Below, one piece after another: positions 1-64,000 of a stretch of DNA of 64,000 bases; position 1 is the stretch's first letter, and every line of letters starts with the position of its first letter. The notes beneath the pieces are model-generated. The model was not told where the DNA came from. It searched no databases and worked only from the letters and a program-made list of their open reading frames with translations. The stretch lies in the NCBI RefSeq assembly GCF_012489685.1, contig NC_080043.1, forward strand, positions 30,846,743-30,910,742, read 5' to 3'. This DNA is from Lotus japonicus. Lineage: Eukaryota; Streptophyta; Magnoliopsida; Fabales; Fabaceae. Made by a program: the position numbers and the translations under genes.

Positions 1-800
1 TAATCCCACCATTAATTTGGGAGTTGTGCTATATCACACGACAACTTTCTGTCGTGACATGCACGATTCGCTTTTCCTGACGGTTCTAAACCGCCAGAAA
101 CGTATAAGCTGACACAAATTGCAAAAATTCGAAATGATAATTTTTAGCGGTTTTCACATTACAAGCTGTTAAAAACTGCCACAAACTAACATCGTGCAGT
201 ACACGACATACATGCTGTCATGGAGTGCAGCATTTTCCTTAATTTGGACCTTCTTTTCCCACTTCCACCCTCCCAAACATACCTCTCCCTACATTTCACT
301 CTTTCACAATTTCAAGTTAATGAAAAATTAGAGGTCCCTCTTGCTTTCTCCATCACCGATCCACCTTTTTCAATGTTGAATATATGAAAGCATCTTCTAC
401 TTATGGACGTTAATTGGAAAGATTGGGGGATTTTTTTGAAGTAATTAGAGAGCCCCCCTTATGCTTTGTCCTTCTTATGTGGTACGCACATCATTTATTG
501 TGTTGAAAAAATCTTCTTTGTGTGAGTAATTTCTTGATGATTGTGAAATTATATATATTTTTGGTGAATTATTTGTGAAATTATATGATGAAGAGTAAAA
601 TTAAAGAAAAATTGAATAAAAATCTAATTTAAAGGGTAGGATAGGAGAACCGTGTGATACTGCTTTGTCAATTCATGTGATAAAGGTTTTTAATTCTCTT
701 TAAAAAAAGATAAAGGTTTTTAATTCATGGACCACACATTAAATTCTTTAATGAAAGACAAATAAGTTCCTTTCAGCATGATCAAAAGTGTAATACTTTT
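1..800. other. AT-rich intergenic DNA, no gene seen
   Basis: No convincing coding region. Bases 60-240 contain short inverted pieces (ccgccag, gcggtttt, aaaaactgcc) of the kind found near the ends of plant DNA transposons. No terminal repeat or target duplication could be fixed, and the segment starts at the window edge, so no element is called. Confidence 0.4.
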
Positions 801-801
801 T

Positions 802-905
802 TATATATTTGATAAATAAATTGCACCCTTTAGGAAGAATTGATTCGTGCACCTGTCTCTTCCAACCTATGTGTGGCTCTTACCGCTTGAGCTATCATTT
901 GAAGT
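802..905 (-). repeat. tRNA-derived SINE remnant
   Basis: Read on the minus strand, there is a tRNA-like A box (tagctcaagcggtaagagc) followed about 50 bases later by a degenerate B box (cgaatcaattct), then a tail region related to the other SINE copies at 1190, 6927 and 8735. No target duplication could be identified, so this is an old copy. Confidence 0.5.
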
Positions 906-1189
906 TCGCTTCATTTAATAGATGGTTATGCTTCGTTAAAAATAATACATAAAATGTTAAGTTAAATCAATTAGGGATTAGACATTTAAAAATAAATTTC
1001 AAATAAGTAACTAAAAAAGTCAGATGGTTAAGTGATAAAATAAAAAATCAGTTTTGAATGGTAAAATTGCACTGTGTACAAGTGTCTGATGTAAAAAAAA
1101 TCAGTTTTGAATGGTAAAATTGCTTTAATTGAAAAGGACTACACGTTAACCTAAAATTATGGGATTGTCTAACTTAATCAAAGGGGTTA

Positions 1190-1318
1190 AACAATTAATT
1201 TTTTATATATATTGGAAATATAAATTATACTCTCCAGTGTTTGATCTCTGGACTTTCCCCTCCCCAACTAATATCTTCCTCATTGCTTACTATTTGAGCT
1301 ATTCTACGGGGACAAACA
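1190..1318 (-). repeat. tRNA-derived SINE remnant
   Basis: On the minus strand an A-box-like stretch (tagctcaaatagtaagc) is followed by a B-box-like stretch (agagatcaaacact) and a downstream tail similar to the copy at 8735 (gtataatttat, ttcca). A short ORF across it on the plus strand is incidental. No target duplication seen. Confidence 0.45.
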
Positions 1319-1674
1319 ATTTAATCTTAGATGAACTGTAGTTTTGTTAATAAAATAAAGAAATCGGTGTAGTAATTTCTAACATATTTATTTTAATTAA
1401 ATTGATCCACGTAAAAAGTTATGTTTTTTTTTTGAAACAGAAGTTATATTATTTAATGCGTGAGGAATTTACACTACTCCAAAAACTATTTTTTTACAAC
1501 AAATGATAAATTTATTGATTAAAAGAAAGAACGATGAGAACAACCCTCTCATGAAAGTATACGAAAACTTGGAAGGGCAAAACTCGAGAATGTGCCTCAT
1601 TAACACCTTATTAAGACAAATCCAATGGGATAAAAACCTAGTAAAGGAAAAAGAGTACAACATTCCTTAGTCTG

Positions 1675-2620
1675 TGTTCTGGAATGAACACTCAAGAAGG
1701 TTATAGGCCCCAAACCCTAGCAGAGCAAGCGTGAGGTAATAATCAAATTCTTTTAGATAAAATGTCAAAGATCCCTTACAATGATGTCAAAGTTCCCTTT
1801 TATAGGGGTAATACATTGGATCCAAAATCCTATGATAATTGGGCCAATTGGGCCCTAACGCTCTCGGCCCAATCTATATACCTCAAATGCCCACTTTCGG
1901 CGATCATTAGCATATGTGGTTCTCATATCGCTAGATCTTCTCCCTTGCCACTGGCGAGCTTCATTGCGTATGGTCCTGATTGTCCTTGGGTGAGCCCCTT
2001 TTGGGAGTGGGGGTCTCGCCCAGTCCACAAGTCCCCAAGACCCGAGCTTGAAGTATGAGAGCGCAATGTGTCTTTAAAATGTGATCGTCAATTTCCGTTC
2101 CCTTGTGATTCATTTAGCAGGTCGTCCGCTGCCACTTTCCACTTGGTACGACGTTACTCGGCTAGTGGTTTCGACCAACGCGCATGAACTATTCCCAAAC
2201 TTCTAGTTGCAATAGCTTCCCCGCCCAAAAAATCACATTTTCCACTCTGTTTGGCAGGATCAACAAAGCCTATATAAAGTGCATAGATCGCCAACATGGC
2301 ATAAATGATACATGGACTGCCAACTGGCGCGGGAACTACAAAAATGGTGTACAAATGCCTATAAGATGAAGGAATCGTGGTGGCTTGACACATGTAAGGT
2401 GACTCGCTGAATAAAGATTCGCTCGCCTAGTGACATGGTTACTCGCTAAGTAGTTGGTCTCTCTCGCCAAGTAGTAGGTCTCTCACCAATTTCTCCTCGC
2501 CTTTGCTGATCCTCGTAGCGTCTTTATGAATCAAGTTGCTTCCTGGGTGAGTTCTGTAATATGGCGAGGGGACTCGCCTAGTCCACAAGTCCCCAAGACA
2601 TCGAGCTTGAAGCATGCATG
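1675..2620 (-). mobile_element. Old Tat-type gypsy fragment: LTR plus adjoining 3' internal DNA
   Basis: Bases 1675-2027 begin TGTTCTGGAATGAAC and end cgcccagtcca, matching both ends of the Gypsy-B LTR at 31236-31520, and share internal pieces such as the gggccaattgggcc stretch. Just beyond, 2028-2080 resembles the DNA next to that LTR (ccacaagtccccaagac, gcttgaagtatgagag). In minus orientation this is a polypurine-type tract running into the LTR. A second copy of the junction motif lies at 2573-2620. The fragment is a diverged relative of Gypsy-B with no coding capacity left. The ORF at 1762-2058 is incidental. Confidence 0.6.
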
Positions 2621-2789
2621 AGATAATTTTAATTGAATGTCTTATAATGTGGTAAAATGATTGAATGTCTTATATATATTTCCTTATTAATTTAGTTATG
2701 ATGTGGAAAAATAGTGAATTATTACTAATGTCTCTTAGTGAATGATTTCTTTTTATACATCGGAAAATGACAAAAAACAGAAAGGAAAA

Positions 2790-3877
2790 CTACAAGAGGC
2801 CTAACTCATCCTTGAGAAGGATGCCTTCTAACTCATGAGGAGCTGATGCAAGCAGGTTAACTCCCTCCTCCTGGTGCCTACTAGCTCTCTTGGTTAACCA
2901 GTCAGCAGCTGCGTTCCCCTCACGATGAACCCAGCAAAGCTCTATTCTCCAACAACGTCTGAGAAGGTCCCTGATTTCGTTCAAAAGCACCATATGCGCA
3001 TGGTGGGCGTTATGGACTGTCAGCTTGAGAATATTGACAAGGTCTCTGCAATCCAACTCACAAACTACGTTTCTGCTCCCATGATTCCAAGCAGCTTGCA
3101 ACCCGTCTCGGAGAGCCAAAGCTTCAGCCATGAAGGGATTACCATGCTTTTTAAAAGTCATGAAGCCTAGAACCCACTTCCCTGAATCATTACGTAGAAT
3201 CCCTCCGCCTCCCATACAATCCGCATCTGCTAGAAAGCTTCCATCAACATTCAATTTGAGGAAGTCTCGAGGAGGGGGCTGCCAACCAATACAGAAATCA
3301 CCCAGGTCCCCAGCTAACAGTTTCGGCTGAAGAAACCGCACTGTAGCGTCCAGCTCCACACGATAATTACGGAAAGCACACTCCAAAGGCCAAACCTCTA
3401 GGTCCAAGCACATGTTGCAGCACCATTTCCAGACGCTCCAGAGACCAACAATAAACTTGACTGCATGATTACCACGACCATGGGTTTGGATCCTGTCCCA
3501 GAAATTTAGATTCCATAATTGAGACCATTGCCACGCTCCTATCTTGTTCCAGAGTTCCCTTGAGTGGGGACAATCCCGAAGCGCATGAACACCATCTTCC
3601 ACCGGAGAGGAACAACGGGAACACACTGTCATCGTCGCCATGTGGCATTTAAACATATTTCCATTGCAGGGAGCGCGTCATGGAGACAACTCCAGGTGAA
3701 GGTGCGCACTTTTTCAGGGACCTGTAATTTCCAAATCCAACGCCAATCGTTGTTATCATCAAGTGTTTCCTTTTGATCCCGAAGCCAAGTATACCCAGCC
3801 CTGGCGGAATATCCACCATTATCACTGCCCAGCCAAGACCACCCATCTCCAGAACCCTCCTCTAAGCGCGGGGAGAG
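2790..3877 (-). pseudogene. LINE remnant: zinc-finger and RNase H-type 3' end
   Basis: The minus-strand ORF 3656-2790 (288 aa) carries a CSRC...H..C zinc-knuckle-like segment near residues 12-31, as in the C-terminal region of plant LINE reverse transcriptases. It is followed by a plant-type RNase H domain: LNVDGSFL around residue 135, AEALALRDGL around 182, ELDCRDLVN around 205, and HREGNAAADWLTKRA near 246. Another frame upstream (3846-3657) reads WLRDQKE and WKLQVPEKVRTF, typical of the linker before that finger, so at least one frameshift is present. This is the 3' part of a decayed L1-type element; the upstream part continues at 5159. Confidence 0.75.
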
Positions 3878-5158
3878 TGATGACCCTAATTTAGTAGTGT
3901 TTTTAGGGTCATTTCGTGAGTTTTGAGTATTTTATTTTTGTCTCATGTAGTGTTTCATGCATTCTCATGCAGTTTTATCTTTATTTGAGTCTTTGTTTAG
4001 TTTTGGTAATTTTGTAGTTTTATAAGGGTATTTCTTGCATTTTAAGTAAGTTTAGGGGTTGCATGGAATTCCCACTTGATTTGAGGATTATTGTGCTATT
4101 AACCTCTTGAGTTTCTAGATATTTCTTTCAAGCTTGTGTTCAAAGTATTCAGATGGTAACTGCTGAAGAAGGAAGGCCAAGGAGCTTGGAGAAGTGAAGG
4201 AAGAAATCAAGAGGAGTTAAAGAGAAGTTTAAAGGCCATTTGAGCGTGCAGCTGACGCTCAAGCGCTCTTGATGGGCGCCTGAGTGCCAGCACTCCAGTA
4301 GCTTTGGAGTTGCGGTTTTTTGATGGGCACTTGAGCGCCCTAGCTCGACTTTTTTGCCTATAAATAAGGTTTTTGTCATTTTGTTTGGAACTTTTGATCA
4401 TTTCCTTAGAATTTTACCAAGTTTAGAAGTTGAGGAAGAGCTTTGGGGCTTATGAGAGGCTTCCACCTTGTAATTTCTCAGGTCCTTTTACATTTCATTG
4501 TATGGATTTCCTAGCCATGAGTGGCTAGTTTCACTTTTGCTTTGGATTTTAAGTGATTCCATGAAACTTTAGTTGTCAATTCCTATCTCTATGCATGAGT
4601 TCTTGATTTAGCCTTGTATTTCAATTCTTTTATGCATGATTAGCTTGAGTGCACGCTTGATATAGGCTAGACCATAATCATAACGGAAGTTTGTTGTAGT
4701 CTAGAGACATGAATTGAAATTGATCCTTCTATGCTTACTTCTAGGAATCGAGAAAGGGTTGGATTTTGTTGGCCTGATTATGTATGCTATGAACCTCAAA
4801 TGAACGATTAAGTACACAATGAATTGGGCTTAACTTTTAGTTTGAGAGAATTGCTTATGTGAGGAATCAATAAGTAGTTACATAGGCTAGAGCAACAAGG
4901 TAAAAATCAAGGTTTCACATGCATAGGATAGGTAGACTAAAGTGAATTGGATGATCGACAACCCGAAACATTTTCATCAATTGATATTTTCAACTTATTC
5001 ACTATTGCTCTTTTGCAATCTCTTTGTCATAATCAACTAAACTCAATTCTAGAACTTACTTGCTTCCAAATCTCACAAGCTTCAAGCTTAAACCATAATT
5101 CTCACTCACAATCATTGTGGTTCGATAATTTAAAACCGGGTAATTCTGTACACTTGCA
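3878..5158. mobile_element. Solo-LTR-like insertion within the LINE
   Basis: A 1.28-kb AT-rich, non-coding segment begins TGATGACCCTAAT and ends CACTTGCA, with TG...CA borders. It separates two pieces of LINE coding sequence that read on across it (VIECFSRLSVGS before, EEGSGDGWSWLG after, minus strand). The flanks are gagag on the left and gagga on the right, so a 5-bp target duplication is only partly preserved. No internal retrotransposon genes are present, which fits a solo LTR. Family unknown. Confidence 0.5.
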
Positions 5159-5660
5159 GAGGAACCAACAGAGAGCCTGGAAAAACACTCAATAACCTCT
5201 GCAGGCAGCACTGTGTACAACCGTGCAAGATTCCAGCCTGAATTGGAGGCCAAATCCTTCAGGGTGAGAGCTGTATCGGAAATATGTATGAATGGTAATT
5301 GCTCTCCAGTTTTACCTGTTCCTGACCAATCCCGATACCATATTGATGTAACGCCAGTACCCATCGTGAATTGGAATCCATTCCGAAGGCAATCCCAAGC
5401 TTTTAAAAGGTCCCTCCAAACTGGGGAATCTTGCTGCCGAGCTTGAGCATTCAACACCGAACAGTCTTGGAGGTATTTGTGAGAAAAGGCTTGGACCCAT
5501 AACTTCTTAGAATTTCCAAGGAGCTGCCAAACCCCTTTGCGCAGTAGAGGGTGTTTTGGTCAACCATATCTTTTACTCTCAAACCACCATGATTCTTGTC
5601 TCTGGTAATTGTCTTCCAATTTACCATGTGCCAACCCGGCTCCGGATCCTCTCCTGTCAA
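5159..5660 (-). pseudogene. LINE remnant: reverse transcriptase C-terminal region
   Basis: Minus-strand frames read WHMVNWKTITRDKNHGGLRV (5640-5575) and, after a frameshift, WRDLLKAWDCLRNGF, GTGVTSIWYRDWSG and LPAEVIECFSRL down to 5160. This order (the HxVxW...P.xxGGLG-like motif, then the G..I..W.D.W motif) is typical of plant L1-type LINEs between the polymerase and the zinc finger. The polymerase core and ORF1 are absent, so the copy is truncated at its 5' end, as usual for LINEs. Confidence 0.7.
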
Positions 5661-5689
5661 TCTCTCTCCATCTTCTCTCCCGCAAGGCT

Positions 5690-6880
5690 TTGTATCTAAC
5701 GATCCAAATAAACTAAGGTATGATACATATAAACTCTCTCACCTATGGCTCTCACTATCACGACACTTCCCATCTTAGGCCACCATCTCCACAGCGCAGC
5801 ACAACGTCGCACAACTTCGGCGTTGGTCTGCTCACGATCAGCCCACCGCGCGGAGCCTCCCGCCAAGAAGAAAACGCCCACTCATCTCTTCGCGTCTTCA
5901 TTTCTCTCAATCGCCTCGTCGTGGTCGAGCACGACCACCCCATCCTCTGGAACAACCTCCCCGTCCTCCGGAACCTCCACCGTCGTCGAGCTCGAGAGCC
6001 CGAGCTCGAGAGCCCGAGCTCCCTCGAGTTGATTTCATTGCTTGCGTCGAGCAGGGGATCTGGTTCCACTGTTCCTATTCTTCAAATTTTTGGATAAAAA
6101 AGATTCAATAATCTTCAATTTCCCGGAGCAATTGATCATTGTTCCATAAATTTGTGTTTCTTCCAAATTGATGTGAGGTCTGTGAAACTTAGAAACAGAG
6201 AAAGGAAGAAGGAAAGAGACGACAAACTTCCACTTTGAGCCGTTTGATGCATCCAACGAATATCAATTAATGTAAACAATGATTTTCAATTATTTTAATG
6301 GTTGAGTGATCTTGACCCTTAAATGATAAATCCAAGGGCTAAAAGTTTAGCTGGAGAGTTGCGGGAGAGGCTTCAGCAGGAGAGGATCCATTTCCAATTT
6401 CCGTGCCAACCCCGCTCAGTGAATGATTATTACACTCATAACAAAGAAATATGTTTGAGAGAATGTAAGAAAATGATTTTTATAGAAAAGCACAATATAT
6501 TTAAGAAAGACATCAACCTAAAACATAGAAAATGGTTACGGAAGCCTAGCAAAAAAATATGCCCACTAAAGGAAAATCAGAACAAAAAGTCACAAACCAA
6601 ACACTTGTGCCAGAACCAAAACCAAAAGCAACAAGGAAAATCCCAACTCTCATGACGACAATTATTTCTTCAATTCCTCTTCAAGGTCTAAATAAATGTT
6701 CATAAATTAATTTAAGTAAATCATTGTGAACCTTACCTAGTTTTACATGTCAAAGGCCGGGTGAAAATTTTAAATTTATCTCTCTTGTCGTCTGTAAAAC
6801 AAGTGACAATATATTAAAGTCAGTTGATTATGAAGAAATGGATAGTTTAAAAGATTTCACATCAGAATAGATACTACTCA
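5690..6880. other. Intergenic DNA without a supported gene
   Basis: Overlapping short ORFs at 5696-6097 run through a compositionally biased CT-rich and CCGAGCTCGAGAG-repeat stretch (5985-6015) on both strands and show no family resemblance. The ORF at 6323-6655 is lysine-rich and AT-driven. Neither is called as a gene. Confidence 0.4.
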
Positions 6881-6926
6881 TACCAGCATGTTAAAAAAAA
6901 AAAAAACTACTTATACCAGCATAAAT

Positions 6927-7058
6927 ATCCCTAAAGGATAGCTCAAAGGGTAAAAGTTAGGGACTTAAGAGTTAGGTGGGGTGAAGAGTCCCGGATTCAA
7001 ACCCGAACGAGAGACTAATTTACTAACATTTTTAACAACTAACATTAAAAAAAACTCG
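6927..7058 (+). repeat. tRNA-derived SINE with 13-bp target duplication
   Basis: The element has an A box (tagctcaaagggtaaaag, about 6940), a B box (gattcaaacccga, about 6995) and an A-rich tail (attaaaaaaaactcg). It is bracketed by the perfect 13-bp direct repeat taccagcataaat at 6914-6926 and 7059-7071. It is the best preserved SINE of the four related copies in the left part of the window. Confidence 0.8.
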
Positions 7059-7332
7059 TACCAGCATAAATGAAAGTAAATGGTAAAGCCTCTTGTTCTT
7101 ATATCATTTGAATTTGACTAATCTAATTGGCCAACTTCTAACTACCTCGACGCATTAAAGTTGAAACTTATATCCCCAGTATCATAATCTACCCCGTACA
7201 CTTTTCATCCAAATTCCATATCTGGGTTTGGTGCAATGGACAACGATGACCGGCAATAAATGAAATTTAATGATTAACTTTGAAATAATTTATTAAATCA
7301 AAGTTTAAATGAAAAAATCGAAATAAAATTTA

Positions 7333-8684
7333 GGCTTAGTTCCAGTTTGGGCCCTTAATGTTTTACAAATGTGCGGTTTGCATCCCTCTATTTAAAATGT
7401 GCGGTCAAGCTCCCTGATCAATCTAAATTGTGAGATCGATGTCCTTCCGTCTATATCCGTTTGGTTCCGTCAGTTGACCAAACAGATCTACCATCATCAA
7501 ATGATGTGGCGTCCACGTGTAATGTTGACGTGGCGCTCGTTTAATTAATTAAAAGTACAATGTTTTATCAAAAATAAAATAAATGATTAAAAAAATACCA
7601 AAATTGAATCACAGACGTTCATCTCCAAAACTCAGACATTTAACCATTTTCTTCATATTTAAAATCAGCACCCATAATTGATAATTCCCTTCATCTTCTT
7701 CATCCTTCCTACTTCTCCTCATCCCACTCCCAATCCAAACCTTTCACTTCTCCAAAACCTCTTCCTTCACACAGTTAACAATGGCAGCCATGGCCACCAC
7801 AACCTTCACCTCCTCCCTCTCTTCCAACCCCAAATCCTCATTCTCCTCCTTCCATGGAAAACCCATTTCTCCCCGCACCACCTCCATCAAATCCACCACC
7901 CCACAGAACGCCACCACCATCTCCATGTCCCTGAATTCCCCTGCTTACGATCTCCAAGCCTTCAAATTCTCACCCATCAAGAAATCCATCGGCTCACGTG
8001 AAATGACCCGCCGCTACATGACCGACATGATCACCTACGCCGACACCGACGTCGTCATGCTTTAATTGACGTTTTCTGGTTTGAAAATGATGATGTTGTT
8101 TCTGTTTCTCTGTCTCGACCTCTCTTTCTGTTGATGGTGTTTTTATAAGATTGAAGTTAAAGCTTGAACTTTTCCTCGATCTGTTGATGATGATGTTTTT
8201 AGATCTGGATTTGTTGCTTGTCTCTTGATCTCTCTCCTTTTTTCATTCTCATTTTGGGTTGATTTTGTAAAGAACAGAGATGATTTTTGTTTTCAGTAAA
8301 AGAAGAAAGTTGAAGATGAAGAACAGAGAGGTTGAGGGAAGGTTCTGGAAAAAGAAGAAGCTTGAAGATGAAGAACATAGACTCAGGGAGGATTTTTGCT
8401 TTTACGACTCCCATCGCATTCCTCTGTTTCCTTTGTGACGGATATTTCCGTCCGTCACTAATTGGTTTTTTCAGAATCAATGAATTTAATAATTCTGTTT
8501 TAAAAATAAAAAATAATAATAAATGCACCGTCAGCGAGTTCCGTTTAGTCAACTGACGGAACTTAACGGAAGGGCCTCAATAGATCATAGTGGAATCATG
8601 AGGGATGTTGACCGCACATTTTAAACACAGGGGATGCAAACCGCACATTTGTGAAACATCAGGGGCCCAAAGTGGAATTAAGCC
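7333..8684. mobile_element. Mutator-like element carrying a captured gene fragment (Pack-MULE)
   Basis: The 1352-bp element has long terminal inverted repeats of about 145 bp (left 7333-7480, right 8540-8684), starting GGCTTAGTTCCAG on the left and GGCTTAATTCCAC on the right strand, and sharing acaaatgtgcggtttgcatc and tttaaaatgtgcggtcaa. It is flanked by a perfect 9-bp target duplication taaaattta (7324-7332 and 8685-8693). Long TIRs and a 9-bp duplication are the Mutator signature. No transposase is encoded; the interior is a host-derived fragment, described separately. Confidence 0.9.
7781..8065 (+). pseudogene. THI1: Captured 5' fragment of a thiamine thiazole synthase (THI1/THI4) gene
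   Basis: The 94-codon ORF starts with a serine/threonine-rich stretch like a plastid transit peptide. It then reads [20 protein letters not shown] and [17 protein letters not shown], the segment that in THI1 enzymes leads into the Rossmann dinucleotide-binding glycines. Here it stops two residues later (ML, stop), before any GxGxxG motif, so it cannot make the thiazole precursor of thiamine. The upstream 7680-7780 CT-rich stretch looks like captured 5'UTR. It lies wholly between the inverted repeats of the Mutator-like element. The THI1 assignment comes from recognising the N-terminal segment. Whether the fragment is expressed is unknown. Confidence 0.8.
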
Positions 8685-8728
8685 TAAAATTTATAATTTT
8701 CCAAAATTAATAAATACTAGTAGCAACT

Positions 8729-8845
8729 TTTTTTTACACTGGAAAGATAAATTGTACCCGTTAGGGATCAATTCCTGACCTCTCCCTACCCAACCCATAT
8801 ATTGATCAGCTCATACCACTTGAGCTATCCTACAGGGATAGTTAC
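8729..8845 (-). repeat. tRNA-derived SINE, minus strand
   Basis: On the minus strand the copy opens near atccctgtaggatagctc, has an A box (tagctcaagtggtatgag), a B-box-like ggaattgatccct and a 3' A-run (poly-T at 8729 on the plus strand). Flanking tagcaacttttt and tagttacttttt form an imperfect target duplication. It belongs with the SINE copies at 802, 1190 and 6927. Confidence 0.6.
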
Positions 8846-8849
8846 TTTT

Positions 8850-9633
8850 TCGCGTAATGCTCAGACTTTAATTTTGAGATATAAAAGTTGAATTGAAATT
8901 AACCATTTAAATTTCAAAAAAAAAAGAAATTAACCATTTAAATGGCTTCATAGTGGTTAAAAATAGTTGTTGAACCCCTTTGATTGAAAGTTTGATTCTT
9001 AAGTGACGCACTATTGGAGAGAGTTTTGGCATTTACCACACCCGAATTAAATAAGATTGTCTCAATAGAAGATATCTAGGGTAGTTTTCTGATGTAGCAA
9101 AAAGAGGATATCTAAGGTAAAAAAATCAAATTTAATACTCATTTATACATATCTCAAATATTTAATTTTAATTAGTGGAAAATATTTAATTAATTTCTTG
9201 TCAAATAGTAGGACTCGGAGAGACACCTCCAGATCTACCGGACAGGATGCTAATGATATGTCGGCTAATTATTAATTATTTGAATAACTATTTGAAAACG
9301 TATTTTTTTCTAGAATATTTTAACTCGTAATTGATACTAATAGTTGTGATTGTCTAATTAAACAACTCTATATATTAATTCAAAAATAGTAATGCATTTT
9401 GTATCTATTTGAAAAGGTAACTACTAATTCATATTTAAATATAGAAGTTCATCTCACTTAACTTCATAAGAACAAAAAGAAGGTAGATGATGTGGTTTTA
9501 TGAGATTCAAAATTGATGTCTAAAATTTAATATATAAAGGGGGAAAATTAAAACAATCAAACTTCGTATTGGGATCAATTGCATAGTGAATAATTTTAGT
9601 AAAACCAAAAGAAAATAAATAGCTAAAAACTAT
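8850..9633. other. AT-rich intergenic DNA, nothing recognised
   Basis: No ORF, no repeat border and no promoter-like cluster that I could support. Confidence 0.4.
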
Positions 9634-9641
9634 ATTTCACT

Positions 9642-10276
9642 TAGAGATGGCAAGAAAACTCAAACCTGCGAGGCCCAATCTAAACCCAACCCGAAATTTT
9701 GGGTGAAACCCGATTTCTTTGGATTTGAGTGTGTGTTTGGGTTTCACCCGAATTTTAAAACTTGTTTGGGTTTGGGTTTGGGTGTGAGATTGATTAAACT
9801 CGCACTCAAACTCAAACCCAAACCCAAACCCGAATTTGTGGTTGTTTTTTTTATTTTATTATAATATTTGTGGTTGTTGTTGTTTGTTGAAGACTACGAC
9901 TAAGAAGTTTAATTAGAAGAATATTGAAGAATGAAGTTTAATTAGACGTTTAGAATTGAGATGTTTATAAGTCCATGAGTTATGTTGTTTATCAGCTTAT
10001 GTTCATGAACTATAATTTTTCCTTTGTATTGGAAAGATGATGAGGTTTAATCAGCTTATGTTCATGTTGTTTCCGGATCGGGTATTTGAGTTTTTGGCGG
10101 GTTCGGTGCTCACATCGAGTTTTGGGTTTGGGTTTGGGTAACCCAAAACCCAGGGGTTTGGGTTTAACTTTTACACTCATATTAGGTTTGAATTTGGGTT
10201 TGGGTTTAGGTGTTATGTTCGGATTCGAGTGTAGGAATGGTCAAACCTGCACCCACAAGGCCCATTGCCAACCCTA
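9642..10276. mobile_element. hAT-type non-autonomous element (MITE), 635 bp
   Basis: Terminal inverted repeats TAGAGATGGCAA (left) and TAGGGTTGGCAA (right, minus strand) are flanked by the perfect 8-bp target duplication atttcact at 9634-9641 and 10277-10284. Eight-base duplications with TA.xG-type ends are the hAT signature. The interior consists mostly of gggttt and aaaccc runs on both strands and has no transposase. The ORF at 10086-10277 arises from this repeat. Confidence 0.8.
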
Positions 10277-10340
10277 ATTTCACTAGACATTATCTTTTTT
10301 TTTTTTTTGAAAGTTAATTTCACTAGACATTATCATACGA
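10277..10340. repeat. Poly-T micro-insertion with about 20-bp direct repeats
   Basis: The stretch taatttcactagacattatc occurs twice (about 10275-10295 and 10314-10334) around a T-run followed by gaaagt. This looks like target duplication around a very short poly(A)-tailed retro-insertion, next to the right end of the hAT element. Confidence 0.45.
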
Positions 10341-10737
10341 CTTGAGTTGGCATGGAGTTGAACCAATTTGGATTCTTTGCAATAAGAGAATTTTGAATTC
10401 ACCGGAGCCATAATATTCATAGTTGTTTGATCAAAATCCTATGGTCCACATTTAATGAACTTATTTTATGTGTAATTGTGTATATTAATTATTTAAATTT
10501 GAGCCATTTGATCTTGATTAGAGCCAGGGAGACCTCTTACTTCATTAAATGCACTGGTCCATGACTGCAGGTGATTAATCCGGCTCCAAGGTTGAAAAGA
10601 GAAAGCAACAGTTTTGTCTGTACCTAAATATACGTTTGGAGCAACTCAAACTTTAGTTTACTCAAAATTGACAGCCAAACTGACCTGAAAAAGAAAAGGC
10701 AAAATCCATGTGTATAAATTCTGAGTGCTAGTGTAAC

Positions 10738-13700
10738 ATGGTTGTGGCAGTGAAGATGGTAGGACCAGTGAGGCCTCAAATTGTGCTATTTGGTTCTTCC
10801 ATAGTTCAATTGAGTTACAATAATGAAGGTTGGGGAGCTATTCTTGCCAACTTGTATGCTCGCAAGGTACTACTTACATATATTTCAATGCATGTTGCTC
10901 TTCTCCATTCTATTATGATATATTCTTCTTCAGGTTGGTTTTGTGCCCTTTTTCCATTGCATGCACTATGATTTGAAGTTTGAACTATCTTGGGCTATAC
11001 TAATATTATTCAGTTTCATTTCTTGCTTCTTTCATGAACCGATGATTGGAATCTTCTAAAAATTGTTCTCTTTTGACTTTTCATCTTGACACAACTGATG
11101 AAGAATTGCAGTGTTCTTTAATATAATTTCACAAATCGTTAAGCACTCATGTTTCACAGATAAGTGATTCTTGTAATCTTTAAGAGTAGGACTGAAACTC
11201 CTTTTGTTACATTTTTTTTAGTTTTTTTTTTTATCTTTAATAACAGGGCTGGATCCAGTGGAACAGTTCCTTTTGGAAGAAAAAAATCTGATGCTATGAA
11301 TATGTGGAAAGTAAGACTAGTTGTTTTCTTGTGGAAAAATCAGAAAGATTCTGAATTATTGAGGAAAAATCACTTTTTGAGGAAGTGGTGGTCCTGTTTC
11401 TGAAATAGACCAGAAATCAAGTAAAAAACAAATTTTTATTCAATGGGGATTTCTCTTATCTCAGAATCTAGATCAATATGATACAGTATCAAAGATGGGT
11501 GGACAAAGGAAATGCTGGAACCGTAACCCCATCAACCCTTCTTTGTTCCACCAGAAGGGCACTCATTAGAAGGGTTTAAAATTGGGGTCAGCCACCGCAA
11601 TTGCAGTCGCAATATAGAGGGTTTTTGAGTCTTACCAACCGTAATTGCAATCGTTACTGCAATTGTGGCTACATCAAGCCGCACTTGTCAGCAATTCCAT
11701 GCTATAATCACAACCACAATTTAAAACCTCGCTCATTAGAGTGATGTCTAATGTTAGAAAGAGACTGATTTAAAGACACATATATCTAAAATGTTTAAAC
11801 TTATTGAACTATCAAGTCAACTAACACAGCTAATTTACACGTATATATATGACGTTTTGTGACTGATGCATTATGATTGTCAGTGAGTTTAACTTATCTC
11901 CCATTTACTTGAAACAGGCAGATATAATAATGAGAGGATACTCTGGTTGGAATTCAAGGCGTGCTCTGCAGGTTCTCGACAAAATATTCCCCAAGGTACT
12001 GAATGTGTTAATTGTACATGCTAAAGTATGGTTATCTTAATTGTGGTAGTAACTAATGGAACCTGACAAACGATTAGCAAATTGACCACTGGCCTGAACA
12101 ATCTTGCACATGATAGCCTCAACTTGTCTTAGAATTGAGCATGGAAATATTAAGAACATTTTTTGTTATTATTTGAGAGATTAAATGTTAAGCTTCCTAT
12201 CACAGTTGCTGCACGCACGCACTGACACACAGAATATCAATCTTCAGATTCATCTTTGCACAGTGTGATTACCTTCATTCTTGCTCAGGCTGACTTAAAA
12301 AACTCACCCTTTTACTCTGACTGACCTCTTCAATTCAGGATGCTGTTGTGCAACCATCATTGGTAATTGTGTATTTCGGCGGCAATGATTCTATTCATCC
12401 ACATCCATCTGGACTTGGTCCTCATGTGCCCCTAGAAGAATACACTGAAAATATGAGGAAGATTGCTACCCATCTTAAGGTTCACTTTCACACCAGTCAG
12501 TGTTCCTCTCTTTGTCAGTATTGACATACCAAAAGAGAAAAAAAATTATATCTTCTAGTTAGTTTTAATTAACCACTCACAATTAGCAGTACAAATGACA
12601 AAAGTTTGACTAATCCTAATGGTTGCCAGAGCCTTTCAAAGAAGACTCGTGTAATATTTCTCACTTCTCCTCCCATCAATGAGGCACAGATCAGCGAAAC
12701 GCTCAGGTTCTGACTGCAATTGATTTTGTTTGTTACGTATGATTTTGCTTAATCTTGAGGCCATGATAGTGATGCCTGCATTTCTACTTTATAGTGATGA
12801 TGCCTCCAAGTCTGTTTATGCTATATGATTGCATAATGATAAAAAAAAAAGCCTTTACTTAACATGTACTGATAGAAATATATTTATGATTGCACAATGT
12901 GATTACTCTCAATAAAAAAGCCTTTTATTTAGGGCATGATAGTTAATGGAACTTTTACCGAGATGTTTGGAAAACCGTTGGCATCAATACTAACAAACGT
13001 TAGCACTTAATTTGAAATAAAAAAAGTAAACGAAGCTCTTCTTATGGATTTGGATGAAAGCAAGTTCACGTTACACTCAACTGGTATCCAAAATAAACTT
13101 AGTCATAGATATATTGGTCTTCAAACCGAGAAATGGCATGTCTGATATGTAAAAGTTAATAGATTGACATTTTTGGAACTGTGGCAAATGATAAGTATAG
13201 GATATAATCAGGTTCCTTCCTAGAAGCTTTGATATACTTATTACCTGATTCTCTTTCTATTTTTTGAAATTACATTTCAATCATTAAACACTGATGAATT
13301 AATGGTTGGACTGAAACCAGTAATGTGCTGGGGAAAATAAGAAGAACAAATGAATCCTGTAGAATATATTCAGAAGCGTGTTTAGAGCTGTGCCGCGAGA
13401 TGAATGTCAAGGCCATTGATCTCTGGTCTGCACTTCAGCAAAGGGATGATTGGTTAGATGTTTGCTTCACGTAAGTATGCCAAATTGCCAATTGCAGTCC
13501 ACTTTACCTAAAGAAAAGGTACAAACCTCCATCTCATTCATTTTTTTTGGATGGTTTTTGACAGGGATGGAATTCACCTTTCATCTGAAGGGAGCAAGAT
13601 TGTGGTGAAAGAGATATTGAAGGTTCTCAAAGAAGCAGACTGGGAACCTAGTCTGCACTGGAAATCAATGCCAACTGAGTTTGAAGAAGATTCACCATAT

Positions 13701-13778
13701 GATCCAATTGCTGTGGATGGAAAGACTACTGTAAATGTTTCTAACTGGAGCTTCCAGGGAAATTTTCAAACGGACTAG
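10738..13778 (+). CDS. SGNH/GDSL esterase, CPRD49 / isoamyl acetate-hydrolysing type
   Basis: Six exons: 10738-10866, 11918-11995, 12339-12479, 12630-12706, 13321-13470 and 13565-13778 (789 nt, 262 aa). All introns are GT-AG and all phases close. The predicted protein has the SGNH blocks: I with the nucleophile region IVLFGSSIVQ (residues 15-24, Gly-Ser-Ser rather than Gly-Asp-Ser, as I recall for CPRD49 relatives), II around RGYSGWNS, III with FGGNDS (oxyanion Asn), and V with DGIHLS carrying the catalytic Asp and His. Length and the C-terminal LHWKSMPTEF segment match CPRD49-like plant esterases, which hydrolyse small esters; the true substrate is unknown. No signal peptide is visible, so a cytosolic enzyme is likely. 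A second in-frame ATG at 10756 (MVGP) may be the real start, as in relatives. The gene ends tail to tail with the LMBR1-like gene. Confidence 0.9.
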
Positions 13779-14734
13779 AGTCTTGTGCATCAATCTGAGT
13801 TCTGTAAGATTGAGAATAGTATTGTGGAGATTGAGGTTATAGTAACTCTGGTTTTAAACTTAGAAATTCTCAAACTTAAGTATGACCCAGCAATGAGAGT
13901 TGCTTTCTGTTTAATTATCTTGGAATGTGTATCAAAATATGCTTCAAAATTTGTGATATATACATATTTATCTTCGTAATTTTTTAATAGATAATCATAA
14001 CTATATGTTGTAAATGCGTTCTATTATTTCATTTTCAACTATATTGAAAATGCGTACTATTATTTCCATTTCGGGAAGAAAGGTTTAAAACAAAAGATCA
14101 TTTCATTCTAAGGTTAACCACAGAAACAAGTCCTCTTAAAAACTTACAAACAATATTTACAGATGACAAAACAGCAGAAGGCAAACAACAAAATTCAAAA
14201 GACTTCTAAGGATATTATTCACTTCTACCAATAGAGTCAAATCCCAATAGCACAATGCATATTATTAGCATGAGGTGCATCTTAGATACAGTGTCCAACA
14301 AGAATCCTCATTGATTTTACCCGTGTGAGATGAAAATGCTACACAAACACATGATTATAAAAAAGCCAACTCGTACAACTTTCTGTGTGGTAAGGGTTAC
14401 AATACATCGAAGGGCCCAAGAGAAACCCAGTAGTCTTGTTGTACACGTGATTCAATTACATAATCAGAAGAATGTGAAACACAAATTAAACCAAGGAATA
14501 ATACATACAAGGGGTGAGGAAAGAATCAACGACCTAAGTGACAGCACAAGCACCAACCTAACGATTAAACCGCAGGAAAATGACTCTATTCGGATGATGA
14601 TCAGCAACTCTATAGCTTTCGACATAACAAAACTAGGCCAAAACACATCCGAATATAAAAGCAACTCCAAATGAGAAGATGCGACGAAGAATTCCCGATC
14701 TGAGGACACACTCTTTCATGCTATAAAGCATACC
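13779..14734. other. 3'UTRs and intergenic DNA between two convergent genes
   Basis: This 956-bp gap between the two stop codons should hold both 3'UTRs. ORFs at 13785, 14330 and 14464 are short, AT-biased and unrelated to known families. No repeat borders found. Confidence 0.5.
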
Positions 14735-17700
14735 TCATGTAGACAATTGGAACCTGCCACTAGGCTTCTTTCTTCTCCATCCCTGATATCACCAAATTCA
14801 AAACCCTTCAGGATCGGCAAGAATAACAACGCAAACAACACACAAAAAAAGTATTTACCCACAAGGAGTGTTAAACACACAAGAAAGGAGAGAAGAAACA
14901 TTCACAAAGGTAAACTTACAAAGGCAGCATAATATACAAAAGTCAATCCAGCCAAAACAACAAATGCGATCTGAAATACGTTGTACCTGTGATATGACAA
15001 ATGCTTGGGTTAATTATATTAGTAAAGCATGAACAAAATCAGCATATACAATATCAGTACAGATGAATAAACATAAAAAAACATAGAAATGGTACAATAT
15101 TAACTCAAAAGGATAATAAAAAAAAACACTCCCCTAAATGGGCATTATTTATACAGGTGAATAATGCAACTCAAAATCCCAGAATATTTTTAAAAAATAT
15201 CAACAAGGGACAAATATTTTGGCACATAAGATGTACGGAATTGTGTATGGTATATGTGACATTTAACTGTTAAAATCAAAGCCTCCTGAATGGTTTTTTG
15301 TGGCCATGATTGGCCTATCTATTTCTGTAACATCATCATTCGAATTATATTCATATCAAATAGCATCTATGTTTAAAACCCACACCTATACTGACCATTA
15401 TATCTCAACAATGCATCACATAATTTACTCTACACACAAGCCGGTGCCTCCTGAGTTTTTTTTTTCCTTCATAATTTGGGTGTGTAATAGCAAAATGCCA
15501 GAGAATCTCAACTGAAAATAAGGGCTTCATAGGAGGACAGATTGGGGCCATCTCATCACATAGTCTACATTTATGAGTTAATAAAAGAAGGTTCCATTTG
15601 GGGGAGGGAGTGAGAGAAAAAAAAAACAAAATCTGGCTAGACTCACTTGTACAAATATTTAATTCCACGAAGAGACTCCAAGGTGTGGCCAAATATTTCC
15701 TGTGCAGCAGTTGCTTGAGCATAGTAGGCAAATGCCGTGGAGCAGAACTGGATTACACTGAAAATGCAAAACAGTGAACTTTCAGTAATGTTGTCATAGC
15801 ACGACATTATCATGATAGCACAACCATTGCCCCACCGTCATCATATGTGTAGCACACTATTATCTCTGCATGTCAGAAAACAGCTTCCTGTAGTAAATAA
15901 AAATTTCCCTACTACTTTGACTTCTGAAGTTTCAGGAAAATCAAAGTCTAAAAAGTATAACCATTTTCAACAATGCATTATTTCTCAACTAATTCCTCCA
16001 ACTATATGTAAATCGTAACGAAAGCAGAATAAAGTCATTATGATTTTTATCATGGTCCAAACCTCAGACTTTAAACATCAATGTTGAATCACAATGGCAA
16101 CTGTCTTCATAAGTAAAGTTGAACACATATTAATCCATTTGAAAAGGTAACATTGAGGAGGCTATACTGACCTAATGGAACAAAGAAGGATAAGCCCCAC
16201 GTTGAACAGAAAAGAGTTCATGAGAGTCCCACCCCACCTACAATAGGTAAGTTGACATGGTGATCAACATAAGCAATAAGTAAGCAATGGATATTATAAG
16301 TGAAGTAAAATAATGTATATGACTGCACAATACAATTACTTCATGGGATGTATAGTAATGAAGACTAGTCTCAGCCCAAGCATCATGGCACCAGCAATCA
16401 CAGCAAGGAGAAGGTAGAAGCAGAAAAACGCAAATGCAGCTGTACCCAGAAGACCTGATGAAAGCAGAATATATATACATTATGAAGAATAACAGAATGA
16501 AATTTAAAATGTAATGTATCTAATAATATATTTATATAGCTGTTTATGGAATGATAGCTTGAAGCAAAAAAAATTGAACATACCCCAGATATCATCCAGC
16601 TTGATGAAAACTTCATTCAGGAAAGGCGAAAGTGGAGGATCAATTAACAGATAGATAATGATATGAGCAACCCATGCCACAGAAACAATAAACCTGGCAC
16701 AGTTTTCAGAACTTAGGTTAGATGATAATACACGGGAAACATAACACATGTTATAGAATAAGCAATGCTCGTCATTATTACAGTGAGATTATGCATATGT
16801 GATTTCATGCCTTTGGTAAAGGATGACGTGTCTTGCTTATCACATGCATAAAACCGATTAGACATTTTATTAGTTATTTCATAATAGAATGCATTTTATA
16901 CATTTGATCACTGCAGGAGAAAATAAATTATTTATCCACCGATATGCTGATAACAATTTGTAATAAAAAAGAAAGGCTAGGGAGACTACATGATACATGA
17001 ACAACCTGTATAGTTGAACTATTCTTAACATTAATGTTAAATAGTAGAGTGCATCAGTTTGATACCATGATAAATTAATCATAATACTAGGGGTGATAAT
17101 TGATACTTTCTTTGATAAAAAAGGAGTAGCAATTGACATCCTGGCGAATCGACATTAGAAAAGAAAAAAAAAAACAAGGAGTAAAGCATCTTTAACAGTA
17201 CAGAAGCATATACTGTATCAGGTGCGAAGCAAAAGTACACAGAACCAATTCTGGGTATGTGCAGAAATTCAACTTTTTATTTGACTAACGGGGGCAACAT
17301 GGACAGATCTCTAGACCACTTGATCATAGAGGCTCCAATACCATGTCATGAACAAATTATCCCAAAAGCTTAAGCTATTGGGTAAAGGACATGAATGTTT
17401 TATATTATATTTGTAACAGTTCAGTGTGAGAAATGATGTCCAACAGTATACCAAAATATCATTCAATGGTGGAAGGCAGGAAAGAAACAACCCACACAAT
17501 CAAAAGACATAACTTTGTACAGCTTTGTACAAGGGTTCATTCAACATCATGCATTTCAAGCAACTTGGATTGTCAAATATCATTGCTTACCCTAAAATTC
17601 CTAAAACAAATTTTGCCAGATACCCAAGAACTGTTAGTGCCCATGTTGTCTCAGCCTGCATCCATACACGATCAGTAAGTGGGAGAACGTTACACATTGT

Positions 17701-20695
17701 TTATGCCAATAAGGCTATAAGTCAAGAAGATAGAAAGTCAGGTATCTACCTTTTCTCCTTGTGGATACATCTCCTCAAGAAGCTTTACATCTTCTTCTAA
17801 TTGAAACAACTCCTGGAAAATAATTCAAGATAGATAAGTAAAAAGCCAGAAATACTGAATCTAGAACAAGAATATTTTATAAACTGTAGACAACTTCAGC
17901 CACAAACTATAGAATAGTATACATCAAATTATGATAAGTAAAACCCCGCCAAGAAGGGTGCACTGCACGCATAAAATACTTAAAAGAAAGTTTGCAGTAA
18001 GGATACTGAAAATTTACCAATATTTTATTACCTTTTCTACTGATTTCACATTTTTACGGAACTTTCTACCCTTTGCACCACCTCTTTCTTCCTGATGAAG
18101 GGACTCAGCTGCTTTCTTCAGTTCTCTTGCTTTTTTACCCAGTTCAGTTGCTTCCTACAACCAACCACCATAAATATAGTACAGTGCATGAAAAAAGAAA
18201 TACACATGTAATAACATGCAGTATGCCCCCTGCAATAGAAGTATATAGCACCTTGATATATTGTGAGCGAGTGATTACAGCCTTTGGACGCCGAATAAAT
18301 GAAAATATAAGTCCCAATGGAAGACAAGCGATACCAACACCACCAAATATCTGGATTGAATAGTGAGAAACAGTTGTTAAAATCATAATTTGGAGAAATA
18401 GTGGTAAATGTCATCTGGGATTGAAGTCATTAAGTCATAACAAGAGACTACTTCTGCTTTTGTGTAGTTTATGGTGTCAACAACCACCAAAACCTTTTCC
18501 CACTGCATATGGTACTGTTTCATTTTTTTTATGGAGTCAGGAAACCTAACACAATATCCTAAATGACACCATTTCACAAAAAAATAAAAACGATAAATGA
18601 TAATTGAAATAAATTACTTTCATCTGCAGAAATTAAAGATATCCAAACATGCATAAAACCATAAACTGTCATGGCAGCATATGAAATAGGAATTTTGACT
18701 TTGGATATGTAGAATTAACTTACAGCAAAAAGCACAGATCCAACAATAGTAGCAAGAGCAACAACATATTCTGGAAAGGTAGCTCTCATGGTCCAGGTTT
18801 TCTCTGATGAAGGACTAGCAGAGTATGCAGAACACTGTTTTTAGGACATAGGTAAAAAATCAAAATGAGAAACAGCAAAAAATTTACCTCTAAAAGAAAC
18901 AAAACCAGATAAAAATGGACTATTAGCTGTTAAATAAATACCTGCTTGGTGCCACTTCCAATACACGGTTGACCATTATTGAAGTTCCATGAGCTAGGAA
19001 ATGAGCTTGTGGAAGAAGAGAGATGCCTTACGGTAAAATCCACCTTACCAACAAGCCCTGATATCTCACTCATAGAATAAAAGCACAATCAGAGACAGGT
19101 TAAAGCTCACATAAAGCATCATCAGATTTAAAAATTTTACTCAAGACTGTCAATGGTTAACATTTTGAACAATCAAATTTTTGCACAGTCAACAACTAAT
19201 TTTTTTTTTACACGTAGTAAAAAACAGTCATGAAAAACTTCTAAAAGATGAGAAAGAAGTATAATTAATGGTAATAGATTTCAGAAGTGGTAATTGGTGC
19301 ACAAGTTAGGTTATTGCGTTGCAAGCAGCATTATTGTGATCACGGATTCTAGACATTCAAGAAAGATCTTCTATATGTAACATGCTCCCTCGTGCAAAAG
19401 CTTTTTGGGCTTGAAACATGACCGATGCATGCATAACCCTACCTTACGTTAAGCTGAAATTTAATTTTCTTATGCTCTACGAAGAATGGGCAGCCAGAAT
19501 AGAATTCCTACCCATTTTTATCATAGAAACTCCAATACCATGAATCCATTTCAAACCATTTATTCTCTTAATCAATTGACACTTAAACATAGCTTAATAA
19601 AACAGAAAAAACTTCACTTAGTGATACCTTGGATACTAAGGCAATGAAACAACGCTACTGAAGTAAATAACTAAAATACAATTTCTTTCTTGTCCTCAAT
19701 CAGCAGGAAGATATTCAGGAGATGGATGAATAGCATGTAGCTTCATAACCAAGACAAGGAGAATCACAGTCAATGGATATTTAAGACAACCGAGTTCCAA
19801 CCAACACGTGATCACTAGCAAGAAACAAATGAAAGACCTTTTGCATCAACAGAGTTGAATCCTGCCAATTCCACTCTTGCTCTACTTCTATTTTTTTTGG
19901 CTCTAGTTCTAATTTTTAGCCCAGTACGCAGACATACTAATCAATATCCAAAATTGCATTATAGAATGACAACGCTCATCAAACAAAACAAACCCAACCA
20001 CCCACAATAAACACAATCGGATCTATATCAAACCCTCAAATTACATATTACCAACTTAACCCTACCTGACACAAACACATAGCAAACAGAACAAATAAGG
20101 GATGAGGGTCAAAGTGAAAGCAGAGAATCAACAAGAGTATCAGTGCATACCGTATAAAATACCCAGAACAAGAGCGCAGACGATAGCAGTGGTCACCACC
20201 CACAACAGAGCGCTCTTAATCCTCTTACCAACACTCCTGCACACAAATCCCACAACCACAAACAACAAAAAACACAAAACTCAGAATTGTTCTCAAATCA
20301 AACTACACTAAAATAGAAAATAACAAAAAAAAAAGTAGAACTCACTTATCCTGGTCTCCTTCATAGAAGAACATGGCAAAGGGGATGACGAAGAAGACGA
20401 GAACCGCGTCAAGAATGTAGATGGCAAGCCAGAGGTCCTTCATTGGGAGCGTGAGGTTACACGCGCCGTTGTAAATCGCGTGGCGACAGGCCTGACGGTT
20501 AGCGACATCCGCCGGAAGCATGAGAATGGAAATAGCGGCGACGGAGAGTCCCAAAACGACGACGAATTTGGGAAAGTAAGCCTGGTTCACATCATCTGGG
20601 TGCTGATAGTTCACGAGCAGGTAGACATTGAAGAGGAACACGATCACGCACACCACGATCGCAACGATCACCAGTGCGAGATTGAAATCGCCCAT
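14735..20695 (-). CDS. LMBR1-like multipass membrane protein
   Basis: Fourteen exons on the minus strand: 20695-20346, 20236-20151, 19057-18942, 18834-18724, 18350-18252, 18154-18032, 17812-17750, 17655-17591, 16693-16584, 16454-16340, 16237-16172, 15757-15647, 14986-14920 and 14782-14735 (1530 nt, 509 aa). All junctions are GT-AG and every phase closes to the final TGA. Exon 1 gives hydrophobic segments near residues 5-28, 43-62 and 88-110. Exons 2, 4, 5 and 8-13 add further membrane spans. Exons 6-7 encode a charged, probably cytoplasmic coiled region ([17 protein letters not shown]). The protein ends [14 protein letters not shown], a tail I recognise from plant LMBR1-like proteins of this length. 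Animal relatives act as lipocalin receptors or lysosomal cobalamin exporters; the plant role is not established. No truncation seen. Confidence 0.92.
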
Positions 20696-20830
20696 TCTTC
20701 AAACCCCTCTCTCTCTCTCTATGCGCGATTCGAGATTCTCTGAGATCGAAGAATTGGGGATTTAGGGTTTCGATGGTGTTAGGGTTAGGGATTTAGGAAG
20801 AAGAGAATGAAGAGCATTTTCCGGTGGGTT
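20696..20830 (-). promoter_or_regulatory. 5' leader/proximal promoter of the LMBR1-like gene
   Basis: Upstream of the ATG on the minus strand lies a GA-repeat (gagagagagag, 20707-20720), common in plant 5' leaders, followed by aaccctaa motifs (20765-20795) of the telo-box type often found near plant housekeeping promoters. No clear TATA box, which fits a broadly expressed gene. The start site is not determined. Confidence 0.4.
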
Positions 20831-21099
20831 TGGGGTGGTGGTTTGGAGATGGAATGACTATTGTGTCCCTATGTGATGGAGTGATTGCGAAGGTGGTTTG
20901 AGGGTATTAGTGTAAATTGCGTGGCTCCTCCGAGAAAGAGAAGCAGTGTCGAAACCAGCCTGTAGTGAAGACGTCGAGGTTGTCTTGTTTGTTTTACCAA
21001 TGATTGTTTTTGTTTTTTGGGTTGGTTTTAACGTCGTGGATTAGAACGTGTTGTGAGTGGTGAAGTAACGAAGAAATGAAGCACTTCAAAATTCAAAAC

Positions 21100-23170
21100 C
21101 GCTTGTTGGCTCCGCGGCAAGGCAAGCCAAGTGAGAAATTAAGTTAAGTTTATATATTAAAATAGTTGCTACTCTAAATAAAAAAGGAATGTTGGTTCTT
21201 TAATACTCTTCTATGCTTTTCTTTTCTTCAACACTAGTGTTTTTACCTGTTTGCTCGAGGGCGAAGTTTATTATTGTATTTGATACACAATAAATACTTT
21301 AATTATAAATAATTTAAGATATTATAAATAAAATAACAATCATAATAAAATTGTAGAAATTTAAAAATCTCAGTTGAAGAGGAAGAGGGACGCTGCAAGG
21401 CTCTACAATTAGAAGTTTCATTCAAGAGGAAGCGGGTTTCGTTTGCGCGACAATGGGAAGGAGCAAGACATTTCCAGCTCAACCTTAATGTCAACCTCAC
21501 GAAGTGGAACATGAAGAGGAAGGTGCAAGGAAAGAAGATGGTGTTGGTGTGAGATGAGAACACATTATTACCTATGATTTTTCATCGGCGGCTTAAAAAC
21601 CGTCGCAAAATCTTGTTGTTATCGACAGTCAGGCTGCCAGCAACATGTTTACGAGAAAAAAACAAGTCGTCGGTAATTTTGAGGCTAGTATATTTTTTGG
21701 CGGAGTTAGTTACTACCAATTTACAAATGACTTAGTAATTCAAAAACTTGAAATTGTCATTGGTCGTTCACTTTGTAGTCTTTTGAAAATATTACATTGG
21801 GTTACCAGACAGTTTTGACCACCGATAAGCTATAACTATCCTAGAAAAAGTCGTCGGTAAGTTACCAATATGCGTTTGCGGAACCACACTCAGTGCCCAC
21901 CGCCGCAATTAACACATGAAGGAGATCGTGATCATAAGAAAATTACATCATTGAAGGAGATGAAGCCTCATTTAGAGTCGCCCTTACAAGTTCAGAGATT
22001 CGATCCTCAGATACTTAAATTAGATGAATGGAGACTTCTTAATTTTATATGTGGGGTTCAAGGTGTGCGTTTTCGATTAAAGGGACATGAAGGAAAATAA
22101 TCGCACGGGAAATTTTTTCCACAGATTGAGAAAGAAAATAATGCTATGATTCAAGAGAAATTGGTAATTTGTTAGGGATACCACAAGTCTTAAGATAATG
22201 GCACAGGTCTAAATGTTCATGGTTTTTTATGATTGTTACCTAAGAATTCTAAGAATTGGGTTCTGGCTTTAGTTTACAAATGCACCTGAATGAAGGAAAT
22301 TTTAACATTTTCCAGGTATAGCTCAAGCTGGAGACAATATACATTTATAGTTGTCTTTCCACCAGGGTAAAGTGGAGTATAAGGAGAATTCTTCAACTTG
22401 GTTTGGCATTGAGTTCCAATACAGGTTATGTATGATCCATATAGGGGATATTTCCATTAAGAAGATCCATTGACTTGAGATAAAGAGAAAGAAAGGTCGG
22501 GCTTTCAGAGTGGGGAAATTAACCTAGTCTAAGCCAGTCAAGCAATGCACAAAGCTAGACGAACCCAGACAAAGAAAGATCAGGCTTTGGAAACGACATG
22601 ACATTCGAACTATGGACAATTCCGTCACGTGCGGGTAGACCAGAACATAAAGTTGACATTCCTTAAGTGGGGGATTCAATATCTCTTTTCCACTATCTTG
22701 CTATCCACAGGGGACCGATGAATCTCATCCCTATAAAAAATTACTTGATTAAGTGAAGGATAAATGCCATGAATCAATTACCTTAGAAGTTTAAATTATT
22801 AGATGAAGACAATGCAATGACTCAACTATCTTGAGTTGAAACCCGATCTTTACTATTTCTTTGATACTATATCATGAACACACTCTATCAAAAACTTAAA
22901 GCCGGTAGGTGAAGACCTGTGAATGATTTAAATGATTTCGTATCATATTTATAGCGGGATAGACACGTTTGGACATTTTCAATTAAAGGACATATGAGAT
23001 CAGACTCACTTGAACCAAACATCTAGCCAGTCCTCCCTCTTCTCGATAGAAGAGAAGAGATCTATTGCCATGATATTCATCTCGCGACATAGCTTCAAAC
23101 ATGCTTTTGAATATATTTGAAGCAATTCGTTATTCCTTGATCACCTCAGTACACCACTTGTTAGAAAATT
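21100..23170. other. Intergenic DNA; possible DNA-transposon ends at 21575-21865
   Basis: At 21575-21865 there are repeated motifs such as gtcgtcggtaa, accgtcgcaaaa and accgataagc, resembling subterminal repeats of plant DNA elements, but no TIR pair with a target duplication could be set. The remainder (21870-23170) shows no family-level match. The ORF at 21870-22100 is unrecognised. Confidence 0.35.
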
Positions 23171-23205
23171 TTATAGATGAGTTTAACTTTTGATCATGTA
23201 CAGGG

Positions 23206-23260
23206 GCGGATTCATCGCCCGGCTAGCTTGAGCCTATGCCCAAGCTCTGGGGAATTTTTT
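23206..23260 (+). repeat. Lone hAT-like terminal sequence
   Basis: The stretch caggggcggattcatcgccc resembles the ends of many small plant hAT elements (CAGGGGCGGA...). No inverted partner was found within a few kilobases, so it is either half an element or chance. Confidence 0.3.
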
Positions 23261-23639
23261 TTTCTTTGGACCAGGTTATCTTTTGGGCCCAAAAAAAAAG
23301 AAAAAAGGGTAAAATTTAAAGGTAAGGGAAAACCTGAGGGACTATTTCATAAAAACAAAATTTCCTACTCAAATTTTAGAAAAATAAAGGGGAAAATAAC
23401 CAACTAACGGAACCCTAATCTGGCTTGAATGCCTGATCGATTCCACTCGATTGCTCCCTTCACGGCTTCAAATTGATCGATTGGAAACCTCCTTAGTCCC
23501 CTGGCTTGATCGATTGTCTCCACCTCGCAAGTCTCTTTCTCTTTGACTCTCTGAGGTATTGTAATCTCCATAAATCTCGTCCCTAATTTCCATAAATCTC
23601 GTCCTGTGGCGGCGTCTGTCGGTGAGGGTGAGTGATTGA

Positions 23640-24488
23640 GTGAGCGGCGCCGCGACGGTGGGTGAGTAAAGAGGGAGCGGCGGTGTGGCATGTGGGTGAG
23701 GATGAAGCGGTGGGTGAGGTTGTGAGGGTGAGTGAAGAGGGTTGGGTGTGTCGTTGTGGGTGAGTGAAGAGGGTTGTGTGTGTTGTTGTGGGTGAGTGAA
23801 GAGGGGGAGCGGCCGGCAGCGGTGCATGAAGAGGGAGCAAGTGACTGGACTGAGTGAGTGAGATTGAGAAGGCGAGAAGCTGCTGGCGCCTGGCTGCATG
23901 CGGCCATGGCTGTGACGTTGGGTGTTGTGGCGTCGTCATTCCAGTGCCCACGCGAGGAGAGGAGGTCGGCATCGTAGGCTAGGTGGCAACTAAGGTTTCA
24001 GAGAAAGGTAAAGAAAAAAAAGAAGAAGTAACGAGAAAAAGAAAGAAATGAAACGGTATCAGCTGAGAGAGAAAGTGTGTGGAGCAGCGGTGTGGCCTGT
24101 GGGTGAGGATGAAGCGGTGGGTGAGACCGTGAGGGTGAATGAAGAGGGTTGGGTGTGTCGCCGTGGGTGAGTGAAGAGGGTTGTGTGAGTCGTTATGGGT
24201 GAGTGAAGAGGGGGAGCGGCCGGCGACGGTGCCTGAAGAGAGAGCAAGTGATTGGACTGAGTGAGTGAGATTGAGAAGGCGAGAAGCTGCTGGAGCGTGG
24301 CTGCATGCGGCCATGGTTGCGGCGTTGGGTGTTGTGGCGTCGTCATTCCAGTGCCCACGCGAGGAGAGGAGGTCGGCAGCACAGGCTAGGTGGCAACTAG
24401 GGTTTCAGAGAAAGGTAAAGAAAAAAAGAAGAAGGAACGTGAAAAAGAAAGAAATGAAACGGTATCAGTAGAGAGAGAAAGTGTGTGG
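23640..24488. repeat. Tandem duplication (period about 407 bp) with an internal 33-bp minisatellite
   Basis: The block ending ggtttcagagaaaggtaaag...agtgtgtgga occurs at 23994-24081 and again at 24401-24488, and the preceding gggtgagtgaagagggttg-rich DNA is likewise doubled (23676-23990 and 24088-24400). Inside each unit gtgagtgaagagggttg recurs at roughly 33-bp spacing. The ORFs of both strands here (rich in Pro, His, Thr, Ser) are products of the repeat and are not called. Confidence 0.7.
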
Positions 24489-24529
24489 AAAATGGAAAAA
24501 AAAACAAACTAATTAAGAAAAGGGGTGTG

Positions 24530-25124
24530 AATTCTGATTGGTTCAAAGGAGGGGAGGGATTTTAATGGAGGGGAGGGGAGAGATTTTAATACTTATTACG
24601 TTTGGTTCATAGGAGGGGAGGGGAGGGAAAATTACTTATTTTTATTTGGTTCATGAGGGAGGGAAGAGATTTTATAATTAAAACTACTTTTATACCCTTT
24701 TATATATTTACTTAAATTTAACAACACAATATAACATCCTTCTTCATCAATAATTATTCTGCATAATTTTAAGCCTTCAACACAACATTACAAACCAGAA
24801 TTGGACAAAGCTCTTCAAGCTAAGAATTTAAAGGAACAAAATGATAATCCAATATGTGCATTTCCATGATCTGTTGCTCCCACCTTATATATGATTTTTA
24901 AAGACCAAACAACCAACCAACCTGTATCATTCACGCAACTAAAAACCAATTAGAAAATCACCTTTATAATGCAGCAATTGGAAAAGAAGCTTGAAGTTAA
25001 CATGATTTCACATGTTATATACCACACCCAATTCTATGTGAAGAAACATACTCAAAAAGCAACCTGCACCATAACACTCAAGTCCCCCAATTCAAAACCC
25101 GTAACAGTCTCCTTCCAAACCAAA
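24530..25124. repeat. Left flank of Gypsy-A with repeated ggttcaaaggaggggaggg motif
   Basis: Three diverged copies of a ggttca-aggaggggaggg-aatt(tt) motif lie at about 24540, 24610 and 24645. An inverted counterpart (read on minus: tttggttggaggag...ggaggggagggg) is at about 62485-62515 beyond the other side of Gypsy-A. Together they suggest that Gypsy-A landed in an older, roughly 1-kb inverted-repeat DNA element. No coding region. Confidence 0.4.
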
Positions 25125-25782
25125 TGATCACGGTGACCAAGCTACTCGGAGAGAGGGAGTAGCGGAGAGAAGCGGGGGAGATGGTGAGCCGGTGAGCTGG
25201 ACGATCCCGGGAGGGACTCCTGCAAAGGACTCCGATGCCAAAGTAAGTAAGAGTATGAGGAATGGATGTGATGAAGTGAAGAGAATCAATTACCTTGGTG
25301 TAGGGAAGGAGCCTCCTTTATATACACGTAGAGATATTAGGGTTAGAGCCATGCAACGTCATGCATGGCTCGTACTGGTGGGTTCCGGGCCGTTGGATCC
25401 TCTGCTCTCCCTGCTGCAAACAGTGATCTAACGGCCCAGGGTTTCTTAGGATATGCACCCAACCACCCTAGTTCCGTAGGGTGGTTGGCCTAGGTCAACC
25501 CCTAGGTAGGGTCCCGTACGGTTGGACGGTCCCGGTGGTTTGTTTCGGAGAGGGCACCGTCCCTTGTAGTGGTCGTTCTGTAGGCGATCGGTCCCCCTCG
25601 TTATCCTAGGGTATGGCGCCCCAGACGGGTGTTCGTCCCCACCAGGTGAGCGCCCCGGACCCAGCCGGGGTCTCAGTCAGTTGGTCTAGGGCGGCATCCG
25701 TCCTGTTCGTCCGTGCTAGGGGGCTTCCGGAGCGTGTCCTGGTTCTTGCCCTGGTCGTCCGTGCTTGGGGCTTCCCAGAACA
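25125..25782 (-). repeat. Gypsy-A 3' LTR
   Basis: 658 bp, bounded by the CCAAA duplication on the left. A TATA-like gtatataaag on the minus strand (25317-25326) marks the probable promoter unit. The internal side continues, read on minus, as ctgggggactac directly before TGTTCT, the polypurine tract. Confidence 0.9.
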
Positions 25783-25945
25783 GTAGTCCCCCAGCTCTGG
25801 TCCACTGTCTCAGTGGAGCATGAGATTACGAGTGGCACCCCCAGGGAGGGGTTTCCGGGCAGCGTTTTATTGCCTCGGTAGTCAGCGATCGGGCCTCACC
25901 AGAACAGTAGTCCCCCAGTTCTGGCCCACTGTATTAGTGGGGCAT
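25783..25945 (-). promoter_or_regulatory. Gypsy-A polypurine tract region, duplicated
   Basis: Read on minus, ctgggggactac abuts the LTR start TGTTCT. The junction ccagaacagtagtccccca occurs at 25775 and again 124 bp further inside at 25899, so the tract plus the first LTR bases are present twice. Confidence 0.6.
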
Positions 25946-26430
25946 GAGCTTGAGGATGGCGGCCCGCTGGGTCGCTTTCTGCGTTTCGTCGGACGAGCCG
26001 ATTCTACAGACGAACAGACCCGTGCCTACCCAGACGGTCTGGTGTTTTCAGATGAACGTGTTCGCACTTATCCGGACGAGCGTGTTCTTGTCTCCTTGAA
26101 CGACTCGTTGTTGCAACTGGACGAATCCGCATTTCTATGGATGAGCGTTTTTTTGCCTTTCTGGACGAACTGGAGTTGGGGACGAGCGAACGCTTACCGT
26201 GTCGGGAGTGGCCGGGTGGCTTCGAATTTCAAACGGCAGGAAATAGTAAAGTGAAAAGACGTTTTGCAGGTGCAATTAATGCACCTGAAAAGGCATGGCA
26301 CGCGTCACACCGTTTCGTTTCCCTTTGGTGACGTGGAGAGTGCAGATTGGAGGGGTTTTTCCCGCTTCCCCTAACATCATCATGAGAATCGTAGGGTTTG
26401 GTGAAACGTCGTTTCCCTTTCCCCAGTCTT

Positions 26431-26440
26431 CCTATAAAAG
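26431..26440 (+). promoter_or_regulatory. TATA box of the Gypsy-A antisense gene
   Basis: cctataaaag on the plus strand, about 180 bp before a good donor (ct|gtaagt at 26613) and 430 bp before the ATG at 26862. The same cctataaaa lies at the matching place in Gypsy-B (32176). Confidence 0.55.
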
Positions 26441-26861
26441 GGAAAAAGGAAGAATTCATTTGTGCTTTTTCGCATCCTGAATCCTCTTTCTCTCCGATTA
26501 AAAGTTCCAAGCTTTCCTCCGTCAGACGTTATTCTCGCGTCGGTCGTCCTTAATCGCACGGTGGTCGTTCTCCCCACGCTTCAACCGTCCTTCGTTTTTA
26601 CCTCACTTTCCTGTAAGTTTCCTTCGCTCTCTCCCTTTTTCCTTTCGTTCCTTCTTCCTTCCATCTTCTAGGGAGAAGTTCTAAGTTGTGGAGTGGTCTC
26701 CTCCCCCCGTGCGGCGGCGGGATTGTCTATGGACCGTCCGGCCGGTGCAGAGTTTGCTTTCCCTGCCGGGGACAAAGGTGGATCCTGGCGGGTTTCCCCT
26801 TTGAGTCGTTTTCAATTAGTTTAGATATTGATACGACGTTTTTCCTTGCGCAGGTTTTGGT

Positions 26862-29017
26862 ATGGCCGGTGCCCAGAAGAAAAAAGGTAAAGCCACCGGA
26901 GAGAGTTCTAAGCCGAAGTCTGGCAAGGACGCTCCGAAACGGAAGAAGATCGACCGGGTAAAGGACCCCCATTTAACGGGGGACATGAAAGTGCTAGACG
27001 ATTGGTGCCGGGAGATTTTGAAGACCGAGTCCTGTTACGCAAACGAAGACAAGGGGAACTTCCGAAAAGCAGTATTATCTTTCTCAGACGCAGATCAGTC
27101 CCGATCATGACGTCTACGCCCCTGGGGCCACTAGAGGTTCCCTCAAACCCCTCCCTTCGGCATCTATATGCACATTTATACGATGAAGAAGGTGAAGGTG
27201 CGGATGCCGTTCACCGACTACAAGGTCGATGTGCTGCGTCACATGATGGTGGCTCCTTCCCAGCTTCACCCGTGCGGATAGGGTTTTGTGCGCGGCTACG
27301 AGGTCGCGTGTGCTCTCTTCGGGCGGAAGCCCTCCCTTCCTTTATTCTTTCATATTTTCGCGGTCGCCCACCCCCAAGGGCATGGGGGTTACGGAATGGT
27401 GACCTTGAGGACGACGCATCCGGTCTTCAAGGCCTTTGCGGATTCCTACAAGGATTTCAAGGACCAGTTTTTCCGGGTGGCACCGACCTCGCCCCCTCCC
27501 TTTTGGTGGTTCGAGGAAGGTCCGAGCGGCGGAATGCGACCACGTTTCCCGTTGGCTTGGAATGTTGGTCACTATAAGGAGAAAGTGCCATCGTTCAGCT
27601 TTACGGACGAGGGTGCCTTGTCGGAGGCCGATTTGGCCTTCAAACGTTTGTTGACGGGTGTCATCCGTTACGTTATGGAGGGTGAAAAGAAAGTCCTAGT
27701 TCGTCCCATACGGTGTTATAATTTGTGTTCCTTCAGCGTCCGGAGGAACGCTACGATGTTGCGTAAGTTATGATTTTATTGTTTTTTTTTTTATTATTTC
27801 GCTTGCTTACAAACTTCCTTTGTGTTCGTGCAGGAGTTATGGCAGATATCGACCAGGACTTGCTGGCAGCACTGCAGGTTGTCGACGAGGAGTCTATGGA
27901 TGAGGAGGGTGACCAGGGGAACGAGGTTCCCGGATACGAACCGCAAGTAGAGGGGCAGGAAGAGGAAGCTCAGCCGGCCCCCGACCTTGAGCATCCGGAG
28001 GGGACTGTCAAAGGAGGGCCGGAGGGAGCTATGAACGACCCGACGAAGGCCTTGACGGGAGATGTTCAAGGCGCTGGTTCCCCCCCAAAAGGTTCCGCTT
28101 CGGGGAACCGAGGTTCTGTTCCCGTTCGTAAGGAGGGCGGCTCGTCTAACGAAGGCGAGGCGGTTCCGGACCCGGCCACCAAGAGGCGCCGCGTGGAGCT
28201 CGACCGACCAATCCTTCAAGACGATGGTCAGAGCTTTAATGCTGAATGGGTGGAGCCGGTTAGCGTGGTGGCCCCTCGGAGGGTTATCTCGATGTGGGGT
28301 CCTAGGGCGGCCAATAGCGAGGAGCATCTGGAGCAGATCGGCGATCTGTTGCTTACCGAGAGCGACCAGAAGTACTTGGGTGATCAAGATCCCTACAGTT
28401 CCTGAACTATGCCCTGCGGGGTTGGCTCAAGATTGCTTTCGCCGTTCGTTACCCCCAGCTATCGGCCCTGCCCGAATTGGAAGACCTTAGAGCGAAGAAG
28501 GAGGAGGACAGCCGGTTGATAGCGGCCATGAATGGGGTGCTCCATGATCGAGGAGCTGAGCAAAGTGCTGGATATTGCGAAGGCTGAGAATAAGCAGCTG
28601 AAGACGAAGGTGCTGGCCGGGGATGCCGCTCTTAAGGACTTAGGGGATAAGCTGAAACTAGACGAAGAGGGGGCTGTGACCGGGGCCGCTCAGTTGAAGA
28701 AGGTCGAGGAAGAGTTGGTAGGGGAGAAGGCTGCCCGTTTGCTGGAGTTTGAGCAGATTGCTACCTTGAAGAAAGAGAAGGGTGAGCTTGAAGCCATGGT
28801 CTCCGCGTTGGAGGCTGACATCAAAAAGCTGGGGGTCACCATAGCGAAGATCAACAAGGCTTCTTTCAAGAATGCGGTGAGCCAGCTTTCGGTCGTCAAT
28901 CCGGGCTTGAATGTTGGACCGGTCGGGTACAGGAAGGTTGTTTCGGGTGGAAAGATTGGGACTGTTGACACCAAGGGCAACTTTACCCCGACCTATCCTC
29001 CGGAAGGAGCTCCCTGA
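26862..29017 (+). pseudogene. Gypsy-A antisense gene (Tat aORF), decayed
   Basis: Plus-strand gene opposite to gag-pol. A 5'UTR intron (26613-26853, gtaagt...gcgcag) precedes the ATG at 26862, which opens a lysine-rich N-terminus (KKKGKATGESSKPKSGKD). Frameshifts near 27050-27290 break exon 1. Its later part (27288-27762) reads RGYEVACALFGRKPSLPLFF and VAHPQGHGGYG, the conserved core of the proteins that Pfam calls putative gypsy-type transposon. Intron 27763-27833 (gtaagt...gtgcag) joins in phase 1 to exon 2 (27834 on, VMADIDQDLLAAL), which is acidic and breaks at 28405. A coiled-coil C-terminal part continues at 28532-29017. The function of this family is unknown. Confidence 0.7.
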
Positions 29018-29185
29018 GCGGAAGTTGATATCATCTTGCTGTTTTTACTTTTCTTTCTAAGTGTTTTGTTTCTTGATTGTAATAGTTTTTGGACCATTGT
29101 AATAGTTTTTCTTTTAAGTAACCATTCTTGGAATGTTATGAACTTTTCAGTTTATTCGTGTTTCGTAATCATGTAGTTCGTCTCG

Positions 29186-29335
29186 TGTGCCCGGTCGGGT
29201 CTTTTTAATTAACGTGCCCGGTGGGTCTTTTATTGATGCGCCCGGTGGGTCTTTTAAATTAACGTGCCCGGTAGGTCTTTTAATTAATATGCCCGGTGGG
29301 CTTTTAATTAATGTGCCTGGCGGGTCTTTAATCGT
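29186..29335. repeat. Minisatellite in the Gypsy-A untranslated region
   Basis: About six tandem units of 24-28 bp with the core gtgcccggtgggtctttt-aattaa. They lie between the antisense gene and the pol end. Tandem repeats at this place are common in Tat elements. Confidence 0.75.
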
Positions 29336-29519
29336 AGTTGTTCGAGTTCTGTTGTGCTCGTAAGCAAGGTATTTAACAAAACATTCCTTCTTGTATGTTC
29401 ATTCCAAAGCATAAGGTTTCCCTTTTCGTACAAGAGGAAGGATGGGCAAAAAACCCTTGATTCGAACTAACAGAAAAGTTAAAAACAGCAAAAGGTACTC
29501 TGAAGTACTTAAACGGTTG

Positions 29520-30535
29520 AGAGGCTTCTGACAGTCGGTTCAGGCTAGCTGTAGCAGCGATTGAGGTTGGTCGCGTTCCAAGTGCGCGTGATTTCCTCCC
29601 CGGAAAGCGTTTTTAGCTTGTATGCTCCTGTGCCGGTTGCTTTAGTGACTCGGTATGGACCTTCCCAGTTGGCAGCTAGCTTTCCCTTTTCGGTCGAGCG
29701 GGCTCCAATAATGGCCTTGCGAAGAACCAAGTCCCCCAGCCTGAATGCCCGGGTGACGACCTTCTTATTGTAGCGTATGGTTGCGTGCTGCTTGGCAATT
29801 AGTTCCCTGTAATTATCAATTGCTCTTCTCTCTTCGAGAAGGTCGAGGTCCTCCCCGATAAGCTGGTCGTTTACCGTTGGGTCGTAACCCAAGCTGCGAG
29901 CGCTCGGCTCTCCTATTTCCGCCGGAATGACCGCCTCAGTCCCGAACGTCAGGCGAAAAGGGCTCTCCCCAGTAGTGGAGTGTGGGGTGGTGCGGTATGC
30001 CCACAGGACGTGGTCGAGCTACTCTGCCCAGTTTCCCTTAGCGTCGTCCAGCCTCTTCCTGAAGCCCCCTAACAATGACTCGGTTTGCGGCTTCTGCTTG
30101 CCTGTTCGTCTGGGGGTGCTCAACTGAAGTGAAGCGTTGCTTGATGTGTAGCCCACTTACCAATTCCCTGAATCCTTTAGAGGTAAATTGGGTGCCATTG
30201 TCGGTAATCAGGACCCTAGGCACCCCAAATCTGCTGATAACGTTTCGGTAAAAGAAGCGTTGGATGCGGGCGGAGGTGATTGTGGCGAGGGGCTCTGCCT
30301 CAATCCACTTGGTGAAGTAGTCCACTGCGACTACTAAGTGCTTCAGTTGTCCAGGAGCGGTGTCGAAGGGTCCTAGGAGGTCCATCCCCCATTGGTGGAA
30401 AGGCCAAGGCGAGACCCGAGACGAGAGGCATTCAGGGGGGGCAGGCGGAGGTCGGCATGCCTTTGACACAGGTCACACTGCTTGACGTGCTCGGTCGCAT
30501 CCTTCTCTAGTGTGGGCCAGAAGTAGCCGGCTCAG
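29520..30535 (-). pseudogene. Gypsy-A integrase
   Basis: Minus-strand ORF 30469-30038 shows the DDE core: WGMDLLGPF (first Asp), ITDNGTQF (second Asp) and VEHPQTNRQAEAANRV (Glu). The C-terminal part follows in a different frame at 29892-29545 with LGDLVLRKA, NWEGPYRV and GAYKL, the usual end of plant gypsy integrases. The frame change near 30030 and the loss of a continuous join to the RNase H make it non-functional. Confidence 0.85.
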
Positions 30536-31230
30536 AGTACCTTCCTTGCCAGCGATCGTCCTCCAGGGTGATGTCCACACCTACCCTCATGGATCTCTAC
30601 GAGGACGTAGTCTGCTCGCTCCTTTGATAGGCATTTGAGGAGTGGGGTAGAGAACCCTCTCTTAAAGAGGTCATCGTTGATGATGGTGTACCAAGACGCG
30701 CACCTAGTTAGCTTCTTGGCCTCAGGTCTACTAGGTGGTAGCCAGCCCGTTGTGAGGTACTTGATGATAGGGGCCCTCCAGTCCTCGTCCGTGCTGATGC
30801 TCATGGTGGGGTGTTCAGTCGGACGATTGGGATCTGCGACGTAAGGTAGGGCCAACGTTCCTTGAATAACTGTCTCGTTCAGTCCGGGTTTCCCGGTGCT
30901 TGCTAGCTTGGCCAAGGTGTCAGCTCGGTCGTTCTGAGTTCTTGGGACATGGCGGAACTCCACCTTCCTAAACGTCGTAGCGAGCCACTTCAGGTGTGAG
31001 AGGTACTGCTCCAGAATGGGATCCTTGGCTTGGGCCTCGTCGTTGGCCTGGGAGACCACCAGAAGGGAATCACAGCAGACGAGTATGTCCTTCGCTCCCA
31101 GGTCCCAAGCAGTTACTAAGCCAGCTATGCAGGCCTCGTATTCGGCTTGGTTGTTGGTGGTTGGGAAATTGAACCGCAGTGACTGTTCCACTACTATCCC
31201 CGTATTGCTTTGGAGGACGATCCCAGCACC
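30532..31230 (-). pseudogene. Gypsy-A RNase H, C-terminal part, cut by Gypsy-B
   Basis: Minus-strand frame reads NRGGAGIVLQSNTG at 31230, then FPTTNNQAEYEACIAGL (Glu), VCCDSLLVV (Asp) and RTQNDRADTLAKLAS (Asp). This is the archaeal-type RNase H that Tat elements carry as a second RNase H before integrase. The domain's first catalytic Asp (IHVDDSSN) lies on the far side of Gypsy-B at about 46605-46625. A single ACCCC duplication separates the two parts. Confidence 0.85.
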
Positions 31231-31235
31231 ACCCC

Positions 31236-31520
31236 TGTTCTGGTAATGAACATTGAAGGAAGGGATAGTACCTAGAGAGTGGAAGAATGTGCTAGAGAGA
31301 GAAAGAGAATGAGAGAGAGAGTGTGCTGAATTTCATGTGCTATTTTATAAAATGAGCCAAAAGTCCCTTACAATTGGTATCTACCTCCTATTTATAGAGC
31401 TTGGGCACTACCTATTGGGCCAATTGGGCCTCTGAATTTGAGGCCCAACTTAAGGCCAGGCTCTCGCCCTTGGGCGGGCCGAACCCTGGGCGTCGCCCCT
31501 CTAGGGGCTCGCCCAGTCCA
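31236..31520 (-). repeat. Gypsy-B 3' LTR
   Basis: 285 bp; TATA-like ctataaata on the minus strand at about 31391-31399. Beyond its right border, read on minus, cttgtggactag precedes TGGACT and is the probable polypurine tract. Confidence 0.9.
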
Positions 31521-32175
31521 CTAGTCCACAAGACACCAAGCTCGAAGTATGAGAGCTAAGTGTGTCTTTTAAATGCTTTTACATGCATCTTATGGTGTGC
31601 TGGAATCTAAGCTGCCAACATGGCTTGAGGAAAAAAAGAAGAAAACTACGTCGCCAACATGGCGTAAGCGAAAGGAAACAAGCATCTTTAGTCGCCCAGT
31701 CCACTGGTCTTGGCGAGCAACCCAAACCGGCAAGTCCACAAGTCCACAAGCGGCGGGAACGATCGCTTTGTACTGACGATTAGTTGGAGTAGGCGAGCGT
31801 CTTTCGTCGGCGAGCTAGGTGACAGGTGTTAGTCATGTACTGATCATCCATGTGTTGGCTGGCGATGCCCTTTGGCCGGCGGCTAAACTTCATTGGCAAC
31901 ACCATTTGTTAGGCGATGGCATTTAGTCTTCATGGTGGCGAGGCCTTTCGCGCTTTCCCTTGTTTCAAAAACCTTTCAAATCTCTAACTGCTCCATGTGA
32001 TACGTCAGTTACGTCAGTTTCCCCCTTTCTCCACAACCGTCACCTCACTCCTCATAACTGTCCAATCATGCGCAGTAACTCCTCATCACACGCGTCCCAC
32101 TTCCCAAAAGCCATAATGACCTCCAACCTTCCACACGCGTCTGACACGCGTCACCCTTCCAACTTCCCCCCTTTG

Positions 32176-32185
32176 CCTATAAAAA
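32176..32185 (+). promoter_or_regulatory. TATA box of the Gypsy-B antisense gene
   Basis: cctataaaaa on the plus strand, about 148 bp before the 5'UTR donor ccg|gtgagt (32324) and 221 bp before the ATG at 32397. Confidence 0.6.
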
Positions 32186-32396
32186 CCCTTCTTCCCTACA
32201 ATCATCCCTTTCCGAGACCTCTCTTTACTTCTCTTATCGCTTACCAAGCTCCCTCTTCCAACTTCCGCTCTGGTGCCGTCGCCTTTCACCCCTTCCGCTA
32301 CCCACTCTTCACATCCTTACCCGGTGAGTCCTCGTTCCCTTATCTCTGCATCTTATCTCTACTCGTCTTTTCCTTTTCCTCTTTTAATTGTCAAAG

Positions 32397-35075
32397 ATGG
32401 CCTCAAACTCTAACTCCCTTAATCACACCTCTTCTTCTCCTGGGAGCGACCCTGACTCTACCGCAGCCGGCGGCCTCCGTTTAGAGGTCCCGGAGATTCC
32501 CCATTACCGATTGAGAACTTTCGAGACCCTGCCCCTTCCCGTCCAGAGAGCACCCTCCCACGAAGCTATAGACCAACCCTCCGTTTTCCAGGATAGGGAG
32601 CTTATTGTGGAACTCGTGAGTAACCTTGGCGGTTTGTCTGACGATGATGAAATAAATGACAAACTCAGGATTTGGCCCTGCAGCGCTGAGGACCGCCCCT
32701 GGCTTCATAGGATCGATGGCGACGTGAAGAGATCTCATTTTTTCTTTGCATATGAGTATATGTTTGGCGAGCTTCGAGTTAGGCTTCCCTTTTCGCCCTT
32801 CGTTCAAACCGTTCTCCGTGATATCAACGCGGCTCCTTGTCAACTCCACCCCAACGCCTGGGCCTTCATCCGGTGCTTTGAAATCTTGTGTGCCGCTGTT
32901 GGCACCGCCCCATCTCCCACCAGCTTCTTCTACCTCTACGATGTTGACTCCAAGTCCATCAAAAATAGAGGATGGATCTCTTTAAAGGCCCGAGCCGGCC
33001 GTAAGTGCTTGAACCCTCATAAGAGTAACGCAAAGTCCTCCTTTGCCCGGAGATACTTCTGCGTGGCGGTTCACCCCGTCTATCCTGAGGCCTTCACCCT
33101 TAGGGATGGGACTGCCCTTTTTCCCCTCTACTGGACGGAGAAGCCCAATGGGATTACCGATCCTTCAGAAGAATCTTTGTCTGTCAACGACAAAGCCTTT
33201 TTGAATCTCCTCGCCCCGCTTCCTATCCTTGACTGCTCAACAGTCCTTGAGGGCGCTCGCCTTTCAAGGACACCCAAATACTTAGGTCACTTATAGTTTA
33301 TTTTTATCATCGCCATTTCTCTCTCGTTTTTTCATCATCATCATTTTCTTTCTTACCCCTTATGTTGCTACTGACCTTTTTTTTCATTTATTGTTGCAGA
33401 AGATATGAACTTCACCAACGCCGAGCTCCTGAAAGCCCGCGAGAGGAAAATGACCCGTTTCTCTCCAAAGTTCAACACTGAAGGCGATGGGAAAAAACGG
33501 GGCGGTGCTGAGAACCAAACCGAGGGCGCCCAAGCCCACAAGAGGAGGAAATTAGTTAAAGTCTCCTCTGTCGCCCCGGGATCTGCAGTCGCCGGCTCCT
33601 CCAACCCCAGCGCTCAACCCACCACTGCCGCTGTGTCCAAAGGCAAGAATGTTGCCAAAGCCTCCGCCAAAGCTTCCGCCGCCACGGCCACCGAGTCTGC
33701 CACTGTCACAACTCCCAATTCCGCTACCGGTGGTACAGCCACCGTTGCCGCCGCCAAGTTCACTACTGTAGGCGCCACAACCGCAACTGCTGACCAGTCA
33801 TCAACTGCCGGCACAACCACCAACACTTCTCAACCCTCAGCTGTTGAGAAGCTTGCCGCCATCAACGCCACAACCGCTGCCGCGTCTTCCAATGCTCCCG
33901 CCGGGGAGAAAGAAAGAGAAAGAGAAAAAGAAACCCCCAAGTCTCCCCCTCGCCAAGTCGCACCTCCTAGCCCGCCTCCAACGAATGATGGGTGTTCCAT
34001 GTCTCCCCCACCTCATCAAGAAGAAAGACCCTCTCCTGATGCCGCCACTACCTTTGAAGCAGCCCGGATCGAGCAAGCTCCTGGCAACAAGGGCGGCTCT
34101 TCTAGCTACTACAATATGCTTCCCAACGCCATTGAACCTTCAGAGTTCTTACTTACCGGCCTCAACCGTGACGCCATAGAAAAAGAAGTTTTGAGCCGGG
34201 GTATTAATGAGACCAAGGAGGAGACCCTTGCTTGTCTTCTATGCGCTGGGTGCATCTTCGCCCACGCGTTTGACAATTTCAACGCCGCCGCTGCTGAAAC
34301 TGAACGGTTGAGGGCTGAGAATGCCAAGCACCAAGAGGACGCCGCCGCTTGGAAGAAGCGCTTCGATAAATTGTTGGACCAAGCGGGCAAAGAAAAAGTC
34401 CAGGCCGACAAGTTGATTGGTACGGCGGGGATTAAAATCGGCGAACTGGAGGATCATCTGAAGCTGATGAGGGAAGAAGCGGATGGCCTCGATGCAAGTC
34501 TCCAAGCTTGCAAAAAGGAAAAAGACCAAGCTGAGAAGGACTTGGCCGCCAGAGGGGAGGCGCTGGCTGCTAAGGAGTCAGAGCTCGAAGTGTTGCACGC
34601 TGAACTGGAGTCAGCGAAAAAGGCGTTGGCGGAGCAGGAGGAAAAGTCTGCTGAGTCTTTAGCTTCGGCGAAGGCGGATCTGGAGGCGGTGATGCGAGCT
34701 ACTTCTGAGGAGATCAAGAAGGCGGACGAAGCTCGTGGGGCAGCCCTCGCCGCGAAAGATGCCGAAATTACTTCCCATCTTGCGAAGATCAAAGAGCTAG
34801 AGGGCGATCTGGCGGTGGAGAGAGCCAAAGCCGTTGAGGCGAGGGAGCAAGCCGCTGACATTGCCTATGACAATCGTGAGCGTGGCTTTTACCTCGCCAA
34901 GGACCAGGCTCAACACTTGTTCCCTGACTTTGACTTTAGCGCCATGGGAATAATGAAAGAAATCACTGCTGAAGGACTGGTTGGTCCTGATGATCCTCCT
35001 TTGATTGACCAACACCTCTGGACCGCAACTGAAGAAGAAGAAGAAGAAACAGGAGAAGAAGAAAGAAATAATTAA
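32397..35075 (+). CDS. Gypsy-B antisense gene (Tat aORF), open across two coding exons
   Basis: Opposite strand to gag-pol. A 5'UTR intron (32324-32396, gtgagt...caaag) ends right at the ATG. Exon 1 is 32397-33285; intron 33286-33399 (gtcact...ttgcag) is joined in phase 1; exon 2 is 33400-35075. Together they give 2565 nt, 854 aa with no stop. Exon 1 encodes a globular domain with aromatic blocks (RLPFSPFVQTVLRDI, LHPNAWAFIRCFEILC) of the putative gypsy-type transposon family. Exon 2 starts with a basic KKRGG...HKRRK stretch, then a long Ala/Thr/Ser-rich linker, and from about residue 560 a heptad-rich coiled coil (LRAENAKHQEDAAAWKKR onward) ending in an acidic tail. A basic nuclear-localisation-like patch and coiled coil suggest a nuclear protein, an inference only. 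Molecular function unknown. Confidence 0.75.
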
Positions 35076-36103
35076 TAGTGTAATTTTAATTTTTACCTAG
35101 CCTTTACCGCCCTTTGTAATGCACTTTCCTGTTATTTTCATATATATAAGTAACCTTTTCGCCATTGCTTTCGCATCGCCTTTGTATACTTTGTAAATCT
35201 CATTGAATGATTGTTAGGTTTAGGCGATTGTTGAATCATTGCTCTCGCCGTAAATCCGCAAATCGCCGCATTCTTATTGTTAAAAAATTTAAGAATGAAT
35301 TTCATAGTTAAACGCCCCGACGCACCGGAGTAATAAAATACTCAACAGCCTGAGTGACCAAGCACTCGCCTTCCACCTTATTCATTTGCCGACCTTATAT
35401 CTTGCGCTATTTTTCACGCGTCATGTGATTGAATTACGCCTAACGATTTCGTGCATTAATTTTAACTAGGGCTTGTTGCTTGGCATTTCTCCGTCAAGAC
35501 TTTAAACATTTTCCACAAAGGGATAAATGGCCTCCATTCTTGAGGGCTTTGCCCGCTCGGGGCTTACAATGCTTAGGTCCCAATGGCCATTTGGGGGTCC
35601 CAAGACTTTTGCCTAGTTAATGGCGCTCGTCGTATTCTGGCGAGACTTACCCAGCACATCGTTTACGAGACCGGCGATCACATCAGACTTTCCGGGGGGA
35701 GATTCCCAGGCGTCAAAGGCCATTTGTGGAATCGTCGCCACCTTTAGGGTTCCAGCAAGCCCCTTTGGGGATCAAGCTTGTCCCACCTAGTGATCGCCGT
35801 AATTCTTTATATCGATCGGCAATTCCGATCGTCAGGGAATCCCTGGAATCTTTGGACATGAATTTCATGAATTCTCGTTTTATTGATGGAGCGCCTCGTT
35901 AAAAAACTCCTTCCGGAGAAAAAGAGCACGCTTTTGTTATGGCAATACATTGGAGAGTTTGGAGATATTTTTAGAAAAATTGAAGATATCTAACTTTGGC
36001 GAATTCACTTTGTTCATCAGAAGTTCTTCCTTGGAGCTCCTCGCCTTTCCAGCTTTCTCGCCCACGATCAACTGTAATAATAGCGCAGGCTCAAACCGTT
36101 GAA
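35076..36103. other. Gypsy-B non-coding DNA between antisense gene and integrase end
   Basis: No ORF. gcgatcg and tcgcc motifs recur, and a polyadenylation-prone AT-rich stretch follows the antisense stop at 35076-35160. Nothing else recognised. Confidence 0.5.
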
Positions 36104-36515
36104 TGACCTGGGTAGTCGCCTTCCATCAAGCTCTTATAAGTGATAGGCCCCTGTACCAAAAACTTTGACAATGCGGTAGGGACCTTCCCAGTTCGGAGTC
36201 AGCTTGTTTCCTGAGGTTCCTGATCGCCACTTGAGGACCAGATCGCCAACTTGCATATCCCGGGGGCGAACCCTGCTATTGTACTTGGCGGCCACGCGCT
36301 GCTTCATCGCCGTCTCTCGAATGTGCGCCTCGTCACGCGTTTAAGACAAAAGATCCAGCTCCATCGCCATATTGGCTTGATTCTCCCCTTCAAAATCCGG
36401 CTGAGTCCGCCATGTGAAATTGTCAATTTCCACTGGTAACATAGCATCTACCCCATAGGTCATTCTAAAGGGAGTTTCTCTTGTAGTAGATTCCTCAGTG
36501 TTGTTGTACGACCAG
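36104..36515 (-). pseudogene. Gypsy-B integrase C-terminal part, cut by Copia-2
   Basis: Reading minus from 36520: VLWSYNNTEESTTRETPFRM, YGVDAMLPVEI, then after an in-frame stop RVRPRDMQVGDLVLKW and NWEGPYRIVK. It continues the integrase of 45151-44816 on the other side of Copia-2 and contains at least one nonsense codon (about 36343). Confidence 0.85.
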
Positions 36516-36520
36516 AGTAC

Positions 36521-37730
36521 TGAAGGTATGAAAAACGGTAGAAAGGGGGGGTTTGAATAACGTTTTCAGAACAAAACTTCCACCTTAAAGATTTTGACAA
36601 ATCTTTCGAGAACTTAAGTGCTAAAGATAAGAGATAGAAAAGCACACAAGGATTTTATCCTGGTTCACTTGATAAATCACTCAAGCTACTCCAGTCCACC
36701 CGTTAAGGTGATTTCTTCCTTCTTAGAATGAAGGCAATCCACTAATCAGGTAAGAGTTACAACTGCACTTGAAACCTACAAGTGACTAACAATTACACTG
36801 ACTTAGCTCACACTAAGATTCACTCTCTTAGTCTTCTCTAGGATCCGATCAACCTTGATCTCCTAAAGGAACTAAACAAACTGTTTATCAAAGAATTGTT
36901 TACAAGAGATTTGCTTCTAAAAAGCTAATAGTAAACACAATGAATTTCAGATGAAAGAAAGCTTAGAATATTTTGAATATGTCTTGCGCGTATATGTGTT
37001 TTTTTCTTGCCGCTTCTTTCAATCTTCAGCCTCTATATATACTCCAAGGATTAGGGTTGAGCGTTGCATGGGAAATGCTACCGTTGGAGGGCAGTTCTGG
37101 AAAATCCAGCTTCTGCTGTGGCTGAGAACGTTAGGTAGGTCGTCAGGAAGGTACACTTGCTTTTGTACTTGGATAGCGACTTGACCTTTTAACCTAGGAG
37201 ACTTCTGATCAGGGGAATACTTCATATTGGAACTTGTGAAGCCGGTTGATCAGAGTCAGAGGGAAAGCACAGATCCTCTGACCATTGTATCTTCTGATTC
37301 TGAACTCAGAGGGAAGAACATGGCCTTCAGAGTTTCTTGCTTCTGGACTTCAGAGTTTCCACTATTCAGCTTCTGGATCTTCAGAGTCTTCTACACCATC
37401 AGAACATCTGAACCTTCAGTGTTTCTTGGTTTTCAGAACTTCTGGATCTTCAGAGCTTCTAGCGACTGAGTCCACATCAGAGTTTGTATAGCTTCAGAAC
37501 TTCTGAAGCTTTTCCACTGTTCATACTGAACATGGTGAATGCGAAAGCGTTGCTTGGGTTACCCTTTATACACAGTGCTTCTGATTTGTGTGAGATTGAG
37601 TTGAGGTCAGAGCCTGTAAATAGCACACTCAGAAAAACACGTTAGAGTACCACAACTGTTCATATCAAAAGGTTAACTTGTAATCATCAAAACATAGAGT
37701 TGTACTACTAGATCAAAACTTGATCTTACA
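36521..37730 (-). repeat. Copia-2 3' LTR
   Basis: 1210 bp; followed inward by atctcccccttttt, the minus-strand polypurine tract. A TATA-type tatatatact is at about 37034-37043. Degenerate 16-17 bp units around tctgaagatccagaag recur through the U3 part. Confidence 0.92.
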
Positions 37731-38470
37731 ATCTCCCCCTTTTTGATGATGACAAAACTAAGATTTTTGATGAACAATTCTTAAACATTAAACTGAATTC
37801 ACTCAGAGTTTAGAGATATAGAATAAGACTTATCCTGATGTGAATAGTTTATCTTGCTCATTCTGAATTCAAGTCACTGCTTGATTCTGAGCTTAGCTCC
37901 CCCTGAATCTAATACTTGATGAAAACGTTAGTAAAGTCTAGATTCTGAGCTAAAAAATATAAGAGTTCAGAGTGAAAAGCTTATGACATAGATGAAAAAC
38001 GAATAATCAGAGCGCATAAGTGATCAGAGTCATGGACAAGGTATCAGAGTCTTGGGTATCAGAGTCAACTTATAATCACTTCAGAAGAAGTGAAATGTAT
38101 TCCTTGTATTTGCCCAGTGACACATCTATGGTCATGAAGGTGGAACTCTTAAAATCTCCAAAAGAAAAATAAATCACACTAACACATCTTACACATCAAA
38201 AACTGGGTTTACTCCCCCTTTTTGTCATAAGCAAAAAGCCTGGGGTGTGAAAAACTTAGCTTGAAGTACAAGGTACTCCCCCTTAGAGAAGGTCTAAGTT
38301 GAAAGAAAACGAAAACGATGTAAGAATCAGAGTTAGGCGAAATAAATAAAAGAGTTAATGCAAGGGATGAACGTTTACCACCGGTCAAGTGAGTAAATAG
38401 AAGGGTCAGTTACCAAGAACTTAACCTCGAGAAACTGTAAGAGCATTAACTTTCAGAGAGAAAGTGAAGC

Positions 38471-38480
38471 CTATATAAAG
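38471..38480 (+). promoter_or_regulatory. TATA box of the Copia-2 antisense small ORF
   Basis: ctatataaag, 52 bp before the ATG at 38533. The same sequence precedes the matching ORF of Copia-1 on the other strand (59198-59207). Confidence 0.55.
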
Positions 38481-38532
38481 CGTTGGAGAGAAAGGTAAGC
38501 TTCACACCTCGAATAATTTTCAGTAAAAAAGA

Positions 38533-38844
38533 ATGGCATCATACAACGTAGCACTAGAAGAGCTGAGGAAGAAGGCCTTTGAAGAGGACTTGTTCCTGAA
38601 CATCAGGCATCCAGAGGGTGCAACTACCATCGCGGAGCTGACACGGACACTGCTGGAAGAGGACCTGCGTCCAGAGTTGGAGAGAGACCTGAAGGAATTT
38701 CTTGCCTTCGTGGAGGAGGTGCAAGAACTAAGCCGGCTTGAACTCAAGCTGCTGGAAGAGAAAGAGTGTTTGGAAGAGAAGCTCAAGACTTCAGAAGAGA
38801 TTCTGGAGAGGGATGAGCTAAAGATCAGGCTCAGCAACATCTAG
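38533..38844 (+). pseudogene. Antisense small coiled-coil ORF of Copia-2, ended early by a nonsense codon
   Basis: Opposite in direction to gag and the env-like ORF, between the latter and the 3' LTR. It has 103 codons, starts MASYNVALEELRKKAFEEDL and is rich in Glu, Leu, Arg and Lys in heptad-like spacing. The Copia-1 copy (59147-58755) is nearly identical but runs on for 130 residues: here the codon after LSNI is TAG where Copia-1 has CAG, and the remaining frame (RLEKDRSEQRQECRRMRRD) is still readable. I do not recognise the family. Function unknown. Confidence 0.55.
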
Positions 38845-39136
38845 CATGGACTGGATCGTCTGGAGAAGGATAGGTCAGAGCAGCGCCAGGAGTGCAGAAG
38901 AATGAGGAGAGATCCTCCATTCTAGATTATATGATGTAAAGAAATATGATGTAAACACAAAACAAGTTATGAATAAAACGAGTTTAGCAAACATATGTGA
39001 CACAAAGATATATATATATATATATATGCATATAGAATCACAAACGAACAAATTAAAATAAGTAAATAAAAAAGAAACAGAGTTTAACAAAAGGAAAACA
39101 AGGTTAACGAAAGAAGAAAAAGAAGAGATCCTAAAA

Positions 39137-41008
39137 CTAAGGTTTGTCAGTGCGTCGCAGAAGTTTCATCATCATTTGCTTCATCTCAATCAGCATGGAT
39201 TCATGAGTGTCAAGACGTTGTTCCATGATGTCGAGTCTGGATGAGCTTGTCTGAGTAGAGCTGGAAGGAACATTCTGAGCAGCTTGAGGATCTGGAATGG
39301 AAGCAGAAGCAGCAGGAGTAAACACAACTGGTGCAAGTCGCTCTGCCTCAGCCTCAGCTTCAAGACGCTCTGCCTCAAGTCTGGCTTGTTCAGCCTGAGC
39401 TGCTGCTTGACGTGCAGCTTCTTCTGCTTGTTCTTTCTTTCTCTTGGCTTCTTCAATAGCTTCAAGAAGCTTATTTCTCTGTTCTAGTTCATGAAGAGCC
39501 ACCCTTCTAGCAAACCTTTGCTTTGCAGCCTCAATGCTCTGACTGCCCTCTGCATGCAGGAGCTGCATCATAATCGGAACTTGAGCCACTAGCCAAGTGC
39601 TCAGATTGTTCCACTCATCAGCCACATTTTCAGCATTCTCACTGAGATCAGTCTGACCGTGCACATTGCGGAGCCTCAAGGAGGCTTCATGATAGAAGAT
39701 ATTGATGCACTCAGAGAGAGATGTGGGTTGAAGGTGAGTATAGGGAATGATGGAGAGGTTGGTTTCAGGAGAGGCTGGGTGATTGCTGCTATGGGCTTCA
39801 GAGGCACCTTGTGGAGAACCAATGTTAATCATGGGAGCATTGGGTTCAGAGGTTCCAAGGTGAGGGTCTGAAGTTTCAACCAGAGGGTGAGGTGATCTAA
39901 CCGAGGATTGGTTAGACACTGATTGTGCAGGTTCAGGGTCTGGTTGAATGGGCTCTTGTTGGTCAGGGACAGGGTGAGCTTGTTGAACTAAGGGGTCTGC
40001 CTCTTGGATAGGATTGGCCAAGATAGGTTCATCTGGGTCAACTAGACGTTCAGGTCTAGGGCCAGGATATCTCCTAGGGCTTGGACAGGTAAGGTAATAC
40101 TCTTCCAAGGCAGACACCTTCTCTTTTCTAACCTCCATGAATTTTCTAATTGATTCAGAGTTATTGGAGGGAGAAGAATCAACAACATTGATTGGGAAGG
40201 ATACAGGTGTAAAGGCTGTTGAAGAGTCTGTATCCGTGGTTCTGGCAGCAGGACGTGCTGATGCTCTGGGAGCAGAGTGATCAGACGTTCTGGGTTGTGG
40301 TTCTGTTTGGTTGGGCTCGGGTTGTTCATGGATGATTGGTTCAGAAGATAATGGGTCGTATGGAATGGTAAGGAGAGAGGTTGGATCTTCTGACCTAGAG
40401 GTTGGGTTCTGAAGCAAATTCCAGAGAGGTGCTTCGGTAGGAGAAGGTTGAAAGAAGGAGGATCGTGGGGAATGTGGTGGAGAGGTGGTTTGTGCGGCTG
40501 GTTGGGATTCAGGAATAGGAGTGAGGGGATTTGAGGAGTGTTGAAGCAAGGCAGAAATAGGAAGTGCATCAAATAAATTCAAATCATCATCAGAAGCAAG
40601 TGCAGGCTTACTTGAATGTGCTGATGATCGAGTCACTCTGGCAGGAGCTTCAGTCCTTCTGACCACTGCAGCAGCTGGTTCCACCCGAGTAGGCTTCACC
40701 ACGATTCTGACCTTCTTCTGCTTCTTCTTAGGAGGACCATCCTCACTATCATCACCATCATCATCATCAGGCTTTCTCTTTGTCTTCTTGACCAGAGGGA
40801 CATCAGAGTCCTCAGAAGATTCGTCCAGAACCATCTTCCTCTGAGCTTTCTTCTTGGGAGGAGAAGGAAACTCTGGAGCTGGTGGCAGTCTGCTGACGAA
40901 ATCATCAAGGTCAATTTCGAATCCTTGAGCCCTTAGATCTTCAACATAGCATCTGATGGCGTCAGGATTGTCTGCTTGAGTCCACAGAGGGTAGTCATTC
41001 AGAGGCAT
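39137..41008 (-). pseudogene. Copia-2 env-like ORF, N-terminally deleted
   Basis: 623 codons matching residues from about 325 on of the Copia-1 env-like protein (start RMPLNDYPLW). It is an acidic/basic segment (KKTKRKPDD, PPKKKQKKVRI), a Pro/Ser/Glu-rich middle and an Ala/Glu/Arg coiled coil near the C-terminus (AEEAARQAAAQAEQARLEAE). The N-terminal globular part is missing because the deletion joins reverse transcriptase directly to this segment. Confidence 0.8.
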
Positions 41009-41652
41009 TCTTCTTCCTCTGAGATATAACCATTTAGGAAGGCACTCTTTACGTCCATCTGATGTAGAACTATGTTGTGATTTACTGAGAAGGAGATCAA
41101 CAGTCTGATTGCCTCCAGTCTAGCTACCGGAGCAAATGTTTCAGTGTAGTCTATTCCTTCCTGCTGGCTGTAGCCTTGAGCAACTAGCCTTGCCTTGTTT
41201 CTGACTACATCTCCTTTCTCATTTAGCTTGTTTCTGAATACCCATTTCGTTCCAATAACATGGACATTCTCAGGCTTCTTCACTAAGCTCCAAACATCGT
41301 TCTTGGAGAATTGATTTAATTCTTCTTCCATGGCCAGAATCCAATCCTTGTCCTGAAGAGCTTCATCTATGGACTTGGGTTCAATTAAGGACACCAATCC
41401 TTTCAGACTGAGCAAGGTCTCTTCAGAGGGTCTGAAGGCAGATCTGGTTCTGACTGGTTCATCTTTGTTGCCCAGAATCAATTCCTTAGGGTGAGCTGCA
41501 GTGATTCTGCTCTTCTTCAGAGTTTGTGAGTTAGAGGGACCAGCTTCTTCCTCTGGTTCATCTTCCTCTGGCTCAACTTCCTCTGGAGCTGTGCCTTTGT
41601 CAGAAACATTAATGCTTAAATCTGCAAACCTTTTCATTTCCTCCGAAGCCAA
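40999..41652 (-). pseudogene. Copia-2 reverse transcriptase fragment (N-terminal fingers only)
   Basis: 217 codons: acidic linker ([18 protein letters not shown]), then [55 protein letters not shown] and [15 protein letters not shown], the start of copia reverse transcriptase. It stops there: the next bases belong to the env-like ORF. The catalytic YVDD and RNase H are lost. Confidence 0.9.
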
Positions 41653-41666
41653 CTTCGCCTCCAGGC

Positions 41667-43529
41667 TTAAGTTTCAGCTCTCGGAACATAAATTGGTGTT
41701 TCAGTGGAGCTATCAAGGATATCTGCAACATAGATAATCTTGTCCTTAGGTACCCACTTTCTGGGTCCTCTTTTGTTAGTTACCTCAGAGGTTCTGATCA
41801 CCTTGGGTGTCTCAACATAATATTTTAAAGGAATATTTGCATGATATTTAGTCATAGAAAAAGATCCCTTTTTAAGAGGATGTTTAGTAACTTTAGCAGG
41901 TACAGGATCAGGCAATATGGTACCAGAGGGAACAAAGCATTCATACAAGGATTTAGCTTTAGACACAGAAGGCTCATTTCTAGTTGGTTTAGAATAGCCA
42001 ATGCCATGCATTCCATTTCTGCTTACGCCATAGATCATTGAAGCCATTAAGCTTCTATCCACGCTTTTAGCTAGGAATCTTTGAAAAGACTTTTCATACT
42101 TAGATTCATTTCTACAATCAGAGGCATCACAGGCAACAATTTCTTCTAACTTAGCAATCTGGTTCTTAAGCACAGAGTTAGAATTTACCAAAGCATGATT
42201 TTCATTTTTCAAATCAGAAATAATTTTCTCATGTTCAGAAGGAGTCTTGGAGACAGCAGATAAGTTCTTTTTCAACTTTTTATGCTTAGACAATAAAGAG
42301 TTATACTTATCCATGATATCAGACAAAGCATGTTTCAGTTCAGAGGTAGAGAAAGAAGCAAATACCTCATTTTCATCGTCTGAGTTAGGATCTCCTTCTG
42401 ATTCTGAGTCAGAGTCAACAGCTTCCTTTGACTCTGCTTCCTTGTCTTTGACAATTGCCATGAGTCCTTGGACTTCACCATCAGAGTCAACATCCTCTGA
42501 CTCTGATTCATCAAATGTCACCATCAGACTCTTCTTCGTCTTGAAGTGCTTCTTTGGCTTCTTGTCTTTCTTCAACTTTGGACAATCACTTTTGTAGTGC
42601 CCAGATTCTTTGCACTCAAAACATGTGACTTCCTTGATTGAAGACTTCTTCTGGCCTGAGGACTCATACTTTCCTTTTGCCTTTCCAGAGCCTTTGAACT
42701 TGCTCTGCCTGTGCTTCCAGATGCGGTTGAGTCTCTTGGAGATCAGAGTCAGCTCATCTTCATCAGAATCTTCTGATGCTTCTTCAGATTCTTCTTCTTC
42801 AGCTTGAAGAGCCTTTGACTTCTCAACCTTAGCCTTTTCAGATTTGGATTTCAAGGCTATGGACTTTTTCCTCAGATCTTGCATCTCTGAGCGTTTCAGC
42901 TCATGGCATTTCAAAATGCTGATGAGTTCTTCTAAACTCATATTCTCAACGTCTCTCGTGAGCTCTATTGAAGTCACCAAAGGCATCCAACTTTCAGGAA
43001 GACACCTGATGACCCTTATGACATGATCTTTTGTTGTGTAGCTCTTGTTGAGAGGTCGTATGCCAGCTACAAGCAATTGAAATCTGGAGAACATTTCTTC
43101 AATGGACTCATTTGGCTCCATGATGAAGGATTCATACTTTTGGATCAAAGACAATGCCTTTGATTCTTTGACTTTCTTGTTTCCTTCATGAGACATCTTC
43201 AGAGATTCAAAAATGCCTTTAGCAAACTCACGATCTGTAATCTTCTGGTACTCCTCATAGGAAATAGCACTTAGAAGAATTGCTCTTGCTTTGTGATGTT
43301 GTGAGTACAGCTTCTTTTGATCTGCAGTCATCTCTGACCTTGGGATCTTCTTGCCATCTGCATCAACTGGACGCTCATAGCCATCCACAATAATATCCCA
43401 GAGATCTGCATCGAAACCCAGAAAGAAACTTTCCAGTCTATCTTTCCAATATTCGAACCTTTGACCATCGAACATAGGAGGCTTTGCGTTGTAACCATCT
43501 CTTTGAGTTTCACTGGTGGTGGCAGCCAT
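41667..43529 (-). CDS. Copia-2 gag polyprotein
   Basis: Open for 620 codons. N-terminal gag domain (NAKPPMFDGQRFEYWKDRLE near residue 14; YEEYQKITDREFAKGIFESL near 103), a CCHC zinc knuckle CFECKESGHYKSDC around residue 304, then a long acidic, Ser-rich C-terminal region with coiled coil (LNKLSKHKKLKKNL-like), typical of the large Gag of Sireviruses. The segment with the protease active site present in Copia-1 is deleted just before the end (TPIYVPRAET). This is the only sense ORF in Copia-2 that looks intact. Confidence 0.85.
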   Translation of the reverse strand: MAATTSETQRDGYNAKPPMFDGQRFEYWKDRLESFFLGFDADLWDIIVDGYERPVDADGKKIPRSEMTADQKKLYSQHHKARAILLSAISYEEYQKITDREFAKGIFESLKMSHEGNKKVKESKALSLIQKYESFIMEPNESIEEMFSRFQLLVAGIRPLNKSYTTKDHVIRVIRCLPESWMPLVTSIELTRDVENMSLEELISILKCHELKRSEMQDLRKKSIALKSKSEKAKVEKSKALQAEEEESEEASEDSDEDELTLISKRLNRIWKHRQSKFKGSGKAKGKYESSGQKKSSIKEVTCFECKESGHYKSDCPKLKKDKKPKKHFKTKKSLMVTFDESESEDVDSDGEVQGLMAIVKDKEAESKEAVDSDSESEGDPNSDDENEVFASFSTSELKHALSDIMDKYNSLLSKHKKLKKNLSAVSKTPSEHEKIISDLKNENHALVNSNSVLKNQIAKLEEIVACDASDCRNESKYEKSFQRFLAKSVDRSLMASMIYGVSRNGMHGIGYSKPTRNEPSVSKAKSLYECFVPSGTILPDPVPAKVTKHPLKKGSFSMTKYHANIPLKYYVETPKVIRTSEVTNKRGPRKWVPKDKIIYVADILDSSTETPIYVPRAET

Positions 43530-43587
43530 TGTTTTTCACACCGGCCCGGATCACTGAACACTGTTAGGTGTGGTAATCAGAACTTGC

Positions 43588-43599
43588 GCTCTGATACCA
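43588..43599 (-). promoter_or_regulatory. Copia-2 primer-binding site (initiator tRNA-Met)
   Basis: Read on minus TGGTATCAGAGC, two bases from the 5' LTR end; complementary to the 3' end of initiator tRNA-Met. Confidence 0.9.
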
Positions 43600-43601
43600 A
43601 T

Positions 43602-44810
43602 TGAAGGTATGAAAAACGGTAGAAAGGGGGGGTTTGAATAACGTTTTCAGAACAAAACTTCCACCTTAAAGATTTTGACAAATCTTTCGAGAACTTAAGT
43701 GCTAAAGATAAGAGATAGAAAAGCACACAGGATTTTATCCTGGTTCACTTGATAAATCACTCAAGCTACTCCAGTCCACCCGTTAAGGTGATTTCTTCCT
43801 TCTTAGAATGAAGGCAATCCACTAATCAGGTAAGAGTTACAACTGCACTTGAAACCTACAAGTGACTAACAATTACACTGACTTAGCTCACACTAAGATT
43901 CACTCTCTTAGTCTTCTCTAGGATCCGATCAACCTTGATCTCCTAAAGGAACTAAACAAACTGTTTATCAAAGAATTGTTTACAAGAGATTTGCTTCTAA
44001 AAAGCTAATAGTAAACACAATGAATTTCAGATGAAAGAAAGCTTAGAATATTTTGAATATGTCTTGCGCGTATATGTGTTTTTTTCTTGCCGCTTCTTTC
44101 AATCTTCAGCCTCTATATATACTCCAAGGATTAGGGTTGAGCGTTGCATGGGAAATGCTACCGTTGGAGGGCAGTTCTGGAAAATCCAGCTTCTGCTGTG
44201 GCTGAGAACGTTAGGTAGGTCGTCAGGAAGGTACACTTGCTTTTGTACTTGGATAGCGACTTGACCTTTTAACCTAGGAGACTTCTGATCAGGGGAATAC
44301 TTCATATTGGAACTTGTGAAGCCGGTTGATCAGAGTCAGAGGGAAAGCACAGATCCTCTGACCATTGTATCTTCTGATTCTGAACTCAGAGGGAAGAACA
44401 TGGCCTTCAGAGTTTCTTGCTTCTGGACTTCAGAGTTTCCACTATTCAGCTTCTGGATCTTCAGAGTCTTCTACACCATCAGAACATCTGAACCTTCAGT
44501 GTTTCTTGGTTATCAGAACTTCTGGATCTTCAGAGCTTCTAGCGACTGAGTCCACATCAGAGTTTGTATAGCTTCAGAACTTCTGAAGCTTTTCCACTGT
44601 TCATACTGAACATGGTGAATGCGAAAGCGTTGCTTGGGTTACCCTTTATACACAGTGCTTCTGATTTGTGTGAGATTGAGTTGAGGTCAGAGCCTGTAAA
44701 TAGCACACTCAGAAAAACACGTTAGAGTACCACAACTGTTCATATCAAAAGGTTAACTTGTAATCATCAAAACATAGAGTTGTACTACTAGATCAAAACT
44801 TGATCTTACA
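43602..44810 (-). repeat. Copia-2 5' LTR
   Basis: 1209 bp. Differs from 36521-37730 by ttggttatcag against ttggttttcag and by one A in a short run (cacacagg against cacacaagg). Starts TGTAAGATCAAG and ends CATACCTTCA on the minus strand. Confidence 0.92.
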
Positions 44811-44815
44811 AGTAC

Positions 44816-45222
44816 CACAGGGAGTTCATCCAGCCAGGCTCCCTTAGCTTCCTCAAGCCGTCGCCTTAATCCGCGCAGAATCACCCTGTTTGCAGATTCC
44901 ACTTGACCGTTCGTTTGCGGATGCTCCACAGAGGCGAACCTCATCTGTATGCCCATTTCCTTGCAAAATTCCCTTATTTGGTTGCTTGAAAACTGGGTCC
45001 CGTTGTCGGATACGATCGCCCTTGGGATCCCGAACCTGCAAACAATACGCTTCCAGTAAAAGTTGACTATTTTTGCAGAGGTTATTTTAGCCAGGGGCTC
45101 AGCTTCAATCCATTTAGTAAAGTAGTCCACCGCTACTAATATAAACTTCATCTGCGACCTGGCGGTCGGAAATGGTCATACCAAATCCACACCCCACATG
45201 GCGAAAGGCCATGGGGCGCTCA
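44816..45222 (-). pseudogene. Gypsy-B integrase catalytic part, fused after gag by deletion
   Basis: Minus-strand frame: WPFAMWGVDLV then TGA where a Gly codon is expected, LVAVDYFTKWIEAEPLAKI, IVSDNGTQFSSNQIREF and VEHPQTNGQVESANRVILRG, giving all three catalytic acidic residues. It starts within about 20 bases of the gag stop, so everything from the zinc-knuckle end of gag through RNase H is deleted. It is interrupted at VVL by Copia-2 and resumes at 36515. Confidence 0.85.
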
Positions 45223-45223
45223 T

Positions 45224-46135
45224 TCAGCTACCGGTGGCTTGTTTCGCGCGCTTTCTTTTGAAAGCATCGTCCTCCTCGTCAAGAATATAAGTGCTAGCGC
45301 GAGCACGCATCTCTTCCATCGAACGTGCAGGCTTGCGTGTCAACTTGCTGTTCAACCTTCCCAGTAACAAACCATTCTTAAATGCTAGAGCACAGGCTCG
45401 AGGCTCCTCATCCTCTACCTTGACCGATGCAGCGCTGTACCTTGCCATGTACTGCTTCAGTGACTCTCCTTCTTGTTGGCGAATGTTGTATAGATCATTG
45501 ATCGTCACCTGCTGATTGTTATTCGCCGAGAATTGCACTAGAAACTTGGATGAGAAGTCTCTGAAATTCGAAATCGATCCGCGCGGCAAAGTTGTGAACC
45601 ATGCCATCGCCGTCGATTTTAAAGTCGATGAAAACATCCTGCATTTCACCGCATCTGATGCCGCGATTATCACCATCTTCGTGTTGAAATACAGAAGATG
45701 ATCCTTCGGATCAGAATCCCCGCTGTAAGAATCCAGAACCAACGTTTTCATATTATCTGGAATCACCACATTCTCAACGTCCTCCGAGAACGGACGGAAC
45801 TCAGCTACGGAATCCGCTTCTCTGCCTCCATCATCTTGTTGCTCGCGACGGTAGAAATCCAACTGAGCTTGTAAATGCTCATTCCGCTGCTGGATGTCGC
45901 CAATGCTGCGCATCATATGGCGCCATTCCTCCTGCGTCACTGCCGGTTGTCGCTCCGGAGTAGGTGAATTCTCCGGTGGTGGTGATGGAGGAGGAGAAGG
46001 CGGCAAAGAAGTGTGTGTAGCCTGTACTCCCGCTGTTCGCATCGGAGAATCCAAGACAACTCGCTGAGGCCGCCGAGGCGGCGAGGTTCGCCGTCGCACC
46101 GGCGAATGATGCTGCTTCTTGCGTCGAGTCTCCAT
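45224..46135 (-). CDS. Gypsy-B gag
   Basis: 303 codons, open. Basic, Pro/Ser/Arg-rich N-terminus (HSPVRRRTSPPRRPQRVV), then the retrotransposon gag domain: SGDSDPKDHLLYFNTKM near residue 135, TAMAWFTTLPRGSISNF near 171 and QQEGESLKQYMARY near 217. It ends at KRAKQATGS where a zinc-knuckle region would normally follow, so the C-terminus is cut by the internal deletion. Start chosen at the first ATG downstream of the primer-binding site. Confidence 0.85.
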   Translation of the reverse strand: METRRKKQHHSPVRRRTSPPRRPQRVVLDSPMRTAGVQATHTSLPPSPPPSPPPENSPTPERQPAVTQEEWRHMMRSIGDIQQRNEHLQAQLDFYRREQQDDGGREADSVAEFRPFSEDVENVVIPDNMKTLVLDSYSGDSDPKDHLLYFNTKMVIIAASDAVKCRMFSSTLKSTAMAWFTTLPRGSISNFRDFSSKFLVQFSANNNQQVTINDLYNIRQQEGESLKQYMARYSAASVKVEDEEPRACALAFKNGLLLGRLNSKLTRKPARSMEEMRARASTYILDEEDDAFKRKRAKQATGS

Positions 46136-46280
46136 CTAAACCAGGAATGACACAAACTCGATCGGAAAACAAGCACCGATCACAGAATCAAACCAAGAAA
46201 AACTTTAGAATCGCCGAATCGTAACTAGAGATCGCCTCTTGCACAATCAGTCCACGTGAAAGGGAATAGAAAGTTTATCT

Positions 46281-46298
46281 TCCCCACAGACGGCGCCA
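46281..46298 (-). promoter_or_regulatory. Gypsy-B primer-binding site (tRNA-Asp type)
   Basis: Read on minus TGGCGCCGTCTGTGGGGA, two bases after the 5' LTR. The first nine bases fit the 3' end of plant tRNA-Asp. Confidence 0.75.
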
Positions 46299-46300
46299 AA

Positions 46301-46583
46301 TGTTCTGGGAATGAACATTGAAGGAAGGGATAGTACCTAGAGAGTGGAAGAATGTGCTAGAGAGAGAAAGAGAATGAGAGAGAGAGTGCTGAATTTCATG
46401 TGCTATTTTATAAAATGAGCCAAAAGTCCCTTACAATTGGTATCTACCTCCTATTTATAGAGCTTGGGCACTACCTATTGGGCCAATTGGGCCTCTGAAG
46501 TTGAGGCCCAACTTAAGGCCAGGCTCTCGCCCTTGGGCGGGCCGAACCCTGGGCGTCGCCCCTCTAGGGGCTCGCCCAGTCCA
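46301..46583 (-). repeat. Gypsy-B 5' LTR
   Basis: 283 bp with a TATA-like ctataaatag on minus (46451-46460). Very short LTRs are unusual for Tat elements, but the same ends are seen in the old copy at 1675. Confidence 0.9.
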
Positions 46584-47880
46584 ACCCCTTTCTTTGTTGC
46601 TCGAGTCGTCGACATGGATAACCCAGGAGATCTCCGGAGGGGGTTCTTCATCGTCAGTGAGCTCTATCAGGAAATCTGCTAGGACTTGTGCCTTTATCGC
46701 GCACTTGGGCTCGTACTAGAGGTCGTGTTCGGACAGCTCGATGGATCAGCTTACCATGCGCCCAGCCAAATCTGGTTTGTGTAGGACTTGCTTGACTGGC
46801 TGGTCTGTGGGAACGATGATGCGGTGGGATTGGAAGTACCTTCTGAGGCGTCTGGCCGTGGTCAAGAGGGTGAGTGTCACTTTCTCGAGTGTTTGGTACC
46901 GGAGTTCCGCTCCCTTCAGCGAACGGCTGACGAAGTAGACAGGCAGCTGGACTCAAGACTCTTCTCTTACCAGGACGGAGCTCACGGCTTTGTCTGGTAC
47001 GACCAGGTATAGGTACAGGGGCTCCCCCTGTTTTGAACTTGACAGGATCGGCGGGGAGGTGAGGATTTCCTTTAGTCGGGAGAAAGCTTGTTCGGCCTCT
47101 TCTGTCCAAGCGAAATTCGCTCCCTTCTTCAGTTGGGTGTAAAGTGGCAGGGCCCGCAAGGCGGCCTTGGGGAGGAACCTGCCGATTGCGGCCATTCGTC
47201 CTGCTAACTGCTGGACTTCCTTGACCGTGCGGGGACTTTTCATGTTCATAATGGCCTGACAGTTCTCCGAATTCAGCTCGATCCCGCGGCTTGTTAGCAT
47301 GTATCCGAGGAATTTTCCGCTCTTGACGCCAAAAGTACACTTGTCCGGGTTGAGGCGCATGTTGTGCTTATTTAGTTGCTCGAAGACGACTGCTAGATCG
47401 GCGGCGTGATCGCCTCCCTTGGGCGTCTTTACGATGATGTCGTCTATGTAGACTTCGACGGACTTTCCTATAAGGGTCCCAAAAATCTTGGTCATCATCC
47501 TCTGGTAAGTGGCCACCGCGTTCTTTAGACCGAACGAGAGCATAGTGTAGCAGTATGTCCCTCGGTCAGTTATGAAAGCTGTCTTCTCTTCGTCTTCACG
47601 GTACATAGGGATCTGGTTGTACCCGGAGTACGCGTCCATGAGGGATAGGTACTCGTATCCCGATGAGTTATCTACCAAGGCATCGATGCTGGGAAGGGGA
47701 ATAGGGTCCTTCGGGCATGCTTTGTTCAGGTCGGTGTAGTCGACGCACATCCTCCACTTCCCATTAGACTTCTTCTCCAGGACCACGTTCAATAACCAAG
47801 TAGTGTACTTGACTTCGCGGATGATCCCGGCCTGAAGTAGCTCGTTAGTCTATCTCTTGATCACCTCTTGCTTCTCCGCG
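46584..47880 (-). pseudogene. Gypsy-A reverse transcriptase and first RNase H
   Basis: ORF 47792-46953 (279 aa) plus flanks: LEKKSNGKWRMCVDYTDLNK, LMDAYSGYNQI, SFGLKNAVATYQRMM, catalytic VYIDDIIVKT and NPDKCTFGVKSGKFLGYML. The conventional RNase H follows (AFSRLKEILTSPPIL) and then, in another frame, RYQTLEK and ADFLIEL. Next is the start of the second RNase H (IHVDDSSNKERG), cut by Gypsy-B. An in-frame stop before the RT (at about 47850) and a frameshift near 46950 disable it. Confidence 0.85.
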
Positions 47881-48180
47881 CTCATCTGTCTCTTCTTCTG
47901 GGCGACTGGTTTGAACTTCCTGTCGACTGCTAGCTTGTGGTTGCAGAACGTAGGTCGATGCCTGGCATATCAGTGGACGACCATGCGAATAACTTCCCAT
48001 TATCTTTCAGAAGGCTTTCCAGTCGGGTGGACAGGTCCTGCGGGAGGTCACGTGCTAATTTCGTGACGTGCTCGGGACTGGGGCCGATCTGGAGGGATCC
48101 GGCCTCTCCGTTGGGCTTGAGGCGTTGATCGTCTCTGGACTGGTCCACTCTCGGTCGATGTCGGTCAAGCAGGCTCCTTC

Positions 48181-48783
48181 TCAGAGATGGAAGTTCTCGA
48201 CTCGCTTTCCGAGGCCGGACTTCTTCCTCTTGCGGTCTTCTCTGGCTATCCTGCAGTTGGAGTTGTAGCATCCCCTGGCCATGGTTAGGTTTTCGCGTAC
48301 GGAGACCGCCCTGCCGGCCCACAAGTGCTTCAGCATGAGGTGGTGGGTGGAAATGATGGCTCGGTAGGCGTTGAGGCTTGGTCTACCGATGATAGCGTTG
48401 TCCGCTGTTGAGCATTCCACCACCAAGAAGCGGGCCTTCACTGTCCTGCAAACATCAGGGTCTCCTAGGGAGATGTATGTATCAAAATATCCTAAGGGAA
48501 GGACTCTGTCCCCAGTGAACCCGATCAGGTCGTGGTCGTAGGGGACCAGGTCCTTCACAAACAGGCCTAGGCTCTTATAAGCATCATAAAACATAATGTC
48601 AGCGGAACTACCTGTGTCGATGAGGATCCTTTTGATCTTATCATTTGCAATGAGGGCTTCGACCACGATCGGGTCGTCTTCTTCGCCGGTGTCCGCACCA
48701 TAGTCGTCCTCAGTGAAACTGATGGATACTTTCTGTTGAGGTGGGCGGATGGAGCCCGGGCGGGGCTGCCTTGCGGCTGACAT
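48181..48783 (-). pseudogene. Gypsy-A aspartic protease
   Basis: 200-codon minus-strand ORF with ISFTEDDYG, the active site ILIDTGSSADIMFYDAYKSL near residue 53 and NAIIGRPSLNAYRAI near 128, the retropepsin-like domain of Tat/Athila-type gypsy polyproteins. Isolated from gag by the MITE at 48855 and from the RT by a frameshift and stops. Confidence 0.85.
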
Positions 48784-48854
48784 GATGACTCTAGTACTCC
48801 TCTTCCGGCTATTGTTCGAAGGTCCTCCGGCTGCCTAACCTCCAGCGTTGGAGT

Positions 48855-49191
48855 TAGAGCTGGGTAAGCGGGTCGAAGTCCGCGGGCCGGCCCGCGAGAC
48901 CGCGGACTAGTGCGGGCTATAGCCCGGAAAATAGAGGACCGTTAAAATGCGGGCCTACGCGAAGCGGGCCAGCGCGGTGCGGGTCAATGCGAGACGGGCC
49001 TACGAGGGCAAAAAAGGGGGTGAGAGAGGCCAAAGCCGGTGGATCGCCCCGCGAAACCGCGGACTAGTGCGGGCTATAGCCCGGAAAATAGAGGACTGCT
49101 AAAATGCGGCCCTACGCGGGGCGAGCCAACGCGGGGCGGGCTTGTGTGGGGCGGGCTTGCGCGGGGCGGTCCACCCGCGTACCCAGCTCTA
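48855..49191. mobile_element. hAT-type MITE inserted in Gypsy-A, 337 bp, GC-rich
   Basis: Inverted ends TAGAGCTGGGTA (both termini) with an 8-bp near-perfect target duplication gttggagt / gttggagc (48847-48854, 49192-49199). The interior has a tandem duplication with 157-bp period (ccgcggactag at 48900 and 49057) and is dense in cgggc/gcccg. No coding capacity. Confidence 0.75.
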
Positions 49192-49199
49192 GTTGGAGC

Positions 49200-50227
49200 C
49201 AACACTGACTAGATTAGTCCCGTGGCGCCTCCGTATCGTTCCGGTCGGGACTTCTGCGTCGGGAGGGGCTTCTACGGCGATCGGGGCTTCGCCGACGATC
49301 GGGGCTTCTGCGACGATCGGGGCTCCTGTTTCGTGGAGGAGTTCGGGCTCGGTTCCTTGGCGAGGTCCGAGCTCGGAGTCTTGGTGGGGTTGGGTGAGCG
49401 TGGACGAGGGAGGTCGCCCGAGGAGAGGGCGACGTACTTTGACAGTCACCCGGTTCTGACCAGTTCTTCGACTTTGTCCTTCAGGTTCAGGCACTCGTTC
49501 GTGTTGTGACCGGGGCTGTCATGGAACTCGCAGAATCTTTTAGAGTCCAACTTATCTCCCCGCGTAAGTAGGGGGTTTGTCCCTGAGGTCGGTGGAGGCT
49601 CTTTCTCTCAAAATGCGGGAAAGGGAAGAGTTTAGGGGGGTATAGTTGTCATATTTCTTCCGCTTTGGTTTCTTGTCGTCTTGGTTCTTGCGGCGGGTCT
49701 CTCAATCACGCTTCGCTTCGCCCGGTTCTCTGGCTTTCTCGGGGGCCCTATGGGTAGGGTTTTGATTGGCCGACCTCAATGTTGCCGCTTCCTCCATGTT
49801 GATGTATTTCTCGGACCTGACTTGGAATTCTTCCAGCGTCTTCACTTTTTTCCCATCCAGGGAAGTCAAGAAAGAGCCAGGTCGGAGGGCTTGTCGCACC
49901 AGGATCAGACGGACCTGGGGGAGTAGGTCTGGGATGTCTCCCGCCTCCTTGTTGAAGCGATTAAGGAAAGCTTTCAGGGATTCCTTCTTGCCCTGCTTAA
50001 CCAAGGCCAGGGTCTCCTCTGATTTCGGAATGTTCCTCACTGAGGAGTACTGAGACAGGAAGCACGACATGACCTCTTCCCAGCTGTGAATGGAGTTGTT
50101 GGGGAGGTTTTGGAACCAATTCATTGGGCCCTTCCCCAAACTCATCGGAAAACAACAGCAGTAGATTGGGTCGCTAGCTCCTGCGTACTGCATGACTCCC
50201 ATGAAGAAGTTGATGTCCTCGGTTGGG
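49200..50227 (-). pseudogene. Gypsy-A gag, C-terminal part
   Basis: Minus strand from 50227: PTEDINF, then ORF 50202-49702 with GVMQYAGASDPIYCCCFPMS, MNWFQNLPNNSIHSWEEVM, SEETLALVKQGKKESLKAF and FNKEAGDIPDLLPQVRL, the plant retrotransposon gag domain. Downstream frames at 49494-49200 are Pro/Glu-rich linker. The N-terminal part is on the other side of Copia-1 (61393-61157). Confidence 0.8.
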
Positions 50228-50232
50228 TCTGA

Positions 50233-51442
50233 TGTAAGATCAAGTTTTGATCTAGTAGTACAACTCTATGTTTTGATGATTACAAGTTAACCTTTTGATA
50301 TGAACAATTGTGGTACTCTAACGTGTTTTTCTGAGTGTGCTATTTACAGGCTCTGACCTCAACTCAATCTCACACAAATCAGAAGCACTGTGTATAAAGA
50401 GTGACCCAAGCAACGCTTTCGCATTCACCATGTTCAGTATGAACAGTGGAAAAGCTTCAGAAGTTCTGAAGTTATACAAACTCTGATGTGGACTCAGTCG
50501 CTAGAAGCTCTGAAGATCCAGAAGTTCTGATAACCAAGAAACACTGAAGGTTCAGATGTTCTGATGGTGTAGAAGACTCTGAAGATCCAGAAGCTGAATA
50601 GTGGAAACTCTGAAGTCCAGAAGCAAGAAACTCTGAAGGCCATGTTCTTCCCTCTGAGTTCAGAATCAGAAGATACAATGGTCAGAGGATCTGTGCTTTC
50701 CCTCTGACTCTGATCAACCGGCTTCACAAGTTCCAATATGAAGCATTCCCCTGATCAGAAGTCTCCTAGGTTTAAAGGTCGCGTCGCTATCCAAGTACAA
50801 AAGCTACTGTACCTTCCTGACGACCTACCTAACGTTCTCAGCCACAGCAGAAGCTGGATTTTCCAGAACTGCCCTCCAACGGTAGCATTTCCCATGCATC
50901 GCTCAACCCTAATCCTTGGAGTATATAAAGAGGCTGAAGACTGAAAGAAACGGCTAGAAGAAGCATTCACATACGCAAGACATATTCGAAAATCTTCTAA
51001 GTTTTCTTTCATCTGAAATTCATTGAGTTTACTATTAGCTTTTTTGAAGCAAATCTCTTGTAAACAATTCTTTGATAAACAGTTTGTTTAGTTCCTTTAG
51101 GAGATCAAGGTTGATCGGATCCTAGAGAAGACTAAGAGAGTGAATCTTAGTGTGAGCTAAGTCAGTGTAATTGTTAGTCACTTGTAGGTTTCAAGTGCAG
51201 TTGTAACTCTTACCTGATTAGTGGATTGCCTTCATTCTAAGAAGGAAGAAATCACCTTAACGGGTGGACTGGAGTAGCTTGAGTGATTTATCAAGTGAAC
51301 CAGGATAAAATCCTTGTGTGCTTTTCTATCTCTTATCTTTAGCACTTAAGTTCTCGAAAGATTTGTCAAAATCTTTAAGGTGGAAGTTTTATACTGAAAA
51401 CGTTATTCAAACCCCCCCTTTCTACCGTTTTTCATACCTTCA
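50233..51442 (+). repeat. Copia-1 5' LTR
   Basis: 1210 bp, TGTAAGATCAAG to CATACCTTCA. TATA box gtatataaag at 50921-50930. Recurrent units around tctgaagatccagaag between 50505 and 50645. Confidence 0.93.
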
Positions 51443-51444
51443 AT

Positions 51445-51456
51445 TGGTATCAGAGC
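51445..51456 (+). promoter_or_regulatory. Copia-1 primer-binding site (initiator tRNA-Met)
   Basis: tggtatcagagc, two bases after the LTR end. Confidence 0.92.
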
Positions 51457-51514
51457 GCAAGTTCTGATTACCACACCTAACAGTGTTCAGTGATCCGGGC
51501 CGGTGTGAAAAACA

Positions 51515-53425
51515 ATGGCTGCCACCACCAGTGAAACTCAAAGAGATGGTTACAATGCAAAGCCTCCTATGTTCGACGGTCAAAGGTTCGAATATTGGAA
51601 AGATAGACTGGAAAGTTTCTTTCTGGGTTTCGATGCAGATCTCTGGGATATTATTGTGGATGGCTACGAGCGTCCAGTTGATGCAGATGGCAAGAAGATC
51701 CCAAGGTCAGAGATGACTGCAGATCAAAAGAAGCTGTACTCACAACATCACAAAGCAAGAGCAATTCTTCTAAGTGCTATTTCCTATGAAGAGTACCAGA
51801 AGATTACAGATCGTGAGTTTGCAAAAGGCATTTTTGAATCTCTGAAGATGTCTCATGAAGGAAACAAGAAAGTCAAAGAATCAAAGGCATTGTCTTTGAT
51901 CCAAAAGTATGAATCCTTCATCATGGAGCCAAATGAGTCCATTGAAGAAATGTTCTCCAGATTTCAGCTGCTTGTAGCTGGCATACGACCTCTCAACAAG
52001 AGCTACACAACAAAAGATCATGTCATCAGGGTCATCAGGTGTCTTTCTGAAAGTTGGATGCCTTTGGTGACTTCAATAGAGCTCACGAGAGACGTTGAGA
52101 ATATGAGTTTAGAAGAACTCATCAGCATTTTGAAATGCCATGAGCTGAAGCGCTCAGAGATGCAAGATCTGAGGAAAAAGTCCATAGCCTTGAAATCCAA
52201 ATCTGAAAAGGCTAAGGTTGAGAAGTCAAAAGCTCTTCAAGCTGAAGAAGAGGAATCTGAAGAAGCATCAGAAGATTCTGATGAAGATGAGCTGACTCTG
52301 ATCTCCAAGAGACTCAACCGCATCTGGAAGCACAGGTAGAGCAAGTTCAAAGGCTCTGGAAAGGCAAAAGGAAAGTATGAGTCCTCAGGCCAGAAGAAGT
52401 CTTCAATCAAGGAAGTCACATGTTTTGAGTGCAAAGAATCTGGGCACTACAAGAGTGATTGTCCAAAGTTGAAGAAGGACAAGAAGCCAAAGAAGCACTT
52501 CAAGACCAAGAAGAGTCTGATGGTGACATTTGATGAATCAGAGTCAGAGGATGTTGACTCTGATGGTGAAGTCCAAGGACTCATGGCCATTGTCAAAGAC
52601 AAAGGAGCAGAGTCAAAGGAAGTTGTTGACTCTGACTCAGAATCAGAAGGAGATCCTAACTCAGATGATGAAAATGAGGTATTCGCTTCTTTCTCTACCT
52701 CTGAACTGAAACATGCACTATCTGATATCATGGATAAGTATAACTCCTTATTGTCTAAGCATAAGAAGCTGAAAAAGAACTTATCTGCTGTTTCCAAAAC
52801 TCCTTCTGAACATGAGAAAATTATTTCTGATTTGAAAAATGATAATCATGCTTTGATCAATTCTAACTCTGTGCTTAAGAACCAGATTGCTAAGTTAGAA
52901 GAAATTGTTGCCTGTGATGCCTCTGATTGTAGAAATGAATCTAAGTATGAAAAGTCTTTTCAAAGATTCCTAGCTAAAAGCGTGGATAGAAGCTTAATGG
53001 CTTCAATGATCTATGGCGTAAGCAGAAATGGAATGCATGGCATTGGCTATTCTAAACCAATTAGAAATGAGCCCTCTGTGTCTAAAGCTAAATCCTTGTA
53101 TGAATGCTTTGTTCCCTCTGGTACCATATTGCCTGATCTTGTACCTGCTAAAGTTGCTAAAAACCCTCTTAAAAAGGGATCTTTCTCTATGACTAAATAT
53201 CATGCAAATATTCCCTTAAAATATCATGTTGAGACACCCAAGGTGATCAGAACCTCTGGGGTAACTAACAAGAGAGGACCCAGAAAGTGGGTACCTAAGG
53301 ACAAGATTATCTATGTTGCAGATATCCTTGATAGCTCCACTGAAACACCAATCATGGTATCTGGACAGTGGATGCTCGCGTCACATGACGGGAGAAAGGC
53401 GTATGTTCCGAGAGCTGAAACTTAA
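51515..53425 (+). pseudogene. Copia-1 gag with one nonsense codon
   Basis: Frame open from ATG 51515 except TAG at 52337-52339, where Copia-2 has CAG (KHRQSK). After the stop the same frame continues with the zinc knuckle CFECKESGHYKSDC (from 52421) and the acidic, coiled-coil C-terminal region, ending RAET at 53425. It is otherwise almost identical to the open 620-codon Gag of Copia-2. Gag supplies the virus-like particle; with this stop only the N-terminal 274 residues would be made. Confidence 0.88.
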
Positions 53426-53459
53426 GCCTGGAGGCGAAGTTGGCTTTGGAGGAAATGAA
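53352..53459 (+). pseudogene. Copia-1 protease stub
   Basis: In the frame one step away from gag, 53352 on reads SWYLDSGCSRHMTGERRMF then [16 protein letters not shown], the active site (DSG) and following strand of the copia aspartic protease. It ends after about 36 residues at the deletion junction; the rest of protease and the whole integrase are absent. Confidence 0.8.
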
Positions 53460-55254
53460 AAGGTCAAAGCTAGTTGAAAAGTTTGCAGATTTAAGCATTA
53501 ATGTTTCTGACAAAGGCAAAGCTCCAGAGGAAGATGAGCCAGAGGAAGATGAACCAGAGGAAGAAGCTGGTCCCTCTAACTCACAAACTCTGAAGAAGAG
53601 CAGAATCACTGCAGCTCACCCTAAGGAATTGATTCTGGGCAACAAAGATGAACCAGTCAGAACCAGATCTGCCTTCAGACCCTCTGAAGAGACCTTGCTC
53701 AGTCTGAAAGGATTGGTGTCCTTAATTGAACCCAAGTCCATAGATGAAGCTCTTCAGGACAAGGATTGGATTCTGGCCATGGAAGAAGAACTGAATCAAT
53801 TTTCCAAGAATGATGTTTGGAGCTTAGTGAAGAAGCCTGAGAATGTCCATATTATTGGAACGAAATGGGTATTCAGAAACAAGCTGAATGAGAAAGGAGA
53901 TGTAGTCAGAAACAAGGCAAGGCTAGTTGCTCAAGGCTACAGCCAGCAGGAAGGAATAGACTACACTGAAACATTTGCTCCAGTAGCAAGACTGGAGGCA
54001 ATCAGACTGTTGATCTCTTTCTCAGTAAATCACAACATAGTTCTACATCAGATGGACGTAAAGAGTGCCTTCCTAAATGGTTATATCTCAGAGGAAGTCT
54101 ATGTTCATCAACCCCCTTTTGAAGATGAGAAGAAACCAGACCATGTGTTCAAATTGAAGAAATCTCTCTACGGTCTGAAGCAAGCTCCCAGAGCATGGTA
54201 TGAGAGACTCAGCTCATTCCTTCTGGAGAATGAGTTTGTAAGGGGTAAAGTAGATACAACTCTTTTTTGCAAGACTTATAAAGATGATATCTTAATTGTG
54301 CAAATTTATGTTGATGATATTATATTTGGTTCTGCTAATCAATCTCTATGCAAAGAATTTTCTGAGATGATGCAGGCTGAATTTGAAATGAGTATGATGG
54401 GAGAATTAAAGTACTTTCTGGGAATACAAGTTGATCAAACACCAGAAGGAACATATATCCATCAGAGCAAGTACACTAAAGAACTTCTGAAGAAGTTCAA
54501 TATGCTGGAATCTACAGTGGCCAAGACTCCAATGCATCCTACATGCATTCTGGAGAAAGAAGATAAAAGTGGTAAAGTATGTCAGAAGCTCTATCGTGGC
54601 ATGATAGGTTCACTTCTATACTTAACTGCATCTAGGCCAGACATATTATTTAGTGTTCACTTATGTGCTCGTTTCCAATCAGATCCAAGGGAAACCCACT
54701 TAACTGCTGTTAAGAGGATCCTAAGGTATCTGAAAGGCACCACTAACCTTGGCTTGATGTATAAGAAAACATCAGAGTATAAGCTTTCAGGTTACTGTGA
54801 TGCTGACTATGCTGGAGATAGAACAGAGAGAAAAAGTACTTCTGGAAATTGTCAATTTCTGGGAAGCAATCTAGTCTCATGGGCAAGCAAGAGGCAATCA
54901 ACCATTGCACTATCAACTGCAGAGGCAGAATATATCTCAGCAGCAATATGCAGCACTCAGATGCTCTGGATGAAACATCAGCTGGAGGATTATCAGATCC
55001 TTGAGAGCAATATCCCAATCTATTGTGATAACACTGCTGCAATCTCATTGAGTAAGAATCCTATCTTGCATTCAAGGGCAAAGCACATTGAGGTAAAGTA
55101 TCACTTTATTAGAGATTATGTACAGAAGGGCGTACTTCTTCTGAAGTTTGTTGATACTGACCATCAATGGGCAGATATCTTTACAAAGCCCTTAGCAGAG
55201 GATAGATTTAATTTTATTCTGAAAAATCTAAACATGGACTTTTGTCCAGAGTGA
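53440..55254 (+). CDS. Copia-1 reverse transcriptase and RNase H
   Basis: Open for about 600 codons. Acidic linker ([18 protein letters not shown]), then the copia [60 protein letters not shown] and catalytic YVDDIIFGS (54307-54333). RNase H has [29 protein letters not shown] and [19 protein letters not shown], ending [22 protein letters not shown] lacks the usual Gly of HQPPGFE. It lacks its own start codon context because it should be released from a gag-pol polyprotein that is here broken by the upstream deletion. The enzyme could still fold, but expression is doubtful. Confidence 0.88.
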
Positions 55255-55698
55255 AGATGGATCAGAACCTCTGACTATGATACTTCTTGATCAGAAGATG
55301 TCTAGTCCAGAAGGTAACTCAATCAGAGTGTGTGTACCCACTGGTACTGGCTCTGAAGCTGAGACAACAACACGTGTGTCAGTATTTCTGATGCATAGTT
55401 CCTTGTGCCCGTGTGACAGTCTGTTATGATTGCGTGTAGATATGCTTCTCTCCTGTGTGTGATTGTGTATTTTACTGTTACTATCTATCTTTAATTTTCA
55501 ACCGTTGATCTTAAAGTGCTTTTTGAATCAACAACGGTTATTTGATAAAACCCACTATACACACACGTTCTCGTTCACTTCCGGTTTTCACTCTCGCACT
55601 CTCTGTTTTTTCAAAACCGCCTTTTCTCGATTTCTCTCTCGATTTCTCTTCATCTTTCAACCTTCATCTTCTACCTCAAACCTTCAACCACTTCAAAG
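55255..55698 (+). other. Copia-1 non-coding spacer between pol and env-like ORF
   Basis: Pyrimidine-rich from 55560 (tctcgatttctctctcgatt) up to the env-like ATG. It could hold a splice acceptor or promoter for the env-like ORF, but none is certain. Confidence 0.35.
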
Positions 55699-58557
55699 AT
55701 GGTGAGACAAACCAGCAGATCTACTGCAGATGCACCTCGGTTCCCTCACATGGTAGTTGGTCTGGCAACGGGTCAAAGGGGCCCTGAGAATCCGACTCAA
55801 GATCAAGCTCAAGCTCAAGAACAGAGTGTTCCAATTGCAGAACGGGGCTGTGCCGTTCACTGCGTATATCCTCCTGAGGAACTCCAAGTCCTAGCAGAAT
55901 GGAGATTCAACCTCGACAACCTGGCTACAAATGGGTATGATCTTCGTCCTGAAGTCCAAGCTCAAGGTTGGGGAAATTACTTCAGCAGACTTCGAGGACC
56001 GGTGTATGATAAATTGGTCAAGGAATTCTGGAAGCACGCCGACTGCGATGATACTCAGGTGGTATCTTACATTCTTGGAAGAAAGATCATCATCACCGAG
56101 AAGTCTTTCGTGAATCTGCTGGGTGCAGACACTGCTTATGGGTATCGTTTCCAACTCACGGAATCGAAGTTGAAACCCAGCACCAAGGATACAATCAACC
56201 AGGCCCTGTACACCACTTTCAAACTGGGCAAGACAAGTTACAAGGTGATGGACCTTCACCCCAAACTCAGGATCTGGCACAAGATCCTTCTTCACTGCAT
56301 AAACCAGAGACCGAAGGGCAGTTCTCCAGACTACATCAACTTCAACCAGAAGGTGATGTTGTTCCTCATCCAAGATCAGAAGAAGATCTGCCTTCCCTAC
56401 TTCCTGTTCTCCTACTTGAAGGAATGCATCCGGAAGTCTCGCACCACTGCCTCCATCAAGTCTGCAATCAAATATATCCCCTTTGGGAGGCTGCTCTCAG
56501 ACTTTCTCATTGAAAGCAACCTGGTGCAAGATCTGGTTAATGCTAGTTGTGTAGAGGATCTGAGCACCATTGTCAGTGATGTCTTCACTGCAAACTCTCT
56601 GAAGAAGATGGGTTTGGTCCAGAAGAAGATTGCTCCTGCTCATGAAGACACATCTTCTGAGATCAGAAGCAGAAGGATGCCTCTGAATGACTACCCTCTG
56701 TGGACACAAGCGGACAATCCTGACGCCATCAGATGCTATGTTGAAGACCTCAGGGCTCAAGGTTTCGAAATTGACCTTGATGATTTCGTCAGCAGACTAC
56801 CGCCAGCTCCAGAGTTTCCTTCTCCTCCCAAGAAGAAAGCTCAGAGGAAGATGCTACTGGACGAATCTTCTGAGGAATCTGATGTCCCTCTGGTCAAGAA
56901 GGCGAAGAGAAAGCCTGATGATGGTGATGATAGTGATCATGAGGATGGTCCTCCCAAGAAGAAGAAGAAGAAAGTCAGAATCGTGGTGAAGCCTACTCGG
57001 GTGGAACCAGCTGCTGAGGTGATCAGAAGGACTGAACCTCCTGCCAGAGTGACTCGATCATCAGCACATTCAAGTAAGCCTGCACTTGCTTCTGATGATG
57101 ATTTGAATTTATTTGATGCACTCCCTATTTCTGCCCTGCTCCAACACTCCTCAAATCCCCTCACTCCTATTCCTGAATCCCAACCAGCTGCACAAACCAC
57201 CTCTCCACCACATTCCCCAAGATCTTCTTTCTTTCAACCTTCCCCTACTGAAGCACCTCTCTGGAATTTGCTTCAGAACCAACCATCTAGGTCAGAAGAA
57301 CCAACCTCTATCCTTACCATTCCGTACGACCCATTATCTTCTGAACCCATCATCCATGAACAACCAGAGCCCAACCAAACAGAACCACAACCCAGAACGT
57401 CTGATCACTCTGTTCCCAGAGCATCAGCACGTCCTGCTGACAGAACCACGGATACAGATTCTTCCACAGCCTATACACCTGTATCCTTCCCAACCAATGT
57501 TGCTGATTCTTCTCCCTCCAATAACTCTGAATCCATTAGAAAATTCATGGAGGTTAGAAAAGAAAAGGTGTCTACCTTAGAGGAATATTACCTCACATGT
57601 CCAAGCCCTAGGCGATATCCTGGCCCTAGACCTGAACGTCTAGTTGACCCAGATGAACCTATCTTGGCCAATCCTCTCCAAGAGGCAGACCCTTTGGCTC
57701 AACAAGCTCACCTTGTCCCTGCCCAACAAGAGCCTATTCAACCAGAACCTGAACCCGAACATTCAGTGTCTAACCAATCCTCGGTTAGATCACCCCATCC
57801 TCTGGTTGAAACTTCAGACCCTCACCTTGGAACCTCTGAACCCAATGCTCAACTGATTAACATTGGTTCTCCACAAGGTGCCTCTGAAGCCCATAGTAGC
57901 AATCACCCAGCCTCTCCTGAACCCAACCTCTCCATCATTCCTTATACTCACCTTCAACCCACATCTCTCTCTGAGTGCATCAATATTTTCTATCATGAAG
58001 CCTCCTTGAGGCTCCGCAATGTGCACGGTCAGACTGACCTCAGTGAGAATGCTGAACGTGTGGCTGATGAGTGGAACAATCTGGGCACTTGGCTGGTGGC
58101 TCAAGTTCCAATTATGATGCAGCTCCTGCATGCAGAGGGAAGTCAGAGGATTGAGGCTGCCAAGCAAAGGTTTGCTCGAAGGGTGGCTCTTCATGAACAA
58201 GAACAGAGAAATAAGCTTCTTGAAGCTATTGAAGAAGCCAAGAGAAAGAAGGCTCAAGCAGAAGAAGCTGCACGTCAAGCAGCAGCTCAAGCTGAACAAG
58301 CCAGACTTGAGGCAGAGCGACTTGAAGCTGAGGCTGACGCTCTTAGATGCCAAGCACTTGCACCAGTTGTGTTTACTCCTGCTGCTTCTGCTTCCATTCC
58401 AGATCCTCAAGCTGCTCAGAATGTTCCTTCCGGTTCAACTCAGTCAAGCTCATCCAGACTCGACATCATGGAACAACGTCTTGACATTCATGAGTCCATG
58501 CTGATTGAGATGAAGCACATGATGATGGAACTTCTGCGACGATCTGACAAACCTTAG
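55699..58557 (+). CDS. Copia-1 env-like ORF of Sirevirus type
   Basis: 952 codons, open. N-terminal about 310 residues are globular (ERGCAVHCVYPPEELQVLAE, VSYILGRKIIITEKSFVNLL, PKLRIWHKILLHCINQRP) and resemble domains annotated as putative plant transposon protein. Then come a basic/acidic stretch with nuclear-localisation-like KKKKKKVRIVVKP (about residue 416), a long Pro/Ser/Thr/Glu-rich region and a C-terminal Ala/Glu coiled coil (residues about 840-890). I see no convincing signal peptide or transmembrane segment, so the name env-like refers to gene position, not to a demonstrated envelope function. Copia-2 keeps only the last two thirds. Confidence 0.85.
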   Translation: MVRQTSRSTADAPRFPHMVVGLATGQRGPENPTQDQAQAQEQSVPIAERGCAVHCVYPPEELQVLAEWRFNLDNLATNGYDLRPEVQAQGWGNYFSRLRGPVYDKLVKEFWKHADCDDTQVVSYILGRKIIITEKSFVNLLGADTAYGYRFQLTESKLKPSTKDTINQALYTTFKLGKTSYKVMDLHPKLRIWHKILLHCINQRPKGSSPDYINFNQKVMLFLIQDQKKICLPYFLFSYLKECIRKSRTTASIKSAIKYIPFGRLLSDFLIESNLVQDLVNASCVEDLSTIVSDVFTANSLKKMGLVQKKIAPAHEDTSSEIRSRRMPLNDYPLWTQADNPDAIRCYVEDLRAQGFEIDLDDFVSRLPPAPEFPSPPKKKAQRKMLLDESSEESDVPLVKKAKRKPDDGDDSDHEDGPPKKKKKKVRIVVKPTRVEPAAEVIRRTEPPARVTRSSAHSSKPALASDDDLNLFDALPISALLQHSSNPLTPIPESQPAAQTTSPPHSPRSSFFQPSPTEAPLWNLLQNQPSRSEEPTSILTIPYDPLSSEPIIHEQPEPNQTEPQPRTSDHSVPRASARPADRTTDTDSSTAYTPVSFPTNVADSSPSNNSESIRKFMEVRKEKVSTLEEYYLTCPSPRRYPGPRPERLVDPDEPILANPLQEADPLAQQAHLVPAQQEPIQPEPEPEHSVSNQSSVRSPHPLVETSDPHLGTSEPNAQLINIGSPQGASEAHSSNHPASPEPNLSIIPYTHLQPTSLSECINIFYHEASLRLRNVHGQTDLSENAERVADEWNNLGTWLVAQVPIMMQLLHAEGSQRIEAAKQRFARRVALHEQEQRNKLLEAIEEAKRKKAQAEEAARQAAAQAEQARLEAERLEAEADALRCQALAPVVFTPAASASIPDPQAAQNVPSGSTQSSSSRLDIMEQRLDIHESMLIEMKHMMMELLRRSDKP

Positions 58558-58754
58558 TTTTAGGATCTCTTCAATTTCTTTCTTTTTCTTTAGCGTTGTT
58601 TTATTTAAACTCTGATTCTTTTTAGTTATTTATTCTCTTTTATTCGTTTGTGATTCTATGCATATATATATATATATAATTGTGTCACATATGTTTGCCA
58701 AAATCGTTTTATTTCTAATAATTTTATGTTTACATCATACTTCTTTCCCTAAGT

Positions 58755-59147
58755 CTAGAATGGAGGATCCCTCCTCATTCTTCTGCACTCCTGGCGCTGC
58801 TCTGACCTATCCTTCTCCAGACGCTCCAGTACATGCTGGATGTTGCTGAGCCTGACCTTTAGCTCATCCCTCTCCAGAATCTCTTCTGAAGTCCTGAGCT
58901 TCTCTTCCAAACTTTCTTTTTCTTCCAGCAGCTTGAGTTCAAGCCGGCTGATTTCTTGCACCTCCTCAACGAAGGCAAGAAATTCCTTTAGGTCTCTCTC
59001 CAACTCTGGACGCAGGTCCTCCTCCAGCAGTGTCCGTGTCAGCTCCGCGATGGTCGCTGTACCCTCTGGATGCCTGATGTTAAGGAACAAGTCCTCTTCA
59101 AAGGCCTTCTTCCTCAGCTCTTCTAGTGCTACGATGTATGATGCCAT
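58755..59147 (-). CDS. Antisense small coiled-coil ORF of Copia-1
   Basis: 130 codons on the minus strand, between the env-like ORF and the 3' LTR. Starts MASYIVALEELRKKAFEEDL, ends RRMRRDPPF, and is very rich in Glu, Arg, Lys and Leu with heptad-like spacing throughout (SRLELKLLEEKESLEEKL). The start at 59147 was chosen over the in-frame ATG at 59195 because the TATA box ctatataaag on minus (59207-59198) overlaps that upstream region and the second copy in Copia-2 begins at the same Met. Family not recognised; a structural or protein-binding role is only a guess. Confidence 0.6.
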   Translation of the reverse strand: MASYIVALEELRKKAFEEDLFLNIRHPEGTATIAELTRTLLEEDLRPELERDLKEFLAFVEEVQEISRLELKLLEEKESLEEKLRTSEEILERDELKVRLSNIQHVLERLEKDRSEQRQECRRMRRDPPF

Positions 59148-59197
59148 TTTCTTACTGAAAATTGTTCGAGGTGTGAAGCTTACTTTTCTCTCCAACG

Positions 59198-59207
59198 CTT
59201 TATATAG
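59198..59207 (-). promoter_or_regulatory. TATA box of the Copia-1 antisense ORF
   Basis: Minus-strand ctatataaag, 51 bp before ATG 59147, identical in the Copia-2 copy. Confidence 0.5.
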
Positions 59208-59389
59208 GCTTCACTTTCTCTCTGAAAGTTAATGCTCCTACGGTTTCTCGAGGTTAAGTTCTTGGTAACTGACCCTTCTCTTTACTCACTTGACCGGTGG
59301 TAAACGTTCTTCTCCTGCATTAACTCTTCTATTTATTTCGCCTAACTCTGATCCTTGCATCATTTTCACTTTCTTTAAACTTGGACCTT

Positions 59390-59948
59390 CTCTAAGGGGG
59401 AGTACCTTGTACTTCAAGCTAAGTTTTTCACACCCCAAGCTTTTTGCTTATGACAAAAAGGGGGAGTAAACCCAGTTTTTGATGTGTAAGATGTGTTAGT
59501 GTGATTTATTTTTTCTTTTGGAGATGTTAAGAGTTCCACCTTCATGACCATAGATGTGTCACTGGGCAAATACAAGGAATACATTTCACTTCTTCTGAAG
59601 TGATTATAAGTTGACTCTGATACCCAAGACTCTGATACCTTGTCCATGACTCTGATCACTTATGCGCTCTGATTACTCGATTTTCATCTATGTCATAAGT
59701 TTTTCACTCTGAACTCTTATATTATTTAGCTCAGAATCTAGACTTTACTAACGTTTTCATCAAGTATTAGATTCAGGGGGAGCTAAGCTCAGAATCAAGC
59801 AGTGACTTGAATTCAGAATGAGCAAGATAAACTATTCACATCAGGATAAGTATTATTCTATATCTCTAAACTCTGAGTGAATTCAGTTTAATGTTTAAGA
59901 ATTGTTCATCAAAAATCTTAGTTTTGTCATCATCAAAAAGGGGGAGAT
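59390..59948 (+). promoter_or_regulatory. Multiple polypurine tracts of Copia-1
   Basis: Four aagggggag-type tracts: about 59393 (taagggggagtacc), 59455 (aaaaagggggagtaaac), 59776 (ttcagggggagctaag) and 59936 (aaaaagggggagat, directly before the 3' LTR). Multiplied tracts here are a described Sirevirus trait; the last is the likely plus-strand primer. Copia-2 has the same set on the minus strand. Confidence 0.75.
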
Positions 59949-61151
59949 TGTAAGATCAAGTTTTGATCTAGTAGTACAACTCTATGTTTTGATGATTACA
60001 AGTTAACCTTTTGATATGAACAATTGTGGTACTCTAACGTGTTTTTCTGAGTGTGCTATTTACAGGCTCTGACCTCAACTCAATCTCACACAAATCAGAA
60101 GCACTGTGTATAAAGAGTGACCCAAGCAACGCTTTCGCATTCACCATGTTCAGTATGAACAGTGGAAAAGCTTCAGAAGTTATACAAACTCTGATGTGGA
60201 CTCAGTCGCTAGAAGCTCTGAAGATCCAGAAGTTCTGATAACCAAGAAACACTGAAGGTTCAGATGTTCTGATGGTGTAGAAGACTCTGAAGATCCAGAA
60301 GCTGAATAGTGGAAACTCTGAAGTCCAGAAGCAAGAAACTCTGAAGGCCATGTTCTTCCCTCTAAGTTCAGAATCAGAAGATACAATGGTCAGAGGATCT
60401 GTGCTTTCCCTCTGACTCTGATCAACCGGCTTCACAAGTTCCAATATGAAGCATTCCCCTGATCAGAAGTCTCCTAGGTTTAAAGGTCGCGTCGCTATCC
60501 AAGTACAAAAGCTACTGTACCTTCCTGACGACCTACCTAACGTTCTCAGCCACAGCAGAAGCTGGATTTTCCAGAACTGCCCTCCAACGGTAGCATTTCC
60601 CATGCATCGCTCAACCCTAATCCTTGGAGTATATAAAGAGGCTGAAGACTGAAAGAAACGGCTAGAAGAAGCATTCACATACGCAAGACATATTCGAAAA
60701 TCTTCTAAGTTTTCTTTCATCTGAAATTCATTGAGTTTACTATTAGCTTTTTAGAAGCAAATCTCTTGTAAACAATTCTTTGATAAACAGTTTGTTTAGT
60801 TCCTTTAGGAGATCAAGGTTGATCGGATCCTAGAGAAGACTAAGAGAGTGAATCTTAGTGTGAGCTAAGTCAGTGTAATTGTTAGTCACTTGTAGGTTTC
60901 AAGTGCAGTTGTAACTCTTACCTGATTAGTGGATTGCCTTCATTCTAAGAAGGAAGAAATCACCTTAACGGGTGGACTGGAGTAGCTTGAGTGATTTATC
61001 AAGTGAACCAGGATAAAATCCTTGTGTGCTTTTCTATCTCTTATCTTTAGCACTTAAGTTCTCGAAAGATTTGTCAAAATCTTTAAGGTGGAAGTTTTAT
61101 ACTGAAAACGTTATTCAAACCCCCCCCTTTCTACCGTTTTTCATACCTTCA
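59949..61151 (+). repeat. Copia-1 3' LTR
   Basis: 1203 bp; lacks 8 bp (ttctgaag at about 60177) relative to the 5' LTR and has one more C in the run at about 61127. TATA gtatataaag at about 60629. Confidence 0.93.
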
Positions 61152-61156
61152 TCTGA

Positions 61157-61393
61157 GTCGCCCTCGTAGAGTTTCATTTTGGGTCTCGACCATCCTGGGG
61201 GGAACGGAGTTGCCATGATGTCAGAGGAGAGCGGGTCGTTGATCGCTTGAGGTAGGGTAACAATGGCGTTGTGCGCCCTAATATGGTCTCGGGGCGGTTC
61301 TCTGACGGAAACGGGGCTCCTCCTTCCCGAGAAGCTCCTCTGATGGGAGTGGTGCCTGCGGTGATGGGAGGGCTGGTTCACTGCCCTTTCCAT
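61157..61393 (-). pseudogene. Gypsy-A gag, N-terminal part, cut by Copia-1
   Basis: Minus ORF beginning MERAVNQPSHHRRHHSHQRS and reaching PPGWSRPKMKLYEGDSD at the insertion point. The sequence picks up as DPTEDINF at 50227 on the other side. The ATG lies only 46 bp from the 5' LTR. Confidence 0.8.
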
Positions 61394-61438
61394 GGTCTGC
61401 TCATGATGATAGTCGTCTTGGTAGTTGGAAGGGGGAAT

Positions 61439-62099
61439 TGATCAGGGTGACCAAGCTACTCGGAGAGAGGGAGTAGCAGAGAGAAGCGGGGGAGATGGTG
61501 AGTCGGCGAGCTGGACGATCCCGGGAGGGGTTCCTGCAAGGGACTCCGATGCCAAAGTAAGTAAGAGTATGAGGAGTGGATGTGATGAAGTGTAGAGAAT
61601 CAGTTACCTTGGTGTAGGGAAGGAGCCTCCTTTATATACACGTAGAGATATTAGGGTTAGAGCCATGCAACGTCATGCATGGCTCGTACTGGTGGGTTCC
61701 GGGCCGTTGAATCCTCTGCTCCCCCTGCTGCAAACAGTGATCTAACGGCCCAGGGTTTCTTGGGATACGCACCCAACCACCCTAGTTCTGTAGGGTGGTT
61801 GGCCTAGGTCAACCCCTAGGTGGTGGGGTTCCGTACGGTGGGACGGCCCCGGTGGTTTGTTTCGGAGAGGGCACCGTCCCTTGTAGTGGTCGTCCTATAG
61901 GCGATCGGTCCCCCTCGTTATCCTGGGGTATGATGCCCCAGATGGGTGTTCGTCCCCACCAGGTGAGCGCCCCGGACCCAGCCGGGGTCTCAGTCAGTTG
62001 GTCTAGGGCGGCATCCGTCCTGTTCGTCCGTGCTAGGGGGCTCCCGGAGCGTGTCCTGGTTCTTGCCCTGGTCGTCCGTGCTCGAGGCTTCCTAGAACA
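61439..62099 (-). repeat. Gypsy-A 5' LTR
   Basis: 661 bp, TATA-like gtatataaag on minus at 61630-61639. I could not name a convincing primer-binding site in the first bases inward (read on minus: attcccccttccaac). Confidence 0.88.
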
Positions 62100-62104
62100 C
62101 CAAA

Positions 62105-62930
62105 CAGCACCAAAACTCAATAACGGGCAATACAAAAGAGCACACCAGTTACCATCCCAACATGGTAGAATACCTTGTAATCCCATACCACAAACTGTCT
62201 TCGTCAAGTTGGCAAAAAAATTCAATATGAAGTAAAATTCCCACATAGATGATAGATTGGAGAGGGGAGCGGCGACGGCGGCAGAGAGAGACCAGAGAGG
62301 GGGGCCAGCGGTTGGTACGAAGAAGGAAGGAAATAAAAGATGTGAAATAGAGAAGGGAAACCATAGGATAAAAAATTGGAATTTTTAAATTTGTGCACGA
62401 TTATTTTTGTATGAAATTTATTTCCCCTCGTAATTCCCCCACTTTTGGGGAGAACAAAAATTTGAGGTTGGAGGAATTTTGTTCCCCTCCCCTCCGTTCT
62501 CCTCCAACCAAACAATGCGTAAATGACCCATCTGATCATGTCACGGGCCCTTGGCCCTTGGCCCATCAATTCATTTTTTATTTGCTCAAGAAAAACCTAA
62601 AAAAATTTGCGACTACGTCCAAAAATAAAATTTGTCGAGGCTTCTCAAGATTTTTGGTTCAGAAAGGTTAAAAGTTAGTAAAGCAACAAATCCTCTAATA
62701 GTGTTAGAAATAAAATCCTTTGATCTGGTTTCAGGTAGCAGTATAAAATCCACCTTCAAACTTCTCGTCCTGCAAATCTCAAATCGTAATTTCATATATG
62801 CTAGCTCAATCTTAATATCTTGGCCATGTCTGAAATACTTGGGCCATGTTGAGCAATAAACTTCCAATGACACGTATTCAATATTCTGCAGAATGTTTCT
62901 TCCAATGACACGTATTGCTACAGTTCTCAT
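62105..62930. other. Right flank of Gypsy-A, no gene
   Basis: Contains the inverted ggagaacggaggggagggg motif at about 62480-62515 that mirrors the left flank at 24536. The ORFs at 62222-62930 are AT-rich and unrecognised. Confidence 0.4.
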
Positions 62931-62938
62931 AAACTCAT

Positions 62939-64000
62939 GGGTGAATAGTCACTTTCGTCCCTAAAGTTACAGGCGTCGGGCATATTAGTCCCTATTCTAT
63001 AGAAATGTCGTATGTAGTCCCTTATGTTGCAAAACGTCAATCACGTTGGTCCCTGGCTTGGTTCGCCTTAGTAAACGTTAACGGTAAGGGTAATTTGGCA
63101 CGTTAAGTGCCTCTGTGGACTTTCCACGTGGATTTAAATAATGGGAAAAAAATTGGAAAAACTTATAAACTTCAATTTAGTCCTTGATCAAAATCCCCAA
63201 ATCAGAAAAGCTTCAATCTCTCCATCATCTTCTTCCTCCTCACTCCATCAGATCCAAAATTATCTCATCAATCCCTATTTTCACCTCAATTTGATACAAA
63301 GTGGCCACTCCAACCTATCATTCACATGGGCATCAACGTCAAGAACAACCCATTTTCAGTTTCTAAAATAGAGACCTAATTACCTTAATGATGATAACAA
63401 AACCTACACAGAAGATAGATAAAGATTCTTGGACCCTTTTCCAATGGAGGGATTGGAGTTGGGATGGTGGCTGGTATGGGATAGAATAAGTTGTTGAAGT
63501 GATGGGTTTGGCCGTTTAAGGTTGTGGCCGATGATTGTGGGTGTAGAGGAGAGGTTATCTGGGTTTAAGAAAGCTTCAATTTTTCATTTTTTCTTCTTCA
63601 CGTTGTAGATCTAGTTGGATTTCTTCCTGTTGTTGTTTTGGGTTTGGGTTTTGGGGGAAATCTTATGGGGGTTTGGTATGAAGAACAAATCAAGGAAGAT
63701 GAAGAACAAAGGAAGATGATGAAGATGAAGAGTATGAGATGAAGAACAAATCAGGAAGATGAAGAACAAAGGATAAAAATCAAAAGAGTTTTTGCTTATG
63801 TTTATTTTAATTATTTATTTTATTTTTAATGATGTGGAAATGTCTAAATTTAAATGGAAAAGAAAATACAAGTTTTCAGATCCACGTGACAAGTCCAATG
63901 GGGCCCATAACGTGCTAAAACACAATTTCCGTTAACGTCTACTGACGGGAGCCAAACTAGGGACTAACGTGATTGACGTTTTGTAACATCAAGGACTACA
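62939..64000. mobile_element. Second Mutator-like element, running off the window
   Basis: Left terminal repeat from 62939 (gggtgaatagtcac) to about 63115. Its inner part (atgtagtcccttatgttgc, aaaacgtcaatcacgttggt, acgttaacgg) returns inverted at 63886-64000 (read on minus tgtagtccttgatgttac, aaaacgtcaatcacgttagt). About 74 bp of the right repeat is outside. The interior has no recognisable gene; it holds purine-rich gaagatgaagaacaaa repeats at 63670-63780. Target duplication not testable. Confidence 0.75.

What the first reader, a model, noticed from the sequence alone, without database searches (positions are those of the whole stretch)
32176..35075. Antisense spliced gene stays open (854 codons) in a Tat element whose sense pol is destroyed
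On the strand opposite to gag-pol Gypsy-B has a TATA box (32176), a 5'UTR intron ending at the ATG, a phase-1 coding intron (33286-33399) and two exons that together read 854 codons without a stop. The sense side has lost protease, RT and RNase H and has nonsense codons in integrase. Either the gene is useful to the element or host, or the element was copied recently from a family in which only gag and this gene matter. Antisense ORFs are known in Tat lineages; an own promoter and intron with preserved frame is worth a test.
Basis: partly seen in the sequence, partly recalled or inferred. Interest (0 to 1): 0.85.

Follow-up and report, generated by a model that had tools for sequence, protein, structure and literature searches.

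The report
Spliced antisense gene in plant retrotransposon
A jumping element in a legume genome carries, on the strand opposite to its own genes, a two-exon gene of a known but unexplained family that selection has kept working; an intron at or near the same place in relatives suggests that pieces listed so far as separate open frames are one spliced gene.

Summary
Observation confirmed. 32397-33285 + 33400-35075 (+) reads 854 codons across a 114-bp intron, antisense to a Ty3/gypsy copy (LTRs 281/285 identical, TSD ACCCC) that lost protease, RT and RNase H. Exon 1 carries PF04195 (Transposase_28, TRP28), the known hallmark of antisense ORFs of Retand/Tat elements, so the kind is known. Genome: Lotus japonicus by inference. 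At least 132 exon-1 places were scored. In a sample picked by noncoding DNA, shared exon-1 variants are depleted in amino-acid changes (0.35 of neutral), private ones hardly (0.75): selection in the spreading lineage, decay afterwards. An open frame in a copy this young is unremarkable; nothing points to host use. The pol deletion was found in no other scored copy; four other short copies, with three other junctions, also kept the gene region, damaged in two. New here: a phase-1 intron at or near the same place in two other antisense TRP28 families (Gypsy-A in this window; L100) and, by protein pattern only, in distant homologues. I read the TRP28 ORF and the coiled-coil ("SMC-like") ORF reported separately as two exons of one spliced gene. 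No RNA evidence was available. Function unknown; most likely a nuclear accessory protein.

The parts
32178..32185 (+). TATAAAAA, candidate promoter box of the antisense gene
   Evidence: (28 of 30 copies); not shown to be the start: the P0001 model starts upstream
32324..32396 (+). putative 5'UTR intron ending at the ATG; uncertain
   Evidence: donor 30/30, acceptor 29/30 in close copies, AG absent in L073
32397..33285 (+). exon 1 of the antisense gene (296 codons + 1 nt)
32778..32945 (+). TRP28 (Transposase_28, PF04195) match, residues 128-183
   Evidence: E 3.2e-7; AlphaFold2 model of exon 1 pLDDT 82, pTM 0.81
33286..33399 (+). phase-1 coding intron, GT..AG, 114 nt
   Evidence: phase-1 introns at or near the same place in Gypsy-A (27763-27833) and L100
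33400..35075 (+). exon 2: Ala/Ser/Thr-rich linker, coiled-coil segment, acidic end, stop
33492..33551 (+). NLS-like basic stretch (by eye, not predicted by a program)
34284..34856 (+). SMC-like coiled-coil segment
   Evidence: TIGR02168 E 9.4e-5, far below its cut-off
31236..31520 (-). 3' LTR of Gypsy-B; TSD ACCCC at 31231-31235
   Evidence: LTRs 281/285
46301..46583 (-). 5' LTR of Gypsy-B; TSD ACCCC at 46584-46588
45224..46135 (-). gag ORF, truncated at the deletion
   Evidence: Retrotrans_gag E 3e-12
45224..45241 (-). gag|integrase deletion junction with about 17 nt of filler
44812..45223 (-). integrase core remnant
   Evidence: rve E 7.9e-15 for the ORF 44756-45175
36067..36520 (-). integrase C-terminal remnant with two nonsense codons (end approximate)
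36521..44810 (-). Copia element inserted in Gypsy-B (LTRs 99.8% identical, TSD AGTAC)
27763..27833 (+). intron of Gypsy-A's own antisense TRP28-like gene (GTAAGT..GTGCAG, phase 1)
   Evidence: homology of the exon before it to the TRP28 profile:

Best explanation
It is the antisense accessory gene (TRP28 aORF) of a Retand/Tat-type Ty3/gypsy family of Lotus japonicus, in a young copy that lost most of pol by an internal deletion. The gene is a two-exon spliced gene: exon 1 carries the TRP28 domain, exon 2 an Ala/Ser/Thr-rich linker with a basic stretch, a coiled coil and an acidic end (shown as sequence; splicing inferred from comparison). It is made from an antisense transcript of the integrated DNA, and its intron survives retrotransposition because the genomic RNA is the other strand (inferred). 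Selection keeps the protein in the spreading lineage (shown for exon 1; supported for exon 2) and single copies decay after insertion (shown). Most likely the protein works in the nucleus in trans for the family, by binding element DNA or chromatin to support transcription or the pre-integration stage (inferred, about 0.4 for this mode of action).
For: Domain. Family and copies. Selection. Intron: family; two other families; distant homologues, protein pattern only. Structure of the copy and deletions. Antisense TRP28 ORFs known in Retand elements, Grande protein nuclear and from its own promoter: PMC11963269 (parts 1-3 of 5), PMC7264820 (parts 1-2 of 3).
Against: No RNA or protein evidence here. 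The donor in this family (GTCACT/GTCATT) is poor beyond GT. L005 lost the 5'UTR acceptor, and L073 lacks it. Distant-homologue evidence is from predicted proteins of mostly unnamed contigs, not from their DNA; some may end at contig ends. In Gypsy-A the intron lies roughly, not residue-exactly, at the same place. Element M1 (L097+L073) has LTRs 285/287 identical although its gene is truncated, so a copy need not carry a full one; the gene is also damaged in the short copies E3 and E4. The lineage was not tested by an RT tree, and LTRs (283-285 bp) are just under the published Retand range (315-1,194 bp).
Confidence: 0.85

Rival explanations
1. The antisense transcript matters as RNA (double strands and siRNA against the element), not as a protein.
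For: Proposed in print as a possible parallel role (PMC7264820).
Against: Amino-acid changes are depleted among shared variants; TRP28 residues are conserved among proteins with 21-35% identity to the window; exon frame and intron phase are kept in two other families.
Confidence: 0.08
2. Domestication: this copy's gene is kept open by the host.
For: The frame is open while sense pol is broken; window-private exon-1 variants are 2 N and 3 S.
Against: LTRs differ by 2 substitutions and a 2-base gap in 285 columns, so few changes are expected; with the observed stop rate, about 9 neutral changes leave a frame open in about 0.69 of cases, indels ignored (the figure 9 is my estimate). 100 of 132 scored places have no stop in exon 1 (hand count, a set biased to close relatives).
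Confidence: 0.03
3. Gypsy-B is a member of a propagating gag + TRP28 non-autonomous subfamily.
For: E1-E4 and the window lack PR-RT-RNase H but keep the 5' part of gag and the gene region; E2 and E3 share one junction and filler at two sites.
Against: The window junction is in none of the 39 other places scored; E1, E4 and the window have different junctions or fillers, so these look like separate deletions; in E3 and E4 exon 2 is rearranged or interrupted.
Confidence: 0.1
4. The 'intron' is chance: two neighbouring ORFs in different frames.
For: Donor is weak beyond GT; relatives L071 and L100 read through it in frame.
Against: GT/AG in 30 of 30 and 36 of 40 copies; canonical GTAAGT..CAG with the same phase and next residues x-x-M in two other families; length varies from 71 to 118 nt without keeping multiples of three.
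Confidence: 0.04

Closest known systems
TRP28 antisense ORF of Retand elements (Vicient 2025, PMC11963269; parts 1-3 of 5 read)
   Same: PF04195 domain, antisense, between pol and 3' LTR; one Lotus japonicus cluster is in its table (LTR 378 bp); SMC, Mis12 and other hits on antisense ORFs.
   Different: There ORFs were called with ORF Finder and the word intron does not occur in the main text; here the TRP28 exon and the coiled-coil exon are read as one spliced gene. LTRs here are 283-285 bp.
Antisense ORF2 of common bean Ty3-gypsy families such as pvRetro13 (Gao 2014, PMC4093653; section 7 read, rest by passages)
   Same: Antisense, pol-3'LTR, SMC-like in some; 226 tblastn hits reported in L. 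japonicus; pvRetro137 and pvRetro143 encode no RT but keep ORF2.
   Different: Gene predictors were used there, but neither intron nor exon occurs in the text. Homology of ORF2 to this gene was not tested here.
Grande gene23 of maize (as described in PMC7264820; original paper not seen)
   Same: Antisense accessory gene with own promoter; nuclear protein.
   Different: Sequence relation to TRP28 not tested here; splicing unknown to me.
HBZ of HTLV-1 (named in PMC11963269; spliced form recalled, no call)
   Same: Antisense accessory gene of an LTR retroelement; nuclear; spliced (recalled).
   Different: No homology claimed; works-like comparison only.

Membership tests
TRP28 (PF04195) antisense aORF | PF04195 above the curated cut-off | tested here: met
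   30.9 bits against 26.2
TRP28 (PF04195) antisense aORF | antisense to gag-pol, between pol and 3' LTR | tested here: met
   gag and integrase on -, gene on +, 3' LTR at 31236-31520
Retand lineage | RT phylogeny | not tested
   the window copy has no RT; no tree was built for the full-size relative
Retand lineage | pol-3'LTR region of 2,933-6,566 bp | tested here: met
   about 4,547 bp from the integrase end (~36067) to the LTR (31520),
Retand lineage | LTR 315-1,194 bp in published clusters | tested here: not met
   285 and 283 bp; slightly shorter; this range is descriptive, not a formal criterion, so I say Retand/Tat-type
Retand lineage | 5-bp target site duplication (usual for plant LTR elements) | tested here: met
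   ACCCC
Autonomous LTR retrotransposon | complete gag-pol | tested here: not met
Spliced gene | cDNA across the junction | not testable with these tools
   no RNA data held

The most novel reading that the evidence does not exclude
Across flowering plants the antisense TRP28 ORF and the antisense coiled-coil ORF of Retand/Tat elements are the two exons of one ancestral, spliced accessory gene with a phase-1 intron at a fixed place, coding for a nuclear protein whose N-terminal domain has no recognisable solved relative. The intron can only persist because it lies on the strand opposite to the replicating RNA.
Probability: 0.6. Interest if true: 0.62.

Novelty: new variant of a known kind. Interest (0 to 1): 0.48.

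Why it matters
The function of antisense genes in plant retrotransposons is an open question. If TRP28 and the coiled-coil ORF are one spliced gene, ORF-based catalogues cut it in two and would test the wrong protein, and spliced junction reads give a simple strand-specific readout of its expression. A gene region kept in several pol deletions also gives a way to ask whether the protein acts in trans.

Tried and rejected
Intron-less copies: a search for the exact exon-exon junction (up to 2 mismatches) gave 5 hits, control 0, but none of the five loci aligns to the gene; an unrelated repeat. So there is no sign of a retro-processed spliced copy among junctions within 2 mismatches.

A 'tiny TRP28-only subfamily': L097+L073 (M1) is a 3.0-kb element with LTRs 285/287 identical, but the two other members of the same open-frame class that I fetched (L098, L099) have no such truncation; so it looks like a single deletion, not a subfamily.

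The first alignment of 30 copies mixed orientations; one search replaces it. The intactness count (9 of 30) treats the cut ends of loci as deletions when the intron length differs, and aligns the repetitive linker poorly, so it is a lower bound. The singleton count was inflated by one misaligned copy, L082 (58 N, 14 S, 2 stops); I use. Dropped: 14 of 40 copies, namely 13 with an exon-1 length out of register and L082. The exon-end patterns were too narrow; one search replaces them. (a Pfam scan of Gypsy-A pieces) failed on a wrong frame and was not repeated; answer the question.

Full report
What is there. The antisense gene reads 32397-33285 + 33400-35075 on the + strand, 854 codons and a stop, with a 114-nt GT..AG intron in phase 1. 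TATAAAAA lies at 32178. Exon 1 matches PF04195 (Transposase_28, TRP28) at E 3.2e-7; exon 2 has no Pfam match at E 0.01 but an SMC-like coiled-coil match, E 9.4e-5 and far below that model's cut-off. Exon 2 also has a basic, NLS-like stretch (read by eye) and an acidic end.

The element. Gypsy-B runs from 46583 to 31236 on the - strand, with LTRs of 283 and 285 bp, 281/285 identical, flanked by ACCCC. From 5' to 3': truncated gag (45224-46135, Retrotrans_gag), about 17 nt of filler, integrase core, a Copia insertion (36521-44810, LTRs 99.8%), the integrase end with two nonsense codons, the antisense gene, and the 3' LTR. It sits inside a larger element, Gypsy-A (LTRs 25122-25782 and 61436-62099, 95%), between its RT (46953-47849) and its RNase H (30532-31235; the rest of that ORF lies in the Gypsy-B LTR); I assign the RNase H and integrase at 29545-31332 to Gypsy-A.

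The genome. The best protein relatives are RefSeq entries of Lotus japonicus, 84% for P0001, on contigs of nearly the same lengths as ours; I infer that species. Some of these entries carry 'isoform X1' names; I did not see the transcript evidence behind them.

Copies. A protein search with exon 1 scored 132 places out of 3900 first-look candidates; by my hand count 100 of the 132 have no stop in exon 1 (picked by similarity, so biased). The best thirty (window included) give splice sites GT 30/30 and AG 30/30 for the coding intron, TATAAAAA 28/30, 5'UTR donor 30/30 and acceptor 29/30; at least 9 of 30 have neither stop nor frameshift up to 34784 (a lower bound: cut ends of loci were counted as deletions). 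For a sample not chosen by protein I took the 40 places (39 besides the window) best matching the noncoding stretch 32050-32396: donor GT 36/40, acceptor AG 36/40, ATG 39/40, exon 1 free of stops and in length register 18/40. Invariance of four bases in close copies is weak evidence by itself; the comparison between families below carries more weight.

Selection. Exon-1 dN/dS (ratio of means) in that sample: 0.54 for 83 pairs with dS under 0.05, 0.34 for 97 pairs at 0.05-0.1, 0.26 for 320 pairs at 0.1-0.2, 0.48 for 280 pairs at 0.2 or more, 0.42 for all 780; I think the frameshifted copies inflate the last class. With 14 of 40 copies dropped, singleton variants are N 109, S 62, stop 9 (N/S 1.76; neutral expectation with the same base changes 2.35; p 0.08); shared variants are N 40, S 60, stop 1 (0.67 against 1.88; p 2.7e-7); the two classes differ, p 2.3e-4. 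The neutral model ignores CpG context, and sites are not independent of the tree. Exon-2 C-terminal part: pN/pS 0.44 over 5 close sequences and 0.27 over 8 including diverged ones (6 cells with stops left out); gag 5' part 0.70 over 6. This is the usual picture of a gene needed by spreading copies and released in dead ones. The window copy has 2 N and 3 S private exon-1 changes, too few to say anything about the host.

Pol deletions. Against the full-size copy L065, the window lacks 1507-5084, E1 1600-6102, E2 and E3 1595-6079, E4 1534-6055 (L065 coordinates). E2 and E3 share the same filler at two sites; target duplications are exact for E1, E2, E4 and the window and have one mismatch for E3. 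A search with the E2 junction finds it whole at E2 (100%) and E3 (98%), and E1 covers the query at 89%; the other places scored cover one side only (40 places scored). The fillers of E1, E2/E3, E4 and the window differ, so I count four deletions, or three if E1 is an altered form of E2/E3. The window junction was not found elsewhere: the match ends at query position 1060 of 1489 in 38 of 39 other copies and at 1063 in one; all 39 others start at position 17 or 18. The gene is open in the pieces seen of E1 and E2 (I take the two stops in the L006 match to lie in a read-through of the intron, as one search finds none in the spliced frame), but exon 2 of E3 is rearranged near its start and E4 has a 1.4-kb insertion in exon 2.

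Pairing the 40 LTR hits by hand gives 13 elements including the window; all 13 keep the gene's upstream region, 12 of 13 have the exon-2 end in the list (E6 to position 850 of 876; E4 is the one missing), and 8 of 13 have the integrase fragment in the list (E1-E4 lost it; E12 is unresolved, as these lists are capped). That fits a need for the gene, but also deletion hot spots. Against a need in cis: M1, 3.0 kb, LTRs 285/287, carries a truncated gene and no gag or pol.

The intron between families. In this family the exon junction reads PKYL|EDM. Gypsy-A in the same window has an antisense ORF pair at 27135-27762, interrupted by a TAG at 27279, that matches the TRP28 profile (hhalign probability 98.2 and 96.8), although the longer piece has no Pfam match at E 0.01. 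It ends in a 71-nt GTAAGT..GTGCAG intron, also phase 1, reading ATML|RVM; by that alignment the exon end lies 33 residues after the last aligned residue, against 21 in Gypsy-B, so the place is similar, not residue-exact. In a third family (L100, relative P0006, 37% to the window) a 75-nt GTAAGT..ATGCAG intron, phase 1, reads QFF|TTM; counted by eye from the shared LxxLP, its exon end is at the same residue as in Gypsy-B. Families L071-L073 (DNA about 80-84%) keep GT and AG while intron length changes.

Distant homologues. Two protein searches list 121 homologues (15; one found, 120 listed). By my pattern, 53 of 121 reach the site; there the residues are mostly Y/H-I/L/F-G, 137 residues after P-x-Q-L in 30 of 53, and in 51 of 53 the ORF ends within 70 residues. 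22 lack the first motif; 46 show no site, of which 33 are too short and 13 are not. A few of the 53 are evidently chance matches of the pattern, and some ORFs may end at contig ends. Hydrophobic residues rise only modestly after the site (0.43 to 0.56, n 34). The two that go on are P0012, which reads through a hydrophobic stretch into DADMTSNKERRQKL, and P0110, an annotated Trifolium protein reading DYM|SSMSTFLAQQ; P0112, P0105 and P0039 look alike but were not caught by the pattern. These are predicted proteins; I did not see their DNA.

How it probably works. An intron on the genomic strand would tend to be lost at retrotransposition, one on the antisense strand is not (established logic). 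So the gene can stay spliced while the element replicates. The domain order suggests a nuclear protein that oligomerises by its coiled coil; Grande's protein is nuclear and its gene is transcribed from its own promoter, and TRP28 was predicted to bind DNA (PMC7264820, PMC11963269). I put about 0.4 on binding element DNA or chromatin to favour transcription or the pre-integration stage, 0.2 on nuclear import or export of element particles or RNA, 0.2 on countering silencing, the rest open. The TRP28 model is confident but has no match.

What is known. [quoted passage not shown] Antisense ORF2 is reported in 15 bean families, with hits in L. japonicus, and two of them encode no RT (PMC4093653, section 7 read, passages elsewhere). 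TRP28 is found in 23% of Retand elements in a reference survey (PMC6317226, passages). Of PMC11728184 (other aORFs in sunflower) I saw the abstract and passages, without the words antisense or intron. In ten paper searches (open-licence PMC only, listings seen) I found no report of an intron within the antisense gene; the original Grande paper did not appear in them and I did not look for the original Grande or Retand papers by id, so it may be in print. Hence: new variant of a known kind.

Noticed in passing
window 26832-29057 (+): Gypsy-A, the outer element, has its own antisense TRP28-like gene with a canonical 71-nt phase-1 intron (27763-27833) and one nonsense codon (27279).
   Followed up: yes
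L097 + L073 (G000 C3, about 13711561-13714586): A 3.0-kb element with LTRs 285/287 identical that keeps exon 1, intron and the start of exon 2 of the antisense gene; gag and pol are gone.
   Followed up: partly
L071, L100: In these copies the intron is open in frame, so unspliced RNA would also give a long protein; in Gypsy-B unspliced RNA would give about 299 residues with TRP28 only.
   Followed up: partly
window 36521-44810 and 50233-61151: Two related Copia elements in opposite orientation, each with a long extra ORF downstream of pol on the sense strand (660 and 1002 residues, stop to stop), perhaps env-like.
   Followed up: no
L066-L070: An unrelated repeat shares 19 of 21 bases with the spliced exon junction at five places.
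   Followed up: partly
window 23674-24489: Two direct copies of about 410 bp, 93% identical, start to start 407 bp.
   Followed up: no
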